Positions 1 to 64,000 of a DNA stretch of 64,000 nt are shown one piece after another; the first letter of the stretch is position 1; every line of letters begins with the position of its first letter. This DNA comes from Sphingobium sp. WTD-1 (GTDB lineage: Bacteria > Pseudomonadota > Alphaproteobacteria > Sphingomonadales > Sphingomonadaceae). The notes under the pieces are model-generated. The model searched no databases. It had not been told where the DNA came from and was given only the letters and a program-made list of their open reading frames with translations. A program made the position numbers and the translations under genes. Location of the stretch: contig NZ_CP119127.1 of assembly GCF_030128825.1 (NCBI RefSeq), positions 1,736,001-1,800,000 of the forward strand, read 5' to 3'.

Positions 1-275
1 CTCTCGGCGACTTTTTCGTGTGAGAACGGCGCCGTCGTAGGATTGCTGCTCTGCGATCATCGCCGTAATTGTGCGCCCGAGCAGGGCGCTGCGCCCTTTC
101 CCGAAATCCTCAGTAACGGAAATTGCCTCAACGCCGGCGTCTTCCAGGTCCCCGAAGGTATTGAAGAATAGTCGCATGTTGCGAGCCATGCGGTTGAACA
201 TGTAGAACAGAACGGCATCCACCGGCCGGTCAGCTCCGGTTGCCAGCCGAAGCATCTTTCGAAACTCGGGCCGCG
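1..275 (-). pseudogene. Serine recombinase (resolvase) fragment, running off the left edge
   Basis: Read on the minus strand in the frame not covered by any long open frame, this stretch gives RPEFRKMLRLATGADRPVDA followed by VLFYMFNRMARN and GVEAISVTEDFG, then GRTITAMIAEQQSYD. This is the second half of the catalytic domain of a large serine recombinase: the variable loop, the conserved FNRMARN helix, the VEAISVTEDFG strand, and the long E helix entering the DNA-binding part. The N-terminal part with the nucleophilic serine is absent, because immediately upstream (in coding direction) the DNA encodes an unrelated reading frame. The gene therefore looks broken at its 5' end. The C-terminal part lies outside the window. 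Identification rests on motif recognition only. Confidence 0.6.
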
Positions 276-757
276 AGTTCGTTTCGATCCTGTGCAATGG
301 TCGACCACCAGCCGAGCTCGCCGCCTTCCAGTGCATCTTCGCGCACGATGTAGAGCGCTGCACGTTCCGCTTCTCCCGCACGCCAGCGGCGGCCGGCGGT
401 CGAGGCAAAGCCGCGCGCCACGAAGCCGAAATGAAAGGAATAGCGCCGATCCGGACCGCGAGCATCGGTTGAACCCCAGACCCCGGCCAGCAGTTTCTCC
501 GCGGTGCGATTGTACAATGATCGCGGCGATTTTCTCCGGCGCGGCCGATCTGATTCCTGCACCCGAATACGCACGCGGCGCTTCAAGGCCGCCTCGGCGT
601 CACGGTCACTCAATCGCTTCCTGCGGCGGCGCGCATTCTCGCCCGAGCGCTCCTCGGCCCGCTTGCGGGTCGTGAGATTGCGTGCACTTCGGGCACTCGC
701 AATCGCTTCCGAAACTTCGGGAGCCCCTGCCTTCACCTGCGCGAAATCCACCTGCAT
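230..757 (-). pseudogene. Possible mobilisation/relaxase-type protein fragment
   Basis: A 175-residue frame, basic at the N terminus (many RKR clusters between residues 30 and 80). It then has a compact conserved-looking stretch around residues 105-160 (SFHFGFVARGFAS, GRRWRAGEAERAALYIVRED, GWWSTIAQDRNELAA). From memory this resembles the start of mobilisation/relaxase-like proteins of sphingomonad plasmids, but I cannot confirm it. After RNELAA the frame ends within about 12 unrelated residues. At exactly that point a serine recombinase sequence begins in another frame, so the natural C terminus appears to have been replaced at about 258-275. The function of the fragment is uncertain, and the annotated end at 230 is probably not the original end. 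Confidence 0.35.
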
Positions 758-981
758 TTCCGACCTGCATCAGCTTCATGAGGGGGTGGCCGGTACGGGG
801 TGCTTTTCGCCTGCGGCAGAAAAACACTTTATCGCGCACCACCCCCTCTTCCTTCTATCTTCTCACACGGTGCCGGTGATCGGGTGTGCAACCTGCCCGG
901 TCGGATTGCAGTGACCGGCATCTGCATTTTACCGGGGGTAGGTTGCAGAACCACGCCCATGCGCAATCTACCGCATGGGGC

Positions 982-1641
982 ATGGACAAAGCCTTCTCCG
1001 CTTCGACTGAACTTCATGCTCTGGCCAGCGCCCTTGGTGAAACGGAGGTGCGGGTGGCCACTGCGGTTACTGTCTGCGCAGCGACGGTCTCCGAACTGAA
1101 GCGGCTGCATCATGCAGCCGGCAAGCGCCGCGGTGGTCCGGCTTCGGCAGATGCCCGCAAGTACGTCCTCGGCTCGACGCTCGTTCTTGCCGGCGTCGGT
1201 GACCTTGATGACACCGCACTGGTCGGACTGTTCGCCCATCCTGAACATATGCAGCGATGGATGAGGCAGGCGCTGAACGCGGGAGCCGGTCCGCAGCTCG
1301 GTGATCTGATCCGCTGGATGTTCGAGGAACCAAGACGCCTTGAATGGTGCCGGCAATGGGGGCGCATCCTGCAATGGCGCAATCGCCAGGCACTCTACGT
1401 CGCCGAGGTCCAGAGCTTCAGAGAATCCGGCCGCACCGGCCCGAAAGAACCATGGCGCCGCAAGCCAGTGACCATCGGGCAGGAGGCATTGATTGCCGCC
1501 CTTGTCGAACTTCTCGGCGAACCTGCGCCGCGCCTCAGCACCCGCGGCGAGGCTTTCGACTGGATCTCCGCCCGAGGCGGCAACCCGATTTACTGGCGGG
1601 AGCCAATGCTTCCGCCCAACCTGGAGGAAGACCATGAATGA
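982..1641 (+). CDS. Hypothetical protein, first gene of an unknown three-gene operon
   Basis: A 219-residue soluble protein from the ATG at 982. An upstream extension of the frame (from 886) reads as non-coding, low-complexity sequence, so the 982 start is preferred. I recognise no family. The sequence is mostly helical and Trp/Arg-rich in the middle (MQRWMRQAL, LIRWMFEEPRRLEWCRQWGR), without signal peptide or membrane segment. The stop codon overlaps the start of the next gene by 8 bases, and that gene in turn is coupled to a third, so the three are almost certainly co-translated. Codon use is less GC-extreme than the chromosomal genes beyond 5.9 kb, which fits an acquired segment. A phage, plasmid or defence role would be a guess. 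Confidence 0.6.
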   Translation: MDKAFSASTELHALASALGETEVRVATAVTVCAATVSELKRLHHAAGKRRGGPASADARKYVLGSTLVLAGVGDLDDTALVGLFAHPEHMQRWMRQALNAGAGPQLGDLIRWMFEEPRRLEWCRQWGRILQWRNRQALYVAEVQSFRESGRTGPKEPWRRKPVTIGQEALIAALVELLGEPAPRLSTRGEAFDWISARGGNPIYWREPMLPPNLEEDHE

Positions 1642-1846
1642 GCATGAAACAATCGATGAGGCTGTTGCTGCCTACGGGCGGCTCAAAGGTCAATTCGATG
1701 CGGCAATGAGCCGCTGCGAAGCTGAGCTGGCAGCCGGGCGCACTGGTTATGAAGCCTATCGTCAGGCCTCTACCCTTGCAAAACCGCTTGCTGATCTGGC
1801 AGAGAATATCCGCGTTCGCATCGTCCAGGCATTGGAGGATCTGTGA
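1634..1846 (+). CDS. Small hypothetical protein, middle gene of the unknown operon
   Basis: A 70-residue protein starting at the ATG at 1634, which lies inside the last codons of the preceding gene (8-base overlap). It has a good purine-rich ribosome-binding sequence just upstream (ggaggaag at 1623-1630). It is strongly helical with a regular heptad-like pattern (AAYGRLKGQFDAAMSRCEAE, then LAKPLADLAENIRVRIVQAL), so it may form a coiled coil or helical hairpin and act as a partner subunit of one of the neighbouring proteins. No homolog is recognised. Its stop codon shares its last base with the start codon of the next gene (TGATG), a typical translational coupling. Confidence 0.6.
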   Translation: MNEHETIDEAVAAYGRLKGQFDAAMSRCEAELAAGRTGYEAYRQASTLAKPLADLAENIRVRIVQALEDL

Positions 1847-3273
1847 TGCAGACCCATGCTTATAAGAAGCGTGGCGCCCACGCCGCATTCATCCCCGCGA
1901 ACGGCAAGTGCGGATACGCAGATTTCCTTCGTGCCAATGCCGGCAAGGCAACAACAGAAGCCTTGTTGCTCGGTCTTTTCGCCAGCGACGGCCACCCCGG
2001 CATGCTTGTCCGGGACATGCATGCGGTGCGCTACACGGGCGGAATTGCAGAGGGCGATTTCGGTTCGCGGATCTTCAATCCGCCAAACGGCGACATCACG
2101 GGCCTTGCGCCGGCCATGCTTGATGCGAAGGAGGTGTTGCCGCCGGACAGCGCCATCCCGGCGTCGCGCACGGCACTGAGGCAGTTCCTCGATCGGTTGA
2201 TGCTGGCAAACGGCCGAGAGCCCGAAAACGAGATCCTGATCGATGGGTGGCGCGGTGGGCAACCGGCGGGTCGGGCAATGGACGGACATATCCTGCGCCT
2301 GTGGAAGCTCCGCGAAACCGACGAGGCGCTATACAAGGCGCTGGTTGGCGGCCGTTTCTCACCGGTGCTGCGCAAGCTCCGGGCAGTCCGGCAATCTGAT
2401 CCCGTGCTGTTCAGCGCGTTGCGTGACCTTCTCCTGGTCCAGTCGTTGATCTGGTGCGCACACGATGCTCAGATGGTTATCGCCCGCATCTATCAGACGG
2501 TGCGATTCGGGCCGCTGGCGTCAAACGGGAAGTCGCCGGAATCCGCGATGAACGCACTCAAGCGCACTCGCACTGCGCTCGAGATCGCTCTGGACACATT
2601 CTTCGTCGGCGATTGGCGAACGGGCAATATAGCTCGTCCCGGATCGAGTGGCATGGATCTGGCCTGCCACCGTAACGCCGAGGTCAGGGCTGTAGCCAAG
2701 CGGGTTCGCCATTTGCTGGGCAAGAACGCTGAATCCGCCATGCCGCTCGGGCGGGTCACCGATCTGATGAACCAGGTCGCGCAGACCTTGCGCGGCAGCG
2801 ACACCATGTTCAAGCGCACGGCTGCTCCACCGACCGGCAACATCATGGCCAAGCATTTCGCGGCCGAATGGTACTCGGTGCCTTCTCCTCTCACCGCCAT
2901 GGCAGTGGTCGCATACCGTCTTGTGCAGGCCGAGGTGCAATTGCCCGGCAGGATCGATGCCATGATCGCGAGGACCGACCCGGTTTCCTGCCAGAACCTT
3001 CCGCTGCCGTCGTGCGACGAGGCATCGATGCCGCGATCGACTGGGGCGCGTGTGAATGCCCTGATGGATTTCTATCGATCGAGACTGCTCGGGGAAGATA
3101 CCTTGCAGGCAGAAGGCATTCGGTCATGGAAAGCCACTGACGCTGCCAAGGCGTTCCTGAGCCAGCGCGGGCAGCGGATGCTTGGCGACGATCATGGTGT
3201 GGCAACTGATCCGCGGCGCTCCTTCTATCTGTTAGATGTGATCCCGGAGCACCGTTTCGCGGCAGGAGGGTGA
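1846..3273 (+). CDS. Large hypothetical protein, third gene of the unknown operon
   Basis: A 475-residue protein. The ATG at 1846 is chosen because it forms the TGATG junction with the preceding stop; a GTG one codon upstream (1843) is the only alternative nearby. No signal peptide, no transmembrane segment and no nucleotide-binding motif is evident. The N-terminal 100 residues (KCGYADFLRANAGKATTEAL and LFASDGHPGMLVRDMHAVRY) look like a compact domain. The remainder is largely helical with conserved-looking Trp-Cys-Ala and basic patches. I do not recognise the family. Together with the two upstream genes it forms a self-contained translationally coupled unit, followed after a short AT-rich gap by a WYL regulator and a MORC-like ATPase. 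That neighbourhood suggests an accessory, possibly anti-phage or element-maintenance, function, without direct evidence. Confidence 0.6.
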   Translation: MQTHAYKKRGAHAAFIPANGKCGYADFLRANAGKATTEALLLGLFASDGHPGMLVRDMHAVRYTGGIAEGDFGSRIFNPPNGDITGLAPAMLDAKEVLPPDSAIPASRTALRQFLDRLMLANGREPENEILIDGWRGGQPAGRAMDGHILRLWKLRETDEALYKALVGGRFSPVLRKLRAVRQSDPVLFSALRDLLLVQSLIWCAHDAQMVIARIYQTVRFGPLASNGKSPESAMNALKRTRTALEIALDTFFVGDWRTGNIARPGSSGMDLACHRNAEVRAVAKRVRHLLGKNAESAMPLGRVTDLMNQVAQTLRGSDTMFKRTAAPPTGNIMAKHFAAEWYSVPSPLTAMAVVAYRLVQAEVQLPGRIDAMIARTDPVSCQNLPLPSCDEASMPRSTGARVNALMDFYRSRLLGEDTLQAEGIRSWKATDAAKAFLSQRGQRMLGDDHGVATDPRRSFYLLDVIPEHRFAAGG

Positions 3274-3337
3274 TCGGCCAAGTTTTGCATGGATTTTCAC
3301 TTTAATTAACAGAAAATATTACTTTTATTTAGGATCT
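3274..3337 (+). promoter_or_regulatory. AT-rich promoter-like spacer before the WYL regulator
   Basis: This 64-base gap is the most AT-rich stretch in the window (it contains tttaattaac, gaaaatatta and cttttattta) and lies directly upstream of the WYL-domain regulator gene. The base composition contrasts sharply with the surrounding genes and fits a promoter for the regulator/ATPase pair. No clear consensus hexamer pair can be named. Confidence 0.4.
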
Positions 3338-4375
3338 ATGCGGTTAGCTTGCTCCGACAGTTCCGGTCATAGCGGGGGCACGGTGTCGGACGGGGGCCAA
3401 GTAACAAGAATGGGCAAGCTGCGCCGTGCGTTGACGCTCGTGCACCTGCTATCAGAATCAGCTGAAGGGCTGACCTTGGACGAGATAGCGTCAGCTCTCC
3501 GGATCAATCGTCGAACGGCGGAGCGTTTGCGGGATACTCTTCGTGAGGAATTCGACATTGAGGAACGCCTCGACGATCGTTCGAAACGTTTTTTCATTCG
3601 GGACAGGTTGGGGCGGGCCTATACTCGGCCGAGTGCGGAAGAAGTAGCTGCGCTAGAAATCGAAGTTTCTGCCCGACGATCGCAAGGCGCGAGCCACTTC
3701 CAACATCTTGAACGACTTTTGGCCAGAGTGAAATCAGGGCTCGATGATCGAGAGAAGCTTCGGCTCGCGCCCGATCTTGAGGTTTTGGTCCAGAGACAAC
3801 GAAGCTTCGTCCCGGCGGGGCCGATGCATATTACCCGCCCAGAAGCGATTGGCGCGGTACAGGGCGCGATCCTCGCAGGGAGCGCCGTCGAGTTCGATTA
3901 TTCTTCGGATGGCCAAAGTGAGCCGAAATGGCGCCGTGTCGTACCATATGCCTTGTTGTACGGTCCGACCACATATCTGGTAGGAAAAATCGTGACCAGC
4001 AACCGAGATCCGGTCTTGTTCAGGCTTGATAGGATGCTTGATGTTCGGATTGCCAATCATCCCGGTATTCCAGATCCTGGCTGGAACCTCGATGAATGGC
4101 TTTCCAGCAGCTTCGGTATCTGGCGCGAGGGGCACAGTGATATCGTCCTTCGGGTAAGTGCCGGAGCTACGGAGCGAGCACGACAATGGCGCTTTCATCC
4201 GCAACAGACGTTCGAGTTCGATGGTGAGGAACTGATTGTTCGGTTCCGAGCAGGTGGCCTCCGTGAAATCGCAGATCATATCTTCACCTGGGGAGGTGAA
4301 GTTCGGATCGAAGCTCCCGATGAACTGAAGGTCGTCATGCGTGAGAGGCTTGCAATGGCGGCAGCGACTTTATGA
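3338..4375 (+). CDS. WYL-domain transcriptional regulator with N-terminal winged helix
   Basis: A 345-residue protein. Residues about 25-90 form a winged helix-turn-helix (LTLDEIASALRINRRTAERL, RDTLREEFDIEERL). Residues about 165-245 form a WYL domain (VEFDYSSDG, WRRVVPYALLYGPTTYLVGK, FRLDRMLDVRI), with the WYL triad degenerated to TYL. The C terminus (HPQQTFEF to LREIADHIFTWG) matches the WYL C-terminal extension. WYL regulators often sense nucleotides or DNA fragments and repress defence operons (the BrxR/CapW type). The gene overlaps the next gene by four bases (ATGA), so it probably controls its own operon. An internal ATG at 3410 (MGKLRRALTLVHLL) is a plausible alternative start. Function as a repressor of the adjacent ATPase gene is inference. 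Confidence 0.75.
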   Translation: MRLACSDSSGHSGGTVSDGGQVTRMGKLRRALTLVHLLSESAEGLTLDEIASALRINRRTAERLRDTLREEFDIEERLDDRSKRFFIRDRLGRAYTRPSAEEVAALEIEVSARRSQGASHFQHLERLLARVKSGLDDREKLRLAPDLEVLVQRQRSFVPAGPMHITRPEAIGAVQGAILAGSAVEFDYSSDGQSEPKWRRVVPYALLYGPTTYLVGKIVTSNRDPVLFRLDRMLDVRIANHPGIPDPGWNLDEWLSSSFGIWREGHSDIVLRVSAGATERARQWRFHPQQTFEFDGEELIVRFRAGGLREIADHIFTWGGEVRIEAPDELKVVMRERLAMAAATL

Positions 4376-5469
4376 AAGTACGTCCGAAAATGTCGTGTCC
4401 CGACATTAGTGACAGGTCTGGCAGCGAGTCGTCTGTCATGAAGCGGCCGCGCAGCTTGAAAGAGTGGGATAACTGCACAGAAATGCTGGACAACATGGAC
4501 ATCAGTCGACCTGCTCGGATGGCGGATGCAACTCCTCATGCCGCATCATTGATTCAGAGCCTTCGTGATATCGGCTATTCGTGCGAGACAGCGTTGGCCG
4601 ACATTCTGGACAACTCTATCACCGCTGGAGCCCGCCATATCGAGATCCTGTCTGATCTGACTTGTGCAGATCCGGCCATCGGCATTCTTGATGATGGGCG
4701 TGGCATGACTGCGGCCGAGCTTGTCGAAGCAATGCGTCCCGGATCACGCAATCCACTCGACGATCGCGACGCTGGTGACTTGGGCCGTTTTGGGCTTGGA
4801 TTGAAAAGTGCCAGTTTCTCTCAGTGCAAGAAGCTTACCGTGCTGACCCGCAAGGACGGTTTCGGCATTGGAGCAACGTGGGACTTGGATGAGGTCGCGA
4901 AGTCCAATCGTTGGGAGATCGAACTGCATGACGACTTCGGAAAAATCCCGTGGTCTGATCGTCTTGGTAGCAACGGAACGCTCGTAATCTGGAGAAGCCT
5001 TGACCGGCTGGGTGGCGGAAGTCAGCCGGAAGAAACAAAGCGGGTGCAGCATATCACGCGTACGCTTGCGGAAGCCGAACGCCACCTGCGCCTCGTTTTT
5101 CATCGCTTCATGGGTGACGGCACCTCTGCTGTAGAGTTGCGCCTCAACGGCCGGAAGCTCTTTGCCATCGATCCATTCGGGACGCGACACGCGGGGCATC
5201 AGGCGGACCGTATCGATCGCCTCGAACTTGCCAATGGCCAAGTCGAGTTTCAATGCTTCACGCTCCCCCATCACAAGTCGGTGTCGAAGCAGGATTGGGA
5301 CGACCTGGGTGGTCCGGAGGGCCATCTGCGAACGCAGGGCTTTTATGTGTACCGCGGCCGACGCCTCATCATCGCGGGGAGCTGGTTAGGCTTGGCTCGA
5401 CAAACGGAACTGACAAAGCTCTGTCGCATACGAGTCGATATGGCGTCTATGCGCTGGCCGACCAGATGA
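4372..5469 (+). pseudogene. MORC/HSP90-like GHKL ATPase, truncated at the C terminus
   Basis: Residues 50-150 contain a full GHKL ATPase signature: an N-box at 76-84 (ALADILDNS), a G1 box at 105-112 (ILDDGRGM) and a G2 box at 138-145 (GRFGLGLK). A transducer-like region follows, including RTQGFYVYRGRRLIIAGSWL near residues 334-353, then ELTKLCRIRVD. In relatives known to me this Arg-Val-Asp strand continues into a further conserved segment. Here it is replaced by only ten residues ending in a stop at 5469, and the DNA underneath reads in another frame as an OprB porin. The gene is therefore cut at about 5436-5443 and lacks its C-terminal domain. Such HATPases occur in restriction-like defence operons next to Z1 helicases and nucleases; none remain here. 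The start overlaps the regulator stop (ATGA). Confidence 0.7.
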
Positions 5470-5867
5470 TCCTGCGCGACGGGACGGGCAATCGCGGCCT
5501 CTCCATCTTCGCCCAGTTCACCGCCAATCCGGAGGCATCGGCCCAGATCACCCACTGGTATGCCGCCGGGCTGGTCAAGACCGGCACCTTTGCCGGCCGC
5601 GACGCCGACAGCATCTCGATCGGCATCGTCCATGCACAGGTCAATCCGCGCCTGCGCCGCGCAGCCGCCGATGCGCAGGCTATTCCCGGCGGCTATGCCG
5701 CGCTGCCTGTGGGCGAGACCGCGATCGAGATGAGCTATGGCATCCAGCTGCGGCGCTGGCTCAGCATCCGGCCGGACGTCCAATATATTCTCGATCCCGG
5801 CGCCTTTTCCTATCGCCGCACCAATGATGCGCTGGCGTTGGGCGGCCAGGTCAAGATGCAGTTCTGA
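5436..5867 (+). pseudogene. C-terminal remnant of an OprB-type carbohydrate-selective porin
   Basis: From the RYGVYALADQMI motif onwards this frame encodes about 143 residues typical of the C-terminal third of OprB outer-membrane porins. Alternating beta-strands with GLSIFAQFTANPEASAQITH, the strongly conserved AIEMSYGIQL, then WLSIRPDVQYILDPGAF, and a terminal strand ending in QVKMQF with the C-terminal Phe used for outer-membrane assembly. No start codon or signal peptide belongs to it. Upstream, the frame runs into DNA of the truncated ATPase gene. OprB proteins are usually around 400-450 residues, so about two thirds of the gene is missing. It marks the right boundary of the accessory island. 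It is not expected to be functional. Confidence 0.75.
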
Positions 5868-5893
5868 TCCTGTCCATGGTCTCGGCTCAGCCT

Positions 5894-6553
5894 TCAGGCG
5901 TCTGCCCGGCAGTAGCGCAGCACATTGTCGATCACCTGCGCGCGGCGCCGCTCGGCCGCCACTTCGCTGGTCATGTCGACGCCGAAGATCGCGTGGAAAC
6001 TGTGGCGGTTGGACACGAAGTAGAAGGCGAGGGCGCTGATCGTCATGTGCAGGTCGACCGCATCCAGCCCGGCGCGGAAGCTGCCATCGGCAATGCCGCG
6101 ATCGATCAGTGCCTGGGTCTTGGGCAGGACGATCTCATTATGCCCTTCCGAAATCTCGCCAACATGCGGACCACCCCGGATATTCTCGTCCATCACGAGC
6201 CGCACCAGTTCGGGATGGTTGAAATGATAGTCGAAGGTGAGGGCGGTCAGCCGCTCCAGCGCAGCGAGCGGCGGCAGGCCGCCCAGTTCGGCCTCCAGTT
6301 CGGCCGATCTGATGCCGCGATAGGCCTCGGTCAGGACCGCGCGATAGAGCCCGTCCTTGCTGCCGAAATGATAATAGATCATCCGCTTGGACGTCGCGGT
6401 CGCCGCCGCGATCTCGTCCACCCGCGCGCCGGCATAGCCTTTTTCCGCGAAATGCTGGGTAGCGATCGCGACGATGTCGCGCCGGTTGCGTTCGGTGAAA
6501 TTCTGCTTGTCCACGCCTCGCTTTGCGACGCCGGGCGGCCTATTGCAATGCAC
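5894..6553 (-). CDS. TetR/AcrR family transcriptional regulator
   Basis: A 219-residue regulator if started at the GTG at 6553; a second GTG at 6514 (VDKQNFTERNRRDI) is an equally plausible start. The N-terminal TetR helix-turn-helix is clear (IATQHFAEKGYAGARVDEIA, ATATSKRMIYYHFGSKDGLY). The C-terminal ligand-binding half includes LDAVDLHMTISALAFYFVSN, typical of regulators of small hydrophobic effectors. It is divergent from the flavoprotein gene that begins at 6601/6607 and convergent with the porin remnant. Control of the divergent gene is the simplest hypothesis. The ligand is unknown. Confidence 0.8.
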   Translation of the reverse strand: MHCNRPPGVAKRGVDKQNFTERNRRDIVAIATQHFAEKGYAGARVDEIAAATATSKRMIYYHFGSKDGLYRAVLTEAYRGIRSAELEAELGGLPPLAALERLTALTFDYHFNHPELVRLVMDENIRGGPHVGEISEGHNEIVLPKTQALIDRGIADGSFRAGLDAVDLHMTISALAFYFVSNRHSFHAIFGVDMTSEVAAERRRAQVIDNVLRYCRADA

Positions 6554-6600
6554 AACCGGCGCGCCGGATCGCGATCCGCCGGTCTGCCGATCGAGGAGGA

Positions 6601-7926
6601 ATGCGCTTGATCCCCGACAAGAAGACCCAGATCGTCATCGTCGGCGGCGGTGCTGCCGGCCTCGAACTCGCGCGCAAGCTCGGCGCCCGCTACGGCCGCA
6701 AGCGGCATGACATCATCCTGATCGATCGCAACCGCACCCATATCTGGAAGCCGCTGCTGCACGAGGTCGCGACCGGGTCGCTCGACGCCAGCCTGGACGA
6801 GGTCGGCTATCGCAGCCACTGCCATCGCTGGGGCTATCGCTATCTCTACGGCACCTTGCAGGGCATCGATCGGGTCGCGCGGCGCGTCCATATTGCGCCG
6901 GTGTTCGATCCCAAGGGGCGCGAGGTGGTGAGTGCCCATTCGGTGCGCTACGACTATCTGGTGCTGGCCTATGGATCGGTCACCAATGATTTCGGGACGC
7001 CGGGCGTCGCCGACAATTGCCTGTTCCTCGACAGTCGCACCCAGGCCGACAGTTTCAGGGACCAGTTGCTCGACCATTGCCTGCGCGTGTCGGGGGCCAT
7101 GTCGGCCGATCCCGCGTCGGATGCGCGGGTGCGGATCGCGATCGTCGGCGGCGGCGCCACCGGGGTCGAACTGGCGGCCGAACTCTATAATGCTGCCGAT
7201 GCGCTGGGCTATTATGGGCTGGAAGTGTTCGATCGCCAGCGGCTCGACGTCACCCTGCTGGAGGCCGGGCCGCGCATCCTGCCGGCCTTGCCCGACCGGC
7301 TGGCCGACGCCGCGCGGGAGGAACTGGAGGTGCTGGGCGTCAAGGTCCGCGCCGGCGTCGCCGTCACCGCCTCCACGCCGCAGGGAATGGAGACGAAGGA
7401 TGGCGGCTTCGTCCCCGCCGATCTTCAGGTCTGGGCCGCCGGGGTCAAGGCGGCGGCGATCCGCGATGGCCTGGATGGGCTGGAACTGTCCCGCGCCGGG
7501 CAGGTGATCGTGCGCCCGACGCTACAGAGCCTGGCCGATGACCGCGTCTTCGCGATGGGCGATTGCGCCTCCTACACGCCGCAGGGCGCTGATCGGCCGA
7601 TCCCGCCGCGCGCGCAGGCCGCGCATCAGATGGCCGACACGGTGTTCGCCAATCTTGGCCGGCTGATGGCCGATCGCCCGCTCAGGAGCTTCGTCTACAA
7701 GGATCATGGCTCGCTGGTGTCGCTCAGCCGCTATTCGACGGTCGGATCGCTGATGGGCAAGCTGGTCGGCGGGCGCATGGCGGTGGAAGGGCGGCTCGCC
7801 CGCTTCGTCTATATGTCGCTCTATCGCATGCATCTGCTCGCCGTTCACGGCAAGATACGCGGCCCGGCGTTGATCCTGGTCAGCCATATCAACCGCTTCG
7901 TGCGCCCGCGCCTCAAGCTGCATTGA
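6601..7926 (+). CDS. NAD(P)/FAD-dependent oxidoreductase, type II NADH dehydrogenase-like
   Basis: About 440 residues with two Rossmann dinucleotide motifs: an N-terminal FAD-binding one (VIVGGGAAGLELARKLG) and a central NADH-binding one (IAIVGGGATGVELAAEL). A conserved FAMGDCASY flavin-contact motif follows near residue 320. The C terminus has amphipathic and basic stretches (RLARFVYMSLYRMHLLAVHG, FVRPRLKL) expected for a monotopic membrane protein. NDH-2 enzymes pass electrons from NADH to quinone without pumping protons. Start choice: an AGGAGG at 6594-6599 is one base from the ATG at 6601 but at normal distance (7 bases) from the in-frame TTG at 6607, so translation may start at 6607. It is divergent from a TetR regulator. 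Confidence 0.85.
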   Translation: MRLIPDKKTQIVIVGGGAAGLELARKLGARYGRKRHDIILIDRNRTHIWKPLLHEVATGSLDASLDEVGYRSHCHRWGYRYLYGTLQGIDRVARRVHIAPVFDPKGREVVSAHSVRYDYLVLAYGSVTNDFGTPGVADNCLFLDSRTQADSFRDQLLDHCLRVSGAMSADPASDARVRIAIVGGGATGVELAAELYNAADALGYYGLEVFDRQRLDVTLLEAGPRILPALPDRLADAAREELEVLGVKVRAGVAVTASTPQGMETKDGGFVPADLQVWAAGVKAAAIRDGLDGLELSRAGQVIVRPTLQSLADDRVFAMGDCASYTPQGADRPIPPRAQAAHQMADTVFANLGRLMADRPLRSFVYKDHGSLVSLSRYSTVGSLMGKLVGGRMAVEGRLARFVYMSLYRMHLLAVHGKIRGPALILVSHINRFVRPRLKLH

Positions 7927-8234
7927 TCACAATCCTTTCTGGGCATGGCCGGCGGGGCGTCGACGGAGATTCTCCGCTAACTGACCGATAAGAATGCGGA
8001 ATTTCTGCGGCACAATCCTGCTTCGATCGGGATGCGCCTGACGACATGTCGTTCGTCGGCCTGTGTTGCCGGTTGGTCGAAAGCCCGCATGCCACGCCCT
8101 GTCGTCCGGAAAAGCCGTTTGACCTCACCTGTCCGGCTCGCAATGATCCGCGCCATTCACGCGGGGGGTGCCAAGGGGGTGGCCTTCGCGACAAGACAGA
8201 CCCGCGATCTGCGGGCATTCCAGTGGAGGCTATC
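7927..8234. other. 308-base intergenic region upstream of tldD-like gene
   Basis: No convincing gene was found here. An open frame continues upstream from the following gene to 8046, but its translation (Cys/Pro/Arg-rich) shows no protein character, and a Shine-Dalgarno plus Tat signal place the real start at 8235. The stretch probably carries the promoter and a fairly long leader of the TldD/TldE operon. No terminator hairpin with a T-tract was seen after the upstream flavoprotein gene. Confidence 0.5.
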
Positions 8235-9869
8235 TTGCATAGACGCGACTTCCTGGCCTTTGGCACTTTGGGTGTCGGCGGGCTCGTCCTGCCGTCCTTT
8301 TTCGGCAAGGTCATTGCAGCAGAGGATCTGAACAGCGCGCTCGACGTCGGCTTCAAGAAGGGGCTGGCCGACGCCGCGATGAACGCGGCCAAGAGCGCCG
8401 GCGCCAGCTATTGCGACGTGCGCGTCGGCCGCTACCTGCGCCAGTTCGTCATCACCCGCGAAAAGAATGTCGAGAATATCGTCAACACCGAATCCACCGG
8501 TGTCGGTATCCGCGTGCTGGCCAATGGCGCCTGGGGTTTCGCCGCCACCAATGAGCTGAGCAAGGAAGCGGTCGCCAAGGCCGCGCAGCAGGCCGTCGCC
8601 ATTGCCAAGGCCAATGCGCCGCAGCAGAGCGCCCCGGTCCAGCTCGCCCCGGTCAAGGGCGCGGGCGAGGTCAGCTGGAAGACGCCGATCGTCAAGAACA
8701 GCATGGCTGTGCCGATCAAGGACAAGGTTGACCTGCTGATGGGCGTGAACGCCGCCGCCATGGACGCGGGCGCCGACTTCATCAATTCGATCCTGTTCCT
8801 GGTCAATGAGCAGAAATATTTCGCCAGCACCGATGGCAGCTATATCGACCAGGATGTCCACCGCATCTGGGCGCCGATGACGGTCACCGCGGTCGACAAG
8901 ACCAGCGGCAAGTTCCGCACGCGCGAGGGCCTGTCCTCGCCGATGGGCCTGGGCTTCGAATATCTCGACGGCGCCGCCAGCGGCAAGACCGTGCTGCCCA
9001 ATGGCGTCACCGTCTATGGCAACAGCTATGACATGAAGGAGGACGCGATCGCCTCCGCCAAGCAGGCGCGCGCCAAGCTCAAGGCGCCGTCGGTCAAGCC
9101 GGGCAAATATGACCTGGTGCTCGATCCGTCGCACACCTGGCTCACCATCCACGAATCCGTCGGTCATCCGCTCGAACTGGACCGCGTGCTGGGCTATGAA
9201 GCCAATTATGCCGGCACCAGCTTTGCCACGATGGACAAGCTGCAGGCCCATTTCCAATATGGCAGCGACAAGGTGAACATCGTCGCCGACAAGGTCCAGC
9301 CCGGCAGCCTGGGCGCCGTCGCCTATGACGACGAGGGCGTGAAGACCAAGAAGTGGGATCTGATCCGCGACGGCAAGCTGGTCGGCTATCAGGCGATCCG
9401 TGACCAGGCCCATATCGAGGGCAAGAAGGAATCGGATGGCTGCGCCTATGCCGACAGCTGGTCCAATGTGCAGTTCCAGCGCATGGCCAATGTCAGCCTG
9501 GAACCGGGCAAGACCAAGCAGAGCGTTGCCGACATGATTTCCGGTGTCGAGGACGGCATCTACATCATCGGCGACGGCAGCTTCTCGATCGATCAGCAGC
9601 GCTATAACGCCCAGTTTGGCGGCCAGCTCTTCTACGAGATCAAGAACGGCAAGATCACCCAGCAGATCGAGGATGTCGCCTACCAGATCCGCACCCCGGA
9701 ATTCTGGAATGCCTGCGTCGGCGTCTGCGACCAGAGCGACTATCGCCTGGGTGGCTCTTTCTTCGACGGCAAGGGCCAGCCGGCCCAGGTCTCCGCCGTG
9801 TCGCACGGGTCTTCGACCGCGCGCTTCAACGGTATCAACGTCATCAACACCGCGCGTTCGCTCGGCTGA
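8235..9869 (+). CDS. TldD-family metalloprotease with Tat-type signal sequence
   Basis: 544 residues from a TTG at 8235, chosen because TGGAGG lies at 8224-8229 and because the N terminus then reads as a twin-arginine signal: HRRDFLAFG followed by a hydrophobic core (GTLGVGGLVLPSFFG). The body is TldD/PmbA. The HExxxH zinc site of TldD is present as IHESVGHPLELDR at about residues 311-323, within the expected central region. The C-terminal beta-rich part includes GSFSIDQQRYNAQFGGQLFY and RTPEFWNACVGVCDQSDYRL. TldD/TldE heterodimers trim peptides such as microcin B17 and CcdA in the cytoplasm of enterics. An exported form suggests a periplasmic substrate. A TldE-like partner follows 19 bases downstream, so the two form an operon. 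Standard TldD is about 480 residues; the excess matches the signal region. Confidence 0.85.
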   Translation: MHRRDFLAFGTLGVGGLVLPSFFGKVIAAEDLNSALDVGFKKGLADAAMNAAKSAGASYCDVRVGRYLRQFVITREKNVENIVNTESTGVGIRVLANGAWGFAATNELSKEAVAKAAQQAVAIAKANAPQQSAPVQLAPVKGAGEVSWKTPIVKNSMAVPIKDKVDLLMGVNAAAMDAGADFINSILFLVNEQKYFASTDGSYIDQDVHRIWAPMTVTAVDKTSGKFRTREGLSSPMGLGFEYLDGAASGKTVLPNGVTVYGNSYDMKEDAIASAKQARAKLKAPSVKPGKYDLVLDPSHTWLTIHESVGHPLELDRVLGYEANYAGTSFATMDKLQAHFQYGSDKVNIVADKVQPGSLGAVAYDDEGVKTKKWDLIRDGKLVGYQAIRDQAHIEGKKESDGCAYADSWSNVQFQRMANVSLEPGKTKQSVADMISGVEDGIYIIGDGSFSIDQQRYNAQFGGQLFYEIKNGKITQQIEDVAYQIRTPEFWNACVGVCDQSDYRLGGSFFDGKGQPAQVSAVSHGSSTARFNGINVINTARSLG

Positions 9870-9888
9870 CGCTTAGGGAGATAATAAG

Positions 9889-11223
9889 ATGAGCATCCTT
9901 ACCGAAGCGCAGGCCAAGGCCATCCTGACCAAGGTCGTCGCCCTGTCGAAGGCCGACGAATGCACCGCGCAACTGACCGGCAAGATCCAGGGCAATATTC
10001 GCTTTGCCCGCAACGACGTGTCGACCGCGGGGCTGACCGACGATATCGAGCTGGCGGTCCAGGTCGCCTATGGCAAGAAGGTCGGCACCGCCACCATCAA
10101 CCAGTTCGATGACGCCTCGCTGGAACGCGTGGTGCGCCGGGCCGAAACGCTGGCCAATCTGGCCCCGGACAATCCGGAATTTATGCCGGCGGTGGACAGG
10201 CAAGCCTACAAGGCCAGCCCTACCTTCGCCCAGTCGACCGCCGACATCACGCCGGAATATCGCGCCCAGGTGGCGTCGACTTCGATCAGCGCCTGCAAGT
10301 CGCAGAAGCTGATCGCCGCCGGCTATCTGGAGGATAATCAGAGCTTCGTCGCGATCGCCAACTCCAAGGGCAATTTCGGCTATCAGCGTTCGACCATGCT
10401 GGATTATACCTGCACCGTCCGGACCGAGGATGGCCGGGGTTCCGGCTGGGTCGGCACCGACACGCAGGACGCCACCCGCTTCAAGGCGGACAGCGACATC
10501 CAGATCGCGATGCGCAAGGCATCGGCCTCGTCCGAGGCCAAGGCGCTGGAGCCGGGCAAATATACCGTCATCCTGGAACCGATGGCGGCCGCAGGCCTGA
10601 TCGGTTTCATGTTCTACTTCTTCGGCGCGCGCGAGGCGGACGAGGGCCGCAGCTTCCTGTCGAAGAAGGGCGGCGGCAACAAGCTCGGCGAACAGGTGTT
10701 CGGGCCGCAGGTCAATTTCTACACCGACCCGTGGGATCCGGTCGCGCCCTGCCTGCCCTGGGATGATGACGGCCTCGCGCGCCAGCGCGTCGACATGGTC
10801 AAGGACGGCAAGGTCACGAACCTCAACTACAGCCGCTACTGGGCAAGTAAGCAGGGCAAGCCTGCGATCGGCCAGATGGGCAATATCCTGATGACCGGCG
10901 GCACCAAGACCACCGCCGACCTGGTCCGCTCGACCGAGCGCGGCGTGCTGGTCACTCGCACCTGGTATATCCGCATGGTCGACCCGCAGACCGTGCTGCT
11001 GACCGGCCTGACCCGCGACGGCACCTTCTATGTCGAGAACGGCCAGATCAAATATCCGATCAAGAATTTCCGGTTCAACGAGAGCCCGGTGATCATGCTC
11101 AACAATGTCGAAGAGCTGGGTCGCCCGGTCCGCGTGCCGCCGGACGAAGTGTCGATGAACATCGTCGTGCCGCCGATGAAGCTGCGCGACTTCACCTTCA
11201 CCTCGCTCTCGGACGCGGTGTAA
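9889..11223 (+). CDS. TldE/PmbA-family partner protein
   Basis: 444 residues, ATG at 9889 behind a gggag ribosome-binding site. The protein belongs to the PmbA/TldD superfamily: an N-terminal domain with QGNIRFARNDVSTAGLTDDI, and a C-terminal barrel with LTGLTRDGTFYVENGQIKYP and NFRFNESPVIMLNNVEELGR. It lacks the HExxxH zinc motif, as expected for the non-catalytic TldE subunit that completes the TldD active-site cavity. No signal peptide is visible, although the upstream TldD partner has a Tat signal. If the two proteins form a heterodimer, this subunit may be carried across the membrane with its partner. It follows tldD by 19 bases in the same operon and is followed by a structured repeat. 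Confidence 0.8.
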   Translation: MSILTEAQAKAILTKVVALSKADECTAQLTGKIQGNIRFARNDVSTAGLTDDIELAVQVAYGKKVGTATINQFDDASLERVVRRAETLANLAPDNPEFMPAVDRQAYKASPTFAQSTADITPEYRAQVASTSISACKSQKLIAAGYLEDNQSFVAIANSKGNFGYQRSTMLDYTCTVRTEDGRGSGWVGTDTQDATRFKADSDIQIAMRKASASSEAKALEPGKYTVILEPMAAAGLIGFMFYFFGAREADEGRSFLSKKGGGNKLGEQVFGPQVNFYTDPWDPVAPCLPWDDDGLARQRVDMVKDGKVTNLNYSRYWASKQGKPAIGQMGNILMTGGTKTTADLVRSTERGVLVTRTWYIRMVDPQTVLLTGLTRDGTFYVENGQIKYPIKNFRFNESPVIMLNNVEELGRPVRVPPDEVSMNIVVPPMKLRDFTFTSLSDAV

Positions 11224-11240
11224 GGCAGGAAGCAACCCAT

Positions 11241-11368
11241 AATCCTCCCCTGTGAAGGGGAGGTGGCTGGCCGAAGGCCAGACGGAGGGGTGTCACCCTA
11301 TCGATGGCAGGACACCCCTCCACCATTTGCTGCGCAAATGGTCCCCCTCTCCCCGATGGGGGAGGATT
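11241..11368. repeat. Composite inverted-repeat intergenic element
   Basis: A 128-base element whose ends are inverted (AATCCTCCCC at 11241-11250, GGGGAGGATT at 11359-11368). Inside is a second pair (GGAGGGGTGTC at 11284-11294, GACACCCCTCC at 11311-11321). Two small hairpins sit between the pairs: TGGCTGGCCGAAGGCCAGA and CCATTTGCTGCGCAAATGG. The whole would fold into a cloverleaf-like structure. This architecture resembles repeats I recall as common between genes of sphingomonads. It separates the tldE-like gene from the DUF4159 gene. Confidence 0.75.
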
Positions 11369-11396
11369 ATGCAGATTGGGCGTTCGATTAGCTTTG

Positions 11397-12092
11397 ATGA
11401 CACGCGGCGAGTTTCTTCGGTTGATGGCGGGCGGTCTGGCTGGCGCAATGCTGGCCCGTCCCCTTGCCGCCGCGGGAGGCTATGATTTCTGGTTCACGCG
11501 GCTGCGCTATGACTCGGGCGACTGGGATGTCGACCAGCGCATGCCGTCCAACCTCATCACCTCGCTGATCGACTATACGACGCTGCGGGTCGACCCGAAG
11601 GAGCATGTCATCGCCCTTTCGGACCCGAAGATGCTGACCGCGCCCTTCTGCTATATGGCGGGGCACAAGCTGGTCGAATTTTCAGAAGCCGAGCGGCGTA
11701 ATTTCGAGCGCTATGTCCGCAATGGCGGCTTCGTCCTGGTGGACGATTGCAACCATGACATAGACGGCCTGTTCGCCCGATCCTTCGAGGCGCAGATGGC
11801 CAAGATTTTCGGCCCCAAGGCGTTGAAGATGCTGCCCAAGACCCATCCGGTCTATCGCAGCTTCTTCACGTTCGACGGGCCGCCCAATACCGCGCTGGAA
11901 CTGAACGGCTGGGGCGACGATCTGGTCCACGACTATCTCAAGGGGATAGAGGTGAGCGGGCGCCTGGGCGTTCTCTACAGCAACAAGGATTATGGCTGCG
12001 AGTGGGACTATGACTGGCGCAACAAGCGCTTCCTGGCCGAGGATAATACCAAGTTCGCGGTCAATATCGTGATGTACGCGCTGTCGTCGTGA
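11397..12092 (+). CDS. DUF4159-domain exported protein
   Basis: 231 residues from the ATG at 11397. The N terminus is a signal sequence (FLRLMAGGLAGAMLARPLA), so the protein is exported or membrane-attached. The mature part is DUF4159: FWFTRLRYDSGDWDVDQRMP, then RYVRNGGFVLVDDCNH around residues 105-120, and a C terminus with VLYSNKDYGCEWDYDW. DUF4159 has a glutamine-amidotransferase-like Rossmann fold without the catalytic cysteine and is regularly linked to MoxR/DUF58/BatA operons. Those genes follow here after a 159-base gap containing a structured repeat. Molecular function is unknown. A role in assembling or maintaining cell-envelope proteins has been proposed for such operons. Confidence 0.75.
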   Translation: MTRGEFLRLMAGGLAGAMLARPLAAAGGYDFWFTRLRYDSGDWDVDQRMPSNLITSLIDYTTLRVDPKEHVIALSDPKMLTAPFCYMAGHKLVEFSEAERRNFERYVRNGGFVLVDDCNHDIDGLFARSFEAQMAKIFGPKALKMLPKTHPVYRSFFTFDGPPNTALELNGWGDDLVHDYLKGIEVSGRLGVLYSNKDYGCEWDYDWRNKRFLAEDNTKFAVNIVMYALSS

Positions 12093-12112
12093 CGCCTTCG
12101 CTCTACTTTTCC

Positions 12113-12223
12113 GTCATCCCCGCGGAGGCGGGTTTGGAGGAGGCACGTGACTCCTCCAAACATCTCCCAAGCCATCCCCAGCCGCAAGGTTTGGAGATGG
12201 ATTCCCGCCTTCGCGGGAATGAC
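12113..12223. repeat. Inverted-repeat doublet with GTCAT...TCCA-type ends
   Basis: The left end (12113-12138, GTCATCCCCGCGGAGGCGGG then tttgga) and the right end (12198-12223) are inverted copies of one palindromic unit; the right unit contains TTCCCGCCTTCGCGGGAA and ends in TGAC. Between them lies a perfect 11-base hairpin (GTTTGGAGGAG at 12132-12142, CTCCTCCAAAC at 12151-12161), and CATCTCCCAA faces TTTGGAGATG further in. The organisation is that of two REP-like palindromes in inverted orientation. It sits between the DUF4159 and moxR genes and its right half runs into the untranslated region just before the moxR start. Confidence 0.75.
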
Positions 12224-12251
12224 ATTGTTATTCGAGGATAGCAGACCGACC

Positions 12252-13241
12252 ATGACCGATATCAGCGAAGCGGAAATCCAACAGAAACTGGCGCGCCTAG
12301 GCGAATTGCGCGCGGCGATCGGCCAGGCGATCGTGGGGCAGGAGGCGGTGGTTGAACAATTGCTGATCGGCCTGCTCGCCGGCGGCCATTGTCTGCTGGA
12401 AGGGGTGCCGGGCCTCGGCAAGACCTTGCTGGTCCGTTCGCTCGGCGAAGCACTCAAGCTCGACTTCCGCCGGGTACAGTTCACCCCCGACCTGATGCCC
12501 AGCGACATTCTCGGCACCGAATTGCTGGAGGAGGATCATGGCACCGGCCATCGCAGCTTCCGCTTCCAGAAGGGGCCGATCTTCACCAACCTGCTGCTGG
12601 CCGATGAACTCAACCGGACCCCGCCCAAGACGCAGGCAGCGCTGCTGGAGGCGATGCAGGAGAGGACCGTCAGCTATGGCGGCACCACCTATCAGTTGCC
12701 ATCGCCCTTTTTCGTGCTGGCGACGCAGAACCCGCTGGAACAGGCCGGCACCTATCCGCTGCCCGAAGCGCAGCTGGACCGCTTTCTCCTCCATATCCGC
12801 GTCGATTATCCGACCGAGCAGGAGGAGCATGATATTCTCGCCCAGACCACCGGCGCCAAGCCGGGCGCGGTGCCGGCGGTGATGCAGGGCGAGGAGGTGC
12901 TGGCGCTGCAGAAGCTGGTGCGCGACGTGCATTTTGGCGAGGATCTGCTGCGCTGGGTGACGCGGATCGTGCGCGCCAGCCGTCCGGGCGAGGGTGCGCC
13001 GGACGATATCCGCAAATATGTGAAATGGGGCGCCGGCCCGCGCGCCGGCCAGTCGCTGATCCTGGCGGCCAAGGCACGCGCCTTGCTCCAGGGCCGTCTG
13101 GCGGCGACGCGCGAGGATATCGTTGCGCTGGCCGGGCCGGTGATGCGCCACCGCCTGCTGCTGTCCTTCGCCGCCGAAGCCGAAGGGAAGAGCGCCGATG
13201 ATGTCGTCGCCGCGCTCGTCCGCGCTGTGCCGCTCGGCTGA
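12252..13241 (+). CDS. MoxR-family AAA+ ATPase
   Basis: 329 residues, ATG at 12252; upstream in-frame codons belong to the repeat. The AAA+ core is complete: Walker A GVPGLGKT at about residues 54-61, the MoxR signature QFTPDLMPSDILG, Walker B LLADELNR, sensor 1 ATQNPLEQAGTYPLPEAQLD, and a C-terminal lid. MoxR ATPases act as chaperones that activate or insert metal centres or assemble complexes together with von Willebrand-type proteins. The next gene (DUF58, 15 bases downstream) is the standard partner, followed by BatA-like and DUF4175 proteins, so the unit is a typical MoxR operon. Substrates are unknown. Confidence 0.9.
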   Translation: MTDISEAEIQQKLARLGELRAAIGQAIVGQEAVVEQLLIGLLAGGHCLLEGVPGLGKTLLVRSLGEALKLDFRRVQFTPDLMPSDILGTELLEEDHGTGHRSFRFQKGPIFTNLLLADELNRTPPKTQAALLEAMQERTVSYGGTTYQLPSPFFVLATQNPLEQAGTYPLPEAQLDRFLLHIRVDYPTEQEEHDILAQTTGAKPGAVPAVMQGEEVLALQKLVRDVHFGEDLLRWVTRIVRASRPGEGAPDDIRKYVKWGAGPRAGQSLILAAKARALLQGRLAATREDIVALAGPVMRHRLLLSFAAEAEGKSADDVVAALVRAVPLG

Positions 13242-13256
13242 TCCGGACACAACGTC

Positions 13257-14150
13257 ATGGCCGATTTCATCCCCCCAGACGTGCGGAGCCGGCTCAAAAG
13301 CCTGCGCCTGCTCACGCGCCGGGCGGTGGGATCGCATGGGCTGGGCTTGCATCACAGCCACAGCCGGGGCGCTGGCCTGGAGTTCGCGCAATATCGCGCC
13401 TATGAGCCGGGCGACGAACTGCGCCAGATCGACTGGAAGCTCTATGCCAGGTCGGACAAATTCTTCGTCCGCGAGGCCGAGCGGGAAAGCCCGGTCGCAG
13501 TCTGGATCCTGATGGATGCCAGCGCCTCGATGGCGCAGACCGATGCGATCCGGCCCGATTATAGCCGGCTCGACGCGGCCAAGGGGATCGCCGCCAGCAT
13601 CGCCGAACTGGCGATGCAGCAGGGCGATCGCTTCGGCTGGATGGCGCTGTCCGACACCGGGCTGCGGTTGCTCCCGCCCGCCACCGGCCTGCGCCAGCGC
13701 GACCGGCTTTTGCTCGACATGCTGCCGCTCCGGGCCGAAGGGGGCTTTGCCGCCGAAGCGCAATTGGCACCGGTCTGGGAACGGATCGGCGCGCATGATC
13801 TGGTGATTTTGCTCAGCGACTGTTTCGAACCCGACGCGATCGATCTGGTCGAGAAGCTGTCGGCGGCCGGGCGCGAGGTTCTGGTGATCGAGATGTTGAC
13901 CGTGGGCGAGCGGGATTTCCCGTTCGACGGCGGCTATCGATTTCGTGACCCAGAGACGGGTGAGGAACTGCTGGGTGACGGCGCCGCGCTGCGCGCCGAA
14001 TTTCTGCGCCGCTTCGGGCAGGCGCGCGCGGAGTTGCATGCGCGGCTCGATGCGGTCGGCATCCGCCGCGCGACCCATGTGCTGGACGAGCCGATCGACC
14101 TGCCGCTGCGCCGCCTGTTCGGCGCCCATGACGCGGCCGAATATTCATGA
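13257..14150 (+). CDS. DUF58 family protein with von Willebrand A-like domain
   Basis: 297 residues. The DUF58 signature is clear at residues 25-75 (GLHHSHSRGAGLEFAQYRAY, EPGDELRQIDWKLYARSDKF). A vWA-like fold follows, with a degenerate metal-ion site (WILMDASASM, the DxSxS motif) at about residues 82-92 and LVILLSDCFEPDAIDLVEKL near 180. No membrane segment is seen. DUF58 proteins work with MoxR ATPases, whose gene ends 15 bases upstream. The stop codon overlaps the next start by four bases (ATGA), so the BatA-like protein is translationally coupled. Confidence 0.85.
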   Translation: MADFIPPDVRSRLKSLRLLTRRAVGSHGLGLHHSHSRGAGLEFAQYRAYEPGDELRQIDWKLYARSDKFFVREAERESPVAVWILMDASASMAQTDAIRPDYSRLDAAKGIAASIAELAMQQGDRFGWMALSDTGLRLLPPATGLRQRDRLLLDMLPLRAEGGFAAEAQLAPVWERIGAHDLVILLSDCFEPDAIDLVEKLSAAGREVLVIEMLTVGERDFPFDGGYRFRDPETGEELLGDGAALRAEFLRRFGQARAELHARLDAVGIRRATHVLDEPIDLPLRRLFGAHDAAEYS

Positions 14151-15310
14151 CGCCCGCCTTGCTGCTCCCCGCCGCGCTGACCGGCCTGCTGGCGCTGCTG
14201 ATCCCGCTCGCGATCCATATCGCCCGGCGCAGCGAGCAATTGCCGACCGATTTCGCCGCGCTGCGCTGGCTGCGGCAGAAACCCAAGCCGCGGTCCCGCC
14301 TGCGTTTCGACGAATGGCTGCTGCTCGCCCTGCGCCTCGCCCTGTTGGCGCTGGTCGTGCTGTGGATCGCCCATCCGGTGCTGTTCGGCGCGGCGAGCAA
14401 GCAGCCCTATCTCGCGCTGACGCCCGGCATCGATCCGGCGGCGGTGGATGACAAGGTGCTGGCCGATGGCAGGGCACATTGGCTGGCGCTCGGCTATCCC
14501 CGCGTCGAAGCGGGCAAGCCGCTCGCGACCGACGCCATCCCGCTCGGCAGCCTGGTGCGTCAGCTGGACGCGGACCTGCCGCAGGGCGCGCCGCTCACTA
14601 TCATCGTGCCGCAGATGCTCCAGGGCGCCGATGCGGAGCGGCCGCGCCTTTCGCGCGAGGTCGACTGGCGCATCGTCCCCGGCGCGATGCTGGCGGGCAA
14701 GCCGGTGCCGGTGAAGCTACCGTCGATCGCCATCCGCGCCGATGCGGGCCATGCCGCCGGACTGCGCTACCTCTTTGCCGCCGCGCTTGCCTGGCAGCCG
14801 GCGGGCAAGCCGGCCGACGTCGACAGCGGCCCGCTCAACGCGCCACTGCCGCTCTCGGACAAGATCTTGTTCTGGATGAGCGGAGGCAGCTTGCCCGAAG
14901 CGCTGCGACGCTGGATCGCGCAGGGCGGGCAGGCGATCGTCGCCTCCGATGCGCTGCTGCCCCAGGGCGCGACGCCCGCGCCCTTGTGGCAGGATGATCT
15001 TGCCCGGCCGTTGGTGGAGGCGGTGCCGATTGGCAAGGGCCGGCTGCTCCGTTTCAGCCGCCCGTTGCAGCCCGCGCAGATGCCGCAATTGCTGGAGGCC
15101 GATTTCCCCGCCCGCCTGCGCGCGCTGATCCAGCCGCCCAGCATGGCGCCGCAGCGTGCCGATGCCGCCGCCTATGCGCCACTCACCGGCGGACGCGGCT
15201 ATTCGCAACCGCCGGCCGACTTGCGCCCCTGGGTGGCGCTGCTGATCGCGGCGCTGCTGCTGGTCGAACGCTGGTTCGCCACCAGCCGCAAACGGGCGAT
15301 CGCGCCATGA
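14147..15310 (+). CDS. BatA-domain membrane protein
   Basis: 387 residues. An N-terminal BatA (aerotolerance) region has two membrane helices, LLLPAALTGLLALLIPLAIH and LLLALRLALLALVVLWIAHP, separated by a short basic loop (FAALRWLRQKPKPRSRLRFD). A long periplasmic domain with no recognised catalytic motif follows, then a C-terminal helix (WVALLIAALLLVERWFA) with basic cytoplasmic end (TSRKRAIAP). The periplasmic part has GAT-like elements (KILFWMSGGSLPEALRRWIA, QGGQAIVASDALLP). It overlaps both neighbours by four bases (ATGA junctions), so stoichiometric production with DUF58 and DUF4175 proteins is likely. Function is unknown beyond the MoxR operon context. Confidence 0.8.
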   Translation: MTPALLLPAALTGLLALLIPLAIHIARRSEQLPTDFAALRWLRQKPKPRSRLRFDEWLLLALRLALLALVVLWIAHPVLFGAASKQPYLALTPGIDPAAVDDKVLADGRAHWLALGYPRVEAGKPLATDAIPLGSLVRQLDADLPQGAPLTIIVPQMLQGADAERPRLSREVDWRIVPGAMLAGKPVPVKLPSIAIRADAGHAAGLRYLFAAALAWQPAGKPADVDSGPLNAPLPLSDKILFWMSGGSLPEALRRWIAQGGQAIVASDALLPQGATPAPLWQDDLARPLVEAVPIGKGRLLRFSRPLQPAQMPQLLEADFPARLRALIQPPSMAPQRADAAAYAPLTGGRGYSQPPADLRPWVALLIAALLLVERWFATSRKRAIAP

Positions 15311-17406
15311 GCGCCGACGCCCTACTCTCGACCTGGCTAACGCCCAGCCGTCGGCGCGTGCGCCTCGACACGTTGCTGCTCGGCCTGCCGATCCTTCTGC
15401 TGGCAAGTGCGCTGGTCTGGCGCTTGGCCGGACTGGTGCCCGCCGCAATCCTGCTGCTGCTCGGCGCTGGCCTGCTTGGCGCCCTCAGCATCCGCCGCGC
15501 CCAGCGCTTCGATCAGGCTTGGCTGGTCCGCCGCCTCGATGCCAGCCGCGCCGATCTGGAGGATAGCAGCGCGCTGCTCTTCGCCGATCCGCAGGCGCTG
15601 GGGCCGTTGCAGCGGCTGCAATGCGCCCGGCTCGACCAGCGGCTCGGGCAGGGCATGCCGGAGGAATTGGCGCCGGACTGGTCGCGCCGCGCGATCCCTA
15701 TCCTCTGGATCATTGCCTTGCTCGGCATCGCCACCCTGCTGCTCTGGCCTCGTAGCAGCGATAAACCGGTCGTTCTGGCCCCTGCTGCCGAAGGCATCGC
15801 CGCAAAGCCTGGCATCCCACGCCTTGTCGCCCAAAATCTGCGTATCATCCCGCCCGCTTATACCGGCCTGCCGCTGCGCGACGAGGCCAAGCTCGACGCC
15901 CGCGCGCCGCTCGGATCGCGCCTCGAATGGACCTTCCGCTTCGACCCGCAGGCAAATGCGCCGGCGCTGCTGCCGCTGGGCGGGGCGGGCGTGGCGCTGC
16001 GCCGCGATGGCGATCACTGGATCGCCAGCCGCACGCTCGACGCCTCTTTCCTCTATCGCGTCGACCCGGCGTCGGGACGCGGTCCGCTGCCACCGCTGCA
16101 CCGGATCGACGGCGTCGCCGATGCGCCGCCGCAGGTGAAGCTGATTGCGCCCGCCGCCAGCCTCAACATGGTGACGCCCGGACAGCGCAGCTGGACTCCG
16201 GTCTTCGCTGCGACCGACGATTATGGCATCGCTGCCACCGCCCGGCTGCGCATCACTTTGGCGATCGGCGGGGGCGAGAATATCCGCTTCACCGAGCGCG
16301 AGATCGCGGTGTCCGGCACCGGCCCGGCGCGCGACCGGCGCTTTGCCCCGCGCCTCGATTTCGGTGCGCTTGGCTTTTCGGCCGGCGGCGACATGGTGGT
16401 GCAGATCATCGTGCGCGACAATCGCGCGCCGTCGCCGCAGGAAGTGCGCGGCCCCAGCGTCATCCTGCGCTGGCCCGCGGCCAAGGCACCCGAAAGCGGC
16501 GGCCTGCAGGGTATGGTCAACACCACTTTGCCGGCCTATTTCCGCAGCCAGCGCCAGATCATCATCGATGCCGAGGCGCTGCTGAAGCGCAAACGCAGCC
16601 TGTCGGCCGACAAATATCTGTCGCAATCCAACGGTATCGGCAACGACCAGAAAATCCTGCGCGGCCGCTACAGCCAGTTCCTGGGCGGCGAGAGCGAAGG
16701 CGAACCCAGCCTGCCGACCGCCGATGCGGATGGCCATGGCGAGGGCGACGGCCATGATCACGGCCCGCCGGTCGCGACACCCAATGTCTTTGGCGAGAAG
16801 GAGGATGTGCTCGCCGAATTCGGCCATCCGCACGATGAATCGCCCGCCTCCAGCCTGGACCCGGAAACCCGCGCGATCCTGAAACAGGCGGTGGATGAGA
16901 TGTGGCAGTCGGAAATGCAGTTGAAGCAGGGCCGACCGGACTTGGCCTTGCCCTTCGCCTACAAGGCGCTGCGCTTCATCAAGGACGTGCAGCAGGCGAC
17001 CCGCATCTTCCTGTCGCGCGTCGGCCCGGAACTGCCGCCGATCGACCCCGCCCGCCGCATGACCGGCAAGCGCGAGGGGATAGCCGGCCATTTCGAGCCG
17101 CTGGTTGCGGTCGAGGGTGATGATGGCCCGGCCGCCGCCGCCTGGCGCGGGCTGGCGCAGGGATCGGTGGCGCTCGATGCGCTGGAGGGCTGGGCGCGGG
17201 CCAACGCCACGCGCCTGCCCGATCCGCTGGCATTGAGCGGCGCGATCGACGCCGCGCGGCGCGATCCGGCCTGCGCCGCCTGTCGCGACAAGCTGCGCGC
17301 GCAATTGTGGATGGCGATGGAGCGGCCGCAGGGCGGCGTGGCGCGGCGGCGCCCGGCCGACGCTGCCGGCGCCGGCTATCTCGGCGCGATCGGGCGACGG
17401 CCATGA
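15307..17406 (+). CDS. DUF4175-type large membrane protein
   Basis: 699 residues. Two or three N-terminal membrane helices (TLLLGLPILLLASALVWRLA, LVPAAILLLLGAGLLGALSI, and AIPILWIIALLGIATLLLWP near residue 140). The long extracytoplasmic part has beta-sandwich-like repeats and the segment ATDDYGIAATARLRITLAIG typical of DUF4175. Residues about 475-520 are unusually rich in His, Asp and Gly (DADGHGEGDGHDHGPP, later EFGHPHDESP) and could bind metal. The C-terminal 150 residues are helical. The gene is joined by four-base overlaps to genes on both sides. No catalytic function can be assigned. Confidence 0.75.
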   Translation: MSADALLSTWLTPSRRRVRLDTLLLGLPILLLASALVWRLAGLVPAAILLLLGAGLLGALSIRRAQRFDQAWLVRRLDASRADLEDSSALLFADPQALGPLQRLQCARLDQRLGQGMPEELAPDWSRRAIPILWIIALLGIATLLLWPRSSDKPVVLAPAAEGIAAKPGIPRLVAQNLRIIPPAYTGLPLRDEAKLDARAPLGSRLEWTFRFDPQANAPALLPLGGAGVALRRDGDHWIASRTLDASFLYRVDPASGRGPLPPLHRIDGVADAPPQVKLIAPAASLNMVTPGQRSWTPVFAATDDYGIAATARLRITLAIGGGENIRFTEREIAVSGTGPARDRRFAPRLDFGALGFSAGGDMVVQIIVRDNRAPSPQEVRGPSVILRWPAAKAPESGGLQGMVNTTLPAYFRSQRQIIIDAEALLKRKRSLSADKYLSQSNGIGNDQKILRGRYSQFLGGESEGEPSLPTADADGHGEGDGHDHGPPVATPNVFGEKEDVLAEFGHPHDESPASSLDPETRAILKQAVDEMWQSEMQLKQGRPDLALPFAYKALRFIKDVQQATRIFLSRVGPELPPIDPARRMTGKREGIAGHFEPLVAVEGDDGPAAAAWRGLAQGSVALDALEGWARANATRLPDPLALSGAIDAARRDPACAACRDKLRAQLWMAMERPQGGVARRRPADAAGAGYLGAIGRRP

Positions 17407-19208
17407 ATGCGCAAGCCATCACCACGCTGCTCCTCGGCGTCGCCGTGCTGGTCGGCTGGGCTAGGCTGCTGCTGTGGCAGCGTTCGGCCGCCGATCTGGG
17501 CGCGCGCGTATGGCGCTTCGCTGCCCTAATGATGCTCCAGCCGGTTGTCGCGCTGCTCCTCTATTTCGGCCTGTTCCCGCCCGCGCTACCGTTGGCAGGC
17601 GGCGCCCTGACCGTCGCGACCCAGGGCAGTTCGCGCTTCGCTGCGGCCGGCAAGGGCGCGCATCTGGTCGCCCTGCCCGAAGCGCCGGACATAGCGGGCG
17701 CGCAGGCGATGCCGGATCTGGCGACCGCATTGCGCCGCTATCCCGACACGCGCCGCCTCGTCATCCTGGGGCAGGGGCTCGTCGCCCGCGACCGCGAAGT
17801 CGCACGGGGGCTGGCGATCGATTACACGCCGCCACCGGCCCGTCCTGGCCTGATCGCCCTGGCCAAGCCCGAACGGATCGCGCCGGGCGCAACCTTCGCC
17901 GTCGGCGGGCAGGTGGCCGGCCTGCGCAAGGCACAGGTCGAACTGCTCGATCCCGCCGGGCGCGTCACCGACGCCGCCCCTGTGGATGGTGATGGGCGTT
18001 TCAGCCTGACCGGCACCGCGCGCGCCGCCGGCACCGCCGAATTCACCTTGCGCCTGCGCCGCGCCGATGGCGGGCTGGTCGAGCAGGCGGTCGTGCCGCT
18101 GCTGGTCGAGGGTGATGCCGCGCCGCGCCTGCTGATCCTGGCCGGGGCGCCGGGGCCGGAGGTCAAATATCTGCGCCGCTGGGCGACCGACGCCGGCTAT
18201 GCCGTCACCGTCAACATGAGCGCGGGCGGCGGGGTTGCGCTGGGCGACGCACCGGTGGCGATCAACGCCGCCAGCCTGCGCCGCTATGACCTGCTGGTCG
18301 CCGACGATCGCGCCTGGTCCGGCCTGGGTGGCGGACGCGGCGCGGTGCTGGAGGCAGTACGGGGCGGCATGGGCCTGTTGCTGCGCGGCAGCGGCCCGGC
18401 CGACGGCGCGCTGCGCGGCCAGTGGCGCGCGCTCGGTTTCGATCTGTCCGGCGGCAATGGCGTCGCGCCGATCGCCCTGCCGGAGCCGCTGGCCGCCGAT
18501 CGCGCCCGCACCCGTACCGGCATCGGCAGCGCCGATATCCCCGCTGACCTCAATATCGGCGATGACCTTCTGCCCGAAGCGATCCGCATGGATGGCATTC
18601 CGGCCGGCGGCGACGTGGTACCGCTGGTGCAGGATGCTGCCGGCACGCCGCTCGCCGCCTGGCGCGCGCTCGGCGCGGGCCGGGTCGCAGTCTGGACCGG
18701 CCTCGACAGCTTCGGCCTGGTGCTGAGCGGCCGGGGCGATCTTTATGGCGACTGGTGGGGGCGGATGATGACCGCCGTCGTGCGCCCGGCACCGGGGTCT
18801 GTTCCCGCCTTCACCGACCCGGCCTGGGTGGGCGAGCGGATCAGCCTGTGCGGCCTGAAGCCGGGCGCCCGTATCGATGGCGCGCCCTTGGCGATCGATC
18901 CCGCGACCGGCGATTGCGCTGCCTGGTGGCCCGATCGGGCGGGCTGGCATCAGTTGCGCCGGACGGATGGCTCGGCGGCGACTGTCTATATCTATCCCGC
19001 CAACGCCTTGCCGGCCCTGCGTACCGCGCAGATGCGTCAGGCCATGACCCTGCTGCAAGGCGCCGATCAGAAGACGGATTCCGTTGCTGCCGCGCGCGCC
19101 GTTCCCGGCCCGTCCTGGCCCTGGCTCATCGGCTGGCTGATCGCCAGCGCCCTGCTCTGGGGGTTCGAGCGGTCCCGGATCGGCCGCACGGCGATCCCGC
19201 CGTCCTAA
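17403..19208 (+). CDS. Membrane-anchored protein of the MoxR operon, GAT-like
   Basis: 601 residues from ATG 17403 (ATGA overlap with the preceding gene). Two N-terminal membrane helices (ITTLLLGVAVLVGWARLLLW and ALMMLQPVVALLLYFGLFPP) and one C-terminal helix (WPWLIGWLIASALLWGFE). The intervening region contains an Ig-like segment (EFTLRLRRADGGLVEQAVVP) and a glutamine-amidotransferase-like Rossmann domain (RLLILAGAPGPEVKYLRRWA, RYDLLVADDRAWSGLG, VRGGMGLLLRGSGP) without the catalytic cysteine nucleophile. Such proteins commonly close MoxR/DUF58/BatA operons. The stop codon overlaps by four bases the convergent LysR gene on the other strand. Function is unknown. Confidence 0.7.
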   Translation: MNAQAITTLLLGVAVLVGWARLLLWQRSAADLGARVWRFAALMMLQPVVALLLYFGLFPPALPLAGGALTVATQGSSRFAAAGKGAHLVALPEAPDIAGAQAMPDLATALRRYPDTRRLVILGQGLVARDREVARGLAIDYTPPPARPGLIALAKPERIAPGATFAVGGQVAGLRKAQVELLDPAGRVTDAAPVDGDGRFSLTGTARAAGTAEFTLRLRRADGGLVEQAVVPLLVEGDAAPRLLILAGAPGPEVKYLRRWATDAGYAVTVNMSAGGGVALGDAPVAINAASLRRYDLLVADDRAWSGLGGGRGAVLEAVRGGMGLLLRGSGPADGALRGQWRALGFDLSGGNGVAPIALPEPLAADRARTRTGIGSADIPADLNIGDDLLPEAIRMDGIPAGGDVVPLVQDAAGTPLAAWRALGAGRVAVWTGLDSFGLVLSGRGDLYGDWWGRMMTAVVRPAPGSVPAFTDPAWVGERISLCGLKPGARIDGAPLAIDPATGDCAAWWPDRAGWHQLRRTDGSAATVYIYPANALPALRTAQMRQAMTLLQGADQKTDSVAAARAVPGPSWPWLIGWLIASALLWGFERSRIGRTAIPPS

Positions 19209-20098
19209 CCCACGCCCAGCATCATCGGCCGCAACCGCTCGCTGGTCGCCACCAGCCAGCCGACAAACTGGTCGATCCGGGCAATGCCGCGCAGGTCGCG
19301 GGGCACCACCAGCCAGAAGCTGCGCTGGATATCGACCGCTTCGGGCAGCACGCGGACCAGCCCCGCCATGGCGTCGCCGATGAAGCAGGGCAATATGCCG
19401 CATCCCGCGCCGCTGGCGATGATTTCCGCCTGGGCATTGATGCTGCTCGACCGGATCGCCGGTTCCAGCCGGGCATCGACTTCCGCCAGATAGCGCAGTT
19501 CGGGCGCGTAGATCTGGTCGGGAACATAGCCGACCAGCACATGACGCAGCAGGTCGCCCTTGGCCTTCAACGGCGGCGCGCTCTCCAGATAGGCGGGCGT
19601 TGCATAGAGGCCGAGATGATAGTCGGTCAGCTTGCGGGTGATCAGCGGGCCGGTCTTGGGCCGGGCCAGCATCACCGCAATATCCGCCTCGCGCCGGGAG
19701 GGGTTGAGGAAGCCGCTCGACGCCACCAGGTCGATCTCGATCCGGGGATGGTCGGCGGTGAAGCTGCGCAGATGCGGTGCGATCACCCGGCTGCCAAAGC
19801 CTTCCGACGCGCTCAGGCGGATCGTCCCGGCCATTTGTGCGCCGGCCGCGCTGCCGCTCCGCTGCACCCCCAGCGCCGCCGCCTCCATCCGCTCGGCCTG
19901 TTCCAGCAGACGGGTGCCATGGTCGGTCAGCACATGGCCGGCCGGCGTATGCTCGAACAATCGTTGCTCCAGCGCCTGCTCCAGCCGCTTGATCCGCCGC
20001 GAGATGGTGGTGGGGTCCATCTTCGTCATCGCCGCCGCCGCGCTCAGCCGCTCGGTACGTGCCACCGCTAGGAACAGGCGCAGATCGTCCCAATTCAT
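19205..20098 (-). CDS. LysR-type transcriptional regulator, divergent from mmsA
   Basis: 297 residues from the ATG at 20098. N-terminal winged helix at residues 1-60 (LRLFLAVARTERLSAAAAMT, DPTTISRRIKRLEQALEQRL). The co-inducer domain follows (GTIRLSASEGFGSRVIAPHL onwards). It resembles the LysR subgroup with the motif RRIKRLE rather than the common QPALSRQI. It is transcribed away from the valine-catabolic operon, with 203 bases between the two start codons, and is therefore the best candidate for its regulator. Inducer identity (for example methylmalonate semialdehyde or 3-hydroxyisobutyrate) is not visible from sequence. Confidence 0.85.
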   Translation of the reverse strand: MNWDDLRLFLAVARTERLSAAAAMTKMDPTTISRRIKRLEQALEQRLFEHTPAGHVLTDHGTRLLEQAERMEAAALGVQRSGSAAGAQMAGTIRLSASEGFGSRVIAPHLRSFTADHPRIEIDLVASSGFLNPSRREADIAVMLARPKTGPLITRKLTDYHLGLYATPAYLESAPPLKAKGDLLRHVLVGYVPDQIYAPELRYLAEVDARLEPAIRSSSINAQAEIIASGAGCGILPCFIGDAMAGLVRVLPEAVDIQRSFWLVVPRDLRGIARIDQFVGWLVATSERLRPMMLGVG

Positions 20099-20301
20099 GG
20101 GTGCGGCATTTTTGCAGGATGAATATGCATATCCGTCAGCTTGCCTGCATTTCTGATATGCTGCAAGGCGGGGTGAAAGCATCGTGCGGAAGAGTGGGAA
20201 CCGGTTTTCCGCTTCAAACGATGCGACAAAAGAAGTTGGCGCGCGCGACTTGCGTCAGGGTGATCGCAGCGCGCTCCAAAGCATATTGGAGAGGATGAAG
20301 C
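20099..20301. promoter_or_regulatory. Divergent promoter region between LysR and mmsA
   Basis: The only AT-rich part lies close to the LysR start and holds a ten-base palindrome ATATGCATAT (20123-20132) inside a wider imperfect dyad GGAT...ATCC (20118-20135). LysR proteins usually bind such T-N11-A type dyads in divergent promoters. The mmsA start at 20302 is preceded by a good ribosome-binding site (GGAGAGGATGAAGC). Confidence 0.4.
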
Positions 20302-21798
20302 ATGCGTATCATCGATCATGTCATCAGTGGTCATTGGGCAGGTGACGGCGGCCGCACCAGCGACGTCTTCGATCCCAATGGCGGGACCGTGCAGGCGCAG
20401 CTGCGCCTCGGCACCCAGGCCGACTTGGACGCTGCCATGGCCGCCGCACTTGCCGCCCAGCCGGCCTGGGCTGCGACCAACCCGCAGCGCCGCGCCCGCG
20501 TCATGTTCGCTTTCAAGACGCTGGTCGAACAGAATATGGACGAACTCGCCCATCTGCTCAGTTCCGAACATGGCAAGGTGATTGCCGATTCAAAGGGCGA
20601 TATCCAGCGCGGGCTGGAGGTGATCGAATTCGCCTGCGGCATCCCTCATGTGCTCAAGGGCGAATATACCCAGGGCGCCGGCCCCGGCATCGACGTCTAT
20701 TCGATGCGCCAGCCGCTCGGCGTGGTCGCCGGCATCACCCCGTTCAACTTCCCGGCGATGATCCCGATGTGGATGTTCGGCGTCGCCATCGCCTGTGGCA
20801 ACGCCTTCATCCTCAAGCCCAGCGAGCGCGACCCCAGCGTCCCCGTGCGCCTCGCTGAACTGATGCGTGAGGCCGGCCTGCCCGACGGCGTGTTGCAGGT
20901 CGTCCATGGTGACAAGGAAATGGTCGACGCGATCCTGGATCATCCCGAGATCAGGGCGGTCAGCTTCGTCGGCTCCTCCGACATCGCTCATTATGTCTAT
21001 CGCCGTGGCGTCGAGGCGGGCAAGCGCGTCCAGGCGATGGGCGGCGCCAAGAATCATGGCATCGTCATGCCGGACGCCGATCTCGACCAGGTGGTGAATG
21101 ACCTGGCCGGCGCGGCCTTCGGTTCGGCGGGCGAGCGCTGCATGGCGCTGCCGGTGGTGGTGCCGGTGGGCGAGGCGACGGCGATCGCCCTGCGCGAGAA
21201 GCTGATCCCGGCGATTGACGCGCTGCGGGTCGGCGTCTCGACCGATGCCGACGCCCATTATGGCCCGGTCGTCACCGCCGCGCACAAGGCGAAGATTGAA
21301 TCCTATATCCAGATGGGTGTCGATGAGGGCGCCGAACTGGTGGTCGACGGCCGCGGCTTCACGCTGCAGGGCCATGAACAGGGCTTCTTCGTCGGCCCGA
21401 CTTTGTTCGACCGGGTGACGCCGCAGATGCGCAGCTATCAGGAGGAGATTTTCGGCCCGGTGCTCCAGATGGTGCGCGCCGACAGCTTCGAGGATGCGCT
21501 GCGCCTGCCGAGCGACCATCAATATGGCAATGGCGTCGCCATCTTCACCCGCAACGGCCATGCCGCGCGCGAATTTGCCGCGCGGGTCAATGTCGGCATG
21601 GTCGGCATCAATGTGCCGATCCCGGTGCCGGTCGCCTATCATACGTTCGGCGGCTGGAAGCGCAGCGCCTTTGGCGACACCAACCAGCACGGCATGGAAG
21701 GCGTTAAGTTCTTCACGAAAGTGAAGACCGTCACCCAGCGCTGGCCCGACGGCGGCGCCACCGGCGATAGCGCCTTCGTCATCCCGACCATGGGGTGA
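20302..21798 (+). CDS. mmsA: CoA-acylating methylmalonate-semialdehyde dehydrogenase
   Basis: 498 residues, the normal length for the family. It converts methylmalonate semialdehyde (or malonate semialdehyde) plus CoA and NAD to propionyl-CoA (or acetyl-CoA), releasing CO2, at the end of valine and beta-alanine catabolism. Family marks: ITPFNFPAMIPMWMFGVAIA, FVGSSDIAHYVYRRG, and the catalytic cysteine in AFGSAGERCMALPVVV near residue 284. YHTFGGWKRSAFGDTNQHG near the C terminus is diagnostic for MMSDH. It opens the valine operon, but a GIY-YIG cassette now separates it from the acyl-CoA dehydrogenase gene. Start supported by GGAGAGGATGAAGC. Confidence 0.93.
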   Translation: MRIIDHVISGHWAGDGGRTSDVFDPNGGTVQAQLRLGTQADLDAAMAAALAAQPAWAATNPQRRARVMFAFKTLVEQNMDELAHLLSSEHGKVIADSKGDIQRGLEVIEFACGIPHVLKGEYTQGAGPGIDVYSMRQPLGVVAGITPFNFPAMIPMWMFGVAIACGNAFILKPSERDPSVPVRLAELMREAGLPDGVLQVVHGDKEMVDAILDHPEIRAVSFVGSSDIAHYVYRRGVEAGKRVQAMGGAKNHGIVMPDADLDQVVNDLAGAAFGSAGERCMALPVVVPVGEATAIALREKLIPAIDALRVGVSTDADAHYGPVVTAAHKAKIESYIQMGVDEGAELVVDGRGFTLQGHEQGFFVGPTLFDRVTPQMRSYQEEIFGPVLQMVRADSFEDALRLPSDHQYGNGVAIFTRNGHAAREFAARVNVGMVGINVPIPVPVAYHTFGGWKRSAFGDTNQHGMEGVKFFTKVKTVTQRWPDGGATGDSAFVIPTMG

Positions 21799-21821
21799 AG
21801 GCGCGCGCCTCCTCTGCTGCC

Positions 21822-21848
21822 GTCATGCCGGACTTGTTCCGGCATCCA
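21822..21848 (+). repeat. Left 27-bp inverted repeat of the GIY-YIG cassette
   Basis: The palindromic unit begins GTCATGCCGGACTTGTTCC and ends GGCATCCA. The reverse complement matches 22188-22214 with one mismatch in the central loop. Confidence 0.85.
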
Positions 21849-21854
21849 TTGCCT

Positions 21855-22166
21855 CTACTTTGGAGGCAAGGGCGGCAGGCCGAGAGATAGCGCCCGATCC
21901 TCCCAGAAAGGATTATCCTGTTCGATGAGCCGCACCTTCCACTCCCGTCGCCATTTCTTGAGCTTCTTCTCAAGCGCGATGGCTGTTGGAAAGTCGAGCT
22001 GATGTTCGAACCAGACCAGCCTGTTGACGCCATATTGTCTGGAAAATCCATCGATAACGCCGGAACGATGTTGATGGATTCGTTCTATCAGATGGCCGGT
22101 GACACCGACATACAAGGTGCCATGTCGTCCGCTCGCAAGGATATAGACGCATGGCTGGTTGGGCAT
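21855..22166 (-). CDS. GIY-YIG family endonuclease
   Basis: 103 residues from the ATG at 22166; an in-frame extension upstream would only translate the repeat. All GIY-YIG landmarks are present: VYI (the GIY strand) at about residues 7-9, YVG (the YIG strand) at about 19-21, the catalytic Arg in LIERIHQHRSG, and the metal-binding Glu in ALEKKLKKWRREWKV. It belongs to the small single-domain group, often annotated as UPF0213/YhbQ-like or 'excinuclease ABC C subunit-like', and has no DNA-binding extension. Its position between two near-identical inverted repeats suggests that it and the repeats belong together, perhaps as nuclease and recognition sites. In vivo substrate is unknown. Confidence 0.85.
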   Translation of the reverse strand: MPNQPCVYILASGRHGTLYVGVTGHLIERIHQHRSGVIDGFSRQYGVNRLVWFEHQLDFPTAIALEKKLKKWRREWKVRLIEQDNPFWEDRALSLGLPPLPPK

Positions 22167-22187
22167 GATGCCAGTATGAAGAGCGAA

Positions 22188-22214
22188 TGGATGCCGGATC
22201 AAGTCCGGCATGAC
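22188..22214 (-). repeat. Right 27-bp inverted repeat of the GIY-YIG cassette
   Basis: TGGATGCCGGATCAAGTCCG followed by GCATGAC. It is the inverted copy of 21822-21848 (26 of 27 bases) and itself forms a hairpin with ATGCCGGA and TCCGGCAT arms. Confidence 0.85.
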
Positions 22215-22237
22215 GCCAATAAGGAAAAGACCGTCCC

Positions 22238-23380
22238 ATGACCCAGTTCGACCTCACCGACGAGCAGCGCGCCGTGCAGGAACTGGCGCAGCGCTTCACC
22301 GCCGATGCGATCACGCCCCACGCGGCCAAGTGGGACGAAGATCATCATTTTCCCCGCGACACCATCCGCCAGGCCGCCGAACTGGGCTTCGGCGCCATCT
22401 ATGTGTCGGAAGAGAGCGGCGGCATCGGTCTTGGCCGGCTTGAATCCGCGCTCATCATAGAAGCCATGGCCTATGGCTGTCCCTCCACATCGGCCTTCAT
22501 CTCGATCCACAATATGGCCGCCTGGATGATCGACCGCTTCGGCGACGAGGCGGTGAAGCAGCGCTATCTCCCGTCGCTCGTCACCTGCGAGACGATCGCC
22601 TCCTATTGCCTCACCGAACCGTCCGCCGGTTCCGATGCGGCGTCGCTGCGCACCCGCGCGGTGCGGGATGGCGACCATTATGTCGTCACCGGTTCCAAGG
22701 CGTTCATTTCGGGCGGCGGCGAAAATGACATCTATGTCGTGATGGTCCGCACCGGCGAGGATGGCCCCAAGGGCATCAGCTGCCTGGTGATCGAAAAGGA
22801 CATGGAAGGCGTCAGCTTCGGCGCGCAGGAGCGCAAGCTAGGCTGGCATTCGCAGCCCACTGCCCAGGTCAATTTCGACGCCGTGCGTGTGCCGGTCGGC
22901 AATCGTGTCGGCGCGGAAGGGCAGGGCTTTGCCATCGCCATGGCCGGGCTCGATGGGGGGCGGCTCAACATCGGTGCCTGCTCGCTCGGCGGTGCCCAGC
23001 GTGCGCTGGACGAGGCGGTCGGCTATACCCGCGAGCGGCGCCAGTTCGACCGCGCCATCGCCGATTTCCAGAATACCCAATTCACCCTGGCCGATATGGA
23101 GACGGAGCTTCAGGCCGCTCGCGCGCTGCTCTATCTCGCCGCCGCCAAGGTGAGCGAGGGCGCGCCCGACAAGACCAAGTTCGCCGCCATGGCCAAGCGC
23201 TTTGCGACCGACACCGGTTCGGCCGTGGCCGACCGCGCGCTGCAACTGCATGGCGGCTATGGCTATCTGATGGACTATCCGGTCGAGCGCATCTGGCGCG
23301 ACCTGCGGGTCCACCGCATCCTGGAGGGCACGAACGAGATCATGCGCATGATCACCGCCCGCGAACTGCTCAAGGCCTGA
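22238..23380 (+). CDS. Acyl-CoA dehydrogenase, probably isobutyryl-CoA dehydrogenase
   Basis: 380 residues, standard length. It would oxidise isobutyryl-CoA to methacrylyl-CoA with FAD, passing electrons to ETF. Family signatures: CLTEPSAGSDAASLRTRAV (FAD/substrate loop), GLDGGRLNIGACSLGGAQRA, RRQFDRAIADFQNTQF, and at the C terminus LHGGYGYLMDYPVERIWRDL with catalytic Glu in EGTNEIMRMI. The choice of isobutyryl-CoA rests on the operon: mmsA upstream, 3-hydroxyisobutyryl-CoA hydrolase 5 bases downstream, and 3-hydroxyisobutyrate dehydrogenase after that. Other short branched acyl-CoAs remain possible. Confidence 0.88.
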   Translation: MTQFDLTDEQRAVQELAQRFTADAITPHAAKWDEDHHFPRDTIRQAAELGFGAIYVSEESGGIGLGRLESALIIEAMAYGCPSTSAFISIHNMAAWMIDRFGDEAVKQRYLPSLVTCETIASYCLTEPSAGSDAASLRTRAVRDGDHYVVTGSKAFISGGGENDIYVVMVRTGEDGPKGISCLVIEKDMEGVSFGAQERKLGWHSQPTAQVNFDAVRVPVGNRVGAEGQGFAIAMAGLDGGRLNIGACSLGGAQRALDEAVGYTRERRQFDRAIADFQNTQFTLADMETELQAARALLYLAAAKVSEGAPDKTKFAAMAKRFATDTGSAVADRALQLHGGYGYLMDYPVERIWRDLRVHRILEGTNEIMRMITARELLKA

Positions 23381-23391
23381 AGGGGATGACC

Positions 23392-24456
23392 ATGACCGAC
23401 GATGTGCTGATTGCGGTGGAAGGCGGCGTCGGCCGCCTGCGGTTGAACCGGCCCAAGGCGATCCATGCGCTGACCCGCGCCATGTGCGCGACCATGACCG
23501 ACGCGCTGCTCGCCTGGCAGGATGATCCGGCGATCCGTGCGGTGATGATCGATCATGCCGAAGGGCGCGGCTTCTGCGCCGGCGGCGACATCCGCCTGAT
23601 CGCGGAGAGCGCGGCCGGTGACAATCTGGCGGCGCGCGATTTCTTCGCGACCGAATATCGCCTCAACCATCTGCTCTTCACCTATGGGAAGCCGGTGATC
23701 GCCTTCATGGACGGCATCACCATGGGCGGCGGCGTCGGCATCGCCCAGCCGGCGCGCCATCGCGTCGCGACCGAACGCACCGTCTATGCCATGCCGGAAA
23801 CCGGCATTGGCCTGTTCCCCGATGTCGGCGGCGGCTGGTATCTTTCCCGCCTGCCGGGCCGATCGGGACGCTATCTTGCCGTCACGGGCGCGCGGATCGA
23901 CGGGGCGGACGCGATCGCGCTCGGCCTTGCCACCGACTATCTGCCGAGCGACCGGCTGGAGGAGGCGAAGGCCGCGATCATTGCCGACCCGACCGATATC
24001 GGCGTGGTGCTGGCGCGCTTCGCCGCCACCCCGCCCGATAGCCATTTCGCCGCCCGCCTGCCGGATATCGACCGGCTGTTCGCCAGCGACCGGCTGGAGG
24101 ATATCTATGCCGCGCTGCGCGCCGACGGATCGGACTGGGCGCTGGCGCAGATCGCTGCGCTCGACACCAAATCGCCCCAGACGATGAAGGTCGCGCTGCG
24201 GCAACTGGCGCAGGCCAGCCGCCTGACCCGCTTCGTCGACAATATGGCGATGGAATATGATCTTGCCTGCCGCATCATCGCGCGGCCGGACATTGTCGAA
24301 GGGGTGCGCGCGCTGATCGTCGACAAGGACAACCAGCCGCGTTGGAACCCACCAACGGTGGAGGCGGTCACCGACCAGCTGGTCGACGCGATCTTCGCGC
24401 CCCTGCCGGAAGGCGAGCGCTGGACCCCGTTGCCCCAGGCGGCGGTCGAGGTCTGA
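23392..24456 (+). CDS. Enoyl-CoA hydratase/isomerase family protein, 3-hydroxyisobutyryl-CoA hydrolase
   Basis: 354 residues from the ATG at 23392. That start is preferred over the ATG at 23386 because AGGGG at 23381-23385 is correctly spaced only for the second. The crotonase fold is clear: HAEGRGFCAGGDIRLI (oxyanion hole), DGITMGGGVGIAQPARHRV and MPETGIGLFPDVGGGWYLSR, which is typical of HIBCH rather than simple hydratases. The length (about 350) also fits HIBCH rather than the 260-residue hydratases. The reaction is 3-hydroxyisobutyryl-CoA to 3-hydroxyisobutyrate plus CoA in valine degradation. It follows the acyl-CoA dehydrogenase directly. A stem-loop with T-run lies after it. Confidence 0.88.
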   Translation: MTDDVLIAVEGGVGRLRLNRPKAIHALTRAMCATMTDALLAWQDDPAIRAVMIDHAEGRGFCAGGDIRLIAESAAGDNLAARDFFATEYRLNHLLFTYGKPVIAFMDGITMGGGVGIAQPARHRVATERTVYAMPETGIGLFPDVGGGWYLSRLPGRSGRYLAVTGARIDGADAIALGLATDYLPSDRLEEAKAAIIADPTDIGVVLARFAATPPDSHFAARLPDIDRLFASDRLEDIYAALRADGSDWALAQIAALDTKSPQTMKVALRQLAQASRLTRFVDNMAMEYDLACRIIARPDIVEGVRALIVDKDNQPRWNPPTVEAVTDQLVDAIFAPLPEGERWTPLPQAAVEV

Positions 24457-24468
24457 GAGTGTATTTGG

Positions 24469-24492
24469 AAATGCGCTCTTCCGCGCATTTTT
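24469..24492 (+). terminator. Intra-operon stem-loop with T-run (possible attenuating terminator)
   Basis: AAATGCGC (24469-24476), loop TCTTCC, GCGCATTT (24483-24490) followed by TT. An 8-bp stem ending in a short T-run lies between the hydrolase gene and mmsB, all in one direction. It could lower mmsB expression or stabilise the upstream mRNA. The TTGACA at 24503 is too close to the mmsB start (24530) to serve as its -35 element. Confidence 0.5.
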
Positions 24493-24529
24493 CAAACGGG
24501 CTTTGACATAATAAAAGGAGAGGACGGAC

Positions 24530-25417
24530 ATGAGCAGCATTGGCTTCATCGGCCTGGGCAATATGGGCGGCGGCATGGCCGCCAATCTGGTGAAGGCGGG
24601 CCATGCTGTCACCGCCTTCGACCTGTCCGAAGCTGCGCTGACCCGCGCCGAAGTAGCCGGTTGCACCCGCGCCGCGTCTGCCGCGGAAGCGGTTCAAGGA
24701 GTCAGCATCGTTGTCACCATGTTGCCCGCCGGCAAGCATGTCCGCGCGGTCTATGGCGAGCAATTGCTGGGCGCGGTCGGGCCGGACACGCTGCTGATCG
24801 ACTGTTCGACCATCGATGTCGCTTCGGCCCGCGCCGTCATCGAACAGGCGGCCGAGCGCGGCCTTGCCATGGTCGATGCGCCGGTGTCGGGCGGCATTGC
24901 CGCAGCCAATGCTGGCACGCTTACCTTCATGGTTGGTGGTGAGGATGCCGCCTTTGCCCGCGCCGAGCCGATCTTGCAGGCGATGGGCAAGGCGGTGATC
25001 CATGCCGGTGCGGCGGGTGCGGGGCAGGCGGCGAAGATCGTCAACAACATGCTGCTGGGCGCCACCATGGTCGCCACCTGCGAGGCTTTTGCTCTCGCCG
25101 AAAAACTGGGTCTCGATCTCCAGACCTTCTTCAACATCTCGTCCAAGGCGTCGGGGCAGAGCTGGTCGATGACCAGCTATTGCCCGGTGCCCGGCGTCGG
25201 CCCGGAAACGCCGGCCGACCGCGACTATGAAGGCGGCTTCGCCAATGCGTTGATGCTCAAGGATCTGAAGCTCGCGGTGGAGGCCGCCCATGGCGTCGAC
25301 GCCAGCGTGCCGATGGGCGCGGCGGCGGAATCGCTCTACCAGGCGCTGGTCAACACGGGTGCCGGGGGCAAGGATTTCTCCTCCATGATCCGCTTCCTCA
25401 AGGGCGTGGCAGCCTGA
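24530..25417 (+). CDS. mmsB: 3-hydroxyisobutyrate dehydrogenase
   Basis: 295 residues, normal for the family. NAD-dependent oxidation of 3-hydroxyisobutyrate to methylmalonate semialdehyde, the substrate of mmsA. N-terminal Rossmann motif IGFIGLGNMGGGMAANLVKA, substrate loop DAPVSGGIAAANAGTLTFMV (the DxPVSGG signature) near residue 118, and catalytic Lys in GAGQAAKIVNNMLLG. The C-terminal KDLKLAVEAAHGVDASVPMG matches HIBDH. Start supported by AAAAGGAGAGGACGGAC immediately upstream. It completes the valine operon after a possible attenuating stem-loop. Confidence 0.92.
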   Translation: MSSIGFIGLGNMGGGMAANLVKAGHAVTAFDLSEAALTRAEVAGCTRAASAAEAVQGVSIVVTMLPAGKHVRAVYGEQLLGAVGPDTLLIDCSTIDVASARAVIEQAAERGLAMVDAPVSGGIAAANAGTLTFMVGGEDAAFARAEPILQAMGKAVIHAGAAGAGQAAKIVNNMLLGATMVATCEAFALAEKLGLDLQTFFNISSKASGQSWSMTSYCPVPGVGPETPADRDYEGGFANALMLKDLKLAVEAAHGVDASVPMGAAAESLYQALVNTGAGGKDFSSMIRFLKGVAA

Positions 25418-25433
25418 CATCGTCGACTTGACG

Positions 25434-25472
25434 GCAACCACATATGATCTACTGTGTATCATATGTGGTTGC
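25434..25472. promoter_or_regulatory. Perfect 15-bp inverted repeat upstream of the P450 gene
   Basis: Arms 25434-25448 (GCAACCACATATGAT) and 25458-25472 (ATCATATGTGGTTGC) are exact reverse complements around a 9-base spacer (CTACTGTGT). It lies 17 bases after the mmsB stop and 40 bases before the P450 start. There is no T-run, and the AT-rich core is unlike a terminator, so an operator for a dimeric regulator is the likelier reading. Confidence 0.6.
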
Positions 25473-25512
25473 GCGATCGCTCCTGCGCGCGTGACGGCAG
25501 CATGGGAGAGAG

Positions 25513-27093
25513 ATGATGGTGGCACTGGAGGCGCGCGACTATTTTACCGATCGCGGCATATTGCAGGATCCCTATGCCTTTTTCGAGGCGGTCAGGGCAC
25601 ATGGCCCGGTCCATCAGCCGCCGGGGCGCGACTATCTGATCGTCACGGGCTTTGAGGAAACGCTCGAAGTCCTCGCCAACGCCCAGGATTTTTCCGCCGT
25701 CAACGCGCTGCAGGGGGCCGCGGCGCCCTTGCCCTTTGTCCCGCAAGGCAGCGACATCAGCGCGCAGCTTGAAGCGCATCGGCCCGATTTTCCCGGCGGC
25801 ACGATGCTGATCGGGCTGGATGACATGCCCCACACCCTGTTGCGCGGGCTGGTCAACCGGCTGTTTACCCCGTCCCGCTTGAAGGCGAATGAGCGTTTCA
25901 TATCGGACTATTCGGACCATCTGGTGCGCCAGGCGGTGGCGCAGGGCCGCACCGAACTGATCCGGGACATCGCCACCCCCTTCGTCACGCTGGTGATCGC
26001 CGACCTGCTGGGGGTGCCGGAGGAGGATCGCCAGCGCTTCATGGACGTGATCGATGCTGCGCCGCCGCCCGGCAGCCTGGACGCGGCGGACAATGACTAT
26101 GCGGGGGAAGGGCATCCGCTGATCGTCATGGGTTCCTATTTCGCCGCCTATGTCGAGGATCGGCGGCGTCATCCGCGCGAGGATATATTGACCGAACTGG
26201 CGCTGGCCAAATATGCCGACGGGACGACGCCCAGCGTGGCGGAGATCGTCAACCTCGCCACCTTCCTGTTCGGCGCCGGGCAGGACACCAGCGCCAAGTT
26301 GCTGGGCAACGCCATGCGCCATATTGTCGATCAGCCGGGGCTTCAGGACCAGCTCCGTGCCGACCCGGCGCTGATCCCGGCCTTGATCGAGGAAGTGCTA
26401 CGGATCGAGGGATCGAGCAAGCAGACAGCGCGGGTCGCGCGGCGCGATACCCGGATCGGCGATCGGGCGGTGCCGGCGGGCACCTGCATATTGCTGGCGC
26501 TGGCGGCGGCCAATCGCGATCCTGCGCGCTGGGACGCGCCTGCGGAACTGAAACTGGATCGTCCCCGCATTCGCGAGCATGTCGCCTTCGGCCGGGGCAA
26601 GCATGTCTGCGCCGGCGCGCCGCTCGCCCGTGTCGAGGTGCGGATCATCCTGGAGAAATTTCTGGAGCATAGCAGCGCGATCGAACTCGACCCGGCCCGC
26701 CATGGCCCGCCCGGTGCCCGCGACCTGCATTTCGAGCCGAGCTTCATCATTCGCGGACTGGACGACCTGCACCTGATACTGACGCCATCGGCCGCCGCAT
26801 TGGCCGATCGGGGTGAAGTGGACCGCTTCCCCGTTGCAGGGCAAAAGCCGCAAGCGCAGGCGGAACCACAGGATGAAATGCTGTCGACCGCTCGCACGAA
26901 GATCGGCGTGCTGCTGGCCGATCCGCAGGCGCGCAGGCTGCTCGACCGCTATTTTCCCGGCGTGGCGGATGACCAGCGCATTGCGATGGCAAGGGGCATG
27001 ACGCTGCGAGCGATCCAGCCCTTCGCCCCGTCGCAGTTCACGGATGCGGCGCTCGACGCGCTGGACGCCGATCTGGCGGCTCTTGCCGCATGA
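25513..27093 (+). CDS. Cytochrome P450 with a C-terminal extension
   Basis: 526 residues, about 100 more than a usual bacterial P450. The P450 domain (1 to about 430) shows the I-helix LFGAGQDTSAKLL, the ExxR helix (EEVLRIEG), and the heme loop FGRGKHVCAGAPLARVEVRI with the axial ligand at Cys366. The extension after about residue 440 begins with a Gln/Ala/Pro linker (VAGQKPQAQAEPQDE). It continues into a small helical module (LLADPQARRLLDRYFPG, QRIAMARGMTLRAIQPFAP, FTDAALDALDADLAAL) unlike ferredoxin or flavodoxin fusions. Substrate unknown. Preceded by a perfect palindrome; no redox partner gene is adjacent. ATGs at 25513 and 25516 are both possible starts behind GGGAGAGAG. Confidence 0.88.
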   Translation: MMVALEARDYFTDRGILQDPYAFFEAVRAHGPVHQPPGRDYLIVTGFEETLEVLANAQDFSAVNALQGAAAPLPFVPQGSDISAQLEAHRPDFPGGTMLIGLDDMPHTLLRGLVNRLFTPSRLKANERFISDYSDHLVRQAVAQGRTELIRDIATPFVTLVIADLLGVPEEDRQRFMDVIDAAPPPGSLDAADNDYAGEGHPLIVMGSYFAAYVEDRRRHPREDILTELALAKYADGTTPSVAEIVNLATFLFGAGQDTSAKLLGNAMRHIVDQPGLQDQLRADPALIPALIEEVLRIEGSSKQTARVARRDTRIGDRAVPAGTCILLALAAANRDPARWDAPAELKLDRPRIREHVAFGRGKHVCAGAPLARVEVRIILEKFLEHSSAIELDPARHGPPGARDLHFEPSFIIRGLDDLHLILTPSAAALADRGEVDRFPVAGQKPQAQAEPQDEMLSTARTKIGVLLADPQARRLLDRYFPGVADDQRIAMARGMTLRAIQPFAPSQFTDAALDALDADLAALAA

Positions 27094-27131
27094 GGCGGCG
27101 GCGCGGGGCGATGGCCCGCGCCGTCCCGGTG

Positions 27132-27764
27132 TCAGTTATTGACGAAGGTCAGCGTGGCGATGTTGTAGAGCGTCGCCACCTTGGCCCCACGCAGGCTGAG
27201 GTCGCCCTTTTCCTCCTGCGTCGCGGTCAGGATGTAGCGGCCCTTTTCCTTGATCGGCAGGGCCACGCGGCCCTGGGCGTCGGTGACGAAGCCCTTCGAC
27301 CATTTGTCGGGCGAAATCGCGGTCACCTTGACCCCGGCAAGCGGCTTGCCGTCGCGGACCAGCGTGAAGCTGCTGGCGCCTGGCGCAGTCGGCACGATTT
27401 CCAGCGGCATCCCGGCCTTGGCCTCGCTGCGGCCGGCACGCGCATAATAGATCACGCCTTCCTTCTTGCCTTCTTCGCCCCAGGGATCGAACACGCTGTC
27501 GTCGATCACGCGCACGTCGCCGGCGGGCACGGCGACCTCGATATAGCCGGCCTTGCGCACCTGCGGCGTGGAGGAGGCGGGCACCAGCTTGGGCGCCTTC
27601 AGCTTCTCGAACTCGGGGTCTCCACCCTCGGGCAGCGGATCGCCCGGTTCGCCCAGATAGATGCGCGCCGGGCCGGCACCGTCACGCTCGACCCACACTT
27701 CATGCGCCTGCGCCATCGCGGGCAGACAGGCGATCGCCAGCAGCGCACTAGTCCATTTCAGCAT
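27132..27764 (-). CDS. DUF4198-family periplasmic protein
   Basis: 210 residues with a clear signal peptide (LKWTSALLAIACLPAMAQA) directly followed by the family-typical mature start HEVWVERDG. The rest is a beta-sandwich type fold (SFTLVRDGKPLAGVKVTAIS, GRVALPIKEKGRYILTATQE). DUF4198 proteins, related to NikM-like metal-uptake accessory proteins, often accompany TonB receptors. Here the siderophore-type receptor gene ends 11 bases upstream on the same strand, so the two form an operon. A role in binding the transported metal or ligand in the periplasm is inferred. Confidence 0.8.
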   Translation of the reverse strand: MLKWTSALLAIACLPAMAQAHEVWVERDGAGPARIYLGEPGDPLPEGGDPEFEKLKAPKLVPASSTPQVRKAGYIEVAVPAGDVRVIDDSVFDPWGEEGKKEGVIYYARAGRSEAKAGMPLEIVPTAPGASSFTLVRDGKPLAGVKVTAISPDKWSKGFVTDAQGRVALPIKEKGRYILTATQEEKGDLSLRGAKVATLYNIATLTFVNN

Positions 27765-27775
27765 AGTCTCTCTCC

Positions 27776-29845
27776 TCAGAAACGGAAGCCGACCGTGCCC
27801 ATGACGTTGCGCGGCGCGCCCATGAAGCAGTCGCCACGCGCCAGGCAGGACGCGTAATATTTCTTGTTGAGCAGGTTGGTCGCGTTGAGCGCAAAGCGCC
27901 AGTCCTGCCAGGTGATTTCCGCCAGCGCGTCGACGGTGGTGCGCGACGGCGTGACGATCGACCAGATTGCGCTGGTCGACACGCTCTTGCCGCTATAGAC
28001 GACGCCGCCGCCCAGGCGCAGCTGCGCCTCGTCGGACAGGCCGAAGGTCTTGGTGGACCAGAGTGACGCGGTGTGGCGCGGCATATAGTCGAGGCTGGTG
28101 TTGGTTTCCGACTTCAGCTTCGAATAGCCATAATTGGCCAGCAGTTCGAAATTGCCGGGCAGGGTGTGGCTCGCCTCGATCTCGAAGCCCTTGGTGTTGA
28201 GCACGCCCGACTGTTCGGTGCCGCCCGCCGCGAGATAGAGGACGCGGTTGCGCTCCTTGATCTTGAACACGGTGGCAGTGACCAGGGTGCTGGGGGCGGG
28301 CTGCCACTTCACGCCGGCTTCATATTGGGTGCCGGTCTGCGGCTTGTAGGCATCGCCATAGCTGCCATCGCCATTGTCGATCCGGCCGGCGACCGGCAGG
28401 AAGCTCTCGGTGTAGCTGAAGAAGGGCGAGATGCCGGCGCCGATTTCGCCGATGATGCCGGCGCGGAAGGTGGTGGCATTGTCCTTCTGGCCCGAAGAGC
28501 CGGTGACGCGGTCGCGGCGGGCGCCCAGCACGACCGATACCCGGTCATAGAAGCGGATCTGGTCCTGGACATAGACGCCCAGCTGCTTCTGGCTGTCGCT
28601 GGTGAACGGACCGGTCGGATCATAGGTCGCCAGCGCATCATAATCGATGTCGTAAAGGTCGACCAGTTCATAGCCGCCGGCATAACGCTTGGACACCTTG
28701 TTCCAGCTATAGTCGATGCCGACCAGCAGCTTGTGCTCGATATTGGCGCCGGTGTTGAAATTGAACTGGACGTTGTTGTCGGTCGAAAAGACGTTCATCC
28801 GCGCGTCGCTGGCGTCGGCCGTCAGCGCGATGGTGCGCCCGTCAGTGCCATAGACCGAGAAGGGATCCTGTGGGTTGGTATAGCTGTCGGCATAGTGGGT
28901 GTTATATTCGAGGTCGCTGTCGATATAGCGCGCCTTGAGGCTGAGCTTCACATTGTCGGAGAAGCGGTGGGTGATGGAGCCGCCACCCTGCAGAGACCGG
29001 CCATCATAGCGATCCCAGCCGGCCTTGCCGACGAAGGTGTAGCGATCCAGCTGCTCGCCCGCGACATTGTTGGGCATGAAGGTGCCGACGATCGGCAGGA
29101 ACTGCGACGTGGAGCCGGTATCATCCTCCTGATAGAGGCCGGTCAGCACGATGTCGGTATCCGGGGTCGGCTGCCAGCGGATCGAGGGCGCGAACATGAC
29201 GCGGTCGTCGGGGACATGGTCGACATAGGTGTCGGCGTCGCGGACGCGGCCGACGAAACGCACCGCCAGATTGTCGGCCAGCGCGACATTGACGTCGCCC
29301 ATCGCTTCCTTGCGGTCATAGCTGCCATAGACCAGGTTGAGTTCGCCGCGCGTGGTGAAATCGGGCGTCTTGCTGACCAGGTTGACCAGGCCGCCGATCG
29401 ACCCCTGGCCGAACAGCACCGATGCCGGGCCGCGCAGGATTTCCACGCGCGAGAAATTATAGGGGTCCGACGTGATCGACGCATAATAGCTGAAGATGTC
29501 GCGCATGCCGTCGCGGAACTGCAGCGCGTCCAGGCCACGCACGTTGAAACCGTCGACGCGGGTATCGCGACCATAGGGATTGGCCAGCACGCCGGCGGCA
29601 TATTTCACCGTATCGCTGATGCTGATCGCACCCTGCGACAGATATTGTTCGGACGTGATGACCTTGATCGGCTGGGGCAGTTCGACCAGCGCGGTGTCGG
29701 TCTTCGACCCGGTGGTCGCGGCGGTGACGACGATGCTGTCTTCGTCGGTGCGGGGGGCGTCCGCAGCGGCCGCCTCTGCCGACCAGGCGGTGCCATGGCA
29801 CAGCGCGATCAGGGCCGCGCCGCTCAATGCGATGAACTTCTTCAT
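27776..29845 (-). CDS. TonB-dependent siderophore receptor (FhuA/FpvA-like)
   Basis: 689 residues. Signal peptide 1-22 (KKFIALSGAALIALCHGTAW), TonB box DSIVVTA, plug domain (QPIKVITSEQYLSQGAISIS, GFNVRGLDALQFRDGM, RVEILRGPASVLFGQGSIGG). The 22-strand barrel ends in GTVGFRF with C-terminal Phe. The plug segment SVLFGQGSIGGLVNLVSK is typical of ferric-siderophore receptors. It is cotranscribed with the DUF4198 gene downstream. A Fur-box-like sequence lies about 40 bases upstream of its start, consistent with iron control. Confidence 0.9.
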   Translation of the reverse strand: MKKFIALSGAALIALCHGTAWSAEAAAADAPRTDEDSIVVTAATTGSKTDTALVELPQPIKVITSEQYLSQGAISISDTVKYAAGVLANPYGRDTRVDGFNVRGLDALQFRDGMRDIFSYYASITSDPYNFSRVEILRGPASVLFGQGSIGGLVNLVSKTPDFTTRGELNLVYGSYDRKEAMGDVNVALADNLAVRFVGRVRDADTYVDHVPDDRVMFAPSIRWQPTPDTDIVLTGLYQEDDTGSTSQFLPIVGTFMPNNVAGEQLDRYTFVGKAGWDRYDGRSLQGGGSITHRFSDNVKLSLKARYIDSDLEYNTHYADSYTNPQDPFSVYGTDGRTIALTADASDARMNVFSTDNNVQFNFNTGANIEHKLLVGIDYSWNKVSKRYAGGYELVDLYDIDYDALATYDPTGPFTSDSQKQLGVYVQDQIRFYDRVSVVLGARRDRVTGSSGQKDNATTFRAGIIGEIGAGISPFFSYTESFLPVAGRIDNGDGSYGDAYKPQTGTQYEAGVKWQPAPSTLVTATVFKIKERNRVLYLAAGGTEQSGVLNTKGFEIEASHTLPGNFELLANYGYSKLKSETNTSLDYMPRHTASLWSTKTFGLSDEAQLRLGGGVVYSGKSVSTSAIWSIVTPSRTTVDALAEITWQDWRFALNATNLLNKKYYASCLARGDCFMGAPRNVMGTVGFRF

Positions 29846-29884
29846 ATGGGATCCCCCGTGACTCGGTTATGGGGCGCCCATAGC

Positions 29885-29905
29885 GATATTGATATTCGTT
29901 CGCAA
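29885..29905 (-). promoter_or_regulatory. Fur-box-like operator upstream of the siderophore receptor
   Basis: GATATTGATATTCGTTCGCA (29885-29904) resembles the GATAAT-type hexamer repeats of Fur boxes: two direct GATATT-like units then an inverted one. It lies 40 bases upstream of the start of the minus-strand siderophore receptor gene, an appropriate operator position. It is a match by eye only. Confidence 0.45.
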
Positions 29906-29917
29906 TTATGTTGACAC

Positions 29918-29976
29918 GCATTTGCGAGAAGCATGTTGCGCAAATGCAACCGGCCGCCCCCGATGGCGCGGCCGGT
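29918..29976. other. Two hairpins between ligI end and receptor promoter
   Basis: First, a perfect 9-bp inverted repeat GCATTTGCG (29918-29926)/CGCAAATGC (29939-29947). Second, a GC-rich one ACCGGCCGC (29949-29957)/GCGGCCGGT (29968-29976). The latter lies 25 bases beyond the ligI stop in its reading direction and could end the ligK-U-I transcript, though no T-run follows. The former may be an operator for the receptor gene. Confidence 0.4.
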
Positions 29977-30000
29977 CCTGTGTAGAAATGGGTAGTGGCC

Positions 30001-31941
<1,941 letters not shown>

Positions 31942-31949
<8 letters not shown>

Positions 31950-32616
31950 ATTTCAGGCCCATTTCCTGGAGGCGCGGGCGCATATTATAGATGTCGAGGC
32001 CCAGTTCCCCGGCGGCCAGGCGGACGCGCTTGGCTTCCTCGGCGGCTTCGCGGGCCTGCGCCTTTTCCAGCACGGCGGCGGCGTCGGCGCGCGGCACGAT
32101 GCACACGCCATCATCGTCAGCGATGATCACGTCGCCCGGATTGACCAGCGCATTGGCACATACGACCGGGATATTGACCGATCCCAGCGTGCCCTTGATC
32201 GTGCCCTGGGCGTGGACCGCCTTGGACCAGACCGGGAAGTTCATCTGCTTGAGGTCGCGCACGTCGCGGACGCCCGCGTCGATGATGAGGCCACGGCAGC
32301 CGCGTGCCTGGGCGGAGGTGGCGAGCAGGTCGCCGAAATAGCCGTCGGTGCAGGGGCTGGTCGGGGCGAGCAGCAATATGTCGCCTTCTTTCAACTGTTC
32401 GATCGCGACATGGACCATCCAGTTGTCGCCCGGCGGGGCGGAGATCGTCACCGCGCTGCCGGCGATGCGGGCGCCCGGATAGATGGGGCGCATATAGGGG
32501 GCGAGCAGGCCCTTGCGGCCCTGGGCTTCATGGACGGTGGCGACGCCCGCCTTGGCGAGGCCATCGATGACGGCGAGGTCCGCCCGTTCGATATTCTGGA
32601 CGACAATGCCGGACAT
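31942..32616 (-). CDS. ligK: 4-carboxy-4-hydroxy-2-oxoadipate aldolase
   Basis: 224 residues from the ATG at 32616. Class II divalent-metal aldolase of the RraA/HMG-aldolase fold: [20 protein letters not shown], then [20 protein letters not shown] and the substrate-binding [18 protein letters not shown] with Arg and Asp of the active site. It splits 4-carboxy-4-hydroxy-2-oxoadipate to pyruvate and oxaloacetate, the last step of the pathway, and can decarboxylate oxaloacetate. First gene of the ligK-ligU-ligI operon, divergent from ligR with about 100 bases between. Confidence 0.93.
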
Positions 32617-32720
32617 CAAGCCTTCTCCTAGCGCATAAGTTGACAGCGATGTGGACAGGTGCAGCGCGATGCTCAAATCCGAACTGGAACCAGTGCATAA
32701 ATTTTTGCTAAGTGTTGGAC
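32617..32720. promoter_or_regulatory. ligK/ligR divergent promoter with near-palindromic dyad
   Basis: The intergenic region carries a dyad GCATAAATTTTTGC (32695-32708; 12 of 14 positions symmetric) just 12 bases before the ligR ATG, and a second GCATAA (32636-32641) on the ligK side followed by TTGACA. Two copies of a GCATAA half-site in a LysR-divergent region suggest regulator binding and autoregulation. The close position to the ligR start would fit repression of ligR. Confidence 0.45.
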
Positions 32721-33872
32721 ATGAACCCCGACCAGTTCAATATCCGTCATCTCGCCGCGATGGCGGCCGTGGTGGAGCTTGGCAGCGTCAGCCTGGCGGC
32801 GCGCGCGGTCAACCTGACCCAGCCGGCGGTGACCCAGGGGATCGCCAAGCTGGAGGCGCAACTGGGCCTGCCGCTGTTCGCGCGCCAGCCCGGCGGCATG
32901 GTCGCGCTGGAGCCGGCGGAACGGCTGAAGCCCCGGATCGATGCGGCTCTGCGCCTGATCGGCAGCAATCGGGTGACGGCGGCGCAGGTGCGCGCCTTCG
33001 TCGCCCTGGCGCGCGGCGGCAGCTATGCAGCGGCGGCAGTGGCGACCGGGGTGGCCGAACCGTCGCTGCATCGCGCGGTCGGCGATCTGGGGCTGGCGCT
33101 GGGGCAAAGGCTGGTCGACCGGCGCGGGCGCGGCGTGATGCTGACCAGGGCGGGGACGGTGCTGGCGCAGCGGCTGCGGCTGGCGCTGGCGGAATTGCGG
33201 CAGGGGTTGGAGGATCTGGCCGACCTGCGCGGGCAGGAGGGCGGGCGCATTCTGGTCGGCGCCATGCCGCTGTCGCGCGCGCGCCTGATCCCCGATGCGA
33301 TCGCACGGTTCCGCGCCGATTTCCCGCTGGTCGACATCAGCGTGCATGAAGGATCGCATGCCGAACTGGTCGGCCCGCTGCGCGATGGCGAAATCGACAT
33401 GATGGTTGGCGCGCTGCGCGATCCGGCGATGGCGCTGGACCTGACGCAACGGCCCTTGTTCGAGGATCGACCGACCATCCTGGCGCGGCACGGCCATGCG
33501 CTGGCGGCGGGCTGGGACGCCGATGCGCTGCGCCGCTATCCCTGGATCCTGCCGCCGGAAGGCACGCCGCTGCGCCAATTGTGGCAGGCGATGTTCGCGG
33601 CGCTGGGCGGCGGTCTGCCGGCGGTGCCGATCGAATGCGGATCGGTGATGACGATCCGGCAATTGCTGGTCGGCGGGGAGTATCTGACCTTGCTGTCGCA
33701 CGATCAACTGGCGCTGGAGCTGGAGGCGGGGCTGCTGATCGATATCGGCCCGGCACCCGGCGCGATCAGCCGGAACATCAGCCTCACCACGCGGGCCGAC
33801 TGGCGCCCGACCCGGCTACAGCAGCAGTTCATGGCTGCGATCGATCAGGCTGCGGTACATATGAATTCGTAA
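32721..33872 (+). CDS. ligR: LysR-type regulator of the lig genes, with two tandem winged helices
   Basis: 383 residues from the ATG at 32721, about 80 longer than a standard LysR protein. Residues 8-65 form a LysR winged helix ([34 protein letters not shown]). Residues 86-145 form a second one ([57 protein letters not shown]). The co-inducer domain starts at about 172 ([20 protein letters not shown]). Its location between ligKUI and the ligJABC operon marks it as the LigR-type activator of the pathway. Symbol by position and family; the tandem helix arrangement should be compared with the characterised LigR. Confidence 0.8.
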
Positions 33873-33936
33873 AATCTTATACTGATCCAGCGGATTCGAT
33901 TGGCGGCATCAGACATGATCCGTCATCCAACCCGCC

Positions 33937-34833
33937 ATGGAGCAGGAAATCGGTCTGATCGGATTTGGCGAGGCGGGGTCCACCTTTGCGATGGCGGGGG
34001 ACTGGATCGACGCGGCCCGCGTCTATGATATCCAGACGGATGTTGGCGCCACCCGCGATGCGATGCTGGCGCGCTGTGCCCGAGCCGGCGTCCGGGCCGT
34101 GCCGACGCTGGCCGATGCCGTCGCGCCTGTCACTTTCATCCTGTCACTCGTCACCGCCGACCAGGCGCTCGCCGTGGCGCAGGCTGCCGCCGCTCATATC
34201 GCGCCCGGCGTCCTTTATTGCGATCTCAACAGCGTCGCGCCCCAGACCAAGCAGGCGGCGTCTCGCGCGATCGAGGCGGCCGGTGGCCATTATGTCGATG
34301 TCGCCGTCATGGCGCCGGTCGATCCGGCCCGGCTGAACGTGCCGCTGCTGGTCAGCGGCGCCCATGCCGATGCGGCGCGAGCAGGGCTGGCCCGGCTGGG
34401 CTTCACCAATATCCGCGTCGTCGGCGAGGCCGTCGGCCGGGCGTCGGCGATCAAGATGATCCGGTCGGTGATGGTCAAGGGGCTGGAGGCGCTGACCGCC
34501 GAATGCATGCTGGCGGCCGATGCGGCGGGCGTGCTGGACGAGGTGATCGGATCGCTCGACGCCAGCGAGAAGCCGCGGCCCTGGGACATTCGCGCCGACT
34601 ATAATTTCGACCGCATGATGGTTCACGGGCTGCGCCGCGCGGCCGAGATGGCGGAGGTGGTCAAGACGCTCGACGGCCTTGGCACCGGTTCCGCGATGAC
34701 GCGCGGCACGGTCGAGCGTCAGCAGGCGATCGGCACGCTGGGCCTCAAGACGCCGCCCGAAGGGCTGGGCGCCAAGATCGACAGCATCATCCAAGCAAGA
34801 GCAGAACAGACAGGAAAGGCCGACGCGGCATGA
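33937..34833 (+). CDS. NAD(P)-dependent oxidoreductase (6PGDH/HIBDH-like, DUF1932)
   Basis: 298 residues. The N-terminal Rossmann motif IGLIGFGEAGSTFAMAG identifies a beta-hydroxyacid-dehydrogenase-like enzyme. The middle has DLNSVAPQTKQAASRAIEAA and DVAVMAPVDPARLNVPLLVS, and the catalytic Lys occurs in GRASAIKMIRSVMVKGLEAL. The C-terminal helical part contains RADYNFDRMMVHGLRRAAEM, as in DUF1932 proteins. It has no assigned step in the protocatechuate 4,5-pathway, yet it heads the ligJABC operon, overlapping ligJ by four bases. It might recycle or detoxify a keto-acid intermediate. A promoter-like TATACT lies at 33878-33883. Confidence 0.8.
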   Translation: MEQEIGLIGFGEAGSTFAMAGDWIDAARVYDIQTDVGATRDAMLARCARAGVRAVPTLADAVAPVTFILSLVTADQALAVAQAAAAHIAPGVLYCDLNSVAPQTKQAASRAIEAAGGHYVDVAVMAPVDPARLNVPLLVSGAHADAARAGLARLGFTNIRVVGEAVGRASAIKMIRSVMVKGLEALTAECMLAADAAGVLDEVIGSLDASEKPRPWDIRADYNFDRMMVHGLRRAAEMAEVVKTLDGLGTGSAMTRGTVERQQAIGTLGLKTPPEGLGAKIDSIIQARAEQTGKADAA

Positions 34834-35852
34834 CCATGATTATCGACTGCCACGGCCATTATACCGTGCTGCCCAAGGGGCATGATGCCTGGCGCGAGGA
34901 GCAGAAGGCGGCGTTCAAGGCAGGCGTGCCTGCCCCCGCCTATCCCGACATCAGCGACGCCGAAATCCGCGAGACGATCGAGGCGAACCAGCTGCGCCTG
35001 ATCAAGGAACGTGGCGCCGACCTCACCATCTTCTCGCCGCGCGCTTCGGCCATGGCCCCTCATGTCGGCGACGCGGCGGTGGCGAAGGAATGGGCGATGC
35101 GCTACAACGACCTGATCGCGCGCGTCGTCGGCCTGTTCCCCGAAACCTTCGTCGGCGTGTGCATGCTGCCACAGTCGCCCAAGGCGGATATGGCCAACAG
35201 CATTGCCGAGCTGGAACGCTGCGTCGACATGGGCTTCATCGGCTGCAACCTCAATCCCGATCCGGGCGGCGGCCATTTTCAGCATCCGCCGCTGACCGAC
35301 ACATATTGGTATCCCTTCTACGAGAAGATGGTCGAGCTGGACGTGCCGGCGATGATCCATGTGTCGGGCAGCTGCAATCCGGCGATGCACGCGACCGGCG
35401 GTTATTATATCGCGGCCGACACCATCGCCTTCATGCAGTTGCTGGAGGGTGACCTGTTCAGGGACTTCCCGACCCTCAAGTTCATCATCCCGCATGGCGG
35501 CGGCGCGGTGCCCTATCATTGGGGCCGCTATCGCGGTCTGGCCGACATGCTGAAGAAACCCGACCTGTCGACCCATCTGATGAACAACATCTTCTTCGAC
35601 ACCTGTGTCTATCATCAGCCCGGCGTCGACCTGCTGGCCGACGTGATCGACAACAAGAATATCCTGTTCGGGTCGGAAATGGTCGGCGCGGTGCGCGGCA
35701 TCGATCCCACCACCGGCCATTATTTCGACGATACCAAGCGCTATGTCGATGCGCTGGACATCAGCGAGGGCGAGCGTGCCGCGATCTTCGAGGGCAATGC
35801 CCGCCGGGTCTTCCCCCGGCTCGACGCGCAATTGAAGGCGCGCGGCCTGTAA
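34830..35852 (+). CDS. ligJ: 4-oxalomesaconate hydratase
   Basis: 340 residues, amidohydrolase superfamily. Adds water to (iso)oxalomesaconate to give 4-carboxy-4-hydroxy-2-oxoadipate. Marks: N-terminal metal motif IIDCHGHYTVLPKGHDAW, FSPRASAMAPHVGDAAVAKE, GCNLNPDPGGGHFQHPPLTD, MIHVSGSCNPAMHATGGYYI, FIIPHGGGAVPYHWGRYRGL and LFGSEMVGAVRGIDPTTGHY, all as in LigJ of SYK-6. It overlaps the upstream dehydrogenase by four bases. ATG at 34830 or 34836 (MTMII) may be used. A strong hairpin separates it from ligA. Confidence 0.93.
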   Translation: MTMIIDCHGHYTVLPKGHDAWREEQKAAFKAGVPAPAYPDISDAEIRETIEANQLRLIKERGADLTIFSPRASAMAPHVGDAAVAKEWAMRYNDLIARVVGLFPETFVGVCMLPQSPKADMANSIAELERCVDMGFIGCNLNPDPGGGHFQHPPLTDTYWYPFYEKMVELDVPAMIHVSGSCNPAMHATGGYYIAADTIAFMQLLEGDLFRDFPTLKFIIPHGGGAVPYHWGRYRGLADMLKKPDLSTHLMNNIFFDTCVYHQPGVDLLADVIDNKNILFGSEMVGAVRGIDPTTGHYFDDTKRYVDALDISEGERAAIFEGNARRVFPRLDAQLKARGL

Positions 35853-35874
35853 GCGATCCCCGCGGAGGGGCGAG

Positions 35875-35918
35875 TCCATCCCCCGGTCCTTTGTTGGAAG
35901 GAAGGGCCGGGGGATGGA
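35875..35918 (+). other. Strong stem-loop between ligJ and ligA
   Basis: TCCATCCCCCGG (35875-35886) pairs perfectly with CCGGGGGATGGA (35907-35918); the 20-base loop can itself pair partly (CCTT/AAGG). No T-run follows, so an mRNA-stabilising or processing element is likelier than a terminator. It ends 18 bases before the ligA start. Confidence 0.6.
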
Positions 35919-35936
35919 TTTCCAAGAGAGGATGAG

Positions 35937-37189
<1,253 letters not shown>

Positions 37190-37211
37190 ATTTCGGTTCG
37201 CACTCGTGCCT

Positions 37212-37328
37212 CCCCTCCCTTCCAGGGAGGGGCCGGGGGTGGGTGCGAGCGTAGCGAGCCTCCTTCGGAGGCACCCACCCTTGAATAGAGACAGGTGTCT
37301 CTATTCAACCCTCCCTTCCAGGGAGGGG
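37212..37328. repeat. Structured repeat element between ligB and ligC
   Basis: Two copies of one hairpin flank the element: CCCCTCCCTTCCAGGGAGGG (37212-37231, extended by G at 37232) and CCCTCCCTTCCAGGGAGGGG (37309-37328). Between them a larger hairpin GGGTGGGTGC (37237-37246)/GCACCCACCC (37271-37280), then a separate AT-richer palindrome at 37281-37308. GC-rich multi-hairpin repeats of this kind are typical between genes of sphingomonads; here one lies inside a catabolic operon and would shape its mRNA. Confidence 0.7.
37281..37308. repeat. 28-bp near-perfect palindrome within the ligB-ligC repeat
   Basis: TTGAATAGAGACA (37281-37293), GG, TGTCTCTATTCAA (37296-37308): arms of 13 bases match exactly. 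Its AT content and sequence differ from the surrounding G/C-tract repeat, as if it had been inserted into the repeat's tail. Confidence 0.75.
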
Positions 37329-37346
37329 CTTTAGATGGAGAATAGC

Positions 37347-38288
37347 ATGCGTATTGCCCTCGCCGGTGCCGGCGCCTTTGGCGAAAAGCATCTTGATGGC
37401 CTCAAGAATATCGATGGCGTCACCGTCACCTCGATCATCGGCCGCGAACTGGAGGCGACGAAGAAGGTCGCCGAGAAATATGGCATCGGCCATGTGACGA
37501 CCGATCTCAACGAGACGCTGGCGCGTGACGATGTCGATGCGGTGATCCTGTGTACGCCGACCCAGATGCACGCGGAACAGGCGATCGCCTGCATGAATGC
37601 GGGCAAGCATGTCGAGGTGGAAATCCCGCTCGCCGACAGCTGGGCCGATGCGCAGGCGGTGTTCGCCAAGCAGAAGGAAACCGGCCTTGTCTGCATGGTC
37701 GGCCATACCCGCCGCTTCAACCCGTCGCACCAGTTCGTCCACAACCGCATCCAGGCAGGCGAATTCAACGTCCAGCAGATGGACGTGCAGACCTATTTCT
37801 TCCGCCGCAAGAACATCAATGCCAAGGGCGAACCGCGGTCGTGGACCGACCATCTTCTGTGGCATCATGCCGCGCATACGGTCGACCTGTTCGCCTATCA
37901 GGCGGGCAAGATCGTCGCCGCCCATGCGATGCAGGGGCCGATCCATCCGGAACTGGGCATCGCCATGGACATGTCGATCCAGCTCAAGAGCGAGACCGGC
38001 GCCATCTGCACCCTGTCCCTGAGCTTCAACAATGACGGGCCGCTTGGCACCTTCTTCCGCTATATCGGCGATACCGACACTTATATCGCGCGCTACGACG
38101 ATCTGGTGAACGGCAAGGAAGAGCCGATCGACCTGGCTGGCGTCGCCATCTCGAACAATGGCATCGAGCTGCAGGACCGCGAGTTCATCAGCGCGATCCG
38201 CGAGGGCCGTGAGCCCAACAGCTCGGTCGCCAAGGTGTTCGACTGCTACCGCGTGCTGGGCGAACTGGAAACGCAGCTCGCCGGCTGA
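37347..38288 (+). CDS. ligC: 4-carboxy-2-hydroxymuconate-6-semialdehyde dehydrogenase
   Basis: 313 residues from the ATG at 37347, which is preceded by GGAG with proper spacing and matches the start of SYK-6 LigC; an ATG four codons upstream (37335) is less likely. GFO/IDH/MocA-type oxidoreductase: Rossmann motif MRIALAGAGAFGEKHLDGLK, ILCTPTQMHAEQAIACMNAG, VGHTRRFNPSHQFVHNRIQA, QTYFFRRKNINAKGEPRSWT and LLWHHAAHTVDLFAYQAGK. It oxidises the ring-cleavage product hemiacetal to PDC with NADP. Last gene of the operon, followed by a good terminator. Confidence 0.95.
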   Translation: MRIALAGAGAFGEKHLDGLKNIDGVTVTSIIGRELEATKKVAEKYGIGHVTTDLNETLARDDVDAVILCTPTQMHAEQAIACMNAGKHVEVEIPLADSWADAQAVFAKQKETGLVCMVGHTRRFNPSHQFVHNRIQAGEFNVQQMDVQTYFFRRKNINAKGEPRSWTDHLLWHHAAHTVDLFAYQAGKIVAAHAMQGPIHPELGIAMDMSIQLKSETGAICTLSLSFNNDGPLGTFFRYIGDTDTYIARYDDLVNGKEEPIDLAGVAISNNGIELQDREFISAIREGREPNSSVAKVFDCYRVLGELETQLAG

Positions 38289-38313
38289 TTCCGATCCCTT
38301 CGGGGTCGCAAGG

Positions 38314-38353
38314 GGGCGTGGATGGTGACAAGCCGTCCGCGCCCTTTGTTTTT
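38314..38353 (+). terminator. Rho-independent terminator after ligC
   Basis: GGGCGTGGATGG (38314-38325), loop TGACAAG, CCGTCCGCGCCC (38333-38344): a 12-bp stem with two G-T pairs. It is followed by TTTGTTTTT (38345-38353). It ends the plus-strand lig operon before the convergent small genes. Confidence 0.85.
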
Positions 38354-38412
38354 GACAGGGTGCAGTGATGCTGGCGCATCAGCACCTTGCGACGCTCAAG
38401 CGCCGCGCGGGC

Positions 38413-38640
38413 TTACCGATCGATCAGCGGATGGCGCAGATGCAGGTCGTCCAGCAGCGTCTCGATCACCGATATCTCGCCCGCCGTGCCGCTCGGCGTG
38501 AAGGCCCAGTTGCAATGGGGATGGGTGGCGCGGCTGTAGATTCGGACCGGACCGATCGCCTTGCGCCAATGATGCTTGCTCTTGCCATGGGCGATCACCA
38601 GCCGCGCGATCATCATGTCGATCAGCCGGTCAGACGTCAT
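38413..38640 (-). CDS. Small hypothetical protein
   Basis: 75 residues from the ATG at 38640. It contains IDMMIARLVIAHGKSKHHWR, then AIGPVRIYSRATHPHCNWAF and a helical C terminus (VIETLLDDLHLRHPLIDR). The His/Trp/Cys-rich centre has protein character, and the frame overlaps the end of the preceding small gene by 11 bases, suggesting co-translation. Similar short conserved proteins of unknown function are common in sphingomonads. No function can be assigned. Confidence 0.55.
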   Translation of the reverse strand: MTSDRLIDMMIARLVIAHGKSKHHWRKAIGPVRIYSRATHPHCNWAFTPSGTAGEISVIETLLDDLHLRHPLIDR

Positions 38641-38860
38641 CGTCCCACCCCTCGATCCCGTCCGCATCGCGATTGCCCGACCAGCTGACCGGGCTGTCCA
38701 GATAGGCTTCCAGTTCCCGCCAGTGCCGGTCCCAGCCGGGGCCGCGCCGCGCTTCGGGCACCTGCCGTTCGACCAGCCAGCGGGCGCGGGCCACGGGATT
38801 ACCCGCCGGGGCGCGCAGCCGGTCGAGGATGGCGCGGATGCTCTGCTGATCGTCGGTCAT
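38630..38860 (-). CDS. Small hypothetical acidic protein
   Basis: 76 residues starting at the ATG at 38860. It contains IRAILDRLRAPAGNPVARAR, WLVERQVPEARRGPGWDRHW and an acidic tail (GNRDADGIEGWDDDV). No signal peptide or membrane segment. It overlaps the downstream small gene by 11 bases, so the pair is likely co-expressed. It lies 61 bases downstream of the GH106 gene on the same strand and could be the operon's tail or an independent unit. Unrecognised. Confidence 0.55.
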   Translation of the reverse strand: MTDDQQSIRAILDRLRAPAGNPVARARWLVERQVPEARRGPGWDRHWRELEAYLDSPVSWSGNRDADGIEGWDDDV

Positions 38861-38921
38861 GATGACCGCCTGATAGGCGGCGACTTTCCCGCGTTCAAGC
38901 GAGCATCCGCGCGGCCCCTGC

Positions 38922-41900
38922 TTATTGTTCCGCCGACAGCGTGACCGGCCCGATCAGGCCCGACGGACGCAGCGGCGCATCGGGGCGATAGGTGGGGGCG
39001 GCGGTGAAGCTGATCTTGTCCGCGCCGGGCTGCTGGTCGCCGATCAGGCGGTTGACCCACAGGTTCGCGACCTTCACCTCGATCGCGTTGCGGCCCGGCT
39101 TCACCAGCTTGCCGACGTCCAGCCGATAGGGGGCGAACCAGCTCGTGCCCGCGACCTGGCCATTGACCCGCACTTCCGCGACGTCACCGACGCTGCCTAG
39201 ATCAAGCCACAGCGGCGCACCGGGCCTGGCGCCCTTGGGCAGGGCAAAGCTGCTGGTATAGGTCGCCTCGCCCGAGAAATAGCGCACGCCCGGATCGCTG
39301 CTCTTGTCGAGCGCCGTCAGCGTCGGCATCGCAATCTCGGCCGGTGCGCCGCGCCCCGGCTGGAAGCGCACGGTCCAGGGCTGCGACAGGGTGGCGACCT
39401 GCTTCACCGCCGCCGGCGCGATCGTCCGGCTGGGGGCCTGCGCCGGCTTGCGGAACAGGATGAAGACGGCGTCCTCCGGCCCGACATCGAGCGGGATGAC
39501 CGTGTCGCTGCCTTCGGTCCGGTAGGACAGCGGCGCGGCGCTGCCGTCGATCGCGCGCCAGATTTCCGGCTGGCGGCCGGTGACGCGGAAGCGCGCTTCG
39601 ACATGCTCGGCCTGCGCCTTGCCATTGGTCACATAATAGAGGTCGCCATCGGGCAGGGCGCGGTGAAGGAAGCGATAGGCACCGGCATCGCCGCTGCCGG
39701 TCACGCGGAAATCGGCGCCGATGCCCGTGCCGGCGAGCGCGGCGTCGGCATCGGCGCTGGCGATCACCTTGCCCTTGCCGACCGGCTGGCCGCTCCACAG
39801 TTTCGCCGCCAGCGCGCGGAAGGCGGCGGGATCATCCTGCAGGCCGGGCGCGCGTTCGGGCGCGGTGCCGATCAGGGTGGCGCCAGCCTCGACCAGCGCG
39901 GCGATGCGCTGCAGGGTGGCGAGCGTCATCACCTTGCTCGATCCGCCCAGATACAGCGCCTTGTAGCGCGCCCTGCCGGCGATCAGGTCGCCATCCTGCA
40001 CCGACGCCCTGGTCGCCAAAATCTCGGCATTGACGAAGTCATAGGCGTAGGATTTGGGCAGGTCGGTCGGCACGCCATGTTCGAACAGCGCGGTGATCGG
40101 CGCATCCTCGCCATAGAAATAGGCGATGTCGGCATGGTCGCGGCCCTGCTGCAACAGGAAGCCGGTGCGCGCCATATAGTCGACCCAGGGCTTGGCCATA
40201 TTGGCCCAGCTTTCGTGGCGGTTGAAATATTGGCCGAAGATCATGAGGCTGAGGCCCGGCACCTTGTCATCCACCGGCTGGTGGACGGAGGTGTGGACGA
40301 TCGGCCGGTTGACGCCGGACACGAATTCCAGGTCGATCACGCGCTTGAGGTCCGCCGGCGCAAAGGCCCAGGGGGCGAAGGCCGACGTCATGCTCTCGGC
40401 CGACACGATATTCTGGCCATAGATATGGGCGACCGACGCCGCGCCCTTCATGTCGCCGATCAGGGTCGGGCGCGGCGCGCTGCCGCGATTGAAGGTCCAC
40501 ATCGCCGCCATCGGCACGTCGGTATGCGCGCGCATGGCCAGGTCGTCGCCCAGCACCGGCCGGCCATTTTCCAGCGCCTCGCCATAGACGGTCAGGCCAT
40601 GCTCATGCGCGACCTTCGCCACCGTGCCATAATGGGCGTCGGCCAGCAGGTCGGCCAGCGTCTGGCGATAATCATGCAGGAAGGCGTCGCTGCGCGCGGC
40701 CGATCCCACGACTGCGCCGGTCAGGGTCGGCAGGAAGGGGACGGGATCATAGCCGCGCCGCGCCTTGAACTCTTCCACCATGCGCGGCGTCCAGTTGGAT
40801 GCGCCCACCTCGATACTGTCGGTCAGCAGCGCGCTGATGCCCTTCTTGCCGATCCAGTCGGCGCCGACCGCATCGCGATACATGGCGAGATAGGTTTCGA
40901 GATAGCGGCGCACGGCGGCCGCATCATATTTGTCGACCTCCAGCCCGGTGGCTTCGGGCGTGGCGGGATGGTTGGTCTTGCCGGTCAGCGACCAGCCCAT
41001 GCGAACGATGCGCCAGCGCGTGCCCCTGGGTGCGGTCCAGTCGAGCGTGCCGTCGGAGCGCAGCCGATCGGTCAGGTCGATCACCCTGGCCGGATCGATC
41101 GCCGGCGCATCGGTTGGACCCATGCTCAGACGGTTATAATCGGATGCGATGGCATAGCCGGCCTTCGCTTCAAACTGGTCGATCCGCGCCTCGGCCGACA
41201 GGCGCAGGTCGCCGATGCCCAGGGTCGGGCTGGATGGACGGCCGAACACGTCGATCATCACCGCGCCGGGCGCGCCATCGCCCAGCCCCGGCGACTTGGC
41301 GGCATCATTAGGCGACAGGACCAGGCGGAAACGCTGCGCCGTGACGGGCGCGAAGCTGGTGGTGGAGGCGACTTCGGTCAGCGAGAAGCGGCCGAGCGGC
41401 TGCCATCCCTGCGCCGTTTCCGCCTCGATCGTCGGCCGATAGGCAGGATCGCCGAAGGGCGGCCGGGCATGGGGCACGAACAGGCTGGCCGACCGCACCG
41501 TGACGGGCGTGCCATAATCGAGGATCAGCGTGCCGGGATGCGCTTCATCGCCCTTGGCCATCTGGGCGACGGTTTCCAGATCGCTATCGCCGAGCGCAGC
41601 GGCGCCCGCGATCGGCTGGCCATCGGCATCCAGGATGCGGGGTGTCGGCAGGGCGACCTCGGCAATCGGATAGGCCAGCACCCGTGCCTCGCCATAGGCG
41701 CGCGGCTGGTCCGGTATCTCCGCATCGCCCGCCAGCGGATCGCTGAACTTCGCGCTCTGGAACGCGCCGGTCACATTGGGCGGGGCGGGCAGGGCGCCCT
41801 TGAGCCGCTGGCCGCCCTCGACCTCGGTCTGCGCCCAGACCAGCTTCTTCATGGCGTCCTGTGGCTTGACCCAGGGGCCGCCGGTCTCGCTCCAGCCCGG

Positions 41901-42251
41901 CGACGCCGCGATGGCGAATTCCAGCCCCTTGGCATCGGCGGTCTGGACGGCGTGGCGGAACGCATCTTTCCAGCCATCGGTCATATAGACCAGCCGTTCC
42001 TTGACGATTTGCGGCGTCTGCAGATTGGCGTCGAAATTCTGCACGCCGCCAATGCCGATGCGCGCCAGCCAGTCGAGATCCTTGTCGATCCCGTCCTTGG
42101 TCACATTGCCGTTCAGCCAGTGCCACCACACCCGCGGCCGGGCCGACTGGGGCGGATTGTTGAAGCCGTCGGCCAGATCGTCGGCCTGGGCGGGCATGGC
42201 GAGAACAGTGCCGGCCAGCAGCATGGCGAGACGCAGGGAACGGAATGTCAT
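38922..42251 (-). CDS. GH106-family alpha-L-rhamnosidase, secreted
   Basis: 1109 residues from the ATG at 42251, chosen because GAGGAT is well spaced and a signal peptide follows (FRSLRLAMLLAGTVLAMPAQ then ADD). GH106 marks: PPQSARPRVWWHWLNGNVTK, GGVQNFDANLQTPQIVKERL, EFAIAASPGWSETGGPWVKP, and KKGISALLTDSIEVGASNWT with a carboxylate cluster. The C terminus has a beta-sandwich (LDLGSVGDVAEVRVNGQVAG, then SWFAPYRLDVGKLVKPGRNA) like those of known GH106 enzymes. Such enzymes cleave terminal rhamnose from flavonoid rhamnoglucosides or plant polysaccharides. It closes a minus-strand glycoside cluster with GH1 and a TonB receptor. Confidence 0.88.
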   Translation of the reverse strand: MTFRSLRLAMLLAGTVLAMPAQADDLADGFNNPPQSARPRVWWHWLNGNVTKDGIDKDLDWLARIGIGGVQNFDANLQTPQIVKERLVYMTDGWKDAFRHAVQTADAKGLEFAIAASPGWSETGGPWVKPQDAMKKLVWAQTEVEGGQRLKGALPAPPNVTGAFQSAKFSDPLAGDAEIPDQPRAYGEARVLAYPIAEVALPTPRILDADGQPIAGAAALGDSDLETVAQMAKGDEAHPGTLILDYGTPVTVRSASLFVPHARPPFGDPAYRPTIEAETAQGWQPLGRFSLTEVASTTSFAPVTAQRFRLVLSPNDAAKSPGLGDGAPGAVMIDVFGRPSSPTLGIGDLRLSAEARIDQFEAKAGYAIASDYNRLSMGPTDAPAIDPARVIDLTDRLRSDGTLDWTAPRGTRWRIVRMGWSLTGKTNHPATPEATGLEVDKYDAAAVRRYLETYLAMYRDAVGADWIGKKGISALLTDSIEVGASNWTPRMVEEFKARRGYDPVPFLPTLTGAVVGSAARSDAFLHDYRQTLADLLADAHYGTVAKVAHEHGLTVYGEALENGRPVLGDDLAMRAHTDVPMAAMWTFNRGSAPRPTLIGDMKGAASVAHIYGQNIVSAESMTSAFAPWAFAPADLKRVIDLEFVSGVNRPIVHTSVHQPVDDKVPGLSLMIFGQYFNRHESWANMAKPWVDYMARTGFLLQQGRDHADIAYFYGEDAPITALFEHGVPTDLPKSYAYDFVNAEILATRASVQDGDLIAGRARYKALYLGGSSKVMTLATLQRIAALVEAGATLIGTAPERAPGLQDDPAAFRALAAKLWSGQPVGKGKVIASADADAALAGTGIGADFRVTGSGDAGAYRFLHRALPDGDLYYVTNGKAQAEHVEARFRVTGRQPEIWRAIDGSAAPLSYRTEGSDTVIPLDVGPEDAVFILFRKPAQAPSRTIAPAAVKQVATLSQPWTVRFQPGRGAPAEIAMPTLTALDKSSDPGVRYFSGEATYTSSFALPKGARPGAPLWLDLGSVGDVAEVRVNGQVAGTSWFAPYRLDVGKLVKPGRNAIEVKVANLWVNRLIGDQQPGADKISFTAAPTYRPDAPLRPSGLIGPVTLSAEQ

Positions 42252-42267
42252 CGGGGCGATCCTCATT

Positions 42268-42696
42268 TCAGATGATTGGGGCGGACGAGAGCATCCGCCG
42301 CAGCGCCACACTGGCGACCAGCGCACCGAGCACGCCGCCATAGGCAATCTTGATAGCCAGCGCGGCGCCCCAGCCGATCGGTCGCAGGCCATCGGTCGCG
42401 AGCGCAAGCAACCCGCCCAGCGCGGCACCGGCCAGCGCAAAGCCGGCGGCGCGCAGCAGGATCGGCCGCAAGGCGCCACCCACCCGTTTGCGCGCGATCA
42501 GCGCCGGAACAAGCGCGCTCATCAGTGCAACGGCAATGCTCTGCGGCACGAAATCGAGCGCCAGCCGATCCGGCGCTGCCCAGGCCAGCAGGCGCGGCTG
42601 GGTGCCGAACAGGGCGAGGAAAAAGGCCAGGCTCAACGCGCCATTGATGCCGACGCTGATCGCCGCCTCCCGCCGGATCGAGACGGCGCCGGTCAT
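42268..42696 (-). CDS. Small membrane protein of the glycoside cluster
   Basis: 142 residues from the ATG at 42696 (overlap of four bases with the alpha/beta hydrolase gene upstream). Four hydrophobic segments are visible: SVGINGALSLAFFLALFGTQ, SIAVALMSALVPALI, AAGFALAGAALGGLLALATD and IAYGGVLGALVASVAL. No transporter signature is present, so it is an inner-membrane protein of unknown role. It lies 16 bases before the GH106 start and is probably co-transcribed. Similar small proteins occur near sphingomonad glycosidase genes as far as I recall, without a known function. Confidence 0.7.
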   Translation of the reverse strand: MTGAVSIRREAAISVGINGALSLAFFLALFGTQPRLLAWAAPDRLALDFVPQSIAVALMSALVPALIARKRVGGALRPILLRAAGFALAGAALGGLLALATDGLRPIGWGAALAIKIAYGGVLGALVASVALRRMLSSAPII

Positions 42697-43598
42697 TGTC
42701 CCGCCTTTGGGGTCAGCAGGCCTCGCATGTCCATCCAACTCAGAAATTGCGGCAACAGGCCCATGGTCGTCGTGCCCGGCTTGCCCATGCCGAAACCATG
42801 GTCGCCGCGCTCATAGGCGTGGAGTTCGACCGGCACATGCGCCCGGCGCCAGCTTTCCACCAGCGCATAGGAGGGATTGGGGAACAGGCTGTCGTCATTG
42901 GCGATCGCCGCGAACATCGGTGGCGCGTCGGCGGGGACATTGCGCGCCAGCATCGGGCCATAGACATAGCCGATGAAGGACGGGCGATCCGCGCCCTTGC
43001 CCTCCAGCGTGGCGTTCATCACGGTCATGGCGCCGGCGGAAAAGCCGATCATGCCGACGCGCTGGGGATCGATGCCCCATTGGCCGGCGCTTGCCCGCAC
43101 CCGCTTCAGTGCGGCGAGTGCATCCAGCGTGGCGCGCGGTTCGCTGATCGTCGGCGGGACGTTGGGGTCGCTGAGCGATTCCGCCATGCGCTTGCCCATG
43201 TAGGCCGATGCCTTGGCCGTGTCGGCCGGGGTCTGGTTCAGCCGATATTTGAGGACGAAGGCGGCGACGCCATGATCGGCCAGCCAGCGCGCGACATTCC
43301 AGCCCTCATGATCCATCGCCAGCAGCATGAAGGCGCCGCCGGGCGCGACGATCACCGCCGCGCCGGTTGCCTCCGCCGGATCGGGCAGGACCGGGGTGAT
43401 GGTCGGCACGGTGACGTTGCGCACCGCCAGATCGTCGCCGAAGCGCACCCAATTCTCGGTCGTGCCCTTGGGCGCCTTGAGATCGGGATAGAGCGGGATG
43501 GCATTGGGTTCGGCCGGAGCCTGCGCCGGCACCGGCGTCGGTATCTGCGCGATGGCGGGCGAGGCCAGCAGCAGCGACAGCAGGACAAGGCGCTTCAT
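42693..43598 (-). CDS. Secreted alpha/beta-hydrolase (esterase)
   Basis: 301 residues from the ATG at 43598, with signal peptide KRLVLLSLLLASPAIAQ. Catalytic core: oxyanion strand AAVIVAPGGAFMLLAMDHEG, nucleophile elbow GMIGFSAGAMTVMNATLEG (Ser of GFSAG), acid and His in the C terminus (YERGDHGFGMGKPGTTTMGL). The family includes acetyl-xylan-type esterases and other dienelactone-like enzymes that deacylate plant glycosides. It sits between the GH1 gene (14 bases upstream) and the small membrane protein (4-base overlap), supporting a role in removing acyl groups from imported glycosides. Confidence 0.82.
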   Translation of the reverse strand: MKRLVLLSLLLASPAIAQIPTPVPAQAPAEPNAIPLYPDLKAPKGTTENWVRFGDDLAVRNVTVPTITPVLPDPAEATGAAVIVAPGGAFMLLAMDHEGWNVARWLADHGVAAFVLKYRLNQTPADTAKASAYMGKRMAESLSDPNVPPTISEPRATLDALAALKRVRASAGQWGIDPQRVGMIGFSAGAMTVMNATLEGKGADRPSFIGYVYGPMLARNVPADAPPMFAAIANDDSLFPNPSYALVESWRRAHVPVELHAYERGDHGFGMGKPGTTTMGLLPQFLSWMDMRGLLTPKAGQ

Positions 43599-43612
43599 GG
43601 CGATCTTCCCGG

Positions 43613-44917
43613 TCAGAGCGCGTTGCGGCGGGCGATCGCGCCATAGACGGCGGCGCTGGGTTTGGGCGTGCGGGCGAAGGTCACCGGATCGACGCTGTGC
43701 AGGCCGAATTTGGGCTTGTAGCCGAAGATCCACTCGAAATTGTCGAGCAGCGACCAGTGGCAATAGCCCAGCACCGGCACGCCATCGTCGATTGCGGCCT
43801 TTAGGCCTGCCAGCGCTTCGGGGATGAACTTCGCGCGGACCGCATCATCATCGCTGCCCACGCCATGTTCGGACACCAGGATCGGCACGCCGGTCGCCTC
43901 ATGGGCAAAGCGCACTGCGCCGCCGAGCGAGGGCGCCCAGACTTCGGTGCCGGACCAGTTGACGGCCGAACCCCTGGGCGCGGGCAGGCGGCCCTTGTCG
44001 CCCCACAGGGCGCGCTCATAATTCTGGACGCCGATGAAATCGTCGTCCTTCGCAATCTCCAGCCAGTTGCCGTAGAGCTGCTTGCGCATGGCATCGCGCA
44101 CCGAATGGGCGCCGACCGCCTGATCGTCCATCAGCGCCAGCGAGAAACCGACCGGCAGGTCGCCGCGGACTGCCTTGATCGCAGCCTTGCCCGCCTTGTG
44201 CGCGGCTTCCAGGCCGGTCTGGAGCGCGGGCAGATCGTCGAAGCCGGCGACATTGGCGCAGACATATTTGGGCACGCCCAACCGCTTGGCCGCGGTTTCC
44301 AGCGTCAGTTTCTGGATGTCCCACACCTGCGGCGGCAGCATGGGCTTCAGGAGCAGCAGGATATTGGGTTCGTTGAGGGTGATGGCGCTGTCGATGCCCT
44401 GACCCAGCGCGCGCATCGCCTTGTCGCAATAGCGGGCGAACAGTTGCGCGCTTTCCGGGTTGGTCCAGCCGCCCTGCGCGCTGAACCAGCGCGGCGCGGT
44501 GAAATGGCTGAAGGTGACGATGGGGGCCAGGCCGCGGGCATGGCAGCCGTCGATCACCGCCTTGTAATGATCGAGCATCGCCTGGGAGAAGAGGCCCTTT
44601 TCCGGCTCGATCCGTGCCCATTCGATGCCGAAGCGATAGGCGTTGAGGCCCATGGCCTTGACCAGGTCGAGGTCGGTTTCCCACAGGGCGAAGCTGTTGC
44701 AGGCGTCGCCCGAAGGCTGGGCGAAGACGGTCGGCTGCTGATTCTCCACGAACCACAGGTCGCTGGCGGTATTATTGCCCTCGACCTGATGCGGCGCAGT
44801 GGCCGCGCCCCAGTAGAAGCCCTTGGGGAAATTGGGGGTGGCGCTCTTGCGCGCGGCGATGGCAGGGGCGGCCATCAGCGCGGCGCCGGTAGCCAGAAGG
44901 GTGCGGCGATCCAGCAT
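43613..44917 (-). CDS. GH1 beta-glucosidase, exported
   Basis: 434 residues. N terminus MLDRRTLLATGAALMAAPAI is a Tat-like signal (DRRTLLATG). GH1 marks: FPKGFYWGAATAPHQVEGNN, YRFGIEWARIEPEKG, the acid/base Glu183 in ITLNEPN and the nucleophile Glu350 in LVSEHGVGSDD (EHG instead of the usual ENG), and YCHWSLLDNFEWIFGYKPKF. It would release glucose from beta-glucosides such as flavonoid glucosides after rhamnose removal. It lies between two esterase genes downstream of a TonB receptor gene in the same orientation. Confidence 0.9.
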   Translation of the reverse strand: MLDRRTLLATGAALMAAPAIAARKSATPNFPKGFYWGAATAPHQVEGNNTASDLWFVENQQPTVFAQPSGDACNSFALWETDLDLVKAMGLNAYRFGIEWARIEPEKGLFSQAMLDHYKAVIDGCHARGLAPIVTFSHFTAPRWFSAQGGWTNPESAQLFARYCDKAMRALGQGIDSAITLNEPNILLLLKPMLPPQVWDIQKLTLETAAKRLGVPKYVCANVAGFDDLPALQTGLEAAHKAGKAAIKAVRGDLPVGFSLALMDDQAVGAHSVRDAMRKQLYGNWLEIAKDDDFIGVQNYERALWGDKGRLPAPRGSAVNWSGTEVWAPSLGGAVRFAHEATGVPILVSEHGVGSDDDAVRAKFIPEALAGLKAAIDDGVPVLGYCHWSLLDNFEWIFGYKPKFGLHSVDPVTFARTPKPSAAVYGAIARRNAL

Positions 44918-44941
44918 GTTCCGTCTCTCCTATTATAATTG

Positions 44942-45790
44942 TCAGGCAGTGGTTTCGCGCACGAAGGCGCAGATTTCTTGCAACAGCCGCCGGTCGGCGG
45001 TGCCCAGATGCATGGCCATGGAATAATGATTATGGCCCGACTGGATGAAGGCGCGCGGCATGGCGCCATGGCGCGCCAGCCGGTCCTGCAACAGGCTCAG
45101 GAACTCGGCCTGGAAGCGGGGCGGGTCGAACTCGGCGCAGGCGATCAGCAGCGGCAGGTCGGTCGAAACAATGGCTTCCAGCGGCATGCGCTCCGGGTAG
45201 AGCGAAGCATCGCCATAATAGAACGTGTCGCGCGGATCGAGTGGGGTATAGCCATAGAGGCCCGACAGCAGCACGGCAGCGCGCACGGCGTCCGATCCGG
45301 CGAGTTTCAAATAGCCCGCAACATGGACGGCGCCGGCCGATGTGCCCATCAGGACCATGCGGTCGGGGTCACCGCCATGCTCGGCGGCATGATCCTTGAG
45401 CCAGTTGACGACGGCCGCGACATCTTCCGCCCCGGCGGGCCAGCCATGGTCGGGGGCAAGGCGATAATTGATGACGACGCCAAGGAAACCGGCCTCAGCC
45501 GCCATCCGGCCGACATTGGCATTGGGCCAGGCGTCGGCGCTGCCCTTGTCGCCTTTCAGGAAGCCGCCGCCATGGACGAAGACCAAAATGGGTGCGGGGG
45601 CATCGCCCTTGGGGGCATAGAGGTCGAGCCGGTGGCGGGCGTCCGGACCATAGGGGATGTCCGCCTGCGACACCGGGATCGCCGCCGCCAGCAGCGCCTG
45701 CTCGGCATCGAACAGCGCCCGGCACTGGCCGAGTATGTCCGGTCCCAGATCGGTGCCCAGTGCGGCGATGGCGTCCCTGATCGGCTTCAT
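44942..45790 (-). CDS. Alpha/beta-hydrolase (hormone-sensitive-lipase/carboxylesterase-like)
   Basis: 282 residues from the ATG at 45790; no signal peptide. Oxyanion motif HGGGFLKGDKGSADAWPN, nucleophile in MVLMGTSAGAVHVAGYLKLA (Ser in GTSAG), acidic residue in LLIACAEFDPP and a histidine in FIQSGHNHYSMAMHLGTAD. The family hydrolyses small esters; the related enzyme kynurenine formamidase has a similar pattern (SGHNHYS). Located between the TonB receptor and GH1 genes, so possibly acting on an acyl or lactone group of the imported substrate. Confidence 0.82.
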   Translation of the reverse strand: MKPIRDAIAALGTDLGPDILGQCRALFDAEQALLAAAIPVSQADIPYGPDARHRLDLYAPKGDAPAPILVFVHGGGFLKGDKGSADAWPNANVGRMAAEAGFLGVVINYRLAPDHGWPAGAEDVAAVVNWLKDHAAEHGGDPDRMVLMGTSAGAVHVAGYLKLAGSDAVRAAVLLSGLYGYTPLDPRDTFYYGDASLYPERMPLEAIVSTDLPLLIACAEFDPPRFQAEFLSLLQDRLARHGAMPRAFIQSGHNHYSMAMHLGTADRRLLQEICAFVRETTA

Positions 45791-45860
45791 ATGTCCCCTC
45801 TGGCCAGAAGGATTAGGAAAAAAGACGGGACGCCACCAGCGGCGCCCCGCCTCAGGAGGA

Positions 45861-48146
45861 TCAGAATTTCGCGTCCAGGCTGATGCCGATCTGGCGGAAG
45901 GACTGCGGCCCATAGATGGCGCCGATATTCTGCTCGCCCTGATCGGTGGTGTAGGGGAAGTCGCTCTGCATCAGCGAGGGCTCATGCACGTTGAACAGGT
46001 TGCGACCGAAGATCGCGACGCTGTAGCGATCGTCATCGGTGCGCAGGCCGATGCGGCCGCCGACCAGCCAGTGCGAACGGAAGGTGGTTTCGTCGTTCGA
46101 ATTGGCTTCGTAGCGCACCTTCGACTTCCACACCGTGTCCGCCGCCAGGAAGCCCTTCAGGCGGCTCGTCACCGGCGCTTCATATTCGCCCGACAAAGTG
46201 AACTTGTACTTGGGCGCATAGGCAAGCTGGCTGCCGCCGATATTGGTGCCATCGGTGCCGATGAAACCGCCCGGATAGGTCGCCTTGGCATAGATGAAGC
46301 CGGTGTTGAGCGACAGGCCGTCGAAGACCTTGCCGAAGAAGTTGATTTCCGCGCCGCGCGACTTCACGCCGTTGATGTTGGTCTGGACGCAGGAAATGAC
46401 CGCCGTGCTGTCCACCGTGCACTGCTGCGCCTGGAAATTCTTGATCTTGCTGTAGAAGACGTTGAGGTCCGCGACCCAGCCGCCGAACAGGGTGCTCTTG
46501 AGGCCCAGTTCATAGGCGGTCGGGATTTCCGGCTGCACGACGAAGGGCTTGGCCGGGGCCGAGGGGATGGCGATCTGCCCGCCCTTGAACCCGCGCGAGG
46601 CGGTCGCATAGACCATGGTGTCGTTGGCCAGGTCATATTGCGCGCCCAGTCGCCAGGAGAATTTCTGGACGTCCAGCACCGTGCGGCTGAACGGATCGGC
46701 CGGGGTGAAATAGTCGTAGCGGTCCATCGACAGGCGATCGGTGGTGTAGCGACCGCCGGCGATCAGCCGCAGTGCGGGCGACAGGTGGAAGGTGCCCTGG
46801 CCGAACACGGCCAGCGATTCATCCTGGATATCGATGTCGGCGCCGGGGTTGCGCACGATCGGGATGACGAGGCCGGGGAAGGGCACGACCGACACGGCCA
46901 GCGTTTCGGGATCGCGGGTCTGCTTCTGGTTCGAATAGAAGACGCCGGCGGTATATTCCAGGAACTGGTCGGCAGGCGAGCTGACCCGCAATTCCTGGGT
47001 GAAGAGGCTCAGGCGCCGGTTGGTCGGGCCGTTCGCGACCTGCAATTCCAGCGGATCGCCGCGGAACACGTTGCTCGCCGCGCCATAGCCGGTCTCGTTC
47101 GACTTGCGATAGGCGGTGATGGAGGTGAGGGTGAAGGGATCGGCCTCATAATCGACCTGCAGCGAACCGCCATAATTTTCGGTATGGCCGACATAGCTGT
47201 CGTCGCTGCAATAGTCGCGATTGCCCTCACCTGGCGTCACGCCGCAGCTGGCAAGCCGGGCGATGATGCCGGTGGTGTCGGCCAGCAGGCCGCCCAGCGC
47301 CGTGCCCGGACCGCTGGTCTTGACGAAGGTGAAGAAGTCGCCGCCATTCTCGATCCGGCTCTTGGTATAGTCGCCGATCACATTGACGGTCAGGCGATCG
47401 GTCGGCTCCCACAGGAGGCGGCCGCGAATGCCGTAGCGATCGGTGTCATTATAATCGCCGGTGCTGGCGTTGCGGTTAGGCCCCTGGCGGAAATTGGCGA
47501 CGCCCGACAGGCGGATCGCGGCATTGGGTGCCAGCGGGATGTTGACCATGCCCTGCACGATCTGGTTGCCGAACTTCGACCCCAGCGTGCCGGCGTCGGA
47601 CAGTTCGGTGCGGACGCGGGCGGCAAAGCCGGTCGGATCGGGCGCATTGGTGGTGATGTTGATGACGCCGGCCGAAGTGGTGAGGCCGAACAGCGTGCCC
47701 TGTGGTCCCTTGAGCACTTCGATCCGGCTGACGTCGAACAGATCGGAGATATTGGCGTTGCCCTGGCTCACCTGGTCGACGACCACGCCGACCGAGGCGA
47801 CGGCGCCGGCCGAGAAGGTCTGGGTGCCGATGCCACGGATCGACCCGCCGCCGCCGGTATTCTGACCCGGCGCCTGCTGGATCTCCAGGCTCGGCGCGAT
47901 GCGGTTGAGGTCGTTCATCGTGTTGACCTGCTGCCGCTCCAGCTGGGCGGCATTGGCCACGGTGATGGAGATCGGCACCTCGGTCACCTTCTCCGCCTTG
48001 CGCTGGGCGGTGACGATGATGTCGGAATTGTCCGCCGGCTGTGCCGCCTGTTCGGGCGCGGGCGCGTCCTGCGCGAAGGCCGGCGCGGTGATCGCGATGG
48101 CGCTCGCGCTGGCGAGGGCCGCAATGGTGATGTGGATGTTACGCAT
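45861..48146 (-). CDS. TonB-dependent receptor of the glycoside/aromatic locus
   Basis: 761 residues. Signal peptide (HITIAALASASAIAITAPAF then AQ), TonB box DIIVTAQRKAEKV, plug with NRIAPSLEIQQAPGQNTGGG and VSRIEVLKGPQGTLFGLTTS, then a barrel closing in QIGISLDAKF. The plug variant GTQTFSAGAVASVGVVVDQV is typical of the large sphingomonad/Caulobacter group taking up plant aromatic compounds and saccharides rather than siderophores. It separates the glycosidase half of the cluster from the ring-cleavage half, suggesting that it imports the glycoside or aglycone. Substrate not provable from sequence. Confidence 0.88.
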   Translation of the reverse strand: MRNIHITIAALASASAIAITAPAFAQDAPAPEQAAQPADNSDIIVTAQRKAEKVTEVPISITVANAAQLERQQVNTMNDLNRIAPSLEIQQAPGQNTGGGGSIRGIGTQTFSAGAVASVGVVVDQVSQGNANISDLFDVSRIEVLKGPQGTLFGLTTSAGVINITTNAPDPTGFAARVRTELSDAGTLGSKFGNQIVQGMVNIPLAPNAAIRLSGVANFRQGPNRNASTGDYNDTDRYGIRGRLLWEPTDRLTVNVIGDYTKSRIENGGDFFTFVKTSGPGTALGGLLADTTGIIARLASCGVTPGEGNRDYCSDDSYVGHTENYGGSLQVDYEADPFTLTSITAYRKSNETGYGAASNVFRGDPLELQVANGPTNRRLSLFTQELRVSSPADQFLEYTAGVFYSNQKQTRDPETLAVSVVPFPGLVIPIVRNPGADIDIQDESLAVFGQGTFHLSPALRLIAGGRYTTDRLSMDRYDYFTPADPFSRTVLDVQKFSWRLGAQYDLANDTMVYATASRGFKGGQIAIPSAPAKPFVVQPEIPTAYELGLKSTLFGGWVADLNVFYSKIKNFQAQQCTVDSTAVISCVQTNINGVKSRGAEINFFGKVFDGLSLNTGFIYAKATYPGGFIGTDGTNIGGSQLAYAPKYKFTLSGEYEAPVTSRLKGFLAADTVWKSKVRYEANSNDETTFRSHWLVGGRIGLRTDDDRYSVAIFGRNLFNVHEPSLMQSDFPYTTDQGEQNIGAIYGPQSFRQIGISLDAKF

Positions 48147-48181
48147 GGTCTGTCCTCCCCCGGTATGCGGGTTGATGATTG

Positions 48182-49012
48182 TTATTGTTCGTCGATGATG
48201 CGGTTGCTGAGCGTGCCGATGGTGCCGATGGTCACTTCGACCTTGTCGCCGGCCTTCATGTAGAGCGGCGGGGTGCGCTTATCGCCGACGCCGCCGGGCG
48301 TGCCGGTGGCGATCACGTCGCCGGGGCTCAAGGGCGTGAAGGCGGTGACATATTCGATGACCGTGGGAATATCCCAGATCATGTCGCTGACCGGCTGGTC
48401 CTGCACCAGTTCGCCATTGAGGCGGGTCTGGACGCGCAGCGCCTGCAGGTCTTCAATCTCATCGGGCGTCACCAGCGCCGGGCCGAAGCCGCCAGTGCCG
48501 GGAAAGGTCTTGCCCGGCGTGAACTGGATATTGTGGCGCTGCCAGTCGCGCGCGCTGCCATCGTTGAAGGCGGCATAGCCCGCGACATAGTCCCAGGCGT
48601 CGGCGGCCGCGACCTTGTGCGCGGGCTTGCCGATCACCAGCGCCAGTTCGCCTTCATAGTCGAAACGCTCGGTCACGGCCGGCTTCACCATCGGCTGGCC
48701 ATCGGCGATCAGGCTGTCGGCATAGCGCACGAAGATGGCGGGATGCGCCTTCTGCTCGCGGCCGGTTTCCTTGACATGCTCGGCATAGTTGAGGCCGACG
48801 CACAGGATCTTGGCGGGATCGGGGATCACCGGCAGCAGCACGACATCGGCGGCGGCATAGGATGCGCCATCGGCCAGGCCCGACAGGCTGCCGTCGGTCA
48901 GCGCGGCCTTGAGGCTCGGCGCCGCATCGGTCGCCAGCTCGACGATCGTCTCGCCCGCGATCCGGCCGAAGCTGGGGGTGCCGTCGGGACGGCGGAAACT
49001 GACATAGCGCAT
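48182..49012 (-). CDS. Fumarylacetoacetate hydrolase (FAH) family hydrolase
   Basis: 276 residues from the ATG at 49012, which overlaps the end of the dioxygenase gene. FAH core: KILCVGLNYAEHVKETG, PAIFVRYADSLIADGQPMVK, FDYEGELALVIGKPAHKVAA (metal-binding ExE), GYAAFNDGSARDWQRHNIQF and IATGTPGGVGDKRTPPLYMK. Family members hydrolyse or decarboxylate 2-hydroxy-6-oxo dienoates and acylpyruvates formed by extradiol cleavage. Its direct coupling to an extradiol dioxygenase implies hydrolysis of that enzyme's product. It resembles the hydrolases that follow extradiol enzymes in flavonoid A-ring degradation. Confidence 0.85.
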   Translation of the reverse strand: MRYVSFRRPDGTPSFGRIAGETIVELATDAAPSLKAALTDGSLSGLADGASYAAADVVLLPVIPDPAKILCVGLNYAEHVKETGREQKAHPAIFVRYADSLIADGQPMVKPAVTERFDYEGELALVIGKPAHKVAAADAWDYVAGYAAFNDGSARDWQRHNIQFTPGKTFPGTGGFGPALVTPDEIEDLQALRVQTRLNGELVQDQPVSDMIWDIPTVIEYVTAFTPLSPGDVIATGTPGGVGDKRTPPLYMKAGDKVEVTIGTIGTLSNRIIDEQ

Positions 49013-49920
49013 CAGGCTTGTTCCTCGTTGATCAGGTCTAGCGATTGGGCATCCCAGTCGCGGCGATGGCGGAATTTCTCTTCGGCGGCGCGCAGGCCGG
49101 CGAAATCCTTGTCGGACATGCCCCACTGGTCGATCCGGCCTTCGGGCCAGGTCCAGTCCTCCGGCGCGCCGGCCTGATAATCCTCGGCCACCTTTTCCAC
49201 GGCGGTCGAAAATTCGATGACGGGACCAAAGGGGGCGATGAAATAGGCGAAGACATTGGCACCCGGACCATGGCGGCCCGGCCCCCAGGCAGGCACCATG
49301 CCATGATCGCGCAACCGGCCTATGCCGCGCATCACCGCATCCATGTCCGCCATTTCGAAGGCGATATGATTGAGGCTGGAAAAGCCGGCGCGGGCGAAGG
49401 CGGTGGAATGGTGCGAGTCATTGCAGCGCACGAACACCATGCCCTTGGTCCGGTCCGACACGCGAAAGCCCAGCGCGTCCTCGACCAGATGGCCGGTCGC
49501 TTCCGCGTCGGCGCTGTTGAAGACGACATGGGTCAGCTTTACCGGCAGGTCGGCGCCCGCGATCGGCGCGACTTCCTCGGCGTCGACCAGGAAGCGCAGC
49601 AATTCGCCCTCGGCCAGTTCGACGATGATGCCATGGCCGCCGCCCGGATCGTCCGACACGGTCGGCGTCGCGGGCAGGCCGGCGGCGGTGACGCTGCGCT
49701 TCAGCTGCTCCAGCCGCTCGGCGGTGCAGACGAAGGTGGTGGAGCGGACATAGGCGTCGGCCGATTCCGCCAGCGCGACCAGATAGGGATAGCTGCCCGA
49801 CCCGCGCAGATAATGGGTCTCGCCTTCTCGCGCTGCCGGGGCCATGCCCCAGATGTCGGTCAGGAAGGCGGCAGCCTCACCCGCATGGGGCAGCGCCAGT
49901 TCGATGCTGCGCAGCTTCAT
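49012..49920 (-). CDS. Extradiol dioxygenase, two-domain VOC (type I) family
   Basis: 302 residues from the ATG at 49920. Two VOC domains; the C-terminal one holds the probable metal triad His131 (KLTHVVFNSADAE), His185 (SLNHIAFEMAD) and Glu236 (GPVIEFST), the spacing of BphC/catechol-2,3-dioxygenase-type enzymes. The C-terminal extension (DWTWPEGRIDQWGMSDKDFA) is unlike biphenyl enzymes. It would open a vicinal diol on an aromatic ring produced by the neighbouring flavoprotein hydroxylase. It overlaps the GlcG-like gene (4 bases) and FAH gene (1 base). The same three-enzyme set occurs in Herbaspirillum naringenin degradation (FdeE, FdeC and a hydrolase). Confidence 0.85.
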   Translation of the reverse strand: MKLRSIELALPHAGEAAAFLTDIWGMAPAAREGETHYLRGSGSYPYLVALAESADAYVRSTTFVCTAERLEQLKRSVTAAGLPATPTVSDDPGGGHGIIVELAEGELLRFLVDAEEVAPIAGADLPVKLTHVVFNSADAEATGHLVEDALGFRVSDRTKGMVFVRCNDSHHSTAFARAGFSSLNHIAFEMADMDAVMRGIGRLRDHGMVPAWGPGRHGPGANVFAYFIAPFGPVIEFSTAVEKVAEDYQAGAPEDWTWPEGRIDQWGMSDKDFAGLRAAEEKFRHRRDWDAQSLDLINEEQA

Positions 49921-50345
49921 TTTCTGTCTCCGTGGAAGAGGCCGGCGGCCGTGATGCCGGCGATGGCGCAGGCCTCGTCGCATTCGCCGGTGTCGCCGCT
50001 GATGCCGACCGCGCCGATCAGCGCGCCGTCTGCATCGCGGATCAGCACGCCGCCCGGCGAAAAGGCCATCTGGCCGGTGGCCGCCGCGATGCTCTGGAAA
50101 AAGACAGGGTTGGACGCGGCGCGGGTGGCCAGCACCCGCGTATCCGCGCCCATCCCCAGCGCACCGGCGGCTTTGGCCTTCGCGATGTCGAAACGGAACA
50201 GACTGGCGCCATCCTCGCGCGCGAAAGCGACCGGATGGGCACCGGCATCCAATATGATGACGGCCAGCGGCTGCGCGCCATCGGCGCGTGCCTTGGAAAG
50301 CGCGGCGTCAAGGATGACGCGGGCCTGGGCGAGCGATAGGGTCAT
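49917..50345 (-). CDS. GlcG/HbpS-like small protein
   Basis: 142 residues, single GlcG/HbpS (heme-degrading, DUF336) domain: LAVIILDAGAHPVAFAREDG, FDIAKAKAAGALGMGADTRV, SPGGVLIRDADGALIGAVGI and SGDTGECDEACAIAGITAAG. Proteins of this type bind heme or cobalamin-like ligands or act as small accessory factors; they are often found in glycolate and aromatic catabolic operons without a defined role. Overlaps the hydroxylase gene upstream and the dioxygenase gene downstream by four bases each, so it is part of the ring-cleavage unit. Confidence 0.82.
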   Translation of the reverse strand: MTLSLAQARVILDAALSKARADGAQPLAVIILDAGAHPVAFAREDGASLFRFDIAKAKAAGALGMGADTRVLATRAASNPVFFQSIAAATGQMAFSPGGVLIRDADGALIGAVGISGDTGECDEACAIAGITAAGLFHGDRK

Positions 50346-51850
50346 GCCGCGATCTCCTGCCGGGCGGTGCCGGCGATCAGCGCATCGCGCCGGGCGATGA
50401 GATCGGCGGGCTTGCCGGTGCCGAAAACATAATGGTCGGGGCGGACCAGCACGGCGTCGGCGCCGCGCGCGTCGAGCCAGTCGGCGACATGGCCGTCATC
50501 GCCCAGGTCCGCGACATCGATCACGGTCACGTCGCCGCCCGTAACCGGCTGGCGGGTGAACAGGCGCCAGCCATCGCCGGTCACGTCGTCCAGCAGCCGG
50601 TCGCCGACGCGCGGCTGGATGAAGCGCTCGCCCGCACCCTTTGTGCCGGTGGCGACGATGCCGGTGGCGATGGCGGGGATCAGGTCGGCGGCGGTGCCGC
50701 TCTGCGCGCCCTTGGCGGCTTCGCGCAGCTGATGGTCGCGCGCGGCCGCGGCGTCGGGATCGAGCACGCAGATATAGCGGCCCGCGCCCACGGCGGCGGA
50801 GATGACGGCGCGGACATGGGGATCGCGCTCTGGCTGATAGCTGTCGAGCAGCGTTTCGGGCGCCTTGCCCGCCAGCACCAGCTCCAGCTTCCAGGCCAGG
50901 TTCGCGGCATCGCGCAGGCCATGGCACATGCCCTGGCCGAAAAAGGGCGGCGTCTGGTGCGCGGCATCGCCGGCCAGGAAGACGCCGCCCTGCCGCCACC
51001 GCTCGGCGATCAGGCCATGGAAACGATAGGTGGCGGCGCGCACCACCTGGTGCGGCACGCCGTCGAGATAAGGGGCTACCAGCGCGGCCACGGCGTCTGG
51101 CTGCATCATCGCCTGGTCGTCTTCGCCGGGCAGCAGCATGAATTCCCAACGACGGTGATTGCCGCGCCCCGGCACGATGGTGGCCGGACGTTTGGGATCG
51201 CACATCATCACCGACAATTTCTGCAGGTCGGCCGCTTGCGGCACGCCCCACAGGTCGGGGAAGCGGATCGGGCCGTCTACCTCGGCATCAACCACCAGCC
51301 AGGGTTCCTCGAAATCCAGATCGTCGAGACCGATGTCGAGCGCCTTGCGCACCGCGCTGCGCGCGCCGTCGCAGGCGATGACATAGCGGGCACGCACCTG
51401 TTCCTCGCCGGCGTCCGACCGCAGCGTCAGCGTGACGCCGTCCTCGTCCTGCGCCAGCGCCTCGAACGCGGTGCCCAGCGACAGCTCGACATTGGGATAG
51501 ACGTCCAGCGCATCGCGCAGATGGTCTTCCAGTTCGGGCTGGTAGAAGAAATAGTCGTTGGACCAGCTATAGGGGCGGGGACGGCCGACCGTGCCCATGT
51601 AGCGGATCACGCCATGATCGGCGCCGACATGCAGATGCCCCTCGGTATCGCGCATGTCCGGGGCGACCCGGTCGATGACGCCGGCCGACTGGAACAGGCG
51701 CATCATCTCATGGTCCAGATGGACCGCGCGGGGCAGGGGATAGGGGTTGGCCTCACGCTCGATCACCAGGACCGAGACGCCGGTTTTCCCAAGTAAATTG
51801 GCCGCAAAGGCCCCCACCGGCCCGCAGCCGATGATCGCAACGTCGAACAT
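50342..51850 (-). CDS. MhpA/FdeE-like FAD-dependent aromatic hydroxylase
   Basis: 502 residues, class A flavoprotein monooxygenase. FAD motif VAIIGCGPVGAFAANLLGKT at residue 4, PRAVHLDHEMMRLFQSAGVI (substrate region as in 3-(3-hydroxyphenyl)propionate hydroxylase), DG motif VIACDGARSAVRKALDI, and GD motif GVFLAGDAAHQTPPFFGQGM followed by CHGLRDAANLAWKLELVLAG. C-terminal thioredoxin-like domain. Probable reaction: NAD(P)H-dependent ortho-hydroxylation of a phenol ring to a catechol for the adjacent extradiol dioxygenase. Naringenin-8-hydroxylase FdeE is of this type; MhpA-like phenylpropanoid hydroxylation is the alternative. Confidence 0.85.
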   Translation of the reverse strand: MFDVAIIGCGPVGAFAANLLGKTGVSVLVIEREANPYPLPRAVHLDHEMMRLFQSAGVIDRVAPDMRDTEGHLHVGADHGVIRYMGTVGRPRPYSWSNDYFFYQPELEDHLRDALDVYPNVELSLGTAFEALAQDEDGVTLTLRSDAGEEQVRARYVIACDGARSAVRKALDIGLDDLDFEEPWLVVDAEVDGPIRFPDLWGVPQAADLQKLSVMMCDPKRPATIVPGRGNHRRWEFMLLPGEDDQAMMQPDAVAALVAPYLDGVPHQVVRAATYRFHGLIAERWRQGGVFLAGDAAHQTPPFFGQGMCHGLRDAANLAWKLELVLAGKAPETLLDSYQPERDPHVRAVISAAVGAGRYICVLDPDAAAARDHQLREAAKGAQSGTAADLIPAIATGIVATGTKGAGERFIQPRVGDRLLDDVTGDGWRLFTRQPVTGGDVTVIDVADLGDDGHVADWLDARGADAVLVRPDHYVFGTGKPADLIARRDALIAGTARQEIAA

Positions 51851-51866
51851 GAAAGCGTCTTTCCGG

Positions 51867-53102
51867 TCAGACCGTCAGGGGCTCGGGCACGGGGGATTTA
51901 TGCATCCGCCCGCCTAGCATGATCATCTTGATATTGGCCGCATCCTGCAGCAAGCGGACGTCCTTCGTCGGATTACCCTCGACCAGCAGCAGGTCGGCGA
52001 GATAGCCAAGCTTCACCTGACCGACCGGCAGGTCCATCAACTCGCCGCCCAGCGTCGTGGCGGCATGCAGCGCCTCGGCCGGGGTGAAGCCATAATAGGT
52101 GACGAAATGCTCCAGGTCGCGGGCGTTGCGGCCATGGGGGTTGAAGGGGAAGCCATAGTCGCCGCCGGGCAGCACGCGCACGCCGCGCGCCTTCAATTTG
52201 GGCACCAATGTCTTTTCCAGTTCCAGCCGCTCGGCCGCGCTCGCCTTCATCGACGCCATATTGATATGGGGCGGCGGATTGGCCTCCAGCGCGGCGACGG
52301 AGACGCCGGGGCCGGGGGCGTAGAAGATGGCGTCCTTCTTTGCCGCCATGGCGTCGATCGCCGCGTCATCGGCAAAGGAGCAATGATAGAGGATGCGGGC
52401 ACCCGCTTCGAGCGCCAGATTGATGGCGCGGGGGCTATAGGCATGGGTGGCGATCCACAGGCCCGCCTCCTTTGCCGCTTCGCCGGCCGCGATCATTTCC
52501 GCGTCGGTGTAGAGTATGTCCTGCGACGATCCGGGCTTGAGCGCATCTTCGCCCGAAACCACCAGCTTCAGAGACTTGACGCCCTCCGCCGCGCAATAGG
52601 CGACGAAGGCGCGCATCGCTTCGGGCCCCCGCCCGTTGAACACATCGCCGGTTTCGACCCCTTCCTCGCCTTCCGGGCTGCGCTCCAGTGTGGAGGGCAC
52701 CAGCCGCGGGCCGGGCGTTTCGCCGGCGGCGATGGCGCGGGCCAGTTCCGGCTCGATCTGATCGCCCAGCGCGCCGGCCGAATAGAGGCTGGTATAGCCA
52801 TGGTCGAGCAGCACACGGGCATTGCGCCAGGCGGCGACCTTCAGCTCCTCGGGCGGCAGGATGAACTGATGATAGATTTTCTCGACCGAACTGCCCCAGG
52901 TCAGATGGGTATGGGCATCGACCATGCCGGGCATCAGCGTCGCGCCCTGGCCGTCGATCACCATGTCGGCCTGTGCCGCATCGATCGCGGCTTCGTCGCG
53001 CAGAATGTCGGCGATGCGATCGCCCTCGATCATGACCGCGCCGGGGAAGGGCGCACTGCCGGTCCCGTCGAAAATCGCAATATTGCGGATCAGCTGCCGC
53101 AC
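51867..53102 (-). CDS. Amidohydrolase-family protein (imidazolonepropionase-like)
   Basis: 411 residues with a GTG start at 53102; GGGAGAG lies just upstream. Amidohydrolase superfamily: metal HxH in PGMVDAHTHLTWGSS, VKSLKLVVSGEDALKPGSSQ (Lys of the bridge region), His in WIATHAYSPRAINLALEAGA and RILYHCSFADDAAI, Asp in VLPGGDYGFPFNPHGRNARD, and LGYLADLLLVEGNPTKDVRL. It may hydrolyse an amide, lactone or C-C bond of a pathway intermediate. It is the first gene of the operon after the LysR gene and 16 bases before the hydroxylase gene. Confidence 0.82.
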   Translation of the reverse strand: MRQLIRNIAIFDGTGSAPFPGAVMIEGDRIADILRDEAAIDAAQADMVIDGQGATLMPGMVDAHTHLTWGSSVEKIYHQFILPPEELKVAAWRNARVLLDHGYTSLYSAGALGDQIEPELARAIAAGETPGPRLVPSTLERSPEGEEGVETGDVFNGRGPEAMRAFVAYCAAEGVKSLKLVVSGEDALKPGSSQDILYTDAEMIAAGEAAKEAGLWIATHAYSPRAINLALEAGARILYHCSFADDAAIDAMAAKKDAIFYAPGPGVSVAALEANPPPHINMASMKASAAERLELEKTLVPKLKARGVRVLPGGDYGFPFNPHGRNARDLEHFVTYYGFTPAEALHAATTLGGELMDLPVGQVKLGYLADLLLVEGNPTKDVRLLQDAANIKMIMLGGRMHKSPVPEPLTV

Positions 53103-53182
53103 GAGGGCTCTCCCGAAGTCTCTTGTTGAATGCCCTTATGCGCCGAATTTATACGCAAGAATAATAATGATTTTTGGGAACG
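53103..53182 (-). promoter_or_regulatory. Promoter region of the amidohydrolase-to-rhamnosidase series
   Basis: The gap between the LysR gene and the amidohydrolase gene is AT-rich (AAGAATAATAATGATTTTTG). It holds a TGCG-N11-CGCA dyad at 53139-53157, the T-N11-A spacing favoured by LysR regulators. The LysR gene ends immediately upstream. Confidence 0.4.
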
Positions 53183-54079
53183 TCATAGCTTGGAGCTATG
53201 GATCATGATGTCCAGCAGCGCCTCGCCCAGCCGCGACAGGCGCGCATCCTTCAGCTTGCGGATGCCGATGCTGCGCTGGAAGGTCGCTTCGCGAATGGCG
53301 ATCGCGCGCAGCACGCCGATCGACAGTTCGGCCGCCGCCACCTTCATCGGCAGGATGGTCAGCCGGCTGCTGTTCCGCACCATGGCCTTGGTCGTCAGCA
53401 GGGAGTCGCACCGGATCACGTCCTGCGGCACCGGCACGCCCGCCGCCATGAACAGCGCGTCGATCTGCCGGCGGAAGGCGCCGCGCGCCTCCGGCAGCAC
53501 CCAGCGCCTGGCCATCATGTCGCGCAGCGACACCTCGGCCGGCAGATGGTCGTTGCGGCGCCCGACCACCAGCGCGAAGGGATCCTGCGCGAAGGTGATT
53601 TCCTCGATCCCCTCGGGCGGCTCCTCCAGCCCCGTGGTGACGAAGGCCAGCTCGATCTCGCCCCGGTGCAGCATGTCGGCCAGGTCATGGTCGGGCCGCT
53701 CCACCGCATGCAGCGCGAAATGGCCCATCTTGTCCTCCAGCCGGCGCACCGCGTCGGGCAGCAGGCTGACGAGGGCGCCCGGCGTGCCGCCGACGCGCAG
53801 CGGCCCGGTCACGCCCGCACGCGCCAGCCGCAATTCCTCCTCCGCGCCGCTGATCAGGCTGTCGACCGCCTCCGCCCGGCGCAGCAGCACCTCGCCCTCC
53901 GGCGTCAGGCTGATGCCGCTGCGCGACCGGGCGAACAAGGCCGCGCCGACCGACTGTTCCAGTTGCGCGATCGCATTGGACACCGATGGCTGGGAGATGT
54001 TGAGCAGCCGCGCGCCGCCGCTGATCGAATTGGCACGGCAGACGGCGAGGAAGGTGCGAAGCGCGCGGGGATCGATCAT
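53183..54079 (-). CDS. LysR-type regulator, probable controller of the downstream catabolic operon
   Basis: 298 residues from the ATG at 54079. Winged helix at 1-60 (DPRALRTFLAVCRANSISGG, ARLLNISQPSVSNAIAQLEQ) and co-inducer domain from about 90 (GPLRVGGTPGALVSLLPDAV). The same-strand position directly before the amidohydrolase/hydroxylase/dioxygenase operon is that of a pathway activator, comparable to FdeR of Herbaspirillum, which responds to flavonoids. Direct comparison with FdeR is needed. The protein lacks the second winged helix seen in the ligR-type gene at 32.7 kb. Confidence 0.85.
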   Translation of the reverse strand: MIDPRALRTFLAVCRANSISGGARLLNISQPSVSNAIAQLEQSVGAALFARSRSGISLTPEGEVLLRRAEAVDSLISGAEEELRLARAGVTGPLRVGGTPGALVSLLPDAVRRLEDKMGHFALHAVERPDHDLADMLHRGEIELAFVTTGLEEPPEGIEEITFAQDPFALVVGRRNDHLPAEVSLRDMMARRWVLPEARGAFRRQIDALFMAAGVPVPQDVIRCDSLLTTKAMVRNSSRLTILPMKVAAAELSIGVLRAIAIREATFQRSIGIRKLKDARLSRLGEALLDIMIHSSKL

Positions 54080-54121
54080 CGGCCTAGATAGCCCGACCAT
54101 CGCCGCGCACAACAAGACAAT

Positions 54122-54730
54122 CTAGCGGTCGGTGCCGCTCGCCTCCCGCACCAGGGCGATCAGCGCGGCGGGACTGCTGGCGCCGGTCTTGGCGACGATC
54201 GCGGCGCGATGGTCCTCGATCGTCTTGGGACTCAGCGACAGGGCGGCGGCGACCATCTTGTTGCTCATCCCCTGGGCCAGGCAGTGCAGCACCTCGCGCT
54301 CGCGCGGGGTCAGCGGCGCCAGCCGGGCCAGCGCCCCGCGCCGCTGCCGGCTCCAGCGTGCGCCCTCGGCCACCGCCGTCAGCAGCCGCCCCTCGTCGAT
54401 CGGCTTTTCCAGATAGTCGAGCCCGCCATAGCGGCGCACCGAATCCACCGCGCTGCTGGTGGTCGGCCAGGCGGTCATGAAGATGATCGCCACCGCCGGA
54501 TCCTGCGCCCGCATCCGCTCGGCAAAGGCAAAGCCGTCCATGTCCGCCATCATCACGTCGGTGACCAGGCAATGGGCTGGCTCGTCGGCTTGCGCTGCCA
54601 GCATGGCCTTGGGCGTGTCGAACGCCTGGGTGCGATAGCCGTGCCGGCCCAGCAGCCGCGCCACTGCCCGGCCCAGATCAGGATCGTCATCGACCACATG
54701 GATGATGGCGGGATCGGCCGGGTCAGTCAT
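54122..54730 (-). CDS. FixJ/NarL-type response regulator
   Basis: 202 residues. Receiver domain 1-120 with the phosphoacceptor Asp in LVTDVMMADMDGFAFA, Asp pair in IIHVVDDDPDLGRAVARLLG, Thr in IIFMTAWPTTSSAVDSVRRY and Lys in LDYLEKPIDEGRLL. A LuxR-type HTH follows at about 140-200 (LTPREREVLHCLAQGMSNKM, VAAALSLSPKTIEDHRAAIV). It overlaps the histidine kinase gene upstream by 8 bases, a standard two-component pair. Targets unknown; flagellin and the catabolic locus are the neighbours. Confidence 0.88.
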   Translation of the reverse strand: MTDPADPAIIHVVDDDPDLGRAVARLLGRHGYRTQAFDTPKAMLAAQADEPAHCLVTDVMMADMDGFAFAERMRAQDPAVAIIFMTAWPTTSSAVDSVRRYGGLDYLEKPIDEGRLLTAVAEGARWSRQRRGALARLAPLTPREREVLHCLAQGMSNKMVAAALSLSPKTIEDHRAAIVAKTGASSPAALIALVREASGTDR

Positions 54731-56333
54731 GGCTGGGTTCCGTGCGGGGCAGGGACAGGCTGGCGCGCGCGCGGCCCTGCGCGATGTCGCGGGTCAGCGT
54801 GCCGCCATGGGCGTCGGCGATGGCACGCGCCACCAGCAGGCCGATGCCCATGCCGCCATAGTCGGGGGAGGGGGAAGGAACCGGGTTGGCGACATGGATC
54901 GTCACCTGATCGGCCCGGCTTTCCACGCCGATCTCGATGGTCGATCCGGGTGCCGCCAGCATCGCGTTGCGTAGCAGGTTGAGCAATATCTGGGTTAGTT
55001 CGATCTCATGCCCGGTGACCCGCAACCGCGCATCCATCGGCGGCAGGCTGATGGCGCAGCCCAGGCTGCGCGCCTCGCCGCCGACCATGCCGGCACAGTC
55101 GCGCAGCATCTGGCCGACGATGATCGGCGATGGCTCGTCGACGGCGCGTCCGCCAAAGCTGCGCAACCGTCGCACCATGTCGGCCAGCAAAGCCGCCTTG
55201 CGATCGACCAGCTCGATGCTCTCGCGCATCTCCGTCGGGTCGGGCTGCGGATCGCGCGACAGGGCGGACAGATGCCGGGTCTCGATCGCCAGCGTCGATA
55301 GCGGCTGGCTGATCTCGTGGATGATCGCCACCGACATGGCGCGCAGCGTCTTGAGCCGTTCGGCCTGGAACAGGATGCGGTCGCGCCGGGCGATATCCTC
55401 GCGGGCGCGGATTTGCGCCTCGGCAAAGCTGCCGGCGAGATAGGTGGCGATCGCCATGGCGGCGAGGCCCATGTGCAGCGCGAAGCGGGTGGCGCTGGCC
55501 GACAATGGCGCCGACCAGGGCAGGATGATCGCGGCCGACAGGATGATCGCGATCCAGGCGCCCAGCCGGCCACAGCGCAGCCCCGCCCAGATCGCACCGA
55601 TCAGCACCGGGGTGATGGCGATCTGCGGCTCGACCCGTGCCAGACCCCAGGCGAGCAGCCAGCCAAAGGCGAAGACGCTTGCCGCCTCGATCGCGCGGCC
55701 GCGGCCGATCGGCATCAGCCGCCGTGTCCCTTCGTCGCGCGTGTCGATCCACAGCAGGGGCGGCGCGACCAGCAGCACGCCCAGCAGATCGCCGACCAGG
55801 AAGGCCGCGATCGTGGTCGCCACCGGCTGGGTCGGCAGGCTGCTCGACACGCCGGGCCATTGCCATTCCCAGAAACCGGCGGTGAAGGAGGCGAGGGTCG
55901 GCGCCAGCACCGCGGCCAGGCCGAAGGGCATTGGCGCGATCGCCAGCTCCGACCGGCTGCGCCGCTCGATGAAGCGTGCCAGTGCGATCATCAGGCCATA
56001 GGCGACGGGCGCGCGTGCTACCCCACCCAACTGATTGAGATATTCGGGGCCGCCCGGCAGGATTGTCCCGGTCAGCGACTGGATCACGCATTCCTCGATC
56101 ATCAGGACCGGCGTGTAGCGCGCGCCGATCCGCCACAGCAGCGCCAGCCGCACGCCGGCGGCGGGATACCAGAGGCTGAAGAAATGGGCGCCGCCCCACG
56201 GGCTGGCCGCCATATGCGCCAGCTTGAACGCGAAGGGATAGGCCAGCAGCAGCGCCACCAGCCGCCAGTCGATGGCGCGTGCCTCCAGGCGGAAAGGGTG
56301 CGGCTGGGCGCTCATGGGGGACATGGTGGCCAT
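54723..56333 (-). CDS. MASE1-domain sensor histidine kinase
   Basis: 536 residues. The first 310 residues are a MASE1-type integral-membrane sensor with about eight helices (for example WRLVALLLAYPFAFKLAHMA, AIWAGLRCGRLGAWIAIILS). The HisKA box has the phospho-His in MSVAIIHEISQPLSTLAIET. The HATPase domain has ILLNLLRNAMLAAPGSTIEI (N box) and GGMGIGLLVARAIADAHGGT (G2). The H-box motif HEISQPL is typical of the FixL/TodS-like kinase family paired with FixJ regulators. The response-regulator gene overlaps its end. Stimulus unknown. Confidence 0.85.
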   Translation of the reverse strand: MATMSPMSAQPHPFRLEARAIDWRLVALLLAYPFAFKLAHMAASPWGGAHFFSLWYPAAGVRLALLWRIGARYTPVLMIEECVIQSLTGTILPGGPEYLNQLGGVARAPVAYGLMIALARFIERRSRSELAIAPMPFGLAAVLAPTLASFTAGFWEWQWPGVSSSLPTQPVATTIAAFLVGDLLGVLLVAPPLLWIDTRDEGTRRLMPIGRGRAIEAASVFAFGWLLAWGLARVEPQIAITPVLIGAIWAGLRCGRLGAWIAIILSAAIILPWSAPLSASATRFALHMGLAAMAIATYLAGSFAEAQIRAREDIARRDRILFQAERLKTLRAMSVAIIHEISQPLSTLAIETRHLSALSRDPQPDPTEMRESIELVDRKAALLADMVRRLRSFGGRAVDEPSPIIVGQMLRDCAGMVGGEARSLGCAISLPPMDARLRVTGHEIELTQILLNLLRNAMLAAPGSTIEIGVESRADQVTIHVANPVPSPSPDYGGMGIGLLVARAIADAHGGTLTRDIAQGRARASLSLPRTEPSHD

Positions 56334-56395
56334 GGCCCTGTCCTAGCCCGGATCACCCGCCTGCCAAGCCGGGAAATTCCCTGCCGTTTCAATCT

Positions 56396-56416
56396 TATCC
56401 GGGAATTAACCGGATA
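56396..56416. promoter_or_regulatory. Inverted repeat in the kinase/flagellin divergent region
   Basis: TATCCGG (56396-56402) and CCGGATA (56410-56416) are exact inverted copies around GAATTAA. A second, weaker pair GGCAAC (56461-56466)/GTTGCC (56475-56480) lies closer to flagellin. The region (56334-56559) separates the divergent kinase and flagellin genes and may hold regulator sites for either. Confidence 0.4.
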
Positions 56417-56559
56417 GGCCGGGGGCTGCCGCGCCGCCATCACGGGCTGGACCGTTTGGGGGCAACGCCTTTCGGTTGCCGGGCGGCGCATTGCGACCCG
56501 CGTCGCCCGGTCCCACAGACGCCGGGATCTTCCTGCCTGGCATGGATGGAGGACATCCC

Positions 56560-57648
56560 ATGAGCGTGATCGGAACCAACAGCGCGGCGCTGCGCGCGCA
56601 GCGGGCGATCGAGGCGGCCACCAAGGCCCAGGGCCAGGCAAGCGAGAAATTGTCGACCGGCAAGCGGATCAATTCGGCCAAGGATGATGCGGCCGGCATG
56701 GCTATCGCCCAGACCATGACCAGCCAGCTGCGCGGCATGGAAGTGGCCAAGCGCAACGCGGCCGACGCCATATCGCTGACCCAGACCGCCGAAGGCGTGT
56801 TGGGTGAGGTTCAGAACAGCCTGCAGCGCATGCGCGAACTGACGCTTCAGGCGGCCAATGGCGTCAACCGGCCCGAGGATCGCGCCGCACTCCAGACCGA
56901 AATGGACCAGACCGTCGCCCATATCAACGCGCTGCTGCAGAATAGCGAATTCAACGGCGTGAACCTGTTTTCGAACACGGCGCAAGGGACGGCGGCCCGC
57001 GATTATAATGCGGATGGCGATCTGCTCGATTTCAACGGCTATGTGTATTATCGCAACGAACTCGACCACAGTGCAGGCAGCACCGTCATCAATGTCCAGG
57101 CGGGCGCCAATGCGACGGACAATGTCGCCATCACCCTGCCGACCCTGCGCAGCAACAGCGACGATTTCACCCTGCTGGGCACCGACCTTGCGGTGAACGG
57201 CACGATGCGCTTCGTGGGCATCAGCAATATCGACCTGACACTGGACTATGATGTCGGCGTGGCCGCCGTCCATCGCACCAATGATCTGGGCAGCACCGGC
57301 TGGATGGACCCGGAAGGCTATGTCGCCTTTACCGATTCCGATTATAAATCCTACGCCCAGATCGGCGTGACCGCGCAGCAGGGGCTGGCGGTGATCGACG
57401 CGGCGCTGGCGCAGATTTCGACCGCCCGCGTCAATCTGGGCGCGGCGCAGAGCCGGCTGGAATCCATCTCAAGCCAGCTCGACACCAATATCGTCAACCT
57501 CACCGATGCCCGCTCGCGGATCGAGGATGCGGACTTCTCCACCGAATCCACCGCCCTCGCCAAGAGCCAGATCCTGTCGCAGGCGGCAACGGCGATGCTG
57601 GCCCAGGCCAATGCCCGGCAACAGGATGTGCTGAAACTGCTCGAATGA
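56560..57648 (+). CDS. Flagellin
   Basis: 362 residues from the ATG at 56560, preceded by GGAGGAC at ideal spacing. Both conserved terminal domains are complete: N-terminal SVIGTNSAALRAQRAIEAAT and LSTGKRINSAKDDAAGMAIA, QSLTQTAEGVL-like DAISLTQTAEGVLGEVQNSL; C-terminal VNLGAAQSRLESISSQLDTN and DARSRIEDADFSTESTALAK. The central variable region is of moderate length (roughly 140-270). It forms the flagellar filament after type III export. No other flagellar gene is in the window; it sits alone between a two-component system and a deacetylase gene. Confidence 0.92.
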   Translation: MSVIGTNSAALRAQRAIEAATKAQGQASEKLSTGKRINSAKDDAAGMAIAQTMTSQLRGMEVAKRNAADAISLTQTAEGVLGEVQNSLQRMRELTLQAANGVNRPEDRAALQTEMDQTVAHINALLQNSEFNGVNLFSNTAQGTAARDYNADGDLLDFNGYVYYRNELDHSAGSTVINVQAGANATDNVAITLPTLRSNSDDFTLLGTDLAVNGTMRFVGISNIDLTLDYDVGVAAVHRTNDLGSTGWMDPEGYVAFTDSDYKSYAQIGVTAQQGLAVIDAALAQISTARVNLGAAQSRLESISSQLDTNIVNLTDARSRIEDADFSTESTALAKSQILSQAATAMLAQANARQQDVLKLLE

Positions 57649-57699
57649 TCCGCGCGGCCGGGCTAGGACCGCTGCGGACATTCAGCGGGAGAGGCGGAG

Positions 57700-58629
57700 A
57701 TGATCAAGCGGGCCATGGCCCTTTGCCTGCTGCTGGGCAGCGCGGCGGCGGCGCAGGCGGGCGATCCGCCCCGGTTCGATGTCGCGATCACGGTCGATGA
57801 TCTGCCCGCCCATGGCCAGTTGCCGCCCGGCACCACCCGCGCCGATATCGCCCGCCGCTTCCTCGCGACCCTGAAGGCGCATCATGTCGCGCAGGCCTAT
57901 GGCTTCGTCAATGCGCGCGGACTGGCGGACGATCCGGCGTCGGAGGCGGTACTGACGCTCTGGCGCAAGGCCGGCTATTCGCTCGCCAACCACACTTATA
58001 GCCATTTGAATCTCGACGGCGCACCCTCGCTCGACGCCTGGCAGGCGGATGTGGTCGCGGGCGAGCCGGCGCTGGAACAGCATATGGGGAAAGGGGACTG
58101 GCACTGGCTGCGCTTCCCCAACCTGTCGAGCGGCAAGGATGTGACCCGCCATGACGGCGCCGCCGCCTTTCTGAAACAGCGCGGCTATCGCATTGCCAGC
58201 GTCAGCCTGGCTTTCGAGGACTGGGATTATAGCGACGCCTATGCCCGCTGCCGCGCGCAGGACGACGATCGCATGATCGCGGCGATGAAGCGCCACTATC
58301 TGGCCGTGGTCGATCAGGCGATCGCGCGGGCAAAGGCCAATGCCCAGCGCGTCCATGGCCGCCCGATCCCGCATGTGCTGCTGCTCCATGTCGGCGCCTG
58401 GACCGCCGACACCCTGCCCGATGTCATGGCCCGGCTCGACGCCGCCGGCGCGCGCTATATCCCGCTCGCGCAGGCGGAGGCCGACCCGGCCTATGCGCAG
58501 GCCGAAGCCCTGCCGGGCGGCGGCGGCATCATCGAACGGGTGGCGCAGGCGCAGGGCATCGCGCTCCCCGCCGATAGCGCGCCGTCACTGGAAATCGACC
58601 TGCGCCAGGCCTGCCGCACGCCCGGCTGA
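57700..58629 (+). CDS. Exported polysaccharide deacetylase-family protein
   Basis: 309 residues with signal peptide (KRAMALCLLLGSAAAAQA). NodB-type deacetylase fold: first motif DVAITVDDLPAHG (catalytic and metal Asp pair), second motif SLANHTYSHLNLD (His-x3-5-His metal ligands) near residue 105, then WLRFPNLSSGKD and HVLLLHVGAWTADTLPDVMA for the later motifs. Such enzymes remove N- or O-acetyl groups from peptidoglycan, chitin oligomers or exopolysaccharide. Ribosome-binding site GGAGAGGCGGAG. Possibly in one unit with the beta-helix protein 37 bases downstream. Confidence 0.85.
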   Translation: MIKRAMALCLLLGSAAAAQAGDPPRFDVAITVDDLPAHGQLPPGTTRADIARRFLATLKAHHVAQAYGFVNARGLADDPASEAVLTLWRKAGYSLANHTYSHLNLDGAPSLDAWQADVVAGEPALEQHMGKGDWHWLRFPNLSSGKDVTRHDGAAAFLKQRGYRIASVSLAFEDWDYSDAYARCRAQDDDRMIAAMKRHYLAVVDQAIARAKANAQRVHGRPIPHVLLLHVGAWTADTLPDVMARLDAAGARYIPLAQAEADPAYAQAEALPGGGGIIERVAQAQGIALPADSAPSLEIDLRQACRTPG

Positions 58630-58666
58630 GGCGACTTCACCTTGCATTCAGCGCGCGACCGATAGA

Positions 58667-60238
58667 ATGGCGCGCAATATGATCATGGGTAAAAGCCGGC
58701 ATGGCCGGGCGCTGACAATCTTCCTGCCTTTCCTGGTCCTGACTGCGGGTGCGACATCGGCGGCGCAGGCGACGACCTATTATGTCAACAGCGCCACCGG
58801 CAATGATCGCGCCGCCGGCACCACCGCCGACCAGCCCTGGCGCAGCCTGGCGCGGGTGCGCGACTATCCGCTGATGCCGGGTGATCAGGTGCTGCTGATG
58901 GCCGGATCGCGCTGGCAGGAGCCGCTGACCATCACCCGATCGGGCCGTTCCGGCGCGCCGATCAGCGTCGCCGCCTTCGGCGCTGGCGCACGGCCGCGCA
59001 TCGACGCCGGCGGCGTCTCTCCCCATGGCGTGGGCGTCATCAACGCAGAATATGTCAGCGTCAGCGGGCTGGAAGTCACCAACGACAATCCCGCCCCGGC
59101 CCGGCGTTTCGGCGTGCTGGTCTCGGCGATCGACCGGGGCGTGACGCGCGGTATCCGCATCAGCGACATGTATATCCATGACGTGCGCGGCGTGAATGAT
59201 CGCAAGGATAATGGCGGCATCGTCTTCAGCGCGACCGGCAAGAAGCTGCCGACCCGCTTCCAGGATCTGGTGATCGAACGCAATATCGTCTGGAAGGTCG
59301 ACCGGTCCGGCATTGCCGGCATCGCCGACCGGATCAGCGCGAAGGACTGGTTCCCCAGCGAAAAGATCGTGATCCGCGACAATCTGGTCGAGGATATTGG
59401 CGGCGACGGCATCGTCCCGCGCGGCACGGACGGCGCGCTGATCGAACATAATATCGTGCGCTATGCCGGTGCCCGTGCGCCCGGCTATAATGCCGGCATC
59501 TGGCAGTGGAGCACCGACAACAGCCTGATCCAGCTCAACGAGGCCGCCTATACCCGCACCCGCTATGACGGGCAGGGCTTCGACAGCGACTTCAATTCGC
59601 GCCGCACGACATTGCTCTACAATTACAGCCACGACAATGCCGGCGGCTTCCTGCTGATCTGTTCGCCCGGCCGCAACGACAAGGATAATCTGGGCAATCG
59701 CGGCACCGTCGCGCGCTATAATGTCAGCCGCAACGACGCGCTGCGTATCTTCCAGCTCGCCGGTAATGTCTCCGACGTGCTGGTGGAGAAGAATGTGATT
59801 CATGTCGGCAAGGGCATGGATGTGCAGATGGTGGTGGCGACCAACTGGGATGGCTGGGCGCAGGATGTCCGCATCGTCGAAAATGACTTCAAGGTGGCCG
59901 GCACCGCTCGCTATGGCAGCGAAAGCGGCCGGTCAGGCCCCGATTACCTCATCAAGGCGGGCTTCGCCCCGGCCCAATATATCCGCTTCCGCGACAATCG
60001 TTACTGGGGCAGCCATGTCGACCTGCCGGCCGAGGCGGCGGGCGACGTGATCCCGCCCTATCTTGATCAGCCCGCCGACTGGCAGGTGCCGGTGTTCGAC
60101 CCGGCCAGGGCGGAGGGCTTTCCCGAATTCATCGCCCGGCACCGCGCCTGGATGCTGGCGATGCTGCAACGCGAACTGGGCCAGGCGGTGCAGCCGCGCC
60201 AGCCGCGCCGCATCTCCATCTTCGAAGCGCGCCGCTGA
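58667..60238 (+). CDS. Secreted right-handed parallel beta-helix protein
   Basis: 523 residues from the ATG at 58667 (further ATGs at 58679 and 58685). A signal peptide (ALTIFLPFLVLTAGATSAAQ) is followed by TTYYVNSATGNDRAAGTTAD and a DUF1565-like start (QPWRSLARVRDYPLMPGDQV). Many beta-helix rungs follow, with repeated INAEYVSVSGLEVTND, DLVIERNIVWKVDRSGI, VEDIGGDGIVPRGTDGALIE and NYSHDNAGGFLLICSPGRND. The fold is that of polysaccharide lyases and tailspike-like glycosidases. No lyase catalytic motif can be named. It may act on exopolysaccharide with the upstream deacetylase. Confidence 0.8.
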   Translation: MARNMIMGKSRHGRALTIFLPFLVLTAGATSAAQATTYYVNSATGNDRAAGTTADQPWRSLARVRDYPLMPGDQVLLMAGSRWQEPLTITRSGRSGAPISVAAFGAGARPRIDAGGVSPHGVGVINAEYVSVSGLEVTNDNPAPARRFGVLVSAIDRGVTRGIRISDMYIHDVRGVNDRKDNGGIVFSATGKKLPTRFQDLVIERNIVWKVDRSGIAGIADRISAKDWFPSEKIVIRDNLVEDIGGDGIVPRGTDGALIEHNIVRYAGARAPGYNAGIWQWSTDNSLIQLNEAAYTRTRYDGQGFDSDFNSRRTTLLYNYSHDNAGGFLLICSPGRNDKDNLGNRGTVARYNVSRNDALRIFQLAGNVSDVLVEKNVIHVGKGMDVQMVVATNWDGWAQDVRIVENDFKVAGTARYGSESGRSGPDYLIKAGFAPAQYIRFRDNRYWGSHVDLPAEAAGDVIPPYLDQPADWQVPVFDPARAEGFPEFIARHRAWMLAMLQRELGQAVQPRQPRRISIFEARR

Positions 60239-60288
60239 TCGGCGGCGCGGGCGGCATGCACCGCCCGCGCCCGGCCATCACCTGCCCG

Positions 60289-61314
60289 TCATAGGGTGAG
60301 CGAGATGCGCCCGTCCACCTTGCCGGCGCGCAGTTCGTCCAGCACGGCGTTGACCTCGTCGAACGGCCGGGGCGTGACATGCGCCTTCACCTTGCCCTCG
60401 ACCGCGAAGGCGATCGCTTCGGCCAGGTCGCGCCGGGTGCCGACGATCGATCCGCGCACGGTCACGCGCTTGAGCACCACGTCGAAGATCGGCGTCGGGA
60501 AATTGCCCGGCGGCAGGCCGACCAGGCTGACGGTCGCGCGCCGGCGGGTGCAGGCGATCGCCTGGGCAAAGGCGGGGGGCGACACCGCCGTCACCAGCAC
60601 GCCATGGGCGCCGCCGCCGGTCGCATTCTGCACTTCCGCTATGACATTGTCGGCTCGCGCATCCAGCGCCAGGTCCGCGCCCAGCGACCGGGCCAGCTCC
60701 AGCTTGCTCTCGCCAATGTCCAGCGCGATGACATGCAGGCCCATCGCCTTGGCATATTGCACGGCGACATGGCCCAGCCCGCCGACGCCGGAAATGGTCA
60801 CCCATTCGCCCGGCTTCGCCTCGGTCTCCTTCAGCCCCTTGTAGACGGTGACGCCCGCGCACAGGATCGGCGCCATCGTCACGAAATCGACAGTGTCGGG
60901 CAGGCGGCCGGCAAAGGGCGCGCTGGCGATCGCATATTCGGCATAGGTGCCGTTGACGCTGTAGCCGGTATTATGCTGCCGCTCGCACAGCGTTTCCCAG
61001 CCGGTCTCGCAATATTCGCAGGCGCGGCAGGCATCATGCAGCCAAGGGATGCCGACGGCGTCGCCTTCCTTCAGGTCGGTGACACCCGCGCCCAGCGCCA
61101 CCACATGGCCCACGCCCTCATGGCCGGGGATCAGCGGCAGGGTCGGCTTCACCGGCCAGTCGCCATCGATCGCGTGCAGATCGGTATGGCACACGCCACT
61201 GGCGGCGATCTTCACCAGCACCTCGCCGGGCCCCGGCTCGGGTATCGCTATCTCCTCGATCGTCAGCGGCGCCTTGAACGTTCTGGCAATCGCGGCTCGC
61301 ATGGTCGTCGGCAT
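60289..61314 (-). CDS. Zinc-dependent alcohol dehydrogenase (AdhP type)
   Basis: 341 residues, GGAGG upstream of the ATG at 61314. MDR fold: catalytic-zinc region GVCHTDLHAIDGDWPVKPTL and GHEGVGHVVALGAGVTDLKE, structural-zinc cysteines in CRACEYCETGWETLCE, NAD site VTISGVGGLGHVAVQYAKAM. The sequence N-TGYSVNGTYAEYAIA is typical of AdhP/propanol-preferring dehydrogenases. Probable role: interconversion of primary alcohols and aldehydes with NAD. It follows the ATPase gene on the same strand with a 45-base gap. Confidence 0.92.
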   Translation of the reverse strand: MPTTMRAAIARTFKAPLTIEEIAIPEPGPGEVLVKIAASGVCHTDLHAIDGDWPVKPTLPLIPGHEGVGHVVALGAGVTDLKEGDAVGIPWLHDACRACEYCETGWETLCERQHNTGYSVNGTYAEYAIASAPFAGRLPDTVDFVTMAPILCAGVTVYKGLKETEAKPGEWVTISGVGGLGHVAVQYAKAMGLHVIALDIGESKLELARSLGADLALDARADNVIAEVQNATGGGAHGVLVTAVSPPAFAQAIACTRRRATVSLVGLPPGNFPTPIFDVVLKRVTVRGSIVGTRRDLAEAIAFAVEGKVKAHVTPRPFDEVNAVLDELRAGKVDGRISLTL

Positions 61315-61359
61315 GATTTCCTCCTTCTTCTGCGGCGGTTGGACGGTTGATAATGGCGG

Positions 61360-64000
<2,641 letters not shown>

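Follow-up and report, generated by a model that had tools for sequence, protein, structure and literature searches.

The genes by which bacteria degrade flavonoids are known in few cases, namely fde and ifc (PMC8552027, PMC11069340). The fde operon of Herbaspirillum seropedicae SmR1, which degrades naringenin by an A-ring route, includes FdeD, described as its Rieske partner (PMC8552027), and the ifc cluster of Variovorax, which acts on isoflavones, combines an FAD hydroxylase, a VOC enzyme and an alpha/beta hydrolase in a logic that recurs in the gene run described here, its IfcA being reported as specific for isoflavone aglycones (PMC11069340). At the glycoside end, the rhamnosidase RHA-P of Novosphingobium sp. 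PP1Y is reported to be active on flavonoid glycosides (PMC10653915, PMC4693232), saponins being listed as further substrates of GH106 enzymes (PMC10653915).

The window analysed here is a stretch of 64,000 nucleotides from Sphingobium sp. WTD-1, in which twelve minus-strand genes occupy positions 38922-54079 when open reading frames are called with simple scripts and the likeliest starts are used. The first gene encodes a LysR-type regulator (53183..54079; Pfam HTH_1 and LysR_substrate) in the same orientation as the enzymes, and its top NCBIfam model, TF_pcaQ, scores 132 bits, below the cut-off of 303.8. It is followed, on the same strand, by an amidohydrolase (Amidohydro_1, PF01979; 51867..53102), which defines what we term type I clusters and whose nearest solved structures are the L-arginine carboxypeptidase Cc2672, prolidases and ochratoxinase, and by a class A FAD hydroxylase of 502 residues (50342..51850) assigned to the MhpA subfamily by NF004829 (493.5 bits against a cut-off of 390), although its identity to E. 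coli MhpA is only 31%. Next come an HbpS/GlcG-like protein (PF03928; 49917..50345), a two-domain VOC extradiol-type dioxygenase (49012..49920) with PF00903 in its C-terminal half and matches to NCBIfam catechol 2,3-dioxygenase-type models that all fall below cut-off, and a hydrolase of the FAH family (PF01557; 48182..49012) closest in structure to FAH-family proteins, HpaG/HpcE and the acylpyruvase FAHD1.

The remaining genes encode a TonB-dependent outer-membrane receptor (PF00593 and PF07715; 45861..48146), a BD-FAE alpha/beta hydrolase (PF20434; 44942..45790) without an obvious signal peptide, whose nearest solved structure is 4zrs, a feruloyl esterase, and a GH1 glycosidase (PF00232; 43613..44917) that retains both catalytic Glu motifs (TLNEP and SEHG) behind a twin-arginine-type leader, an RR leader being present in all 65 of 65 orthologue reading frames. 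They are followed by a secreted-looking alpha/beta hydrolase of the Abhydrolase_3/DLH type with a hydrophobic leader (PF07859 and PF01738; 42693..43598), an open reading frame for a small membrane protein of 142 residues from an unnamed family, for which Pfam gave no match (42268..42696), and a GH106 alpha-L-rhamnosidase with a leader peptide (38922..42251), which matches PF17132 at 1010.5 bits, over the cut-off. The two esterases are separated by GH1 rather than adjacent. Gaps of 80, 16, 35, 70, 24, 14 and 16 bases account for seven of the eleven junctions, and overlaps of 4, 4, 1 and 4 bases for the other four. The series in a single orientation with gaps of at most about 80 bases, as reported in the initial annotation, is thus borne out, with every named gene at its place and on its strand and with four small overlaps.

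Like the fde operon, this run would serve the aromatic end of a flavonoid pathway, and the two share a LysR gene, a class A FAD hydroxylase followed by a VOC extradiol dioxygenase, and an FAH-type hydrolase. However, fde contains a Rieske protein and a cyclase, FdeG, where the run instead has the amidohydrolase, HbpS-like protein, TonB receptor and glycosidases, and Pfam detected neither a Rieske protein nor a cyclase among the twelve genes. The hydroxylase is 23.7-23.8% identical to two JGI proteins named FdeE (374 residues, among 120 listed matches), which stood in for the H. seropedicae sequences themselves, and a tree, which carries a long-branch warning, places it in a clade apart from them with support of 100/100. 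The VOC enzyme shares 36.5% identity over 126 residues, on a separate branch, with the VOC protein beside a Massilia FdeE-family gene, the only one compared. The proposal that the hydroxylase and dioxygenase are equivalents of FdeE and FdeC is therefore not supported: at about 24% identity and in another clade, the hydroxylase belongs to a different family from the FdeE-named proteins of about 374 residues, which rules out orthology to FdeE, and the dioxygenase is probably no orthologue of FdeC. The ring-opening enzymes of the run thus appear to differ from the known naringenin-degrading ones.

An FdeE-like locus does exist elsewhere in this genome. The locus L099, 0.84 Mb from the run, holds an FdeE-like gene with VOC, alpha/beta hydrolase, cyclase and FAH genes, as well as a relative (37% identity) of the 142-residue membrane protein; it is this locus, not the window run, that constitutes the ifc-like set of the strain. 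Enzymes unrelated in detail to FdeE and FdeC might still hydroxylate the A ring of an intact flavonoid and open it by the VOC enzyme with the C ring whole, since the reaction types are those reported for fde and ifc (PMC11069340) and the window cluster has no recognisable C-ring-opening enzyme. We consider such a mechanism unlikely given the hydroxylase divergence described above, the presence of L099, the type II clusters described below, in which this hydroxylase is accompanied by a quercetinase-like bicupin, and the TRAP-transporter contexts of relatives, which suggest a one-ring acid. The two flavonoid loci show no statistical coupling within the genus: both occur in 10 of 37 genomes, the hydroxylase alone in 11 and the FdeE-like gene alone in 6 (Fisher p 0.74). 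In genome G001 the hydroxylase and FdeE-like loci are nevertheless about 16 kb apart, and L080, L087 and L088 have genes of the FdeE family close to the core, in favour of a flavonoid-related role.

Conservation was assessed in the best 80 of 141 hydroxylase loci found (L006-L085), with counts taken over the 68 loci of at least 20 kb and the 12 shorter ones omitted. The FAH gene is present in 67/68, BD-FAE in 63, the HbpS/GlcG-like gene in 62, the amidohydrolase and LysR in 59 each, GH1 in 58, relatives of the small membrane protein in 38 and GH106 in at least 41, a lower bound because the loci stop about 10 kb from the hydroxylase. The TonB receptors fall into two sequence clusters of 31 and 28 loci at a loose 20% threshold; the receptor is exchanged between loci. 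Since the gene set recurs in many genera, among them sphingomonads, Caulobacter and gammaproteobacteria of marine origin, the run is more than a chance assembly. Ten of the 68 loci have the core without GH1 and GH106, and arabinofuranosidase-type genes lie upstream in RAC03, as might be expected if one promoter region served two unrelated modules, glycosidases for rhamnose-containing polysaccharides and a core for a monoaromatic compound. Against this, the core is accompanied by GH1 or GH106 in 58 loci from several families, often as a single series with little space between the genes, as in the window, making two modules very improbable. BD-FAE is retained in seven of the ten glycosidase-free loci; the secreted alpha/beta hydrolase occurs in 30/68 loci, all 30 with GH1 or GH106. 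Relatives of the hydroxylase in Falsirhodobacter (57%) and Rhizobium (40%) lie among TRAP transporters and decarboxylase-like amidohydrolases without glycosidases, contexts that point to a small aromatic acid.

A link to a characterised enzyme comes from Novosphingobium sp. PP1Y, which has the same cluster: VOC 77%, amidohydrolase 74%, GH1 72%, HbpS 71%, hydroxylase 66%, FAH 63%, BD-FAE 59%, LysR 56% and GH106 55%. GH106 occurs at one place on the PP1Y plasmid, and this cluster enzyme is very probably RHA-P, judged by residue numbers. The LLTDSIE and AES motifs, with their acidic residues, align between the PP1Y enzyme and the window GH106, the only GH106 found in the WTD-1 genome, which at only 55% identity may have flavonoid activity of the RHA-P type. 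PP1Y adds to the shared cluster rhamnose-isomerase-like, aldolase/SDR and metallo-hydrolase genes and a diverged LigAB pair; the rhamnose-isomerase-like protein had no match in the WTD-1 genome in a search run without a positive control. Rhamnose-catabolism-like genes adjoin 8-9 of the 68 loci.

The substrate could also be a phenolic glycoside outside the flavonoids, for example a stilbenoid, dihydrochalcone, coumarin, or acylated phenylpropanoid or phenylethanoid rhamnoglucoside. Genes of the RPE65 family (stilbene-cleaving type) lie beside the core in S. glacialis (L036, together with an aldehyde dehydrogenase gene) and Marinomonas (L040), and both the MhpA subfamily of the hydroxylase and the resemblance of BD-FAE to 4zrs would fit such a compound. 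RPE65 genes are nevertheless found at 2/80 loci against 7/80, plus L091, for bicupins, Pfam detected neither RPE65 nor phenylpropanoid genes inside the window run, and the RHA-P type of rhamnosidase is reported to work on flavonoid glycosides (PMC10653915), so we regard a non-flavonoid substrate as doubtful. A plant-polyphenol rhamnoglucoside, most probably of the flavonoid kind first suggested for this locus, is supported as a substrate type, indirectly but independently, by the probable RHA-P of PP1Y, the type II bicupins and the rhamnose-type genes, although the ring opening of FdeE/FdeC type that accompanied the suggestion is not.

Sister clusters in Sphingomonas and Croceibacterium, which we term type II, share with the window an orthologous hydroxylase (65-71%), FAH, BD-FAE, GH1, GH106 and LysR, whereas a bicupin and a VOC enzyme of another subfamily (39-44%) replace the amidohydrolase and type I VOC. 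The best solved-structure matches of the bicupin are YxaG, the Aspergillus quercetinase and QueD, the Croceibacterium protein is annotated in the quercetin 2,3-dioxygenase family, and in the metal site HxHx4E...H all 7/7 bicupins have Asp for the YxaG Glu. Among the 68 loci, 59 have the amidohydrolase, 6 the bicupin, 3 neither and none both (Fisher 7.7e-07, which exaggerates the exclusion, since the tree groups its seven type II hydroxylases in one clade, 86/82, perhaps the outcome of a single event). In trees built from 29 chosen loci of the 80 together with plasmid and reference sequences, the hydroxylases of both types fall into a single clade, so their substrate is probably common to both. 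No quercetinase-like bicupin was found in the WTD-1 genome, in a search without a positive control, leaving the C-ring step without a named enzyme here. The genome has five pirin-family genes. Nothing of the DAPG hydrolase family was found in it, in a search whose control was also silent. We tentatively suggest, while thinking it rather unlikely, that the type I amidohydrolase, with the HbpS-like protein, might be a hydrolytic, oxygen-independent substitute for the type II quercetinase-like oxygenase in breaking the flavonoid C ring.

The run is neighboured by lig genes, including a LigA that matches the protocatechuate 4,5-cleavage equivalog TIGR02792 (196.4 against a cut-off of 108.6 bits), with PrpF, RraA-like and Amidohydro_2 genes. 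The initial annotation had treated this adjacency as part of the system. Of 21 genomes that have the hydroxylase, however, only 4 have LigB within about 14 kb of it, and the hydroxylases of these 4 are 97-100% identical; adjacency is therefore rejected as a conserved feature. Among the 20 genomes with both genes, the distance is about 14 kb or less in those 4 and 51 and 475 kb on the same contig in 2, and the genes are on different contigs in 14, some of which are fragmented drafts. Lig genes also adjoin the cluster in a distant Sphingomonas MAG (L067).

We give an even chance to the reading that the run serves the utilisation of rhamnoglucosides of plant polyphenols, in all likelihood flavonoids, with deglycosylation in the periplasm preceding hydroxylation, extradiol cleavage and hydrolysis by the FAH enzyme in the cytoplasm; substrate, localisation in practice, step order and the roles of the amidohydrolase and HbpS-like protein are what we infer. 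The TonB receptor would import the glycoside, and in the periplasm GH106 would remove rhamnose, GH1 glucose and the secreted alpha/beta hydrolase acyl groups. The aglycone would then pass to the cytoplasmic core of amidohydrolase, MhpA-type hydroxylase, HbpS-like protein, VOC dioxygenase, FAH hydrolase and BD-FAE. There the hydroxylase would add a hydroxyl group to a resorcinol- or phloroglucinol-type ring (the A ring), probably on a one-ring fragment released by C-ring fission, and the VOC enzyme would open the hydroxylated ring to a product hydrolysed by the FAH enzyme. For bacterial flavonoid breakdown, the run would link uptake and deglycosylation to ring cleavage, and it offers named enzymes with which the fate of the A ring can be tested, while the exchange of amidohydrolase and bicupin leads to a specific, directly testable hypothesis for C-ring opening. 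If that hypothesis is true, the amidohydrolase would represent a new class of enzymes that open flavonoids, and it would feed an aerobic route for the phloroglucinol-type A ring that has not been described.

The twelve genes that run on the minus strand of the window from LysR (54079) through GH106 (38922) are arranged as first described, with junctions formed by gaps of 14-80 bases and by four overlaps of 1-4 bases each. Directly upstream, 42 bases away and in the same orientation, lie genes for a MASE1 histidine kinase and a LuxR-type response regulator (54122-56333); among the loci viewed, both are retained only in the closest, L006. A scan for the hydroxylase gene, with one genome per species, yielded 141 relatives, the best 80 of which were kept, and gene-presence counts cover the 68 of these 80 loci that span at least 20 kb. 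FAH (67/68), BD-FAE (63/68), HbpS (62/68), LysR and the amidohydrolase (59/68 each), GH1 (58/68) and the TonB receptor (57/68) were counted along with GH106 (41/68), the small membrane protein (38/68) and the secreted hydrolase (30/68). The core of aromatic genes is also present in Caulobacter and Alteromonadaceae, and in reduced form in Marinomonas. The cluster is real and conserved; no description of it as a whole was found in the literature searched, which includes few subscription papers. A related genome, G014, carries two more hydroxylase paralogues (C28:205287-206705 and 223848-225329; 45-46% identity).

Since BD-FAE is retained in 7 of the 10 glycosidase-free loci among these 68, and glycosidases accompany the secreted hydrolase in all 30 of its loci, BD-FAE can be assigned to the aromatic core and the secreted hydrolase to the sugar module. 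Leader-like N-termini occur on GH106, GH1, the secreted (second) alpha/beta hydrolase and the TonB receptor, and the open reading frames of GH1 orthologues have an RR leader in 65/65 cases, with a clear hydrophobic stretch in 57/65. By the same simple measure BD-FAE, FAH, VOC, HbpS and the amidohydrolase are without a leader, and the hydrophobic N-terminus of the hydroxylase is part of its FAD fold. This distribution of predicted leaders suggests that sugars are removed in the periplasm and that the ring is processed in the cytoplasm.

The protocatechuate 4,5-cleavage set next door (30001-38288, plus strand) had been taken as an argument for the role of the cluster. The hydroxylase is found in 21 of 61 related genomes, 20 of which contain LigB, but hydroxylase and LigB genes are no more than about 14 kb apart in only four of the 21, the near-identical genomes G000 (the organism itself), G016, G018 and G029, so that the argument is not borne out. 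Their closeness is a strain-level feature, and an independent lig adjacency occurs in L067. Protocatechuate from a flavonoid B-ring could nevertheless feed the lig genes.

Nor is the mapping of hydroxylase and dioxygenase to FdeE and FdeC borne out. The query was a hydroxylase from a Massilia plasmid, encoded in that plasmid's second module next to a Rieske gene; 7450 of 8000 proteins scored exceeded the threshold, and among 120 matches listed at least two, both of 374 aa, bear the automatic JGI name ‘naringenin degradation protein FdeE’. The window hydroxylase (502 aa) is 23.8 and 23.7% identical to these two and 31% identical to Escherichia coli MhpA, and the FdeE group forms a separate branch (100/100) in a tree whose builder warned of long branches. 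The Massilia putida plasmid itself (L088:10498-23221) carries two adjoining ring-cleavage modules: a core of the window type, its hydroxylase at 44%, and a module of the FdeE family that includes Rieske, HisD, SDR and FAH genes.

A better fde/ifc counterpart than the window cluster is a locus 0.84 Mb away in the same genome (L099:5390-14279; G000:C1, about 937.4-946.3 kb). It encodes an FdeE-like hydroxylase (39% to P0073), VOC, an alpha/beta hydrolase, a small membrane protein, a cyclase, FAH, LysR and a TonB receptor; of 61 related genomes, 16 have FdeE-like relatives. The small membrane-protein family, unnamed and without a Pfam match, is common to both flavonoid-type loci (window 42268-42696; L099:7187-7654) and may aid inner-membrane transport.

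Clusters with the amidohydrolase (type I) and those in which a quercetinase-like bicupin takes its place beside the hydroxylase (type II) have hydroxylases of one clade, 65-71% identical to that of the window. On Falsirhodobacter and Rhizobium plasmids, relatives of the hydroxylase (57% and 40%) accompany VOC, FAH, TRAP transporters, which import small acids, and amidohydrolases that have ACMSD as a relative and resorcylate decarboxylase as a more distant one; no glycosidase was found in the plasmid stretches viewed. ACMSD is the best match of the Rhizobium (E 7e-57) and Massilia (2.4e-48) amidohydrolases, to which that of Falsirhodobacter is 53-61% identical. The single clade across both types, together with these glycosidase-free TRAP and decarboxylase-like contexts, makes it more likely that the hydroxylase acts on a small phenolic acid or phenol.

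Although neither the enzyme mapping nor the reasoning from the lig genes is borne out, the idea of flavonoid glycosides as substrates is strengthened by evidence beyond that of the original proposal. In the Novosphingobium sp. PP1Y version of the cluster (plasmid Mpl, L086), GH106 has 1146 aa with Asp503, Glu506 and Glu644; it is probably the rhamnosidase RHA-P, whose residue numbers these match, and within the plasmid this is the sole GH106 place. Two papers report flavonoid glycosides as substrates of PP1Y GH106 (PMC10653915) and PP1Y rhamnosidase activity on flavonoids with 1,2 as well as 1,6 linkages (PMC4693232). Bicupins, whose top matches among solved structures are quercetin 2,3-dioxygenases, occur in 6/68 loci, in L036 and on a Croceibacterium plasmid (L091); because Asp replaces Glu in the metal site in 7/7 sequences, quercetinase activity is only probable. 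FdeE-family genes lie close to the core in L080, L087 and L088, and RPE65-family genes beside it in L036 (3521-5044, with an aldehyde dehydrogenase) and L040 (7204-8697) suggest a stilbenoid branch that uses the same ring pathway. Rhamnose-catabolism-like genes adjoin 8-9 of the 68 loci. Taken together, the PP1Y rhamnosidase, the bicupins and the FdeE-family, RPE65-family and rhamnose-catabolism-like neighbours point to plant polyphenols carrying a resorcinol- or phloroglucinol-type ring as the probable substrates of the cluster.
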